Below, one piece after another: positions 1 through 39,168 of a DNA stretch of 39,168 bases. The notes under the pieces are model-generated. The model made no database searches, was not told where the DNA came from, and was given only the letters and a program-made list of their open reading frames with translations. The DNA comes from Bacteroidota bacterium (lineage in GTDB: Bacteria > Bacteroidota > Bacteroidia > Bacteroidales > VadinHA17), in assembly GCA_003250475.1 (NCBI GenBank), contig QKGI01000068.1, positions 1-39,168 on the forward strand, written 5' to 3'. The first letter of the stretch is position 1; each line of letters begins with the position of its first letter. The position numbers were made by a program, and so were the translations under genes.

Positions 1-172
1 TGGCAAGTAGCTTACTGCACAGTGTTTCGTCAATCCCGAACTCACCAAGGAAGTAGTTTCCTGACATGCTGCTGCCGGAAGATCTGCATCCCGTGATCCC
101 GGGAAGGAACAACAGGGCTCCCCCTGCAAGGGCTGTGCCCCTGATAAATTTTCTTCGTGGAATAGGCTTCAT
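1..172 (-). CDS. Tat-exported lipoprotein, N-terminal fragment (possibly TldD/PmbA-like)
   Basis: Only the first 57 codons are present; the gene runs off the left edge. The reading frame starts at an ATG (complement of 170-172) and begins MKPIPRRKFIRGTALAGG, a twin-arginine signal (RRKF) followed by a hydrophobic stretch and a possible lipobox ending ITGC. A folded, perhaps cofactor-containing protein exported by Tat and lipid-anchored is therefore likely. The first mature residues (NYFLGEFGIDETLCSKLLA) resemble the start of exported TldD/PmbA-type proteins of Bacteroidota, but this is a weak resemblance from memory and too little sequence is present to assign a function. It is divergent from the MFS gene on its right. 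Confidence 0.6.
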   Translation of the reverse strand, partial: MKPIPRRKFIRGTALAGGALLFLPGITGCRSSGSSMSGNYFLGEFGIDETLCSKLLA

Positions 173-376
173 TTTTGTGATTTTGATTCGATGACACAAG
201 TTATGAATTTACTCTTTAGTGACCCAATAATCAAAGGTTAATAGTATGTTAAGCGTAACAGGGAATTCTTTTTCGGGAAAATGACCTGTGTAATAACTGA
301 AAAGTTACTTTTGCTGACTGAAGTAAATTTATACAGGAGAAATACTCCGCCTTGATCACCTAAAAGAGAAATTATT
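173..376. other. Divergent intergenic region
   Basis: This A+T-rich gap separates the leftward lipoprotein gene from the rightward MFS gene and must hold both promoters. I could not place a convincing TTTG-N19-TAnnTTTG pair. A short inverted repeat TAACT/AGTTA (294-298 and 304-308) is visible but too short to interpret. Confidence 0.4.
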
Positions 377-1608
377 ATGCAGGAAACAGAATTCAGGGTT
401 TACGGTTACCGCTGGGTAATGCTGAGTGTGTATATGCTGGCTATCATTGTCAACCAGGTAATGTGGATCACTTTTGCACCGATAACGATTGATGCTGCAG
501 CGTTCTACGGTGTTTCAGATCTTAAGATCGGGGTTCTCTCGATGTGTTGTGTTTTATGATCGTCTATCTTGTCGTTTCAATTCCTGCATCCTGGATTATT
601 GATACGTACGGTATCAGGGCAGGCGTCGGGACAGGTGTGATACTGACAGGTATTTTTGGCATGCTGCGGGGTCTTGTGTCGGACAGTTACAGCCTGCTCC
701 TGATGGCACAGATAGGTATTGCGGTCGGACAACCATTTCTCCTGAATTCGATAACCAAGGTTGCTGCGCGATGGTTCCCTGTAAGTGAGAGAGCCACGGC
801 TTCGGGGCTGGGCACCCTGGCGATGTATCTGGGTATCCTGGCGGGAATAAGCCTCACACCCTTTCTTGCCAATGGCCATGGCATCAGCGGCATGCTTTTC
901 ATCTACGGCATCATCTCGCTGTCTGCTGCTGTCGTCTTTTTTATTTTTGCAAAGGAGAGGCCGCTCACCGCACCCTGCCATCCCGACCAGGAGGAGCGGG
1001 CACTGGCTGTGGACGGGATGAAGCTTCTTTTCAGGAACAGGGACTTCCTGTGGCTTATGGTGGTCTTCTTTGTCGGGCTGGGAGTGTTCAATTCTGTTAC
1101 TACATGGATTGAGAATATACTCAGCCCAAGAGGCTTTTCTGCAGAACAGGCGGGGATTACCGGGGGACTGATGATAGTAGGCGGGATACTGGGGGCCCTG
1201 ATCATGCCCCTCATGTCAGACCACTACAGGAAGCGGATACCCTTCATTATCATAGCCCTGGCAGGAGCAACAGCCGGCCTGGCGGGCATCACCTATGCCA
1301 CAAGTTACGGACTGCTGCTCTTTTCTGCGGCAGCATTCGGCTTCTTCCTCCTCAGCTCGGGTCCGATAGGATTTCAGTATGGTGCTGAAGCAACCTACCC
1401 TGTCTCCGAAGGCACGTCAAACGGATTCCTTCTGCTCATGGGACAGATATCCGGTATAGCATTTATCTTCGGCATGGACAGTTTCAAATCGCCATCAACC
1501 GGATCGATGACCACACCCTTATTCGTCATGATCGTTCTGATGCTGATAAGCCTGGTATTTTCCTTAAGACTCAGAGAGTCTGCCTTCTTAAGCAATGCCG
1601 GCAAATAA
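377..1608 (+). pseudogene. MFS transporter, FLVCR/DIRC2-like, frameshifted
   Basis: Two overlapping frames together make one 12-TM major facilitator. Frame one (377-559) encodes the N-terminus and TM1 and ends in VLSMCCVL-stop. The second frame (readable from 544 to 1608) continues with TM2 onward. The break lies in a tandem repeat GTGTT-GTGTT (544-548, 549-553). Removing one copy restores an uninterrupted reading, SMCFMIVYL, in frame with the rest. The C-terminal half contains EATYPVSEGTSNG followed by a run of Gly/Ile residues. This recalls the ITYPVPEGTS motif of the FLVCR/DIRC2 branch, which includes haem and choline transporters in animals; the bacterial substrate is unknown. The lesion is either a real 5-bp slippage event, making a pseudogene or a reversible switch, or a sequencing or assembly error. 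A GTG start at 544 could in principle give an N-terminally truncated product lacking TM1. Confidence 0.8.
544..553. repeat. 5-bp tandem duplication causing the MFS frameshift
   Basis: Two perfect copies of GTGTT lie back to back inside the MFS coding region. With one copy the codons read ATG TGT TTT ATG and both halves of the transporter are joined. With two copies the frame closes at a TGA at 557-559. Confidence 0.85.
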
Positions 1609-1618
1609 CAGGAAAACC

Positions 1619-2350
1619 ATGAACAGGAGATACACAGGACAGGCATCTGTGACCATAATTCTTTCCCTCGTTTTGCTTTTGCAGGCATTTTCTGTTACAG
1701 GGCAGGAGGTGGTGAGGGAGCCGGTTGCGGATACAGGCTACGATGATCTTTCCCTGACAGTCGTTCAGGATAAAAGGAGTGCCCAGGTATGGTGGTACGG
1801 GTGGCTTGCAGGGTACAGTGCAGCCACGGCAGGTCAGGCAGTAGTATCCCTGACGACTGAGGATTTGACCCTGCGCCAGGATATGGCGCTTGGAGCTGCA
1901 ACAACTCTCCTGGGAGCACTGGGACAGGTAATAGCACCCATGTACTCCCGTGACGAGTTCCGGAACTTTCCTTCCTATAAGCAATACGTCTCCGGAGACC
2001 ATCCCCTGTCGGCAGAAGAATCTGCCAGGTTGCTGAAAGCCCTGGCTGACAGGGAGAAGGAGGGGAGGTCATGGAAGACGCATGCTATTGCCGGTGTCGT
2101 GAACCTTGGCAGCGGGCTGATAACATGGCTCGGGTTTAAACGGACCGTATGGGACGGGGTCGCTAATTTCGCACTTAATACTGCCGTGACGGAAGCCCAG
2201 ATATGGACGCAACCCACAAGGGCAATAAAAGATTATGAGAGGTACCTGCGTGATAATAACCCGGCAGACGGGATCACACCATCAAAACCTGAGAGGGAAT
2301 GGACGGTAAGCGTATATCCGGGAGGAGTAGCCCTGAGGTGTGATTTTTAA
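1619..2350 (+). CDS. Exported protein of unknown function
   Basis: I do not recognise this protein of 243 residues. Translation could start at 1595, inside the end of the MFS gene, but the ATG at 1619 is preferred because it puts a normal signal peptide (MNRRYTGQ, then a hydrophobic VTIILSLVLLLQAF core, cleavage near VTGQ) at the N-terminus. The mature part has two small-residue-rich segments, around WYGWLAGYSAATAGQ and around GVVNLGSGLITWLGF, that could be membrane-inserting helices or strands. It ends in VALRCDF; a terminal aromatic residue is common in outer-membrane proteins. It lies between two MFS genes with almost no gaps and is probably co-transcribed with them. It could be a periplasmic or outer-membrane accessory of a transporter, but that is only context. 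Confidence 0.65.
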   Translation: MNRRYTGQASVTIILSLVLLLQAFSVTGQEVVREPVADTGYDDLSLTVVQDKRSAQVWWYGWLAGYSAATAGQAVVSLTTEDLTLRQDMALGAATTLLGALGQVIAPMYSRDEFRNFPSYKQYVSGDHPLSAEESARLLKALADREKEGRSWKTHAIAGVVNLGSGLITWLGFKRTVWDGVANFALNTAVTEAQIWTQPTRAIKDYERYLRDNNPADGITPSKPEREWTVSVYPGGVALRCDF

Positions 2351-2391
2351 ACTGTCGTAGATGTCAGGGGTATTCAGGAGAGGCATTGCTG

Positions 2392-3744
2392 ATGGTAAAG
2401 GGAACAGGAAATAATAACAGCAGTGTTTCCGCGAGGGTAAAAACAGTTTTCCGTTCACTGAGATACAGGAACTACCGGCTCTTTTTCAGTGGTCAGAGCA
2501 TATCGCTTATCGGGACGTGGATGCAGCGTATTGCGCTGCCCTGGGTTGTCTATCATATGACCGGGTCTGCATTTCTGCTCGGTGTAGTGGGTTTTGCGGG
2601 CCAGATACCCACCTTCCTTCTCTCTCCAATTGCAGGGGTAATAACAGACCGGTGGAGCAGATACAGGGTTCTCCTGGCGACACAGGTGCTGTCTATGCTG
2701 CAGGCCGGCCTCCTGGCCTGGCTCAGCCTGGCAGGAAAGCTTGATATCTGGCATATCGTTGTCCTGAGCATTGTCCTCGGCTGTATCAATGCATTTGATG
2801 TTCCTTCAAGACATTCTTTCGTGATTGAGATGGTTGAGAAGAAAGAGGATATGGGTAACGCTATCGCTCTCAACTCAATGATGTTTAACGGTGCGCGCCT
2901 CATCGGACCATCGGTTGCCGGCCTGATGCTTTCTGTTACCGGCGAGGGCATATGTTTCCTCATAAATGCACTCAGTTACCTCTTCGTGATTGCCTCGCTC
3001 ATGGCGATGCATGTCCCTAAAAAGCAGGCAAGGAAAAGTGATTCGCAGATATTCCGGGAACTAAAGGAGGGATTTGCTTATACATTCGGATTCTCTCCCA
3101 TAAAACACCTTATACTGTTATTGAGTATTGTCAGCCTGATGGGTATGTCATATAATGTTCTGATGCCTGTCTTTGCCAAAGAGATTTTACACGGGGGGTC
3201 ACATACATACGGGTTTCTGATGGGGGCGGCAGGATCAGGTGCTTTGCTGGGAGCGCTCTTCCTTGCGTCCAGGGAGACGGTAATCAGGCTGGGAAGACTA
3301 ATACCCGCGGCAGCAGCGCTCGCCGGGTCGGGACTTATTGTACTGGCTATCTCCACCCACTTTGTTATTTCAGTAGTACTGATGGTGTTTATCGGTCTTG
3401 GCATGATGTTGCATACTGCAGCCAGCAACACAATTCTGCAGACGATAACTGATGACGACAAGCGCGGCAGGGTAATGAGTTTCTATACCATGGCAATAAT
3501 GGGGACAGCTCCGTTTGGCAGCCTCCTGGCCGGGGGCCTGGCAAAACTGGCAGGAACACCCGCTACAATATTTATAGGAGGAGCCAGCTGTGTAGCTGGG
3601 GCTCTCTTATTCTACAGGAAGCTTCCGGAGCTCAGGAAACTCGTGCGTCCTGTTTATGTCAGGATGGGCATCATACCGGAAGTAGCTGCAGGCATTCAGA
3701 CTGCCACGGAACCATCCGCCAGAAGGGGAAACGGTGTCAAGTGA
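2392..3744 (+). CDS. MFS exporter, MFS_3 / DHA3 (EntS-like) family
   Basis: A protein of about 450 residues with roughly twelve hydrophobic helices. It opens with a typical MFS_3 N-terminus (FRSLRYRNYRLFFSGQSISL, then GTWMQRIALPWVVYHMTGS) and has the loop 2-3 signature GVITDRWSRYRVLL. The second half begins at about residue 220 and ends with a short soluble tail. Family members such as EntS export siderophores, macrolides or other small hydrophobic molecules by proton antiport across the inner membrane; the substrate here is unknown. ATG at 2392 is chosen over the TTG at 2386 because AGGAGAGG (2376-2383) then sits at normal spacing. It follows the unknown exported protein by 41 bp and is convergent with the MprF-like gene. 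Confidence 0.85.
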   Translation: MVKGTGNNNSSVSARVKTVFRSLRYRNYRLFFSGQSISLIGTWMQRIALPWVVYHMTGSAFLLGVVGFAGQIPTFLLSPIAGVITDRWSRYRVLLATQVLSMLQAGLLAWLSLAGKLDIWHIVVLSIVLGCINAFDVPSRHSFVIEMVEKKEDMGNAIALNSMMFNGARLIGPSVAGLMLSVTGEGICFLINALSYLFVIASLMAMHVPKKQARKSDSQIFRELKEGFAYTFGFSPIKHLILLLSIVSLMGMSYNVLMPVFAKEILHGGSHTYGFLMGAAGSGALLGALFLASRETVIRLGRLIPAAAALAGSGLIVLAISTHFVISVVLMVFIGLGMMLHTAASNTILQTITDDDKRGRVMSFYTMAIMGTAPFGSLLAGGLAKLAGTPATIFIGGASCVAGALLFYRKLPELRKLVRPVYVRMGIIPEVAAGIQTATEPSARRGNGVK

Positions 3745-3812
3745 GATGGCAGGGGCCCGGAGGCAGTATTGATCTGTAAAGCACAGGCCGATACCGGTCT
3801 TATACCCTTTAC

Positions 3813-6437
3813 TCAGGATTTGATGATACGGGCCAGGAGAGCAGGAACACTGACCAGGTCATAATCATCATTATATACCAGGTATTTGTCCTTCCATACG
3901 GGACTGAACTTCTCCTTATATTCCCGCTGCCCTTTATAATGCGAGAAGGAACGGATCTTCTCGTAGGCAAACTTCATCGATTTCTCGGTGAATTTATGGG
4001 GGTCATCCAGTCCTGACATAGGGGCCAGGCCAAGGTTAACATATCTTATCCCCTGTGACCGGAAATATTTGAAGAGCTCTACGAGGATATAATCCATGAC
4101 ACCGTTAGGTGCATCAACTGTTTTCCGGAGCAGGTCGTAAGTGCCCTCATTATCTGCAAAGTCAGGGATGATATTCAGAAAGGCTATGATCTTCTCTTCG
4201 CTGTTCTCAACTGTGATAACAGTCTGCTGTTTAATCTCCTTTTCCGAGAAGAGACCCTGCGAAAACACTATCTCTTTTCTGCCGGTGGTCTTAAGCCACT
4301 CATCACTTACTGATTTCAGTTTTTGAATAAGCCCATCCTTTACCGGTGGTGTATGGATCTGTGCGGTATATCCCTGGTCGGTTATTTTGTTCAGGGCGTT
4401 TCTTATCGATTTTCTTTCCCCTCCTTCAAGGGTGAAGGATGACAGGTCTACCACCCCTTCCTGGCCGAGGAAAAGGCTTTTCCAGGATAGTCCGGTGTAA
4501 ATGTCAAGGCTCTCTTTCGGAACCCTGTAATAGATCTCCTTCAATCCGTTTTCATGGCAGAAATTACGGAACTCAATGATCGCCTGCTTCATCGCCTCCC
4601 TGTCAGGAGCAACAGGGTCTTCCAGAACGACAGCGAAATTTCCTTTTACCTTGTATGAAATAACTGAGTTCATGCCTGATGGCAGGAACAATAGCTTGTC
4701 ATAATATAGTTTGAAATAGTCAAGTGCTGATCTTCCGTATTGCTGAACAATAGTCTCAGCCATCTTCTTCTCCTCGGGCAGGATGCTTCTCCTGAAGACA
4801 TATGGCCTGATCAGCGAATACAACATGAATGTTATTGAAGCAAAACCTCCTATTCTCAGAGTATAGAGAAAATCGAGGGCGAATGAATCACGTGGTATGA
4901 GCCTGGGGCTGCCCAGCATGGCAAAATTCAGTAAGGTGTATTTCACTGACTGCAGCAGGCTGAAGTCGATCATAAAATGCTTTCTGTCAAGAAGATAAAA
5001 CCCGACAACCCCATAAATAAGGACTGCAGAGACGACAAGGGCAGCAACCTTGATGCCCATAGACTGAACCCTGGGATTTGTCCTGACATAATACTCTTTT
5101 CGTGTTGATACCAGGGTCAGAATCACAATCAGTGCAGCGGCAGCTTCAATATAATGAGCCCCCTTTGTGATATGTCCTACGGCTGAAAAAAGACTCAGGA
5201 CAATAGCTGTCCACCACGACACCCGGAGCCCCTTGAGCATGAAGGCAGCATTACTGAGAAGGAGCACTCCGGTAATAAGCACGAAGCCGTTTGAGAAGTT
5301 TATTACATCGAAGAAGAGATAGTCTCTCAGCAGTTGAAGCTTATCAGGCACCTCCGGTGAAAGGACAGAGATAATATTTACTATTCCGAGAGCGAAAATC
5401 AAAAACGATGGCAATATCCGCCTCAGCAGTTTCTCGATTTTAAGAAGGAAGCTTATTATCCCTGCGAACAGAGGCAACCAGAACTCGAAGAACCTGAACA
5501 ATAAGGTTATTGCGACAGAGTCGGTGTTACTGAAGCCTGAATGAAGAAGGACATAAGACATGGATACCTCGATAGCGCCGAGACCCCTCAGGAAGGGAGA
5601 GATAATGAGGAATAGGACGGCCACCACATAGGCAATTATTGCACTTGGCAATGACGGCGTAAGATGAAGGGCTGTCATTGAGATGTACACGTGGGCTATT
5701 CCCACAAACTCTATGAATACAGACACAAGGACCGTATACAGGAAATGCCGGGTAACGATTTTACTGTTAATAATCTCATCAATATGGGTTTCAGCACCGG
5801 GATAAATTTTCAGTATTATTCTGTAAGCCGCTTTTTTCCCTATGAGTGATTTATATAAAAAGTAGATAAGGAGCAGTATCAGCAAAGCACCGGCTATGGC
5901 ATACCATCTGTTGAATCCGCCTTCGTTACCGGAAACGGCAAACATTAATGCCGGAACGGCTACAAGTATCAAAGAGAGTATACCCACAAAGCCATAGATA
6001 GAGGAGGCGAAATAGATCTGGGATTTCGACACTCCCTTCTTTTCTATTGAACCTCCAAAGAATGCCAGTGACGATAGTCCGCCGGCAGGGATGAATACAC
6101 TTATAAAGTTTCTTTTAAGAAAAAGGATTATTGCATCCCCGATGCTGATCCTGGCGTTAACGGATGCAAACGAGGAGACATACATCAGGCCCTGCAGCAT
6201 TATATAGACCAGTACCAGGGCCAGTCCGGCTGCTATCCAGGCTGGCCTGGCTTCAAATATAACCTTGCTTACGGTGTGAAGCTCTGTCTTCTGGTGATTG
6301 AAGAACCAGACAGCAAAGCTGATGAACAACCCCGTAAGGGCAAACCGAAAAATACTCCCGGCGTTACTGCTAAAAAACAAAGAAATCTTTCCCCACAGTC
6401 TGTTCTGAACTGCACTGACGGATTTTTGATTGTTCAT
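3813..6437 (-). CDS. mprF: MprF-like lipid aminoacyltransferase/flippase
   Basis: About 874 residues in two parts. Residues 1 to about 525 are a polytopic membrane region of the LPG_synthase_TM type (motifs such as PAGGLSSLAFFGG and RGLGAIEVSMSYVL). Residues of about 540 to 870 are a soluble DUF2156/LPG_synthase_C GNAT-like domain (YGRSALDYFKLYYDK, VISYKVKGNFAVVLEDPVAP, NLGLAPMSGL). Family enzymes move an aminoacyl group from a charged tRNA to a membrane lipid such as phosphatidylglycerol and flip the product, lowering the negative surface charge and giving resistance to cationic peptides. The amino acid and lipid used here cannot be told from sequence. I chose ATG (complement 6435-6437) over an in-frame TTG three codons upstream; neither has a good ribosome binding site. 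It stands alone and convergent with the MFS gene. Confidence 0.88.
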   Translation of the reverse strand: MNNQKSVSAVQNRLWGKISLFFSSNAGSIFRFALTGLFISFAVWFFNHQKTELHTVSKVIFEARPAWIAAGLALVLVYIMLQGLMYVSSFASVNARISIGDAIILFLKRNFISVFIPAGGLSSLAFFGGSIEKKGVSKSQIYFASSIYGFVGILSLILVAVPALMFAVSGNEGGFNRWYAIAGALLILLLIYFLYKSLIGKKAAYRIILKIYPGAETHIDEIINSKIVTRHFLYTVLVSVFIEFVGIAHVYISMTALHLTPSLPSAIIAYVVAVLFLIISPFLRGLGAIEVSMSYVLLHSGFSNTDSVAITLLFRFFEFWLPLFAGIISFLLKIEKLLRRILPSFLIFALGIVNIISVLSPEVPDKLQLLRDYLFFDVINFSNGFVLITGVLLLSNAAFMLKGLRVSWWTAIVLSLFSAVGHITKGAHYIEAAAALIVILTLVSTRKEYYVRTNPRVQSMGIKVAALVVSAVLIYGVVGFYLLDRKHFMIDFSLLQSVKYTLLNFAMLGSPRLIPRDSFALDFLYTLRIGGFASITFMLYSLIRPYVFRRSILPEEKKMAETIVQQYGRSALDYFKLYYDKLLFLPSGMNSVISYKVKGNFAVVLEDPVAPDREAMKQAIIEFRNFCHENGLKEIYYRVPKESLDIYTGLSWKSLFLGQEGVVDLSSFTLEGGERKSIRNALNKITDQGYTAQIHTPPVKDGLIQKLKSVSDEWLKTTGRKEIVFSQGLFSEKEIKQQTVITVENSEEKIIAFLNIIPDFADNEGTYDLLRKTVDAPNGVMDYILVELFKYFRSQGIRYVNLGLAPMSGLDDPHKFTEKSMKFAYEKIRSFSHYKGQREYKEKFSPVWKDKYLVYNDDYDLVSVPALLARIIKS

Positions 6438-6492
6438 ATTGTACAAAAAGGGTTAGGCATGCAGGCATCCCGGTATCAGTTAATCTTTTAAT

Positions 6493-6524
6493 CAAATTAT
6501 GTGCTGGTTTTTGCCTGACAAAAA
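6493..6524 (-). promoter_or_regulatory. Possible promoter of the MprF-like gene
   Basis: On the minus strand, TTTTTG (complement 6519-6524) is followed after 19 bases by TAATTTG (complement 6493-6499). This resembles the Bacteroidota -33/-7 pair but lacks one base of TAnnTTTG. It lies about 55 bp upstream of the start codon. Confidence 0.35.
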
Positions 6525-6698
6525 TAATAATTTGGCGGGTATCGTATAGCATGGTTTAGTTGATTTACAGCTCCGGGGAAAGATTGTCGGCATGTCCCGG
6601 AGAGTGGCTTTCACCTGTACCGCTTTTTACATCAGATTACCCCGTCTTTATCAGGCGTGAATACTGCCTCTTCATTACGATATGGTACCGGGTACTAT

Positions 6699-6737
6699 TA
6701 TTTGCACTGGTATCCGCCTACATATCCCGTGCAAATA
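6699..6737. repeat. Perfect 9-bp inverted repeat with 21-bp spacer
   Basis: TATTTGCAC at 6699-6707 is matched exactly in reverse complement by GTGCAAATA at 6729-6737. No T-run follows on either strand, so it does not look like a terminator; it could be a regulator site or remnant of something lost. Confidence 0.5.
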
Positions 6738-6948
6738 CAGGGATTCAAAATATAGTTATATACGACAGTCTGCCAGGTTATTAATCGACCTCCTGTTCAA
6801 AGCTAAAATGACGTAGCTAAAATTCACACCAGACGTGAAATGTTGTCATTTCGTTAAATAATCTGCATTTCCGTATAATAAAAGTCTAACAAGGGCAGTT
6901 ATTAAGGGTGTAAAACGAACTTATTTATTATCCTTTAAACTTATTTAG

Positions 6949-7593
6949 ATGAAAAAGAGATTAGTATCAGTCATTATTTTGGCAGTTTTTGTATCCGCAT
7001 CGGCATTCAGCCAGTTTTCCTTCAGCGTAGGTACCGGGCTTAATGTCAACAGCGCCTATTTTGGATACAAAGCAGGAAAAGTCGTCCCGTTTGCCGGGAT
7101 ACAGGTGTTTTCCGCTTCCGGTAAATTCCTCAGGACCGGGACAGAATGGAACTACGATAACGGTGCCGCCGAGAACTTCTCGGATGAGATCAAGGTAAGC
7201 GGCAGCATTATCATGCCTGAACTTGGGCTGAAGTACTTTGCAATTGAGAAAAACAAACTCAAGGCATATGTGATTGCAGGTATAACAAAACCGTTCCTGA
7301 ATGCCAAGCTTACCTTCAACGGTGAGGAGGAAGACGGGATACAGGACGTGCTTGACAACCTTTCACTTATAGGTGGATTTGCCGGCATAGGAACCGAATA
7401 TTTTCTCGATGAGAATTTCAGTATAGGCGGAGAATTCGGCATGCAAATACTCTCGGGCAATTACAGCGATGAGTATACTGACACATACTACAATCCTGCC
7501 ACATCACAGGATGTCGAGGCTGATTTCACAGAGGATTTCACCGTCAACTTCGCACCCACCTACGCAAAAATATCACTCAACTTCTACTTCTAG
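6949..7593 (+). CDS. Outer-membrane beta-barrel protein (PorT / OMP_b-brl family-like)
   Basis: 214 residues with a clear Sec signal (MKKRLVSVIILAVFVSASAFS, cleavage before QFSFSVG). The mature part alternates polar and hydrophobic residues with repeated Gly-aromatic turns (FSVGTGLNVNSAYFGY, GGEFGMQILSGNY) and ends in ISLNFYF with a terminal Phe, as expected for a small 8-stranded outer-membrane barrel. Such proteins in Bacteroidota are common and usually lack a known job; a porin, adhesin or structural role is possible. It is a single-gene unit bounded on the right by a strong terminator. Confidence 0.8.
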   Translation: MKKRLVSVIILAVFVSASAFSQFSFSVGTGLNVNSAYFGYKAGKVVPFAGIQVFSASGKFLRTGTEWNYDNGAAENFSDEIKVSGSIIMPELGLKYFAIEKNKLKAYVIAGITKPFLNAKLTFNGEEEDGIQDVLDNLSLIGGFAGIGTEYFLDENFSIGGEFGMQILSGNYSDEYTDTYYNPATSQDVEADFTEDFTVNFAPTYAKISLNFYF

Positions 7594-7674
7594 ACCAGGA
7601 TTCATATTAACATCTGATACTCCGTCCGGGCATCCGGATGCTGAACAGGTCCTGTCGGGATTACAGATAAAGAG

Positions 7675-7704
7675 GGCTGTCTCAAATCGTTGAGACAGCC
7701 TTTT
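7675..7704 (+). terminator. Rho-independent terminator
   Basis: An 11-bp perfect stem (GGCTGTCTCAA at 7675-7685, TTGAGACAGCC at 7690-7700) with loop ATCG is followed by TTTT. It lies about 80 bp after the stop of the beta-barrel gene and isolates it from the efflux operon. Confidence 0.9.
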
Positions 7705-7755
7705 CTATTATAAAGGAACGACAACAATCCCGAGGTAATTATCATCATCGTTCCC

Positions 7756-7782
7756 GTCGGTGTTAAACAGCTTTCTGTCGGT
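7756..7782 (+). promoter_or_regulatory. Candidate LytTR-type direct repeat
   Basis: GTCGGT occurs at 7756-7761 and again at 7777-7782, a 21-bp repeat distance (two helical turns), each copy followed by a T/A-rich run (GTTAAA and TGAAA). LytTR regulators usually bind two such direct repeats upstream of their targets, and the last gene of the downstream operon encodes a LytTR protein. The match to the published consensus is only partial. Confidence 0.35.
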
Positions 7783-7817
7783 TGAAACCGGGTTGTGATC
7801 TAAAAAATTTTCCCTCT

Positions 7818-7839
7818 CCTTACCTGTAAGGTACTTTTG
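7818..7839 (+). promoter_or_regulatory. Palindrome and -7 element before the efflux operon
   Basis: A perfect inverted repeat CCTTAC-CT-GTAAGG (7818-7831) directly abuts TACTTTTG (7832-7839), which fits the Bacteroidota -7 consensus TAnnTTTG. Transcription would then begin near 7846, consistent with translation from the ATG at 7867 rather than from the upstream TTG, GTG or ATG codons. No clear -33 TTG is present, as might be expected of an activator-dependent promoter. Confidence 0.45.
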
Positions 7840-7866
7840 GTGATCATGTTTCACACAAAAGAAAGG

Positions 7867-9183
7867 ATGAGAAAGAACAGGTTTTTATGGATAACGGTGG
7901 TTATTCCGATGATTATGCCGAATATATCGTCAGGGCAGAAACAATGGACCCTGGCCGAATGTATTGACTATGCGCTCAGGGAGAACATACAGGTAAGAAA
8001 AGCCGATGTCTCGGTAAGTGTCGGTGAGATAAACCTTCAACAGGCGAAAGATAACCGGTGGCCCAGCCTGAGCGCTTCCGTGGGTGAGAGCATGGGATGG
8101 CAGCAGGAGACAGATGTTTATGGCGAAACAGCCTTCACAGGGTCATCGCGCACTTCTGCCTCCCTGAGCAGCGGTGTCACCCTCTTCAGCGGCTTCCAGA
8201 CAAAGAACCAGATCAAACAGGCAGACCTTAGTTACAGGATTCTGCAACTGAGTACTGACGAAACAAAGGAGAATGTATCGTTAAATATACTGAGCGCCTA
8301 CCTCCAGGTGCTCTATGCAGAGGAGCAGGTCACCACCAGCCGTAGCCAGGCAAATGCCACACGTGAAGAGATGGCGCTGGCATATGAGAGGCTCAGCCTT
8401 GGAGCCATAGCCAACAGCGACTATCTGCAGGTGAAGACGCAGCTTGCCAGCGAGGAGCTGACGCTTGCCAATGCCATAAACAACCTTAAAATGGCCAGGG
8501 TGACCCTGATGCAGCTTATGGAATACCCTGTCGATGATTCATTTGATATTGCAAGACCGGATATTGATTCTTTATTATCACTTCCTCCTGTTACCAGCGC
8601 GTCGTCAGTGTTCCAGGAGGCGATACAGGTAAAACCACAGATCAGGAATGCTGAGCTGGGCCGGGAGAGTGCAGCGGTCGATCTTGAGCTGGCAAAAGGA
8701 GGGTTTTATCCTACGGTGTCAGTTAACGCCGGACTGAGTACAGGATTCACACAGGCGGCAGAGATGGGTTCACAGCTGAAAAGCGGATTCACTCCCTCGG
8801 TGGGCCTTTCGGCCTCCATCCCTATTTTCCGTAACAACCAGAACAAATCGTCCGTGGCAAAGGCCATGCAGGGGATCACTACCGCTGAGCTTGACGAACT
8901 CAACACACGAAACCAGCTCCGGAAGGAGGTTGAACAGGCAGTCCTGGATGAGCAGTCGGCACTGATAAGCTACGAGGCATCTGTAAACCAGTATGAGGCC
9001 TCGCTCGAAACATACAACGTCGCAGAAGAAAAATTCAAGCTTGGAGCAATGAACTCTGTCGACTTTCTGATACAGAAGACCAACCTCGCTTCAGCTGAAA
9101 GCAAGTTACTGCAGGCAAAGTACGAGCTTGTCTACTGCCATAAGATCATTGACTTCTACAGGGGGAAATCACTGACATTTTAA
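7867..9183 (+). CDS. TolC-family outer-membrane efflux protein
   Basis: 438 residues: a signal peptide (MRKNRFLWITVVIPMIMPNISSG) followed by the two OEP repeats of TolC-like proteins. The mature start QWTLAECIDYALRENIQVRKA is the standard family opening, and the long heptad-like Ala/Leu/Gln helices (AEEQVTTSRSQANATREEMALAYERL and the equivalent near the C-terminus, YNVAEEKFKLGAMNSVDFL) form the periplasmic tunnel. It would provide the outer-membrane channel for the MacAB-type pump encoded immediately downstream. The ATG at 7867 is chosen because it gives a proper signal peptide and is preceded by a purine-rich AAAGAAAGG. Confidence 0.92.
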   Translation: MRKNRFLWITVVIPMIMPNISSGQKQWTLAECIDYALRENIQVRKADVSVSVGEINLQQAKDNRWPSLSASVGESMGWQQETDVYGETAFTGSSRTSASLSSGVTLFSGFQTKNQIKQADLSYRILQLSTDETKENVSLNILSAYLQVLYAEEQVTTSRSQANATREEMALAYERLSLGAIANSDYLQVKTQLASEELTLANAINNLKMARVTLMQLMEYPVDDSFDIARPDIDSLLSLPPVTSASSVFQEAIQVKPQIRNAELGRESAAVDLELAKGGFYPTVSVNAGLSTGFTQAAEMGSQLKSGFTPSVGLSASIPIFRNNQNKSSVAKAMQGITTAELDELNTRNQLRKEVEQAVLDEQSALISYEASVNQYEASLETYNVAEEKFKLGAMNSVDFLIQKTNLASAESKLLQAKYELVYCHKIIDFYRGKSLTF

Positions 9184-9303
9184 TTTAAGGAACCTGTAAC
9201 GGATACAACAGATGTAATCAACTTATTCTATCACGCGCAGGTACATCTTTATAGTAATGAGATACCAGGAGGTTCAAACACACAAAAGAAACAAACAGGT
9301 AAA

Positions 9304-10725
9304 ATGATGAAAAGCAGGAACATATTCATAGGCACCGGTTTTCTCGCCGCTGTCGCTGCAACAATTCTGTCGGTCCACAGCTGCAGGAAAAGCAATACGT
9401 ACAGTTTTGAGACGGCTGAAGTAACAAAAGGGTCAATTGTAAATACCGTCACCGCAACGGGCACCCTTGAGGCGATCACTTCGGTGGTGGTAGGGACACA
9501 GGTCTCAGGGATAGTCGATAAGCTATATGTCGACTTTAATTCGGTTGTAAAGAAAGGGCAGGTGCTGGCTGAGCTTGACAAGACCTCTTTGCGGTCGGGA
9601 GTGCAGCAGGCACTTGCCACCCTTGACAATGCGAAGGCGGAGATGGAATACCAGAGTTCCAACTACGACAGGAGCAAAGCGCTGTATGAAAAGAATCTGA
9701 TTGCCCAGGCTGACTATGACCAGGCAAAGTATAACTATGAAAAGTCAAAGTCAACCCTGAAAAACTCCCAGGCGCAGTATGACAAGGCGCTTGTTCAGTT
9801 GGGATATGCAACCATTTATTCCCCTATCGACGGTGTGGTGATGAACAGGGCGGTAGATGAGGGCCAGACCGTGGCGGCAAGCTTTAATACTCCTGAGATA
9901 TTCACCATAGCACAGGATCTGACTCAGATGCAGGTTGAGGCTGACATCGACGAGTCGGACATCGGTATGGTAAAACAGGGACAGAGGGTGGAGTTTGACG
10001 TGGATGCCTACCCGGATGAGAAATTTGCCGGGACAGTAGAACAGATAAGGCTGTCGCCGGTGACAACCTCGAGTGTTGTCACCTATACGGTTATCATTAA
10101 TGCGCCCAACCCTGATAAGAAGCTGTTACCGGGCATGACAGCCAACATAGTAATCTATGTGGAGGAGCTGAAGGATGTGCTTACCATACCCTATAAAGCA
10201 GTGAAATTCACACCTGATGCTGACTATCTTGCCAGGCAGGGCAGGAAGAACATGCAGGAGGGGGGAGTATCCCGTCCGCAGGCCGGTGCTCCTGCCTCCG
10301 GAGAAAACAGACCTCCCGCAGCTGCCGCAGGAGGAAATGCACAGGCATCACGTCCCGGGAACGGCAGTATGAGAGGAACCGGAACAGGAGGAGCAGGCAT
10401 GGGAATGCGGGAGATGGCCGCAGGAGGGGCAAAGGCAACTGCCACACTGTCCGGAGGGTCCGGGATGCCTTCCGTGGTATGGGTAAAGGAAGCCGACGGC
10501 ATCAGGCCTGTACCTGTTAAACTGGGCTCCAATGATGGTGATAACAGCGAGGTAAAGTCGGGACTTAAGGAAGGAGACAATGTGGTTATAAGAATGAGTA
10601 TCGCCACTGCCAAAGACAAGAAGGCAAAAGAGGTGACATCCAGCCCATTCATGCCAACCCCCCCGGGAAGACGTAACACCCAGAGCTCATCCGCTTCAAA
10701 ATCCAACACTTCAGCAAGGAACTAA
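9304..10725 (+). CDS. Periplasmic adaptor (membrane fusion protein), MacA/HlyD family
   Basis: 473 residues. An N-terminal hydrophobic segment with Cys (TILSVHSCRKSN) could be a lipobox or membrane anchor. Next come the biotinyl-lipoyl half (TATGTLEAITSVVVGTQVSGIVDKLYVD), an alpha-helical hairpin (about 95-160), the second lipoyl half (IYSPIDGVVMNRAVDEGQTV) and the beta-barrel region (PGMTANIVIYVEELKDVLTIPYKAV). It joins the ATP-driven permease to the TolC-family channel. Residues of about 305 to 385 form a low-complexity insert rich in Gly, Ala, Pro, Met and Arg placed within the membrane-proximal part, which most MacA proteins lack. The gene ends 2 bp before the ABC ATPase, so translation is probably coupled. 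Confidence 0.92.
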   Translation: MMKSRNIFIGTGFLAAVAATILSVHSCRKSNTYSFETAEVTKGSIVNTVTATGTLEAITSVVVGTQVSGIVDKLYVDFNSVVKKGQVLAELDKTSLRSGVQQALATLDNAKAEMEYQSSNYDRSKALYEKNLIAQADYDQAKYNYEKSKSTLKNSQAQYDKALVQLGYATIYSPIDGVVMNRAVDEGQTVAASFNTPEIFTIAQDLTQMQVEADIDESDIGMVKQGQRVEFDVDAYPDEKFAGTVEQIRLSPVTTSSVVTYTVIINAPNPDKKLLPGMTANIVIYVEELKDVLTIPYKAVKFTPDADYLARQGRKNMQEGGVSRPQAGAPASGENRPPAAAAGGNAQASRPGNGSMRGTGTGGAGMGMREMAAGGAKATATLSGGSGMPSVVWVKEADGIRPVPVKLGSNDGDNSEVKSGLKEGDNVVIRMSIATAKDKKAKEVTSSPFMPTPPGRRNTQSSSASKSNTSARN

Positions 10726-10727
10726 CG

Positions 10728-11468
10728 ATGAAGGCAATAATTGACATATCATCCCTGAAGAAAGACTATCAGGTAGGTGAGGTCACAGTGCATGCCCTGA
10801 GAGGTATTGACCTCAGCATTTATGAGGGAGAATTCGTTGCGATAATGGGTGCCAGCGGTTCAGGTAAGTCTACGATGCTTAACATAATAGGCTGTCTGGA
10901 CAGACCGACCGAAGGGACATATCATATCGACGGTGTAAACGTTGCCGACATGTCAAGGAATGAGAGAGCCATGATACGAAACAGGAAGATCGGATTTGTC
11001 TTCCAGTCATATAACCTGCTTTCCCGTACCTCGGCACTGGAGAACGTCGAGCTGCCGCTTATGTATAACTCCAGGATGAAGGCCAGAGAACGGAGGGAGA
11101 GGGCTATTAATGCCATGGAGGCAGTAGGGCTGGCTGACAGGATGGGACATATGCCCAACCAGCTCTCGGGTGGCCAGCAGCAGAGGGTGGCTATTGCCCG
11201 TTCACTGGTAAATGACCCGGTGGTTATCCTTGCCGACGAGGCTACAGGAAACCTCGACACACGGACATCGTACGAGATAATGTCACTCTTCCAGGAGCTA
11301 AACAGCAAGGGGAAGACCATTGTCTTTGTGACACATGAGCCTGATATAGCCCGTTGTATGACCAGGAGCGTGGTCTTTCGCGACGGTCATATCATAAGGG
11401 AGGAAGAGGTTACGAATCGGCTGAATGCCGGAGAGATGCTTAGGGCGTTACCGGTGGAACAGGATTAA
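10728..11468 (+). CDS. ABC transporter ATP-binding protein (MacB/LolD type)
   Basis: 246 residues with all ABC motifs: Walker A GASGSGKST (41-49), Q-loop FQSYNLL (about 92-98), signature LSGGQ (146-150), Walker B ILADE (167-171) and switch His203 (VTHEP). The sequence belongs to the MacB/LolD/FtsE group that drives mechanotransmission pumps rather than a conventional transport pore. In E. coli MacB this domain is fused to the permease; here it is a separate subunit pairing with the next gene. It lies 2 bp after the adaptor and 14 bp before the permease. Confidence 0.95.
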   Translation: MKAIIDISSLKKDYQVGEVTVHALRGIDLSIYEGEFVAIMGASGSGKSTMLNIIGCLDRPTEGTYHIDGVNVADMSRNERAMIRNRKIGFVFQSYNLLSRTSALENVELPLMYNSRMKARERRERAINAMEAVGLADRMGHMPNQLSGGQQQRVAIARSLVNDPVVILADEATGNLDTRTSYEIMSLFQELNSKGKTIVFVTHEPDIARCMTRSVVFRDGHIIREEEVTNRLNAGEMLRALPVEQD

Positions 11469-11482
11469 AAAGCAGGAGAAAA

Positions 11483-12703
11483 ATGAATCTGGGAAATCTT
11501 TTAAAAGTAGCGATAAACGCCCTTAAGCGTAACAAGATGCGTTCATTCCTGACCATGCTGGGCATAATTATAGGGGTGGCTTCTGTCATCACCATGCTTG
11601 CTATCGGCCAGGGATCAAAAAAGAGTATTCAGGATCAGATTGCGAGCATGGGTTCCAATATGCTGTTCGTGATGCCGGCTAACATGAGGATGGGTGGCGT
11701 GCAGCAGGGCAATTCCAGTTCGCAGAGGCTGACGGTAAATGACGTCAATGCCATAAAAGCCGATTGTGATGCTGTGATAGCCGTCTCACCGGAGGTGCGA
11801 AGCAGCGGACAGGCTGTCTATGGTAATTCAAACTGGCCCACCACCATCTATGGTGGCAATGAGCAGTATCTTGTTATTAAAAGCTGGACTGTCGTCAGCG
11901 GTCGTAACCTTACAGACAGCGAGGCCAGAGGCTCGGCAAAGGTCTGCCTGATAGGACGAACGGTAGCTGACGAACTCTTCGGCGAAGGAGTCGACCCCAC
12001 CGGCGAGACCATCAGGTTCAAAAACATACCCTTCAGGATCATCGGCGTGCTGGCAGAGAAGGGACAGAACAGCTTCGGGCAGGACCAGGATGATGTTCTT
12101 ATTGCACCATACACTACGGTTCAGAAGCGGATACTGGCACAGACACATATTCAATCGATACAGATGTCTGCCCGCAGTGCGGAGGATTCAGAACTGGCAG
12201 AGACCCAGGTTGAGGAGGCGCTGCGTCGCACCCACAAGCTCCGGGAAAGTGAGGATAATGATTTTGAGATCAGAAGCCAGGAAGAGCTGGCTACGACCAT
12301 GACGTCGGTAACAGAGATACTTACTATCCTGCTGGGAGCAATAGCCGGTATATCTTTGCTGGTAGGAGGCATAGGTATCATGAATATCATGTACGTCTCA
12401 GTCACAGAGCGGACAAGGGAGATAGGACTCAGGATGTCGATCGGTGGCCGCAGCATAGATATCCTCCTTCAGTTTCTTATAGAATCGATAATGCTGAGTG
12501 TTTTTGGCGGATTGATAGGCATCATGCTCGGCTTCGGAGCCTCTTCCATCGTGGAGATACTCACCAGCTGGCCTATAAGTGTCATGTGGAGCTCGGCTAT
12601 ACTCGCCTTTGTTGTCTGCACAGTCATCGGGATCTTCTTTGGCTGGTATCCGGCACGGAGGGCTTCCGAGCTCGATCCCATCGATGCATTGAGATATGAG
12701 TGA
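11483..12703 (+). CDS. MacB-type ABC permease (MacB_PCD + FtsX)
   Basis: 406 residues. TM1 lies near residues 15-40 (MRSFLTMLGIIIGVASVITML). It is followed by a large periplasmic MacB_PCD domain (about 45-270) and three C-terminal FtsX helices (from ILTILLGAIAGISLLVGGIGIMNIM to AILAFVVCTVIGIFFGWYPARRA). The end ASELDPIDALRYE is diagnostic of the family. With the ATPase, adaptor and TolC protein it forms a four-part efflux machine that expels periplasmic substrates such as antibiotics, peptides or lipids. A good Shine-Dalgarno (AGGAG) precedes the start. Confidence 0.95.
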   Translation: MNLGNLLKVAINALKRNKMRSFLTMLGIIIGVASVITMLAIGQGSKKSIQDQIASMGSNMLFVMPANMRMGGVQQGNSSSQRLTVNDVNAIKADCDAVIAVSPEVRSSGQAVYGNSNWPTTIYGGNEQYLVIKSWTVVSGRNLTDSEARGSAKVCLIGRTVADELFGEGVDPTGETIRFKNIPFRIIGVLAEKGQNSFGQDQDDVLIAPYTTVQKRILAQTHIQSIQMSARSAEDSELAETQVEEALRRTHKLRESEDNDFEIRSQEELATTMTSVTEILTILLGAIAGISLLVGGIGIMNIMYVSVTERTREIGLRMSIGGRSIDILLQFLIESIMLSVFGGLIGIMLGFGASSIVEILTSWPISVMWSSAILAFVVCTVIGIFFGWYPARRASELDPIDALRYE

Positions 12704-12710
12704 TTTTTAA

Positions 12711-13829
12711 ATGAGAATCATTAGCTTTGACAATAGTATGAGAACGGAGGACCTGAGCAGGAAGAAGAAAGGGCTACCTGTGCTGCTGCATGCAACAGGC
12801 TGGATAATACTTTTTATCCTGCCCCAGTTCCTTATCACCGGAGGGGGGTTCGGGGACCTGCATACTACAATGATCATCTTCTTCCACACACTGATATTTG
12901 GCTCGATATTTTATATCAACTACTTCTGGCTGGTGCCATGGATGATGAAAAAGGGCGGGTTGATAAGATACATTCCGGTTGCACTGGGTCTGATAGTGAT
13001 TGTCAGCATTGGCTCCAACATGGTGTTCCGGAAGGCGTTTCCGCCTCCACAGGAGGTCCGCGAGAGGATCGATCATGAGAGAGCACAGGATAACAGGGAC
13101 GGGACGAGACACAGGAAACGCATGCCTGCCGGAATGGCTTTCTATAACTATTTCATAACCTCTTTCCTCGTGACAGGTTTTTCGCTGGGGTTGCGTTATG
13201 CTGAGAGCTCTGTGAAAAAGAGCGAAGAGATCAAAGAGCTCGAGAGGGAGAAGCTGAACTCAGAGCTGGCTCTTCTCAAGAACCAGGTGAGCCCCCATTT
13301 CTTTTTCAACACGCTGAACAACATTTATTCACTCATTGCCATAAACCAGAAAGATGCGCAGGAGGCAGTGCTGAGTCTTTCAAAGATGATGAGGTACATG
13401 TTGTATGAGTCTGAGCCAGGGAATACAAACCTCAGCCATGAGATAGAGTTCATGAAGGGTTATATTGATCTCATGAGGCTGAGGATGAGCGACAGGGTAA
13501 AACTGACGGTGGACTTCCCCGCAGAGTATGAAGACCATGACCTGCCGCCGCTGCTGTTCATACCCTTCATCGAGAATGCCTTCAAGTATGGAGTGAGCAA
13601 TAAGGGCAATTCATTCATTGACATCTACCTGCGCTCGGATACAGACCGTATTTCTTTCCGTGCCAGGAACAGCATAACCGTGGTGAACAGTAATGCCCCC
13701 CAGGCTGCGTCGGGGATAGGACTTGATAATGTCAGGAAGAGGCTTGCCCTGATTTATCCGGGACGCTATGAGCTGAAGACAGGTGAACAGGATTCCGTTT
13801 TTATTGTGGAACTGACAATAATGATGTAA
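12711..13829 (+). CDS. Sensor histidine kinase, LytS/YehU (His_kinase) type
   Basis: 372 residues. Four hydrophobic segments lie at about 22-45, 52-75, 82-105 and 140-165, followed by a short coiled coil (VKKSEEIKELEREKLNSELALLKNQ). The His_kinase domain then carries the phosphorylated His196 in NQVSPHFFFNTLNNIYSL. An ATP-binding half follows (PPLLFIPFIENAFKYG, N box; GIGLDNVRKRLALIYPG, G box). No separate extracellular sensor domain is visible, so the signal is probably sensed in the membrane, as in bacitracin-type envelope sensors. It lies 7 bp after the permease and 9 to 12 bp before the LytTR gene and should phosphorylate that regulator. Confidence 0.93.
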   Translation: MRIISFDNSMRTEDLSRKKKGLPVLLHATGWIILFILPQFLITGGGFGDLHTTMIIFFHTLIFGSIFYINYFWLVPWMMKKGGLIRYIPVALGLIVIVSIGSNMVFRKAFPPPQEVRERIDHERAQDNRDGTRHRKRMPAGMAFYNYFITSFLVTGFSLGLRYAESSVKKSEEIKELEREKLNSELALLKNQVSPHFFFNTLNNIYSLIAINQKDAQEAVLSLSKMMRYMLYESEPGNTNLSHEIEFMKGYIDLMRLRMSDRVKLTVDFPAEYEDHDLPPLLFIPFIENAFKYGVSNKGNSFIDIYLRSDTDRISFRARNSITVVNSNAPQAASGIGLDNVRKRLALIYPGRYELKTGEQDSVFIVELTIMM

Positions 13830-13841
13830 AATGCCTGAGTG

Positions 13842-14555
13842 ATGATACGGGTAGTTGCCATTGACGATGAGCCGCTGGCATTGCAGCTGGTGAAAGGTTA
13901 TGTTGAGAAGACCCCTTCACTCGATCTGGCCGGGCTTTTTGATAATCCTGTTGATGCCGTGGCTTTCATCCGTTCATCGGATGTTGACCTTGTCCTGCTT
14001 GACATTCAGATGCCTGACCTGACAGGTACCGAGATGGCCAGGGTCATTGCCGGCGGGCCGAAGGTTATCTTTACCACTGCCTATGAGAAATATGCCCTTG
14101 AGGGCTTCCGGCTTGATGCAGTGGATTACCTGCTGAAACCGTTCAGTTATGCTGAGTTCGTGAGGGCCATCAATAAGGCCAGCAAGCTCATAGAGCTTGA
14201 GATGAGAGAGTTACCCGGGCTGGAGGTCAGGAACGATTTTCTGTTCATAAAATCAGATTACAAGATCAGGCGGATCAACTTCTCCGAAATACTGTACATT
14301 GAGGGATTGAAGGATTATGTCAAGATCTTTCTTGTGGGAGAAAAGAAGCCAGTACTCTCTCTTTCGACTATGAAGGCGCTTGAAGCCAGGCTGCCGGGAG
14401 ACAGGTTCATGCGTGTGCACCGCTCCTACATTGTCAACCTTGAGATGGTGAAGGTCATTGAACGAAACCGTATCGTTCACGGCGATGTACGTATCCCTGT
14501 CACTGATCAGTACAGGGATAACTTTCAGAAGTTTCTTGACAGGAATTTTATCTGA
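13842..14555 (+). CDS. LytTR-family response regulator
   Basis: About 237 residues. The receiver domain (1 to about 115) has the acidic pocket IDDEP, phosphoacceptor Asp54 (VLLDIQMPD) and KPF Lys (YLLKPFSY). The LytTR DNA-binding domain (about 135-237) contains IKSDYKIRRINFSEILYIEG and RVHRSYIVNLEMV. It most likely controls the efflux operon it belongs to, by binding direct repeats upstream of the TolC gene. GTG at 13839 is an alternative start one codon upstream. Confidence 0.94.
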   Translation: MIRVVAIDDEPLALQLVKGYVEKTPSLDLAGLFDNPVDAVAFIRSSDVDLVLLDIQMPDLTGTEMARVIAGGPKVIFTTAYEKYALEGFRLDAVDYLLKPFSYAEFVRAINKASKLIELEMRELPGLEVRNDFLFIKSDYKIRRINFSEILYIEGLKDYVKIFLVGEKKPVLSLSTMKALEARLPGDRFMRVHRSYIVNLEMVKVIERNRIVHGDVRIPVTDQYRDNFQKFLDRNFI

Positions 14556-14559
14556 GGCT

Positions 14560-14582
14560 GCCGGCTGACTGTCTGGCTTTTT
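14560..14582 (+). terminator. Weak intrinsic terminator after the efflux/two-component operon
   Basis: GCCGG (14560-14564) can pair with CTGGC (14573-14577) with one G-U pair, followed by TTTTT. It begins five bases after the LytTR stop codon. The stem is only 5 bp, so it is a modest candidate. Confidence 0.45.
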
Positions 14583-14767
14583 CCGGGGAAACTACATTTG
14601 CAGCCATAGAATTACAAATCATCTGTTTTTACTGTTAAATGTAAAAGCAACCGGGAGTTGTGTCATCTGATGATACGGCTCGATGGTAAGAGTGAATCAG
14701 GGCGGCCGGAGCGTCTGACTTTTTATGCCTGGTGCGGTTATATGTGATAATAAGAGCTTTAAGTGAA

Positions 14768-14798
14768 TTGCATTTTAATAAATTTAAACCTAAATTTG
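14768..14798 (+). promoter_or_regulatory. Promoter candidate P1 upstream of lacI-type gene
   Basis: TTGC (14768-14771), 19 bases, then TAAATTTG (14791-14798) is an excellent fit to the Bacteroidota -33/-7 promoter and has the same layout as the susC promoter. It would give a leader of about 180 bases before the regulator and has no operator-like site over it. Confidence 0.6.
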
Positions 14799-14885
14799 CT
14801 AAATCATAAGATACGGTCCTGATAAAGTGGTAACAGAGAGTCAATGTATTTTCAAAAAAAATAATCATATGAAGGCGTAAATATA

Positions 14886-14917
14886 TTTGCGCATTAAAAC
14901 GATTAAGCATATATTTG
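14886..14917 (+). promoter_or_regulatory. Promoter candidate P2 with embedded operator
   Basis: TTTG (14886-14889), 20 bases, then TATATTTG (14910-14917). The LacI-type near-palindrome sits in the spacer, so repressor binding would exclude RNA polymerase. It lies about 70 bp upstream of the regulator's start codon and suggests autoregulation. Confidence 0.6.
14895..14906. promoter_or_regulatory. LacI-type operator, site 1 (TAAAACGATTAA)
   Basis: The site differs at one base from TTAAACGATTAA, found exactly before the first GH172 gene and before susC. A central CG flanked by A/T-rich inverted half-sites is typical of LacI/GalR-family operators. It lies between the -33 and -7 elements of P2. 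Confidence 0.65.
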
Positions 14918-14985
14918 AAATCTCACAGTAATTATCAGGCATAGGCTTGTGAGAGCATGTATGGTTTGATTTAAGTGATAAGATT

Positions 14986-15999
14986 TTGAAAAAGAAAAGG
15001 GTTTCATTAAAGGATATTGCTGATAAGGTCGGTGTATCAACTGCCCTTGTTTCGTACGTTTTAAATGGCCAGGAGAAGGAGAAGAGAGTAGGTGCTGAGG
15101 TAGTGATAAAGATCCGGAAGGCGATGGAGGAGATGAATTACAAGCCTAATTTCATCGCCCGGAGCTTAAGGTATGGAACGACTCAGACTATCGGGCTTAT
15201 CGTTACTGATATCGCAAACCCGTTTTTCAGTACCATGGCAAGACACATTGAGGATGAGGCATATAAGTCGGGCTACACTGTGATAATCGGCAGTTCGGAT
15301 GAGACCTCTGCAAAGTCGGATCTCCTTGTGGAGACACTCCTTAACAGGCAGGTTGACGGGTTCATTGTTGTTCCGGCGGAGGGTTGCGAAGACTGCCTGA
15401 GTCAGATTATTGAAGACAAGGTGCCGGTAGTGATGGTTGACAGGTATGTACCGGGACTGGTCTCTAACCATGTTGTGCTTGACAACTACTCGGCGTCGTA
15501 TAATGCCACTATGCATCTGATCAACAAAGGATACAAGAACATCGGCCTGGTGGCTTACAAATCATACCTTATTCACATGAGAGAAAGGGTAAGGGGATAC
15601 GAGGAGGCCATGAAGGCAAAAGGCCTTGAAAAGCAGATATGGATCAAATACATCAGGTTTAACCATCTTAAGACAGATATTAACAAAGTGATCGAGGCAA
15701 TAGGTTCAAAAGAGGATAACAATATCGACGCCCTTTTCTTTGCCACAAACACACTCTCAATGGCCGGGTTGTATAAAATACACAGCCTGGGTATAAAAGT
15801 GCCTGATGAACTTGCTATTATTGGTTTTGACGGGAATGAGGCATTTGACTTTTTCTATGCCCCGATAACTTATGTCAAGCAACCGGTAGACGAAATGGGC
15901 AAGGAAGCAGTAAGGATTCTGCTTGACCAGATGAACGGATCCAAGAAAATATCTCATGTTAACCTGATGTCACAGCTTATACTGAGGAACTCATGTTAG
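14986..15999 (+). CDS. LacI/GalR-family transcriptional regulator
   Basis: 337 residues. The N-terminal LacI helix-turn-helix and hinge are present (VSLKDIADKVGVSTALVSYVLNG at about 6-28; YKPNFIARSLRYGTTQTIGLIV at about 52-73), followed by a periplasmic-binding-protein-like effector domain (IANPFFSTMARHIEDEA to ITYVKQPVDEMGKEAVRILL). It starts at TTG (14986); no in-frame ATG precedes the helix-turn-helix, and the short MKKK lead is normal for the family. It is placed directly before the sugar-utilisation array and most likely responds to a sugar released from the target glycan, for example D-arabinose or a phosphorylated product. The near-palindromes in front of its own gene, the array and susC are its probable operators. 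LacI regulators are less usual than SusR, hybrid two-component or ECF-sigma systems for SusC-linked loci. Confidence 0.92.
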   Translation: MKKKRVSLKDIADKVGVSTALVSYVLNGQEKEKRVGAEVVIKIRKAMEEMNYKPNFIARSLRYGTTQTIGLIVTDIANPFFSTMARHIEDEAYKSGYTVIIGSSDETSAKSDLLVETLLNRQVDGFIVVPAEGCEDCLSQIIEDKVPVVMVDRYVPGLVSNHVVLDNYSASYNATMHLINKGYKNIGLVAYKSYLIHMRERVRGYEEAMKAKGLEKQIWIKYIRFNHLKTDINKVIEAIGSKEDNNIDALFFATNTLSMAGLYKIHSLGIKVPDELAIIGFDGNEAFDFFYAPITYVKQPVDEMGKEAVRILLDQMNGSKKISHVNLMSQLILRNSC

Positions 16000-16018
16000 G
16001 TTTTTTTTGAAAAGTAGT

Positions 16019-16030
16019 TTAAACGATTAA
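16019..16030. promoter_or_regulatory. LacI-type operator, site 2 (TTAAACGATTAA)
   Basis: An exact 12-mer in the 41-bp gap between the regulator and the first GH172 gene, ending 10 bp before the GTG start. All paired positions but one are symmetrical around the central CG. I cannot place a convincing promoter in this short gap, so the site may act on transcripts arriving from upstream or on a poor-consensus promoter such as TAGTTTAA at 16015-16022. Confidence 0.7.
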
Positions 16031-16040
16031 TGAGAACAAA

Positions 16041-17228
16041 GTGAAGAAGACTTTCTGTTTGACAGTAGCGATTGGCTTAATGACTATGAATGCATTGGCC
16101 CAATCTGAAAACAACGCTCTCTCAGTGAACATGAGCAACCTGTTTATGGTCTCTGAGGCAATTAGCAGGTCTATCAGTCCAGAGAACATCACCGGCGAAA
16201 AAGGGAAAGGCGGGATGGCAAATCCCGAGGACAAAGATCAGAAGAATGTCGCAAATGCTGCCAGGGCCGCTTCTGAACTCGGTACCGGATGGAAGGTCAA
16301 TCCGTATGTTATTATTAACCCCGGCGAGACATTCACCATGGCAGATATAGAAGGCCCGGGAGCAATACAGCATATATGGCTGACTCCCACAGGTAACTGG
16401 CGCTTCTCCACTTTGCGCATTTACTGGGATGACGAAAAAGAGCCGTCGGTAGAGTGCCCCGTGGGCGATTTCTTCTGCATGGGATGGGGAGAATATGCAC
16501 CTGTAAGCTCACTGGCGGTATGCGTTAACCCTGGATCGGCCTTCAACTGTTACTGGGTAATGCCATTCAGGAAGAAATGCAGGATCACCATGGAGAATAT
16601 AGATCCTGAAAAACCAATGAGGCTCTATTACCAGGTTGATTATACACTTACCGATATACCAGATGGGGCAGCCTATTTCCATGCCCAGTACAGGAGAACC
16701 CCTTACAATTCAACATCGGTATACACGATAGCAGATGGTATCAAGGGCAAGGGGCAGTATGTAGGTGTTTACATGGCCTGGGGTGTTAAAAACAACGGAT
16801 GGTGGGGTGAAGGAGAAATAAAATTCTATCTCGACGGTGATGTCAAATATCCAACCATATGCGGTACAGGCACTGAAGATTATTTCTGCGGATCATATGA
16901 CTTTGACACAATGATCAGGAACGAAGCCGGTATTGAAGAAAAGCAATACACCGAATTTTGTACCCCATACGCCGGGCTGCCTCAGGTTATAAGAGGCGAC
17001 GGCCACTATAAGGTTATGCAACGGTTTGGACTTTACAGGTGGCATGTTACTGACCCGGTTCGGTTTAAAAAGGATCTGAAGGTGACGATACAGGACCTGG
17101 GATGGCACTACGGAGGGAGGTATCTTGCCCAGCACTCCGACATATCTTCAGTTTGCTACTGGTATCAGACAGAACCACATGCCAGTTACCCGAAATATCC
17201 CGACTGGTCACAGCTGGAAATTAATTAA
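16041..17228 (+). CDS. GH172 (DUF2961) glycoside hydrolase, short form
   Basis: 395 residues with a Sec signal (MKKTFCLTVAIGLMTMNALAQ). The DUF2961/GH172 jelly-roll core is recognised by ADIEGPGAIQHIWLT, LRIYWDDEKEPSVECPVGDFF, NCYWVMPFRKK and GTGTEDYFCGSYDF. Two conserved acidic residues of the family match Glu257 (WWGEGE) and Glu279 (GTGTEDYF). Known GH172 members cleave or transfer alpha-D-fructofuranosides and alpha-D-arabinofuranosides, and they act as multimers. Compared with its two paralogues downstream, it lacks the roughly 165-residue C-terminal domain and has one extra residue between the two glutamates, suggesting a different linkage. It begins at GTG and is first in the array, 21 bp ahead of fucI. 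Confidence 0.9.
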   Translation: MKKTFCLTVAIGLMTMNALAQSENNALSVNMSNLFMVSEAISRSISPENITGEKGKGGMANPEDKDQKNVANAARAASELGTGWKVNPYVIINPGETFTMADIEGPGAIQHIWLTPTGNWRFSTLRIYWDDEKEPSVECPVGDFFCMGWGEYAPVSSLAVCVNPGSAFNCYWVMPFRKKCRITMENIDPEKPMRLYYQVDYTLTDIPDGAAYFHAQYRRTPYNSTSVYTIADGIKGKGQYVGVYMAWGVKNNGWWGEGEIKFYLDGDVKYPTICGTGTEDYFCGSYDFDTMIRNEAGIEEKQYTEFCTPYAGLPQVIRGDGHYKVMQRFGLYRWHVTDPVRFKKDLKVTIQDLGWHYGGRYLAQHSDISSVCYWYQTEPHASYPKYPDWSQLEIN

Positions 17229-17249
17229 AACATTAAAAAAACATATAGT

Positions 17250-19022
17250 ATGGCTAACAGATTAATAGGAAGATTTCCTAAAGTAGGTATTCGCCCTGTG
17301 ATTGACGGGAGAGAAAAAGGTATACGGGAATCCCTTGAGGTTCAAACAATGAACATGGCAAAAGCCGCCGCAAGGCTTATTGAGTCGTCGGTACGGTTTC
17401 CATCAGGGGAAAAAGTAGAATGTGTTATATCAGAAACAACTATCGGAGGTGTTGCTGATGCTGCCCGTTGTGCCGATCAGTTCCAGAGGGAAGGTGTCGG
17501 GGTGTCGCTTACAGTAACACCTTGCTGGTGCTATGGAACGGAGGTAATGGACACAGATTCACTTATCCCGAAAGCAATATGGGGTTTCAATGGCACGGAA
17601 CGTCCGGGGGCCGTCTACCTTGCTGCTGCTCTTGCCGGTTATAACCAGAAGGGACTGCCCACATTCGGCATCTATGGCAAGGATGTGCAGGATGCCGGCG
17701 ATGAGACAATACCCGATGATGTCAGGGAAAAGATACTGCGTTTCGTAAGGGCAGCCCTTGCTGTAGCCTACATGAAGGGCAAGACATACCTCTCTGTGGG
17801 CTATACCTCAATGGGAATTGCCGGATCAACTGTCAATCCCGATTTCCTGCAGGACTACCTGGGGCTCAGAAGCGAGTTTGTTGATATGAGTGAGATCAAG
17901 GGCAGGATGGATGATGGCATTTATGATAACGATGAGTTTAAGAAAGCCATTGCATGGGTGAAGGATAAATGTATCGAAGGTCCCGGCCCTGACAATAAGC
18001 CTGTTGACAGGAAGAAAAAAGATCTCGACTGGGAAGCTGTTGTCAAGATGACACTTATCTTCCGTGACCTGATGATCGGGAATAAAAGCCTGGCACAGAT
18101 GGGATACGGGGAAGAGGCTCGCGGGAGGAATGCGATTGCTGCCGGATTCCAGGGTCAGAGACAATGGACCAATTTTTATCCTACAGGTGACTTTACAGAG
18201 GCTATCCTTAATTCTTCGTTTGACTGGAACGGTATCAGGGAAGCCTTCGTTGTTGCAACTGAAAATGACTGTCTGAACGGCATATCAATGCTTTTCGGAC
18301 ATCTTCTCACCAACACGGCCCAGATATTTTCCGATGTAAGAACCTACTGGAGTCCCGACGCTGTCAAACGGGTGACCAATTATAAGCTTGAGGGATTAGC
18401 ATCTGACGGGTTTATTCACCTTATCAATTCCGGATCAACAGCGCTTGACGCTACGGCTCAGCAGAGGGACAGTGAAGGCAATCCGGCAATGAAACCGTTC
18501 TGGGATATCACCCAGGAGGAGGCCGACAAATGCCTGGAGAAGACCCGCTGGTGCCCGGCAGTCGATTATTTCAAGGGGGGAGGATTTTCATCCCAGTTCC
18601 TGACAGAAGGCCAGATGCCTGTTACAATGCTCAGGGTGAACCTGATCAAAGGCCTTGGACCGGTTATCCAGATTGCCGAAGGATGGACGATCCAATTACC
18701 GGAGAATGTTCATAACACACTGGATAAGCGGACTGATCCCACCTGGCCGACAACATGGTTTGTGCCAAGGACCAATGGCCAGGGGCACTTCAAGGATGTA
18801 TATTCTGTGATGGCAGCATGGGGTGCAAATCACGGGGCAATTTCATACGGACATATAGGCGCAGACCTGATCACACTTTCATCCATATTAAGGATACCTG
18901 TATGCATGCACAATGTAGCTGAAGAGAGTATCTTCAGACCGAGTGCATGGAACTCTTTTGGCATTGAGCCCGGCAGTGCCGACCAGCTTGCCTGTAAAAA
19001 TTACGGACCATTGTATCGTTGA
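17250..19022 (+). CDS. fucI: L-fucose / D-arabinose isomerase
   Basis: 590 residues, collinear over the whole length with E. coli FucI ([69 protein letters not shown]). The Mn2+-binding and catalytic residues known in E. coli (Glu337, Asp361, His528) are present as Glu338 (VATEND), Asp362 (SDVRTYW) and His528 (GANHG). The cytoplasmic enzyme converts L-fucose to L-fuculose and also D-arabinose to D-ribulose. With no alpha-L-fucosidase in the window but several potential D-arabinofuranosidases, conversion of D-arabinose is the likelier job here. No matching kinase or aldolase is present, so later steps must be encoded elsewhere. Confidence 0.97.
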
Positions 19023-19043
19023 ATAATAAAAAAACATGACAGT

Positions 19044-20312
19044 ATGAAAACAGTTTTAAGAAACGGTGGCTTTCTTTTGGTAATTCTATCAGTGCTGCTT
19101 TTCCTGTCTTCCTGTTCATCATCGGGTAATAAACAAAACAAAGAAATGAATAAGACCGGATCAGCTACAGAGGAAGGGACTTACGGGTATGATGTCAGTT
19201 TCTTCGCCCAAAAGGAAATAAAGACAATTGAGTTAAAGGATGAGGATTCAAAATCTGCTATTTTGGTTATACCTGCCTACCAGGGCAGAGTGATGACCAG
19301 TACATCTTCCGGCGAGGGAGGGATCAGTTACGGCTGGATCAATTATAAACTTATCTCTTCCGGTGAAGTTGACAAACAGTTTAATCCCGTCGGTGGCGAA
19401 GAGAGGTTCTGGCTGGGCCCTGAAGGTGGTCCCTTCTCAATATATTTCAAGCCGGGAGACGAACAGGTTTATGAAAACTGGCTGGTCCCTCCTGTGATCG
19501 ATACTGAGAGCTATGACATTGCCTCTGTTGACAGCAAATCGGTCAGGTTTACAAAGAATGCACTGATTGCAAATGCCAGCGGGACAGAGTTCAATGTGGG
19601 AATTGAAAGGACGGTAACTCTCCTTGCCAGGGAAGAGGTCTCCGAGGTACTTGGCGTTGCCATTCCCGACAATATCAGAATGGTAGGGTACCAGACCGAG
19701 AACACCATTACAAACCTGGGAAAGACCGCCTGGACGAAAGAAGGAGGGCTTCTATCGATATGGATGCTTGGTATGTTTAATCCTTCCCCGGAGACAACGG
19801 TCTTTATTCCTTATAATCCAGAAGGTGAAGGGACAATTGTCAATGATGAATATTTCGGGAAAGTGCCTTCTGACAGGCTCATAGTTGACAATAACACGGT
19901 ATTCTTCAAAATAGACGGCAAACTGAGGAGCAAGATCGGTATACCCCCGGAAAGGGCAACCGAATTATGTGGCAGTTATGATTCGGGAAGGAAAATATTA
20001 ACACTGCTATGGTGCTCAATACCGGCCGGCCCGGAGGTATATGTCAATTCACAATGGGGGAAGCAGGACAATCCGTTTAAGGGAGATGTCATCAATTCCT
20101 ATAATGACGGCCCGGTTGATGACGGATCAATAATGGGTCCTTTCTATGAGATTGAGACATCGTCCCCGGCAGCAGCACTCTCACCTTCCGGTTCACTTAA
20201 ACACACCCAGAGAGTAATGCATCTGGAAGGTGATGAAGCAGACCTGGCCGGTATTGTCAGATCATTATTCGGACTCGATCTAAATGATATAGCCGGTAAA
20301 TTTCAAGAATAA
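19044..20312 (+). CDS. DUF6786-like lipoprotein, possible aldose mutarotase fold
   Basis: 422 residues. It starts with a lipoprotein signal (LLFLSSC, Cys24), so it is probably anchored in the periplasm or at the surface. The body reads as beta-sandwich sequence: an AYQGRVMTS strand, GGEERFWLGPEGGPFSIYF, a long set of strands, then FYEIETSSPAAALSPSGSLKHTQRVMHL. Those last motifs resemble the galactose-mutarotase (supersandwich) fold, and I believe it matches family DUF6786, which has no assigned activity; I cannot confirm this without a search. Lying between fucI and the fucP-like gene with 21-22 bp gaps, it could convert anomers of the released sugar or bind the sugar before uptake. Confidence 0.65.
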   Translation: MKTVLRNGGFLLVILSVLLFLSSCSSSGNKQNKEMNKTGSATEEGTYGYDVSFFAQKEIKTIELKDEDSKSAILVIPAYQGRVMTSTSSGEGGISYGWINYKLISSGEVDKQFNPVGGEERFWLGPEGGPFSIYFKPGDEQVYENWLVPPVIDTESYDIASVDSKSVRFTKNALIANASGTEFNVGIERTVTLLAREEVSEVLGVAIPDNIRMVGYQTENTITNLGKTAWTKEGGLLSIWMLGMFNPSPETTVFIPYNPEGEGTIVNDEYFGKVPSDRLIVDNNTVFFKIDGKLRSKIGIPPERATELCGSYDSGRKILTLLWCSIPAGPEVYVNSQWGKQDNPFKGDVINSYNDGPVDDGSIMGPFYEIETSSPAAALSPSGSLKHTQRVMHLEGDEADLAGIVRSLFGLDLNDIAGKFQE

Positions 20313-20334
20313 GCAACTTTAAGATACTTACAAT

Positions 20335-21777
20335 ATGGAAAATCACCGTATTATCCCGAAAGGCATTGTCTGGCCCTTTATCCTTTTATCCTCACTGTTT
20401 TTTGCATGGGCGGTGCCGAACAACCTGACAGACACTATGCTGGCTGCCTTTAAAAGAATCATGAGTCTTACGGATACAAAGACAGCATGGATCCAGGTTG
20501 CCTGTTACTTATGCGGATATGGCTGTTTTGCAATACCGGGTGCACTGTTCATAAAAAAATACACCTATAAGTCGGGAGTTATGCTTGGCCTGAGCATGTA
20601 CGCACTGGGAACCTTCATGTTTTATCCGGCCATGGTAGTATCGAGGGGAAGCACAGAGATAGGCTTCATAATGTATCTTTTTGCCATTCTCATATTATTT
20701 GCAGGCTTATCGATCCTGGAAACCTCAACTAATTCATATGTCTGTGCCATCGGTCCTGAGGCGACTGCCACGCAGAGACTTAACTTTGCCCAGTCATTCA
20801 ATCCCTTCGGGGCTATATCCGGGGTGATAATCAGCCAGGTGTTCATTCTGTCGAACCTCAGCACCATGACCGCAAACCAGCGTGCAGTGCTGCCACATGA
20901 TGAACTTGTCAGGATACAGGGGCTCGAACTGAAATCACTTTCACTTACATATGTGATCATCGGGCTCGTAATGGTGGGGCTGTTGCTGGCAATATACCTC
21001 ACCAGGATGCCTAACCTGAAGGAAGAAGATAAGAAGCTTGACTTCTTTAATACCTTCAAAAGACTGAGAAAGAACGGCAATTATGTGTGGGGAGTAGTTG
21101 CACAATTCTTTTATGTAGGTGCGCAGATTGCAGTCTGGTCATTCATCATCAGGTATGTGATGCAGCAATTGCAGCTTGACGGTGTCATCGCCGCTCTGGG
21201 ACCTAACCCGACGACTGCACAGATTATTGAAAAACTGCGAAGTGTAGAGCCGGTAGCAGCCGGATTCTATAATTTCCTTGACCTGATAGGTCTTGATGCC
21301 CTTCTGCCGAGAACTGCCGAACAGGCCGGAGCGACATATTACATTATGTCATTGTGTCTCTTTGTCATAGGGCGGTTTGTATGCACCGGGCTGATGAGGT
21401 TTATCAAGCCGAGGTACCTGCTGACAGGCCTGGCAGCGCTTGCTTTTATCTTCACAATGATAGCAATCTATGGCCACGGATTCTACGGTGTATATGCTTT
21501 GATGGGTATTTCAGGATGCATGTCGCTGATGTTCCCGACAATATACGGCCTGGGGATAGATGGTCTCGGAGAGGATACAAAGATCGGAGGAGCAGGTATG
21601 ATCATGGCTATTGCCGGGGCAGCTTTCCTTACACAGATACAGGGGATTGTTTCTGACCAGTCGGGGAACATAATATATGCCTACTGGGTACCTGCCATTG
21701 CCTTCCTTGTAGTTGGATTTTATGCTGCAGTAATTGCACGCAGGCATGAAATCAATAAGCTTAAGAATACTGCTTAA
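20335..21777 (+). CDS. fucP: FucP-type sugar/H+ symporter
   Basis: 480 residues with 12 predicted helices, aligning along its length with the FucP branch of the MFS (PNNLTDTMLAAFKRIMSL, GYGCFAIPGALFIKKYTYKSGVMLGL, VVAQFFYVGAQIAVWSFIIRYV, MSLMFPTIYGLGIDGLGEDTKIGGAGM). Asp33 in NNLTD and Glu129 in SILETSTNS correspond to the proton-coupling Asp46 and Glu135 of E. coli FucP. It has an enlarged loop after helix 7 (about 285-335, rich in Pro, Glu and Thr). E. coli FucP moves L-fucose, L-galactose and D-arabinose with protons across the inner membrane, so the transporter fits the same sugar as FucI. Confidence 0.93.
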   Translation: MENHRIIPKGIVWPFILLSSLFFAWAVPNNLTDTMLAAFKRIMSLTDTKTAWIQVACYLCGYGCFAIPGALFIKKYTYKSGVMLGLSMYALGTFMFYPAMVVSRGSTEIGFIMYLFAILILFAGLSILETSTNSYVCAIGPEATATQRLNFAQSFNPFGAISGVIISQVFILSNLSTMTANQRAVLPHDELVRIQGLELKSLSLTYVIIGLVMVGLLLAIYLTRMPNLKEEDKKLDFFNTFKRLRKNGNYVWGVVAQFFYVGAQIAVWSFIIRYVMQQLQLDGVIAALGPNPTTAQIIEKLRSVEPVAAGFYNFLDLIGLDALLPRTAEQAGATYYIMSLCLFVIGRFVCTGLMRFIKPRYLLTGLAALAFIFTMIAIYGHGFYGVYALMGISGCMSLMFPTIYGLGIDGLGEDTKIGGAGMIMAIAGAAFLTQIQGIVSDQSGNIIYAYWVPAIAFLVVGFYAAVIARRHEINKLKNTA

Positions 21778-21793
21778 CAGCAATAATTTTAAG

Positions 21794-23167
21794 ATGATGG
21801 CAAGAGTCGCACACACCATTGCTTTGATTATTCTGCTTCCGTGGATCTTCGGTACGGAAGTCACCGCCCAGACAGGAGGCGTAGCCGAAACACCGGCAGA
21901 GATGTGGCAGAGATGTGAAAAGACCCTGCCGGACCCTGGCCTGTCGATCCTGAAGGATGAGATCATTACTTCGGATACCGACCCTGCTGTTAAGCTGCGC
22001 AGGATAGAACTGAAATTCTACAGCCAGGAAATCAATGGCAGAAGATGGGGACATCCGTGCGTGGTCTATCTGCCTGCAAATAAAAAGGATTACCTCCGCG
22101 GGGAGAAGCGTGGCAAAGTGGTCATCATCGGCCAGCGAAGCTGGGATGGTCTTGCCACGGGTCCCTGGCGTGACTCTTTCCTGGGTAACTATGGAGAACC
22201 GATAGCTGCACTTACAGGATATCCTACTATGATATGCCCAGTCCCGGGTGAGTATGACAGCCTGCCCGGCATGGAGATTTCCATAGCTTTTCTGGGAGAT
22301 ATGGTGAAGCAGACAAATGATCCTGTAAATCATAACTATTTCAGGCTCGCTGTTCCTTACCTGCGCGCAATGGACGTAATGGCATCAGTCCTGGGTATTG
22401 ATAAGTCTGAGGTGCGTGCAGTAATAGGCGGGCACAGTAAAAGGGCCACATCCGCATTTACAGCGGCAGCAGTAGATCCCGGCAGGATTGTCGGCCTGGT
22501 CTATATGGGGAACGAATCCGTCTTTGACAGTATGAGGGAACCGCCTAATAAACTGGTGTCACCTGCCTGGACAAAACAATGGGTAAAAGCCCAGACACTC
22601 TATCTGGGCGCCACCAATGAAGACGGTTACAGAATGTTCAACATCAACAGGCTCCAGGAGAAAATGGACGGGAAGTGGACCATTGAGTACATCCCGAACT
22701 ACAGGCATGCAACAATGTCTGAAAAGCATTTTCTTGACTGGAGGATGTGGGTGAAGCATGTTTTTGAAGGTCGTCCGCTTACCGTGATCAGCGATCTGAG
22801 CTACAGGGAAGTGCCTGACGGATTTCAGTGGGGAGGCCGGGAAATGATTGCAGGAACCCTCTTCAGGGCACGGATAGAATCACCGAACAAGATCATACAG
22901 GCAAAAGTATGGTATGTCTATAATGACGATGAACCTTACTGGCGTGACCTGTTCTGGTATCCGGAATTCATGGTAAAAACCGGAGAAGGGGATTACTACG
23001 AAGGATATGTCACCGGCAAGCTTCCTGATGCCTGGCTGGTAGAGGTAAAGGATATAGCATATGGTACTGCAGGTTATGTCAGCAGCCTGCCGCAGGATAT
23101 TACCGGATTGAACAGGGAAACAAAAGTATCAAGGGGATCACGTAGTCGTAACTGGGGGAAAAAGTAA
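21794..23167 (+). CDS. Exported alpha/beta hydrolase, PqaA/CE15-like, copy 1
   Basis: About 458 residues with a Sec signal (MMARVAHTIALIILLPWIFGTEVTAQ). The ATG at 21794 is preferred over an in-frame start at 21734 inside the fucP-like gene because only it makes a signal peptide. The core has a serine elbow IGGHSKRATSAF with nucleophile Ser215, preceded by YLRAMDVMASVLGIDKSEVRAVI. Later motifs are TLYLGATNEDGY (acid candidate) and YIPNYRHATMSEKHFLDW (His candidates). The GxSKR elbow followed by AAVDP resembles PhoPQ-activated PqaA-type proteins and, more distantly, CE15 glucuronoyl esterases. A C-terminal beta domain (about 340-445) follows. It may remove an ester from the target glycan; the ester is unknown. 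Confidence 0.8.
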   Translation: MMARVAHTIALIILLPWIFGTEVTAQTGGVAETPAEMWQRCEKTLPDPGLSILKDEIITSDTDPAVKLRRIELKFYSQEINGRRWGHPCVVYLPANKKDYLRGEKRGKVVIIGQRSWDGLATGPWRDSFLGNYGEPIAALTGYPTMICPVPGEYDSLPGMEISIAFLGDMVKQTNDPVNHNYFRLAVPYLRAMDVMASVLGIDKSEVRAVIGGHSKRATSAFTAAAVDPGRIVGLVYMGNESVFDSMREPPNKLVSPAWTKQWVKAQTLYLGATNEDGYRMFNINRLQEKMDGKWTIEYIPNYRHATMSEKHFLDWRMWVKHVFEGRPLTVISDLSYREVPDGFQWGGREMIAGTLFRARIESPNKIIQAKVWYVYNDDEPYWRDLFWYPEFMVKTGEGDYYEGYVTGKLPDAWLVEVKDIAYGTAGYVSSLPQDITGLNRETKVSRGSRSRNWGKK

Positions 23168-23195
23168 GGATCAACCAATAAAAAAATAGTATCCG

Positions 23196-24476
23196 ATGAG
23201 AAGAAAAGTTACCTTTTTCTTACTCGCCCTGATAGGGACATCTATGGTCTATTGCCAGACTGCAGACACTGTTTTCAGCCCGGCAGAACTCTGGCAGAGA
23301 TGCCAGAAAACACTGCCCGGGACGAACATGTCAATAACCAGTGACGAGGTGGTTAATTCACTGACCGATCCTGATCAGCGACTAAGACGGATTGAGTTTA
23401 CTTTTACAAGCCAGGTCTTTGCGGGAAAGGAATGGGTCCATCCGTGTGTTATGCTTATACCTGTCGATTACAACAAGAGGGTAAAGGAACCGGATCGCAG
23501 GGGAAAGGTTGTCATCATCGCCAATGGAGGAGGTAATGAAGCGGAGCCATTCCTTATCAACTATGGAGACCCTGTTGCGACTCTGACCGGCTACCCTACA
23601 CTCGTCTTTCAGAATCCGGGGACGGGTACGGAGGGAGAATTCAGATTCTATGTCGAGCGTGAGATGCAGAAACTGACAGCCGACCCAATTGACCATAGTT
23701 ATTTCAGGACATCGGTGCCATACCTCAGGGCAATGGATATTATTGCCGATATCCTGAAAATCGACAGGAGTGAAATCAGGGCAATTATAGGCGGCCATAG
23801 CAAGAGAGCCACATCCGCTTATATAGCAGCAGCGGTTGACTCATCAAGGATATCCGGTGTCGTCTATATGGGAAATGAATCTGTATGGGGTATTACCGAA
23901 GGATATCCGTCAGTAAATCCCGGCAGGATCAAGGACCAGGTAAAAGCCAGGGTTCTCTACATTGGTGCTTCCAATGAATATTACCGCCCGGGAAAGTACG
24001 AGTATCATATGTATAACATTAATAAGATACTTGAGACTATGGACGGCAAATGGACTATCGAATATATCCCCAATTACATCCATTTTGCCATGTCCGAAAA
24101 GCATTTCATGGACTGGAGAATGTGGGTCAGTCATGTTTTCGAGGGAAGGCCAATCCCAACGATCAGTGACTTCTCCTACCGTAAAATAGAGAATGGGACG
24201 AGATTCAGAGCGAAGGTAGAATCTGACAGCAGGATCATCCAGGTGATGCTATGGCATACCTATACTGGCAATGTCCCGCCATACTGGCGTGATCTTTTCT
24301 GGCGCCCGGGCCTGATGGTAAGGCAGGATGATGGTTACTACGAAGGTTATGTCGGAGGCGAAGTGCCGGACGCCTGGATCGTAGAAGTAAAAGATATTGC
24401 ATACGGTGTACCCGGTTATGTGTCAGGTCCTCCCCAGGATATTACCGGGAAGAGAAACTGGCATGTGGACGATTGA
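23196..24476 (+). CDS. Exported alpha/beta hydrolase, PqaA/CE15-like, copy 2
   Basis: 426 residues; a tandem paralogue of the preceding gene sharing roughly 55-60% of residues by eye. It has its own signal peptide (MRRKVTFFLLALIGTSMVYC, cleavage before QT), serine elbow IGGHSKRATSAY with Ser202, VLYIGASNEYYRPGKYEY in the acid loop, and YIPNYIHFAMSEKHFMDW for the His. It is shorter in the loop after the first strands (ANGGGNEAEPF replaces a longer Trp-rich loop) and in the C-terminal domain. Kept pairs usually mean a change in substrate preference. It lies 28 bp after copy 1. Confidence 0.8.
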   Translation: MRRKVTFFLLALIGTSMVYCQTADTVFSPAELWQRCQKTLPGTNMSITSDEVVNSLTDPDQRLRRIEFTFTSQVFAGKEWVHPCVMLIPVDYNKRVKEPDRRGKVVIIANGGGNEAEPFLINYGDPVATLTGYPTLVFQNPGTGTEGEFRFYVEREMQKLTADPIDHSYFRTSVPYLRAMDIIADILKIDRSEIRAIIGGHSKRATSAYIAAAVDSSRISGVVYMGNESVWGITEGYPSVNPGRIKDQVKARVLYIGASNEYYRPGKYEYHMYNINKILETMDGKWTIEYIPNYIHFAMSEKHFMDWRMWVSHVFEGRPIPTISDFSYRKIENGTRFRAKVESDSRIIQVMLWHTYTGNVPPYWRDLFWRPGLMVRQDDGYYEGYVGGEVPDAWIVEVKDIAYGVPGYVSGPPQDITGKRNWHVDD

Positions 24477-24509
24477 AGGACACGGTATTTAATTAAAAGA
24501 TAATAAGTT

Positions 24510-25769
24510 ATGAAGAAGACCGGATTATTCTTAACAGCTTTTATGGTGTCAATGCTGGCATCTCCGTTCCTGTGTGCCCAGACTATCCCGGATATGCGCG
24601 ACTATCCGTCACAGTTTGTGCCTCATAACTATTCTCCGGTATGGAGAGGAGCTAAGGCAGACACGCTCTTTCCATCGGAAGTGCTGGGATATGGTAAAAA
24701 TGTATCGATTTTTACCCCGGAAAAGTTCGGATGTAATCCAGAGGAGAAATATGCCCTGATAATAATGTTTGACAGGCAGGATGTACGCATAATAGATAAT
24801 CTCCTTTCATCCGTTGACCTGCTTGAGAGCTACGGGCAGATACCCCGCACCGTGGTTGTCGGTATCGAATCGGGCAGGGGTCCTGACCAGAGAAGAAGGG
24901 AGGCAAAATGGGGTATCGACGGAAGCAATGCCTTCGGGGAAAAGTATGATGAATTTGTCTTTGATGAGCTCGTACCTTATCTTCTTGACAATTACATGAT
25001 TGACAAGAACCAGATCATTGTATACGGTCATTCGTGGTTCGGATATCATAGTTCGATGATCCTGATCAACCATATTCCTGACCTTTTCGCTGTGATATCG
25101 GCAAGCCCGTGTTGCCTGTCAAGCCAGCGTATCGATGACATAGTAAGGTCTGTCACCCATTGCGGGCCGCTCGATCATAAGTTCTTCTACAGGGTGGCTT
25201 CCGGCCATGATATAGGTGATGACCTTGATGTCTACCGGGAATTAACAGGTAAAATAACACTTTCACGTCTTCCTGAGAACTTTGATTACAAGCCAACATG
25301 GTTCAATGCCGCCATGCATATGGAAGTACCCGGGTTACTCTTTCACCAGGCACTTTACGATATTTACTCGGACTGGTCCGACCTGGCCTTTGCATATGCC
25401 GATCCGGCAAATTGCCCGACCTTTGATGATGCCAGACTGTATGACAGTCTTCAGGCCATCTCTGACAAGATCTATGGCATCAAAATACCGATCTATGACA
25501 GGCATCTAAAGATGCGGGTAGAGTATTACCGCTATATCAAGGACAAGGATGTCAGTAACAAGGGCAAAATAGCGACCTGGAAATTTATGATCTCCAAATA
25601 CGGAGGTACCCCCGAGTTGTATCTTAATATTGCCGAAACATACAAGGATATGAATGACCGTGGTAATGCAAAAGCATACCTTGAAAAGGTCAGGGCCAGT
25701 GACATTGACGCTGCAATTAAGAAAAGAGTGACCGACCTGGAGGCAGAAATAAACAGGTTGCAAGAGTAA
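24510..25769 (+). CDS. PF00756-type esterase with C-terminal helical repeats, copy 1
   Basis: 419 residues with a Sec signal ending LCAQ. The alpha/beta hydrolase core is that of the putative esterase family (PF00756: esterase D, feruloyl esterases, enterochelin esterase and the antigen 85 mycolyltransferases). Nucleophile Ser175 lies in VYGHSWFGYHS, followed by HIPDLFAVISASPCCLSS. Histidine candidates lie near HDIGDD (about 235) and MHMEVPG (about 274). The usual GxSxGG is changed to GHSWFG. The last roughly 65 residues (TWKFMISKYGGTPELYLNIAETYKDMNDRGNAKAYLEKVRA) look like one or two TPR-type helical repeats. It probably removes acyl or aryl esters from the glycan in the periplasm. Confidence 0.83.
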   Translation: MKKTGLFLTAFMVSMLASPFLCAQTIPDMRDYPSQFVPHNYSPVWRGAKADTLFPSEVLGYGKNVSIFTPEKFGCNPEEKYALIIMFDRQDVRIIDNLLSSVDLLESYGQIPRTVVVGIESGRGPDQRRREAKWGIDGSNAFGEKYDEFVFDELVPYLLDNYMIDKNQIIVYGHSWFGYHSSMILINHIPDLFAVISASPCCLSSQRIDDIVRSVTHCGPLDHKFFYRVASGHDIGDDLDVYRELTGKITLSRLPENFDYKPTWFNAAMHMEVPGLLFHQALYDIYSDWSDLAFAYADPANCPTFDDARLYDSLQAISDKIYGIKIPIYDRHLKMRVEYYRYIKDKDVSNKGKIATWKFMISKYGGTPELYLNIAETYKDMNDRGNAKAYLEKVRASDIDAAIKKRVTDLEAEINRLQE

Positions 25770-25846
25770 CCTGCGCCTGCCCGCTGCTTAGCCCTGGTTA
25801 CGGGGACTAAAAAAGACAGTTAGACAATCGACTAAAGAGGAAAGAA

Positions 25847-27103
25847 ATGAATAGAATTAAGCTCGTACTATCTTCCTTAATCATCCTTCTCTCCGCATTG
25901 CCTGGGACCACTTTGTGCCAATCCAGTGTTACGGATAATCAAAAAGAAACGACCTTCAGATCACACCCGATGACGGGTATCTGGAGAGGAGAAAAAAAGG
26001 ACACCCTGTTTCCTTCCTGCTCACTGGGCTATGCCAAGAACGTAACCATCTTTACTCCCAAAGGGTTTGGTAATATCGCTACGGAGAAATATCCACTGCT
26101 GATCACATTTGACAGGAATGGGATCGATCTGACAAACTTCCTGTTACATTCAGTAGATATCCTTGAGAATGCGGGACAGATACCTCGTATGGTTATAGCC
26201 TCAATTGAGTCCGGAGGTGATCCGGGAGACAGGACAAAAGAGGCAAAATGGGGTATTGACGGAGGAGATGCATACGGTGAACGGTATGATGAATTTGTTT
26301 TTGATGAACTTATTCCCTCCCTGGTCGGGGATTATTCGATAGACCCCGGCCAGATCATCATCTATGGCCATTCCTGGTTCGGGTACCATACTGCAATGAT
26401 TTTGCAGAAACATATACCTGACCTGTTTGCTGTAATATCTGCCAGCCCATGCTGTCTGTCAAGCACCAGGATTGATGAGATCGTTGAAGCTGTCAGAACA
26501 ACCGGCCCTCTGGAACATAAGTTCTTCCTGAGGATTGGATCGGGACATGATATTGGAGATGATCTCAACGTTTACAGGGAACTGACAGGGAAGTTGTCGA
26601 TGGTCAGGCAGCCGGAGAATTTCGACTTTAAATCCACATGGTATTCTGCAGCTATGCACATGGAGGTGCCCGTGCTTCTTTTTATCCAGTCACTCTATGA
26701 GATATATGCCGACTGGGCCGATCTGGCATTTGCATATTCTGATCCGCGCAACTGCCCGACATATGACGATGCGCCTCTCTATGACAGCCTTCAGCTGCTC
26801 TCTGACAAAATATATGGACTCAGGATACCGATATCGGATAAACACATCGACTGGAGGGTGGAGTATTACAGGTATTTCAAGGATGAGAAAGTGACAAATG
26901 AAGGCAGGATTGCCACATGGAAATTCAAGCTGGAGAAATATGGCGCTAACCCCGGCCTGTATTTCAATATCTCGAATAATTACAGGCTTCTCGGGCAAAC
27001 AGACTCGTCACGGGTTTATCTCAGAAAACTCAAGGCATGTGATCTGAGCGATGAGATGAAGGAAAAAGCCAGGGGACTGGAAAAGGAACTCAAGCGAAAA
27101 TAA
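25847..27103 (+). CDS. PF00756-type esterase with C-terminal helical repeats, copy 2
   Basis: 418 residues; a tandem duplicate of the preceding gene, roughly 60% identical by eye and collinear throughout. It has a signal peptide ending TTLCQ, nucleophile Ser176 in IYGHSWFGYHT, conserved GSGHDIGDDLNVYRELTGK and MHMEVPVLL, and the same C-terminal helical repeat (LYFNISNNYRLLGQTDSSRVYLRKL). The main differences are near the N-terminus and in the loop after residue 90 (FDRNGIDLTNFLLHS), near the entrance of the active site. A 77-bp gap, longer than most in the array, precedes it. Confidence 0.83.
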   Translation: MNRIKLVLSSLIILLSALPGTTLCQSSVTDNQKETTFRSHPMTGIWRGEKKDTLFPSCSLGYAKNVTIFTPKGFGNIATEKYPLLITFDRNGIDLTNFLLHSVDILENAGQIPRMVIASIESGGDPGDRTKEAKWGIDGGDAYGERYDEFVFDELIPSLVGDYSIDPGQIIIYGHSWFGYHTAMILQKHIPDLFAVISASPCCLSSTRIDEIVEAVRTTGPLEHKFFLRIGSGHDIGDDLNVYRELTGKLSMVRQPENFDFKSTWYSAAMHMEVPVLLFIQSLYEIYADWADLAFAYSDPRNCPTYDDAPLYDSLQLLSDKIYGLRIPISDKHIDWRVEYYRYFKDEKVTNEGRIATWKFKLEKYGANPGLYFNISNNYRLLGQTDSSRVYLRKLKACDLSDEMKEKARGLEKELKRK

Positions 27104-27175
27104 TAAACAGGCAGTCAGATGAACAACGATATATATACTTTGACAGAGAAACTCGCAGGGAGACCTTCCCTCACA

Positions 27176-29791
27176 ATGAAAAATGCGGTTAAGACAGTCT
27201 TTACGACACTGTTAATGTCTTCCCTGCTGGTGTTGTTTTCGTGCGGAGGCAGCACGGATTCAAAAAGAAAGGCGTCGGCAAGGGGAGAGCATGAGTATAA
27301 CAGGGAATATACCGGTGATTACCTCAGCAGGGTGGCATTTCCCCTGGGAGGTATTGGCGCGGGGATGTTCTGCATAGAAGGAACAGGGTATTTTTCTCAT
27401 ATGTCAGTGAGGCACCGCCCCGACCTTTTCAATGAACCGGGAATGTTTGCAGCAATAAGCATTAAGGGGATTGAGAACGGAGCCAAAGTACTTGAAGGCC
27501 AGGTGCCTGAATGGAGGAGATTTGGCATGCCAATGAGCGGAAAGGGGGCAAGCGGTGCCAATTACGGTTTTCCCAGGTTCCATAATGCGAGTTTTAAAAC
27601 GGAGTTTCCGTTCTGCAATATTGAACTGACCGATGACGCAATGCCTGTCAGGGTCATGATCACCGGATGGAGTCCGTTTATACCCGGGGACGCTGATAAT
27701 TCAAGCCTTCCGGGAGGCTTCGTGGAATATGAGATTGAAAATATCACCGGCAAACCGGTTGAAGCCGTTTTTTCATTTCACTCACCGAACTTCATGAGGG
27801 TCAGGGAGATAATCCCGAACCATCCCAAGAATATTAATGGCTTCAATCTCAGGCGGATAGAGAAAGGAGTAAACAGTATCAGGCCCATGGCCAATGGCTT
27901 TGTGCTGTCACAGGCACCTACGGAAACTGAGCCCTATCTGAAAGGCGATTTCGCCATCTTCACCGATAACCGGAACACGGTTGTTGACCACTGCTGGTAC
28001 AAGGATTACCTGTTTGACGGATCGACATTAACGTGGAAAGCCATTAATGAAGCCAGGCTCCAGGCTGTTGAACCTGTGGAACGCTCAGCCTCCGGGGCAT
28101 CACTGTATGTGCCCCTGACGGTTAAACCGCACGAAAGTGAGACAGTCAGGATATATATGGCCTGGTATGTTCCTGAAACAAACATGGTAGTAGGTGACCA
28201 GCGGTTGAATTCAGAAGGGATGGACATGGGCGAAAAGTCCGTGCAGACAGAGCCCTACAGACCCTGGTACAGCTCAAGGTTTTCCGATATAAACGATGTA
28301 ACCGGATACCTGCTTGAGAATTACGGTCAGCTGCGCAACAGATCGAAGCTGTTTGCCGATTCCTTTTACAGGATGACATTACCTCCTGAAGTCGTTGAAG
28401 CTGTGGCTGCAAACCTTACAATACTGAAGTCAACCACAATACTCAGACAGGATGACGGTCGTCTGTGGGGATGGGAAGGCAGCAGTGACGATTGGGGTAG
28501 CTGCTATGGCTCCAATACACATGTCTGGAACTATGCCCAGGCTATTCCCCATCTGTTTCCTTCACTTGAGAGGACGCTCAGGGAGACCGAGTTTCTCGTC
28601 AGCCAGAATGATGAGGGTGCCCAGGCATTCAGAACAAACCTGCCAATCTCCAGGCCAAAGGGGTATTTTGCTGCCTCTGACGGCCAGCTCGGAGGCATAA
28701 TGAAGGTATACCGCGACTGGAGAATAAGCGGTGACACCGGATGGGTTACGGAGTTGTACCCTTATGTAAAAAAGAGTATAGATTACTGTATCGAGGCATG
28801 GGATCCGGAACATAACGGCTATCTCCAGGAACCGCATCATAATACCTATGATATCAATTTCTGGGGTCCTGACTGCATGTGTACCAGCTTCTACCTGGGG
28901 GCACTGACGGCGATGGTTGAGCTAAGCAAAGACCTCGGGGAACCGTATGACAGTTACCAGACCCTGCTCGATAAGGGCAAGGAATACATGGAATCTGACC
29001 TTTTTAACGGAGAATACTTCTACCAGAAGGTCAAGTGGGACGGACTGAGGCAGGAGAACCCGGAACACTTCATAGATGATACATGGAACCCGGTAGAGGC
29101 CGACCGTCTGCGCAGGGAGGGGCCCAAGCATCAGTACGGTAACGGATGCCTTTCCGACGGGGTAATAGGTATGTGGCTGGCATCCATGAGCGGCCTTGGT
29201 GAGATCCTTGATAACGATAAGGTGACGAGTCACCTGGCTTCCGTACATGCTTACAACCTGAAAAAGGACCTGAGCACTCACGTCAATCCCCAGAGGCCGG
29301 GATTTGCTTTTGGCAATGAAGGGGGTCTGCTGTTATGTTCCTGGCCCAGGGGAGACGAACCTACTCTTCCGATAATTTACAGCAAGGAGGTCTGGACAGG
29401 AATAGAGTACCAGGTTGCAAGCCATCTGATGATGAAGGGACGGGTATCAGAAGGGCTTGATATAGTACGTACCTGCCGCGACAGGTACGACGGACGAATC
29501 CGTAATCCTTTTGATGAATATGAATGCGGCCACTGGTATGCACGTGCCTTATCCAGCTATTCATTGTTGCAGGGCCTGACAGGAGCAAGATATGATGCGG
29601 TTGACAGTACCCTTTACATCAATTCTTCGATCGGTGATTTTACAGGTTTCATTTCAGCAGAAACCGGATTCGGGAATGTCGGCTTAAAGAAGGGTAAACC
29701 TTTTATGTCGGTCGCCGAAGGAGAAATAGCGGTTAAAAGAGCCGTTGTATCAGGAATAGAGCAACCGTTGTCGTTGGAATCCAGTGATTAA
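27176..29791 (+). CDS. GH116 glycoside hydrolase lipoprotein
   Basis: 871 residues from the ATG at 27176; an in-frame ATG at 27119 would add 19 residues in front of the signal, so the inner start is preferred. The lipobox LVLFSC (Cys23) marks a lipoprotein. An N-terminal GBA2_N-like beta domain (PLGGIGAGMFCIEGTGYFSHMSV) is followed by the alpha/alpha barrel of DUF608/GH116. Expected catalytic residues are Glu434 in GWEGSSDDWG (nucleophile) and Asp559 in HHNTYDINFWGPD (acid/base). GH116 contains beta-glucosidases, beta-xylosidases, N-acetylglucosaminidases and exo-beta-D-arabinofuranosidases; beside three GH172 genes the last is the most interesting possibility. It overlaps the next gene by 8 bp, implying coupled translation. 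Confidence 0.9.
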   Translation: MKNAVKTVFTTLLMSSLLVLFSCGGSTDSKRKASARGEHEYNREYTGDYLSRVAFPLGGIGAGMFCIEGTGYFSHMSVRHRPDLFNEPGMFAAISIKGIENGAKVLEGQVPEWRRFGMPMSGKGASGANYGFPRFHNASFKTEFPFCNIELTDDAMPVRVMITGWSPFIPGDADNSSLPGGFVEYEIENITGKPVEAVFSFHSPNFMRVREIIPNHPKNINGFNLRRIEKGVNSIRPMANGFVLSQAPTETEPYLKGDFAIFTDNRNTVVDHCWYKDYLFDGSTLTWKAINEARLQAVEPVERSASGASLYVPLTVKPHESETVRIYMAWYVPETNMVVGDQRLNSEGMDMGEKSVQTEPYRPWYSSRFSDINDVTGYLLENYGQLRNRSKLFADSFYRMTLPPEVVEAVAANLTILKSTTILRQDDGRLWGWEGSSDDWGSCYGSNTHVWNYAQAIPHLFPSLERTLRETEFLVSQNDEGAQAFRTNLPISRPKGYFAASDGQLGGIMKVYRDWRISGDTGWVTELYPYVKKSIDYCIEAWDPEHNGYLQEPHHNTYDINFWGPDCMCTSFYLGALTAMVELSKDLGEPYDSYQTLLDKGKEYMESDLFNGEYFYQKVKWDGLRQENPEHFIDDTWNPVEADRLRREGPKHQYGNGCLSDGVIGMWLASMSGLGEILDNDKVTSHLASVHAYNLKKDLSTHVNPQRPGFAFGNEGGLLLCSWPRGDEPTLPIIYSKEVWTGIEYQVASHLMMKGRVSEGLDIVRTCRDRYDGRIRNPFDEYECGHWYARALSSYSLLQGLTGARYDAVDSTLYINSSIGDFTGFISAETGFGNVGLKKGKPFMSVAEGEIAVKRAVVSGIEQPLSLESSD

Positions 29792-31460
29792 CAGAGGGAA
29801 AATCGTGAGGAGACCGGTAAAAATATTCGCCTTTATTTTAGTAATTCTCCTGCAGGGTTTTACAGAGACTTCTGCCCAGCTGCTCAATGGTATAATAACA
29901 AAGCAGACGGGAGTATCGATGAGGGCCTCCAGCGGTAACCCGTTTAACAATAACGATAATATAGGATTCGGCAGGGGAGAGACTAAAACACTGGCACAAC
30001 TGGAGGGACCGGGCAAGATAGTACATATCTGGATCACGGCTTTCTCTATGAATATCAGGTGGCCCAGTGCCCTGGTATTAAGGATTTACTGGGACGGTTC
30101 AGAGATACCGTCGGTAGAGACTCCTCTCGGCGACTTTTTTGCTGTCGGCAATGGGATGATGGCGACGGTAAATTCATTGCCGGTCAAGGTAAGCTCCTAC
30201 GGGAGGTCATTAAACAGCTACTGGGAGATGCCATTCAGGAAAGAGGCAAGAATTACCATTACCAACGAATCGGAGGAGGAGACGGCGGGGTGCTATTTCA
30301 TGATCGACTGGGTGAAGATGGCTGAACTGCCCCGGGATATCTTGTACTTCCATGCAAGATACCACCAGGAGGTACCTCCTGAATTTGGGAAACCCTATAC
30401 GGTGTTCAGGGGTGAAGGAAGCGGACATTATGTGGGTACGGTCTTTTCATCACATAATGGCGCCGGGTTCTGGTTCGGTGAGGGCGACGACTATTTTTAT
30501 GTGGATGGGGAAGCAACCCCGTCAATATCAGGAACGGGGACGGAAGACTACTTCAATGATGCCTGGAATATGCGTGTCCATTCAGGTTTGTTTACAGGTT
30601 GTACGGTATTCGAACCACGCGGGATAGATGCCAGGATCACTGCCTACCGCTGGCACATCACCGATCCGGTCATCTTTAACCGGTCTCTCAGGTTCGAGAT
30701 TGAAAGGATAGGGTATCTCATGGACGAAAACGGGATCAACGTGAGCCAATCCGGTTCCCGTCCCGACAACTGGTCGTCAGTCTCATACTGGTACCAGGAT
30801 TCCATTGCGGAACCCTGGTGCAGCTTCCCCTCTTACAGGGAACGGGTAGACCCGGAGATAGTCCTGCATCTTCCACTAATAGCAGAAACGATAAGACATT
30901 CCCCCAATGTTCAGATACTGGTTAATCCAATGAACAGGGCCACATATACCAAACAATGGTTTCAGGTGTTGAATAAAACAAAAGGCTCATGGATTGAAAT
31001 TCCTTTCCGGATAAATGAACAGGGGAAATACTCAATGTCAATCTTCCAGTTATTGAGAGAAGACAATGGAATATGGAAGATTTATATTGACGGTAAAGAG
31101 CTGTTCCAGGCCGGTGAGTCACAGATAGCAGGTAATTATGAGATAGACAGGGTCAATCAGTTGCCGGAGGATATGATAAATACAACACTCGATTTTTACA
31201 ATATCTTCCAATGGGATGAACATGAAGACTATATTTACGGTCAGAGGCGTGAAAGAAAAATAGGCCTTTTTGACTTTGAACCGGGGCAACATTATCTGAA
31301 GCTTGTCTGCATAGGTTCAAATCCTTTATCCGCTCATCCGGAGACAGGGAATCTGAGATACAACCTGTCAGCAGACGTAATTTCAATAAGAAAGATAAAT
31401 TTTCTGGACTATGACGAATGGCTGGATAAAGTCTTAAAAGCTGAAGCGAAAACAAAATAA
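29784..31460 (+). CDS. GH172 (DUF2961) glycoside hydrolase with C-terminal domain, copy 1
   Basis: 558 residues starting at GTG inside the stop region of the GH116 gene (another GTG at 29805 is possible), with a Sec signal ending TSAQ. GH172 core: LEGPGKIVHIWIT, LRIYWDGSEIPSVETPLGDFF, SYWEMPFRKEARI, then Glu233 (FWFGEGDD) and Glu254 (GTGTEDYF) exactly 21 residues apart, as between the two catalytic glutamates of characterised members. After about residue 390 comes a separate beta-rich domain (WIEIPFRINEQGKYSMSIF, IYIDGKELFQAGE, YIYGQRRERKIGLFDFEPGQHYLKLV), probably carbohydrate-binding or oligomerising. Predicted activity is an exo-acting alpha-D-arabinofuranosidase or alpha-D-fructofuranosidase. 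Confidence 0.92.
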   Translation: MINRGKIVRRPVKIFAFILVILLQGFTETSAQLLNGIITKQTGVSMRASSGNPFNNNDNIGFGRGETKTLAQLEGPGKIVHIWITAFSMNIRWPSALVLRIYWDGSEIPSVETPLGDFFAVGNGMMATVNSLPVKVSSYGRSLNSYWEMPFRKEARITITNESEEETAGCYFMIDWVKMAELPRDILYFHARYHQEVPPEFGKPYTVFRGEGSGHYVGTVFSSHNGAGFWFGEGDDYFYVDGEATPSISGTGTEDYFNDAWNMRVHSGLFTGCTVFEPRGIDARITAYRWHITDPVIFNRSLRFEIERIGYLMDENGINVSQSGSRPDNWSSVSYWYQDSIAEPWCSFPSYRERVDPEIVLHLPLIAETIRHSPNVQILVNPMNRATYTKQWFQVLNKTKGSWIEIPFRINEQGKYSMSIFQLLREDNGIWKIYIDGKELFQAGESQIAGNYEIDRVNQLPEDMINTTLDFYNIFQWDEHEDYIYGQRRERKIGLFDFEPGQHYLKLVCIGSNPLSAHPETGNLRYNLSADVISIRKINFLDYDEWLDKVLKAEAKTK

Positions 31461-31574
31461 CCATGAAAATTCAAGAATGAATCAGGGAAATATCTGCCGG
31501 TTGAAGTGATTATTTTAATCCGGGAGAAATCTTTTAAAAGACAAAACAACAAATAAATACAAATACGGGAAATT

Positions 31575-33242
31575 ATGGAAATTAAGAGTAAAATGAAGAA
31601 GAGAAGCATTCTGTTATTATTAACTCTGGCTATGATATGTGTCAGCATGTCAGTGCGTTCCCAGAGTCTTGAGTCGATAACAAATGAACAGGAAGGAATA
31701 TCCTTGCGGGCAACAAGCGGTAATCCCTTTAACAACGGTGATTCTATGGGCCTTACCGAAGGAGAGACACGCACCATTGCCAATCTTGAAGGACCCGGGA
31801 AGATCGTTCATATCTGGTTCGTGCCTTTTTCCTCTAACATACGATGGCCCAGGGCTCTCGTACTGAGGATCTACTGGGATGGCTCCGATGTTCCTTCAGT
31901 GGAAACGCCCCTGGGAGACTTTTTTGCAGTGGGGAACGGTATGCTTGCCACGGTGAACTCATTGCCGGTGAAGGTGAGTTCATATGGTCGCGGGTTGAAT
32001 TGCTACTGGCAGATGCCCTTTAAAAAGAGCGCAAGGATAACCATCACGAATGAATCGGAGGAGTCAACTGCCGGAACATATTACATGATAGACTGGGTCA
32101 AATTGCCAAAAGCCCCGGAAAAAGTGATGTATTTCCACGCAAGATACCACCAGGAGGTACCTGTCATGGATAAGCCATATACTTTCTTCAAAGGCGAAGG
32201 CAACGGCCATTATGTTGGCACTGTCCTCTCATCACAGAATGGGATTGGGCACTGGTTTGGCGAAGGAGATGATTATTTCTACATTGATGGTGAAAAGATA
32301 CCGTCAATCTCCGGGACCGGGACTGAGGATTATTTCAATGAAGCATGGAATATGAGGGTGCATAACAGTCTTTTCACAGGGTGCACCGTTTTCGAACCCA
32401 GGGCAATAGACGCACGTATAACTGCCTATCGCTGGCATATTCCAGATCCTATCATTTTCAAGAAGTCGCTCAGGTTTGAAATTGAAAGGACAGGGTATAT
32501 TATCAACCGCAAAGGAGAGAGTATTACAGGATCAGGTTCGCGTCCCGACAACTGGTCTTCAGTATCTTACTGGTACCAGGATGATATTGCAAAACCATGG
32601 TGCGAGTTCCCCCCATATTCCGAAAGGGTTAATAAGGAGGTAGTCCTTCAGCTTCCGGAGGTAATCAATACAATGAGACATTCTGACGGGGTGAAACTGG
32701 TCGTGAACCCATATAACCGTGCTACCTATACCAAACCATGGTTCCAGGCCCTGAACGATCAGGTGGGCTCATGGGTTGAGATTCCCTTTGAAATAAAGGA
32801 AAAGGGGCTCTATTCGATAACCCTGTTCCAGCACCTGCGTGAAGATAACGGGATATGGAAGCTCTATGTGGATGGAAAGGAACTGTATGAAGCCGGGGAA
32901 TCGCAGATAGCAGGCGGTTATGAGGTTGATAAGGTTCAGCAGCTTAAACCGGAAGAGATAAATACAACACTAGACTTCTACAATATATACCAGAAAGATG
33001 AGCATGAAGACTATATCTACGGTCAGCGCCGTGAACGAAAGATAGGTCTCTTTGAATTTGGCCCCGGCGAACATACCCTTAAGCTTGTATGCGTGGGAGC
33101 CAACCCTCTGACAGCCCATCCTATAACAGGCAAACTCAGGTACAATCTGACGGCTGATGTCTTATCAATCAGAAAACTGGAGTTTGTCGACACAGATGCA
33201 TGGGTTAAGACAATAAGCCAAAAGGACAATTTAGAGAAGTAA
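31575..33242 (+). CDS. GH172 (DUF2961) glycoside hydrolase with C-terminal domain, copy 2
   Basis: 555 residues; about three quarters of the catalytic domain is identical by eye to the preceding gene. Signal peptide ends SVRSQ (an inner ATG at 31593 is also possible). Catalytic glutamates are at 230 (HWFGEGDD) and 251 (GTGTEDYF). The same C-terminal beta domain is present. Differences cluster in LPKAPEKV, FKGEGNGHY and the region around residue 310 (IINRKGESITGSG). A 114-bp gap precedes it, the longest inside the array, in which I see no terminator or clear promoter. Confidence 0.92.
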   Translation: MEIKSKMKKRSILLLLTLAMICVSMSVRSQSLESITNEQEGISLRATSGNPFNNGDSMGLTEGETRTIANLEGPGKIVHIWFVPFSSNIRWPRALVLRIYWDGSDVPSVETPLGDFFAVGNGMLATVNSLPVKVSSYGRGLNCYWQMPFKKSARITITNESEESTAGTYYMIDWVKLPKAPEKVMYFHARYHQEVPVMDKPYTFFKGEGNGHYVGTVLSSQNGIGHWFGEGDDYFYIDGEKIPSISGTGTEDYFNEAWNMRVHNSLFTGCTVFEPRAIDARITAYRWHIPDPIIFKKSLRFEIERTGYIINRKGESITGSGSRPDNWSSVSYWYQDDIAKPWCEFPPYSERVNKEVVLQLPEVINTMRHSDGVKLVVNPYNRATYTKPWFQALNDQVGSWVEIPFEIKEKGLYSITLFQHLREDNGIWKLYVDGKELYEAGESQIAGGYEVDKVQQLKPEEINTTLDFYNIYQKDEHEDYIYGQRRERKIGLFEFGPGEHTLKLVCVGANPLTAHPITGKLRYNLTADVLSIRKLEFVDTDAWVKTISQKDNLEK

Positions 33243-33264
33243 ACACCTACAAAAAAGTAAGATA

Positions 33265-35802
33265 ATGAAAAGGATTAAGAAGAACTTCGGGTTCTGGCTT
33301 TTAATCGTTTGCGCAGGTCTTCTGTTCGCAATCGCAAATAAAGCCGGCGCATCAGGAACCTCTCTGATCTCCGGGCAGGGTCCGGAAGGGGTTTGCTGTA
33401 AGGGTGAGTCGCGTAAGCTGAGCATCGGGCAGACCGAGCAGACGTATCAGCTTGACGAAATGCCGGGAAAAGTAAGCGGTATGGCTTTTAAAATGAATGA
33501 TTCGGGAGAATGGATTTATCTTCTCGATGCAGGTTCAAAAAAGATCATGGAGTATAAGGTCAACAGTATCACTAACGAGATTACCTATGCAGGCAGTATC
33601 GTGTTAAAGGACTCAAAGATAGTCGATCCGAGGGGCCTGGCCTGGTCAGAGGAGTTTTCACACGATATCTTATACTTCACTGATTACTATAAGGCAAAGA
33701 ATACCGTGGTAAGCAGGTTGTACAGGTTTGATGTCAACAGTGGTAAGATGACCTTCAGCGACCTGACAGACGGCGACTATGATATTGGCACAAAAGAGGT
33801 GTACGGGGTGGCCAGACAGCAGGACCTGCTTTATTTAAGCTTTGACCCGAGCGACTATGCCGATCAGGTTGAAAGAATCAGGCGCGGTATAGTCAGGATC
33901 TCGATTAAGAATGATGAGAATCCTGCCGGACAGGCAGACAAGAAGAGTGCTCTGCTTCCGACTGACTGGGCACTGGCTGTTAACGGTAATCCTGTCGTTA
34001 AGAAACATATGCCGGGTCCCGGGAAAACAATAAAAGGCGACCGTGTAGAGGCAAGCCGTTCCCTTGCCGCCATGAGCATCGATGGCACAAATTACCTGTG
34101 GGGCACAGTCGGCAATTCCAACATATACCTTATTGACAGCGAAACAGGACGGGGGATCTTCTTTTTTGACATGCCCCGCTTAATCGATTCGGGTGATGAT
34201 TTTCATACAGGAATGGCTTTTGGAGCTGGCCATTTGTGGGTAGTGGAACCCGACTGCAAGGAGGTTGTGGTTCACAGGGTGAATGTCCTGGAGAATCCGG
34301 AGCTTGCATATGCCGGACCCAAAAGGTTCAGGGAGCTGAGAATGAGACTGGTATCAAATGTAAGGGAAGATGTAAAAACCCCAAGGGGGTACATTTATCA
34401 CACCTTCCTCCAGCCATTCCCTAACAATGTTCTCGGACGCCAGGATGTAATTCCGAATTCGGTTCATACCAATGACCTGACCAATGTTGCCGACTGTAGT
34501 ATCGAACGTCTCTCATACAATCCTGCTGATGATCCCGCATCGACACAGGATTATGTCCTGGCAACATATAACGCCGAGCTGCATCCTGACATACGGAAAT
34601 ATGCAACAGACTATTCAGTGAAGGTCTGGACACGTGAGTACAAGAATTTCATTTACCCGCATCTGGTTGTCGGCGACAGTGGTCCTGAAGGGACCCGTTA
34701 CCTTGAAGATGATGACATTCTGTATAAGTATACTGAAGATCCGAAAATTTACAAGGCATTTATGCAGCGTGTTAAGGACTATATAGTCAGTGAATACAAC
34801 ATTGATCCCAGGATGGATAACCCATACTGGGTGGCAAGGAACATCACCGAATATATCAAGGAGAATTATCATTACCCCAAGGATGAAGAGGGCTACTACG
34901 CCACATATGATTTTGTCAAGGGCAATTATAACTCGAATCCCGGTAACCTGAAGGCAGAACTGTCAGCTGACGATAATTATGAGGACAATATCACTGCATG
35001 TTCGGGAACAGGGGCAATGGTTTGCGGAGCATTGAGATATTCAGGTATACCCGCAACGTGGATTGGCGTCAGCCAGGAGCAGAACTGGAAGGGGTGGAAT
35101 ACGGAAGATGATGACGAGTTCCTGGAGTTTAACGAAGAATCGGTGCTGGGCAACGGCCACAGGTACAATCATGTCTGGCTCGGTGAATTCTATAAATGGC
35201 AGAGATTTGACGCCACCCCGACAAGACCTGACGGTATTGAATTTGACAAGAAGCCGAAGGAAGTATCACAGTGGGATCTGATGCTCAGATCGGCATCGGG
35301 TGTTGAGCCTCACCGGGTGATCCATACCATTCAGTCGGAATTCTGGGATAAACTCCATGTTGCTTTTGCAGATTGTGATGAACATGTGAACAACTGCGGT
35401 GCCACCAGGTATAACCTCCTTGGAACATATACCTATCCACAGGATTTTTACTTCTCAAACAATATCATCAGGGCCAGGGCAATACAGTTTATCGATGATG
35501 TCAAAATCAACCTCGGTGAAGAGAAGAAGGGGGTAGTTACGTGGCTTACCAGCGGAGAATGGAATCTTGATCCGGATGCAAAGCTTGAGGTTATTCTTGA
35601 GAAGAAAGCTGATTCGGCAGATGTGGATAAATACCCCTCAGGTTACATGCAGATCAGGCACCTGGCAAGCGGTATACCCGCCGGGAAGTGTTCGCTTAAG
35701 GTTGACTTTACAGGCATGGCTCCCGGTACGTACAGGGTTAAGATTACCAAAACCGGTGACCCGATGACAGGGAATGCATCACTGTTTGAAATAGCAAAGT
35801 GA
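33265..35802 (+). CDS. Beta-propeller-like plus transglutaminase-like exported protein
   Basis: 845 residues with a signal peptide (MKRIKKNFGFWLLIVCAGLLFAIANKAGASG). Residues of about 65 to 360 look like a beta-propeller (repeated YLLDAGSKKIMEYKVNS, GLAWSEEFSHDILYFTD, LYLSFD, YLWGTVGNSNIYLIDSETGRG, LWVVEPDCKEVVVHRVN). Residues of about 480 to 660 are a transglutaminase/papain-like core with a full triad: Cys579 (ITACSGTGAMVCGALR), His636 (RYNHVWLGEFY) and Asp649 (RFDATP). A C-terminal beta domain follows (PAGKCSLKVDFTGMAPGTYRVKI). Enzymes with this core act as transglutaminases, proteases, peptide N-glycanases or amidases. The role in a sugar array is unknown; cleaving glycan-protein or peptide cross-links is one possibility. 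Confidence 0.78.
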   Translation: MKRIKKNFGFWLLIVCAGLLFAIANKAGASGTSLISGQGPEGVCCKGESRKLSIGQTEQTYQLDEMPGKVSGMAFKMNDSGEWIYLLDAGSKKIMEYKVNSITNEITYAGSIVLKDSKIVDPRGLAWSEEFSHDILYFTDYYKAKNTVVSRLYRFDVNSGKMTFSDLTDGDYDIGTKEVYGVARQQDLLYLSFDPSDYADQVERIRRGIVRISIKNDENPAGQADKKSALLPTDWALAVNGNPVVKKHMPGPGKTIKGDRVEASRSLAAMSIDGTNYLWGTVGNSNIYLIDSETGRGIFFFDMPRLIDSGDDFHTGMAFGAGHLWVVEPDCKEVVVHRVNVLENPELAYAGPKRFRELRMRLVSNVREDVKTPRGYIYHTFLQPFPNNVLGRQDVIPNSVHTNDLTNVADCSIERLSYNPADDPASTQDYVLATYNAELHPDIRKYATDYSVKVWTREYKNFIYPHLVVGDSGPEGTRYLEDDDILYKYTEDPKIYKAFMQRVKDYIVSEYNIDPRMDNPYWVARNITEYIKENYHYPKDEEGYYATYDFVKGNYNSNPGNLKAELSADDNYEDNITACSGTGAMVCGALRYSGIPATWIGVSQEQNWKGWNTEDDDEFLEFNEESVLGNGHRYNHVWLGEFYKWQRFDATPTRPDGIEFDKKPKEVSQWDLMLRSASGVEPHRVIHTIQSEFWDKLHVAFADCDEHVNNCGATRYNLLGTYTYPQDFYFSNNIIRARAIQFIDDVKINLGEEKKGVVTWLTSGEWNLDPDAKLEVILEKKADSADVDKYPSGYMQIRHLASGIPAGKCSLKVDFTGMAPGTYRVKITKTGDPMTGNASLFEIAK

Positions 35803-35823
35803 TTATCTGAAGCAAGTATTAGA

Positions 35824-37578
35824 ATGAACAGCAGATACTTATTCCGGGCGTTACTTGCGGTTTGTATGATCATCGCCGGTGGGTGCACCACCGGTGATGG
35901 CATACAGAGCGAGAAGGAGGCGGCGCGGTGGGCTGAAAAGACCCTGTCGGGACTGACTCTTGAGAAGAAAGTTGCCCAGCTGATATGCATGGATATAACG
36001 GGTGTATACCTGCCTGACGATGATCCAAAGTTTGAATCCTGGCTTAAACTTGCCGGTGAATACGGTATCGGAGGTTTTGTTCTTTACAAGGGCACACCGT
36101 ATAACGTAGCCTGTTTGCTTAACCGATTACAGGAAGAGGCTGCCATACCCCTTCTTATCTCGGCTGATTTTGAGGGAGGGGCCGGCCAGCAGGTAGCCGG
36201 TGCCAGTGAGTTCCCGGGAAATATGGGCTTTGCTGCTGCAGGAGATACGGTTCTGATGTACAGGGCTGCTAAGGTGATGGCCTCGGAAGGAAGAGCAATG
36301 GGTATTCACCTGTCATACACACCTGTGACCGATATTCACATCTCACCTGACAATCCGCAGGAGAGCGTCAGGTCATTCGGCGGTGACATTGACCTGATGA
36401 AGAGCATGATCAGGGCCTATGTCAATGGCTACACAGAGATGGGGATGCTAACAACTGCCAAGCATTTTCCCGGCAGGGGTGACATGAGACCATACCCTGC
36501 ACATCCCGGGTTCAATTATCTTGATAAGACAGCCGATGAGCTTGACAGCAATGAATTTACAGCTTTTAAGAATTCGGTGGATGCAGGGGTGAGCTTCATT
36601 ATGACAGAACATATAGCAGTACCCGGTGCCACTGGAGGGTCAGAGCTGCCTGCCAGCGTCGAGCCTGCCCTGGTACGCGGGGTTATAAGGGAGAAGCTGG
36701 GGTTTAAAGGGATAATAACCACTGACGATTTATGGTATGACCACGTGGTGGCACGGTTCGGCCCGGAAGAGGTCGCGGTAAGGGCACTGGAAGCAGGCCA
36801 TGATATAGTGCTGAAACCCAAAGATCCGGTCGCTACCATCAGGGCGATAACAGAAGCTGTCAATAATGGACGGATAAGTATTGAACAGATAGACAGCTCC
36901 GTGTATAAGCTCTTATATTATAAGGCCCTGCTGGGACTGAACAAAAACAGGTTTGTGGATGTGACAAAAGTCGGTGAGGTTGTAGGTACGAAACCGCACA
37001 TGGAGGTTGTCACAGAGGTGGCAGACAGGTCAGTCACTCTTTTGAAGAACGATAACCTGCTGCCGGTGAAAGAGATAAACAGCAAGTCGATTGTCAATGT
37101 GATAGTAACGAAAACTGCCGGCCAGGCGGGGGTTGATCTGCTTAAGTCAAGGATGGCTTCAGGTTTTGATAATATCCGGAATTTTGAGTTGACGCCGGAG
37201 AGCGACAACCGGCAATATAGCTCTATCGAAAGCGCTGCTGCCGGGTCTGATCTGGTAATAATCTCTTTTCTTGTTCAGCGTGAGCGTTATGGTGACCCTG
37301 TACCGCTTAAGGAAGGGCAACTGGCACTTGTCAGGAGACTGATAAAAATGAAACCGGGTGCCGTGATAGGCATCTCGTACGGTAACCCGTTTATTATAAA
37401 TAAGATAGACGCTATCCCGGTATTTATGACAGGGTATGGTGAAGGCGGGTGGTACGGGAATCAGGTTGTTTACTTTGATTCGTTCGTTAAGGTGCTTAAA
37501 TCAGAGCTGTCTCCCGGTGGTAAGTTACCTGTCAGGGTGAGTGAGAGATACCCGATCGGGTATGGTCTATCGCTCTGA
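35824..37578 (+). CDS. GH3 family lipoprotein, NagZ-like
   Basis: 584 residues with lipobox IAGGC (Cys21). An N-terminal GH3 TIM barrel (about 35-370) has LISADFEGG, TAKHFPGRGD (213-220) and GFKGIITTDDL with the expected nucleophile Asp301. A GH3 C-terminal alpha/beta domain (about 395-584) has VTLLKNDNLLPV and ends at KLPVRVSERYPIGYGLSL. The barrel is nearest to beta-N-acetylhexosaminidases, which use an Asp-His pair after KHFPGHGD. Here a His (227) is present near the right place but the Asp is replaced (PYPAH), so the substrate may differ from GlcNAc. It is the last gene of the array and probably trims a non-reducing-end sugar in the periplasm or at the surface. Confidence 0.88.
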   Translation: MNSRYLFRALLAVCMIIAGGCTTGDGIQSEKEAARWAEKTLSGLTLEKKVAQLICMDITGVYLPDDDPKFESWLKLAGEYGIGGFVLYKGTPYNVACLLNRLQEEAAIPLLISADFEGGAGQQVAGASEFPGNMGFAAAGDTVLMYRAAKVMASEGRAMGIHLSYTPVTDIHISPDNPQESVRSFGGDIDLMKSMIRAYVNGYTEMGMLTTAKHFPGRGDMRPYPAHPGFNYLDKTADELDSNEFTAFKNSVDAGVSFIMTEHIAVPGATGGSELPASVEPALVRGVIREKLGFKGIITTDDLWYDHVVARFGPEEVAVRALEAGHDIVLKPKDPVATIRAITEAVNNGRISIEQIDSSVYKLLYYKALLGLNKNRFVDVTKVGEVVGTKPHMEVVTEVADRSVTLLKNDNLLPVKEINSKSIVNVIVTKTAGQAGVDLLKSRMASGFDNIRNFELTPESDNRQYSSIESAAAGSDLVIISFLVQRERYGDPVPLKEGQLALVRRLIKMKPGAVIGISYGNPFIINKIDAIPVFMTGYGEGGWYGNQVVYFDSFVKVLKSELSPGGKLPVRVSERYPIGYGLSL

Positions 37579-37853
37579 TGATTAAATGGACTGAGATTTT
37601 GCGGCAATACTGTATTAGGTTACTCCGGTAGATTTTGTTTACGAATCAAGCACTGGTGTTAAGCTAAACAGGCTATGAAATGCTTATACGATTTACCGTT
37701 ACAAAAGAGAAAAAAGCTTGGTATCATAGCTAAAGAATAAATACCTGGGAAAACAAGAGTTACTAATTAATTCATAAATACAAGACAATAAGAGTGTTAT
37801 AAAATCAGTGCAATTTATTGACTAAATAACAGACAAAAAAGACTGAAAAAAAC

Positions 37854-37884
37854 TTGCATTTCATTCTTGTTGCGCGTATATTTG
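37854..37884 (+). promoter_or_regulatory. susC promoter
   Basis: TTGC (37854-37857), 19 bases, TATATTTG (37877-37884): a near-ideal Bacteroidota -33/-7 pair. Transcription should start near 37890, giving a leader of about 70 bases before the ATG at 37961. Confidence 0.7.
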
Positions 37885-37894
37885 ACTTTTAAGC

Positions 37895-37906
37895 TTAAAC
37901 GATTAA
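37895..37906. promoter_or_regulatory. LacI-type operator, site 3 (TTAAACGATTAA)
   Basis: Exact copy of site 2, placed 10 bases after the -7 element, over or just past the predicted start of transcription. That is a classic repressor position and links susC expression to the locus regulator. Confidence 0.7.
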
Positions 37907-37960
37907 ATTATTATTACTATAAATTACCTTTAAGTTTTTGGAATCCTTAACTAATCTATT

Positions 37961-39168
37961 ATGAAAAGAACGTTGGGAAACACTTCTATCATTATGAAGC
38001 GCGTGAGCGTTGTCTTAATGGTTTGCGTAATTTCTCTGTTTCAGGTCATCAACGCCCAGACGGGCGGACAGGACCGGAGGGAGATTCGAGGTTTGGTTAC
38101 TGATGGCAATGGAGAACCGATGCCAGGCGTTACGGTTGTTGTCAAAGGTACACTGAACGGCGTGATAACCGGTCCAGATGGTGACTTCACCATCCAGGTC
38201 CGGAATAGTGATCAGAAACTCGTTTTCACTTCCGTGGGAATGAAAACAGTTGAGAAGGATATTCTGGGGCAAACTACCATCGATGTGGTAATGACCGAGG
38301 ATATCATCGGTCTGGATGAGGTAGTCGTAACCGGCTACATGACCCAGAAGAAGGCAGACCTCACTGGCTCTGTTTTTGTCATCGATAAAAAGGATCTTGA
38401 AACACCGAGCGCCTCAAACGTTATGGTGTCACTTCAGGGTAAAGTACCGGGCGTTTACATCACAACAACCGGTAACCCTGCAGAGAACGTTAGTATCGAA
38501 ATCCGCGGGAGAACCTCTACCACATCAACAGCACCATTGCTGGTTATCGACGGTCTTCCTACAAATGCGAACCTCAGGGAGGTAAACCCGATGGATATAG
38601 AATCCATCCAGATCCTCAAAGACGCCGCATCAGCAAGTATCTACGGATCAAGAGCTGCCAGCGGTGTCATCCTTATTACAACAAAACAGGGTAAGGCTGG
38701 TACACTGGCTGTCAATTACCAGGGATCTGTCGGGATCAACCAGTACATCAGGAAACCCGATCTGCTGAACACGGAACAATATGGCCAGACTATCTGGCAG
38801 GCTTATGTTAATAAAGGAGCAGGATTCGACCCCAATGGGCAAACTCAGCTATTCGAGTATGACTGGGATTATGTGGACGGGATTCCTGTCCTTAACGGTA
38901 TGACCACCGTTGAATGGCTGAATGCCGCTCATACTCTGAAAGCTTCTGATACAGACTGGTTCGACCTGATAACACGTACAGGGATGAACCAGAATCATCA
39001 GCTTACTGTAAGCAACGCAACCGACAAGGCAAGGCAGCTTTTCTCCCTGAACTACTTCCTCAATGAAGGAGCCCAGATCAATACCTTCCTTGAAAGAGTA
39101 TCAGCCAGGGTGAACTCTTCCTATGACCTTATCGGAGGCAGACTGAAAATAGGAGAAAATATAGGGTT
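37961..39168 (+). CDS. susC: SusC/RagA-type TonB-dependent outer-membrane receptor, partial
   Basis: The first 402 codons of a receptor of usually about 1000 residues; the frame is open to the window edge. After a signal peptide ending VINAQ comes a carboxypeptidase-D regulatory-like domain (about 43-125: IRGLVTDGNGEPMPGVTVVVKGT). The SusC linker LDEVVVTGYMTQKKADLTGSV follows, then the plug (MVSLQGKVPGVYITTTGNPAENVSIEIRGR, PLLVIDGLP, IQILKDAASASIYGSRAASGVILITTKQGK) and the first barrel strands. The usual GYGTQKK is GYMTQKK here. It should import oligosaccharides of the target glycan into the periplasm with a SusD-type lipoprotein, expected just beyond the window. Confidence 0.96.
   Translation, partial: MKRTLGNTSIIMKRVSVVLMVCVISLFQVINAQTGGQDRREIRGLVTDGNGEPMPGVTVVVKGTLNGVITGPDGDFTIQVRNSDQKLVFTSVGMKTVEKDILGQTTIDVVMTEDIIGLDEVVVTGYMTQKKADLTGSVFVIDKKDLETPSASNVMVSLQGKVPGVYITTTGNPAENVSIEIRGRTSTTSTAPLLVIDGLPTNANLREVNPMDIESIQILKDAASASIYGSRAASGVILITTKQGKAGTLAVNYQGSVGINQYIRKPDLLNTEQYGQTIWQAYVNKGAGFDPNGQTQLFEYDWDYVDGIPVLNGMTTVEWLNAAHTLKASDTDWFDLITRTGMNQNHQLTVSNATDKARQLFSLNYFLNEGAQINTFLERVSARVNSSYDLIGGRLKIGENIG

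Follow-up and report, generated by a model that had tools for sequence, protein, structure and literature searches.

A propeller-transglutaminase-like protein encoded beside one GH172 subfamily in a Bacteroidales operon similar to D-arabinan utilisation loci

Introduction

The window analysed here is the whole of one contig (39,168 nucleotides), from a genome of the same order as the Bacteroidales MAG contig JAGLOO010000013. It raises the question of what a protein with a transglutaminase-like core may do between two glycoside hydrolases, in an operon that looks suited to the breakdown of a furanose-containing polymer. To our knowledge, published work on how D-arabinose-containing polymers (mycobacterial cell walls, some bacterial pili) are degraded covers only the sugar bonds. 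The pairing of a thiol enzyme with one GH172 subfamily would suggest that a non-sugar linkage has to be cleaved as well.

Results

Architecture of the protein

The open frame of 845 amino acids fits positions 33265-35802 exactly, and its distances of 22 bp from the GH172 gene upstream and of 21 bp from the GH3 gene downstream are as first reported (Table 1). Its N-terminus reads as a signal sequence, and the protein is predicted to be exported. The first-pass annotation had described a propeller-like N-terminal half and a C-terminal beta domain, and both were recovered. Five blades are found at residues 53-345 of the AlphaFold model (pLDDT with four relatives mostly about 50-89, two loops lower), and the motif 'GL..DG..LW..D' recurs five times, at a spacing of usually ~41 residues, in a family of shorter cousins. 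The best VIA match of the propeller was the bacterial glutaminyl cyclase 3mbr (Z 22.1, 218 residues, rmsd 2.9), below which came the five-bladed enzymes of families GH43, GH32 and GH183. Residues 739-845 resemble FnIII-like sandwiches with Z about 9-10. PDB sequence searches with the single protein and with a four-sequence profile revealed no relative. One paralogue (C116, L005:5458-8271) ends in a C-terminal T9SS sorting domain, suggesting that this copy is released or surface-bound.

Table 1. Features of the window and of the propeller-transglutaminase protein.
Feature	Position	Strand	Evidence or remark
LacI-family regulator, operon head	14986..15999	+	Domain search
GH172 of a different subfamily, nearest PDB entry exo-alpha-D-arabinofuranosidase 8ic8	16041..17228	+	379 bits vs 132 for next
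FucI-type isomerase, nearest PDB entry D-arabinose isomerase 3a9r	17250..19022	+	Sequence search
DUF6786 gene inside operon	19044..20312		E 8e-161
FucP-type sugar:H+ symporter	20335..21777	+	TIGR00885, 395 bits
Two PhoPQ-related and two PF00756 esterase-type alpha/beta hydrolases	21734..27103	+	Pfam
GH116, nearest PDB entry exo-beta-D-arabinofuranosidase 8ic6	27119..29791	+	363 bits vs 22 for next
GH172, same partner subfamily, tandem copy	29784..31460	+	Pfam; subfamily comparison
GH172 (DUF2961), partner subfamily, directly upstream	31575..33242	+	Pfam E 6e-79; both presumed catalytic Glu motifs kept; subfamily analysis
Propeller-transglutaminase protein, 845 aa	33265..35802	+	ORF and translation; Pfam Transglut_core E 1.2e-5
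N-terminal signal sequence, ~aa 1-30	33265..33354	+	MKRIKKNFGFWLLIVCAGLLFAIANKAGAS; called by eye
Five-bladed beta-propeller, aa 53-345	33421..34299	+	AlphaFold model 1; VIA Z 22.1 to glutaminyl cyclase 3mbr; five blade repeats in cousin family
Beta-rich domain preceding core, aa 346-489, holds invariant Gln393	34300..34731	+	AlphaFold model 2; 20-sequence alignment
Transglutaminase-like core, ~aa 490-690	34732..35334	+	Pfam 530-650; Foldseek top 15 PDB
Cys579, putative catalytic nucleophile	34999..35001	+	Invariant in 20 sequences; helix N-terminus in model
His632, putative catalytic His	35158..35160	+	Invariant in 20 sequences; paired by hhalign with the His of the cousins' HRW
His636, the His first proposed, unconserved	35170..35172	+	Lys in L005, Glu in L008
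Asp649, putative catalytic Asp	35209..35211	+	Invariant in 20 sequences
C-terminal FnIII-like beta sandwich, aa 739-845 (last 107 residues)	35479..35799	+	AlphaFold model 2; VIA Z 9-10
GH3, nearest PDB entry GH3 beta-N-acetylglucosaminidase 6k5j	35824..37578	+	Sequence search
SusC-like TonB-dependent transporter, start, cut by contig end	37963..39168	+	Read by eye

The transglutaminase-like core and its predicted triad

The Transglut_core domain (PF01841) was detected at residues 530-650 with 26 bits against a cut-off of 23 (E 1.2e-5). The relative from another family (G401) also lies above the cut-off and the two paralogues of the home genome lie below it, the core score being marginal in two of the four long forms and absent in the other two. 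Profile-profile alignment (hhalign) with the canonical short propeller-transglutaminase family gave 98% probability (E 1.2e-13) over residues 54-651, from the propeller to the core.

The first-pass annotation had placed an intact triad at Cys579, His636 and Asp649. All three letters are present, and Cys579 and Asp649 are invariant, but the histidine had to be reassigned. Two of the four close relatives carry Lys or Glu at position 636, and the alignment puts His636 on the Glu position of 'HRWxE'; as an unconserved residue it was rejected for a catalytic role. Four residues before it, His632 is invariant in four close relatives and is placed by hhalign opposite the His of HRWxEIYLP in the cousins, the motif reading 'HRY' here. 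In an alignment of 20 diverse sequences, whose other members are 14-46% identical to the 845-residue protein, the sole invariant columns are Gln393, Cys579, Pro596, His632, Trp645 and Asp649. Because His632 is invariant and aligned with the canonical histidine, and His636 is unconserved, the triad predicted from the alignments is Cys579-His632-Asp649.

In model 2 (residues 346-845, 20 sequences; mean pLDDT 60, with a low-confidence core), Cys579 opens a helix, His632 stands directly before a strand and Asp649 follows a strand. At this low pLDDT and a global TM of about 0.2, the core topology may correspond to the papain-like/transglutaminase fold; with four sequences, the AlphaFold core had a pLDDT of about 25. 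The top 15 Foldseek matches in the PDB were all of the transglutaminase family (TG2, TG3, factor XIII A; E 7e-5 to 1e-3), with a TM of only 0.19-0.25 of the query. Among the matches listed by VIA for model 2 there was no transglutaminase, and those listed for the C-terminal domain were all other folds.

Distribution of the long form and of shorter cousins

The long form proved rare. Four genes for it were found, three in the home genome and one, in G401, from another Bacteroidales family. The home genome was the only carrier in a phylum sample of 395, and two genomes carried it in an order sample of 295. It was absent from the 21 other genomes of the home genus, and the home family yielded no further one. 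Plasmid records gave no match, and contig scans of genomes added nothing beyond the already-known G401 locus. Even the close long-form relatives are only about 45% identical, and the distant relatives 14-21%.

Shorter propeller-transglutaminases (~540 aa; L011-L017, L067) occur in scattered Bacteroidota, mostly as orphan genes amid unrelated neighbours, outside glycan loci. The fusion was therefore rejected as a novelty in itself. Of the combination first described as unusual in a polysaccharide locus, what stands out is the tight link of the long form to glycan loci. Likewise, the concern that homologues might lie mostly outside such loci applies to the shorter cousins and not to the long form, which stands behind GH172 in all four cases found. 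On one contig of the home genome, a short form (L035:7223-8770) and a GH172 gene of another subfamily (1452-3155) are separated by ~4 kb that contain a CN_hydrolase and a GHL10-like gene.

Association with one GH172 subfamily

Each of the four long-form genes found lies directly downstream of a GH172 gene, at distances of 22, 74, 18 and 23 bp. The home genome contains 15 GH172 genes. The partners fall into a subfamily of six: the three that precede a transglutaminase gene in the home genome, one tandem copy, and both G401 copies. Members share 59.5-73% identity, and their identity to the remaining GH172s of both genomes does not exceed about 39%. The subfamily was found only in the two transglutaminase-bearing genomes among 295 order and 375 phylum genomes searched, the next best match having 44% identity. 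The quartet trees of the transglutaminase and GH172 proteins agree (support 100 and 72), the home-genome pairs being duplicates and so not fully independent, and G401 belonging to another family. Both Glu motifs typical of the family are retained in the partner GH172s; they correspond in the alignment to Glu270 and Glu291 of 7v1v, which we take to be catalytic.

The new part is this strict linkage of the long form to a GH172 subfamily, as the domain types and their fusion are of known kinds; no open-access paper was found on a transglutaminase-like protein in a GH172 locus. Co-location speaks for a shared pathway and does not tell which bond is cut. On these comparisons, the protein would act as a dedicated partner of one GH172 subfamily. 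The GH3 enzyme was unsupported as an obligate partner: the pair in G401 is followed directly by SusC, and no GH3 was seen at the remaining loci, of which two are cut off by a contig end.

Gene content of the operon and of the other loci

From the LacI gene (14986) to the end of the GH3 gene (37578), every gene is on the + strand and no gap exceeds 114 bp; the SusC-like gene starts 384 bp further on. Judged by its gene content, the operon resembles D-arabinan utilisation loci, of which published examples combine GH172 with a fucose isomerase (PMC10115798) or with GH116 (PMC10509167). A search of the home genome (~98% complete) for a DUF4185/GH183 endo-D-arabinanase gave no match, nor did the control genomes. 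FucI and FucP types also handle L-fucose. Two details of the operon may be added. The open frame listed at 21734-23167 has a TTG start and overlaps the FucP gene by 44 bp; its real start is probably an ATG further downstream. The GH3 protein carries the motif KHFPGRGD, where NagZ-type enzymes have KHFPGHGD.

In the C116 and G401 loci, SusC/SusD genes stand beside the GH172-transglutaminase pair. SusC and SusD come next after the pair in the G401 locus, which also contains a PhoPQ-related gene (55% identical to its counterpart in the window), a LacI gene and a FucI-like sequence. The latter (L008:12728-13802) gives matches in three different frames that stop at residue 365 of 590, which could reflect either a pseudogene or a faulty assembly. 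The C16 copy (L006:1-15577) stands in a locus that lacks the arabinose gene set and has instead two sulfatases, an S9 peptidase, an amidohydrolase and a fusion of a propeller with a phosphoesterase. As that set is lacking at C16, D-arabinose need not be the target of the pair, whose substrate may be wider or different. The partner GH172 subfamily is, moreover, about equidistant from D-arabinofuranosidases and from a fructofuranosidase-type enzyme, so that D-arabinose specificity is not implied.

The sulfatases at C16 and this equidistance both favour an alternative in which the pair targets another furanosyl glycoconjugate, the arabinose genes of the operon forming a separate module. Against it, G401 again has the pair together with a FucI-like sequence, a LacI regulator and SusC/SusD. 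We regard this alternative as doubtful, although it deserves the most weight among those considered here; it concerns the substrate and is compatible with each reading of the chemistry.

Discussion

Proposed function

The reading we favour, at a little under an even chance, is that the protein is exported and probably active as a cysteine hydrolase, cutting an amide bond in a glycoconjugate that contains D-arabinofuranose, with positioning by the propeller and in partnership with GH172. Cys579 would act as the nucleophile with His632 and Asp649, and this triad would open a peptide or isopeptide bond. The first-pass suggestion that the protein might open peptide or amide bonds in a glycan-peptide matrix is a reasonable hypothesis. 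The propeller ahead of the core would hold or position the glycoconjugate. GH172 would trim the furanosyl sugars, leaving the non-sugar linkage to be cut by the transglutaminase-like enzyme.

An ester is the less likely target. A cysteine esterase or deacylase could strip acyl decorations from an arabinofuranose polymer and so let GH172 act, as might fit an operon rich in ester-hydrolase-type genes (two PF00756, two PhoPQ-related) and the PhoPQ-related gene of the G401 locus. However, the four serine-type hydrolases would already be enough for esters, and amidase- or peptidase-like genes are found at two other transglutaminase loci of the home genome (the amidohydrolase and S9 peptidase at C16, and a CN_hydrolase near a cousin at C95). 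Such an esterase is unlikely in our view.

Next in order, and unlikely as well, is a silent scaffold that binds glycan or protein: the triad would be kept for structural reasons, while the propeller binds the substrate and GH172 is positioned at the cell surface. The large unique insertions round the active site, the low Pfam score and the strict partnership with an enzyme able to release sugar by itself are all consistent with it. Yet Cys, His and Asp are kept in close relatives that share so little identity (~45%) and again at 14-21%, which would be unusual for a dead enzyme.

A true transamidase, crosslinking proteins or amines at the cell surface, is very improbable. Animal transglutaminases top the Foldseek matches, and their beta-sandwich, core and beta domains follow one another much as they do here, but with the TM values given above these matches are at the level of the superfamily, the setting is degradative, and bacterial relatives in this superfamily are mostly hydrolases. 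Least probable of all is a glycosidase activity of the propeller, standing in for the missing GH183 endo-D-arabinanase (for which the control genomes gave no match either) with the core as a second activity, since its five blades, as in GH43, GH32 and GH183, and its match to EndoMA1 at Z 15 reflect a fold common to many functions, its best match is a glutaminyl cyclase and no glycoside hydrolase, and blade residues Asp140 and Asp194 have equivalents in the orphan cousins and so look structural.

The favoured amide hydrolase can be taken one step further, to a two-enzyme cassette for an undescribed glycan-peptide or glycan-amide linkage, formed by a GH172 subfamily of new specificity and a propeller-transglutaminase amidase. 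This bolder proposal is rather unlikely as it stands; if true, the amidase would be a new kind of PUL auxiliary enzyme. A thiol enzyme of this type would be a candidate tool for dismantling D-arabinose glycoconjugates, and the finding also marks an unexamined GH172 subfamily.

Comparison with known systems

With bacterial glutaminyl cyclases the protein has in common the five-bladed fold of its propeller, at a sequence identity of 14%. It belongs with the transglutaminase-like superfamily (PF01841) by a core above the Pfam cut-off, an invariant Cys-His-Asp set, the order of helix and strands in the low-confidence model, and the Foldseek matches to TG2, TG3 and factor XIII A. It differs from that superfamily by extra residues round the active site, HRY instead of HxW, the propeller fusion and the pairing with GH172. 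The closest counterparts in architecture are the short propeller-transglutaminases, which have the same order of five-bladed propeller, beta linker and core; these are shorter, ~20% identical, without the FnIII-like tail, and have a strong Pfam score (2.5e-23). At the level of the locus, the window shares GH172, a fucose/D-arabinose isomerase, GH116 and a transporter with the D-arabinan loci of Dysgonomonas gadei (PUL42) and Microbacterium arabinogalactanolyticum (PMC10115798, PMC10509167). The papers on these loci do not mention a transglutaminase, whereas the operon of the window encodes a transglutaminase-like protein.
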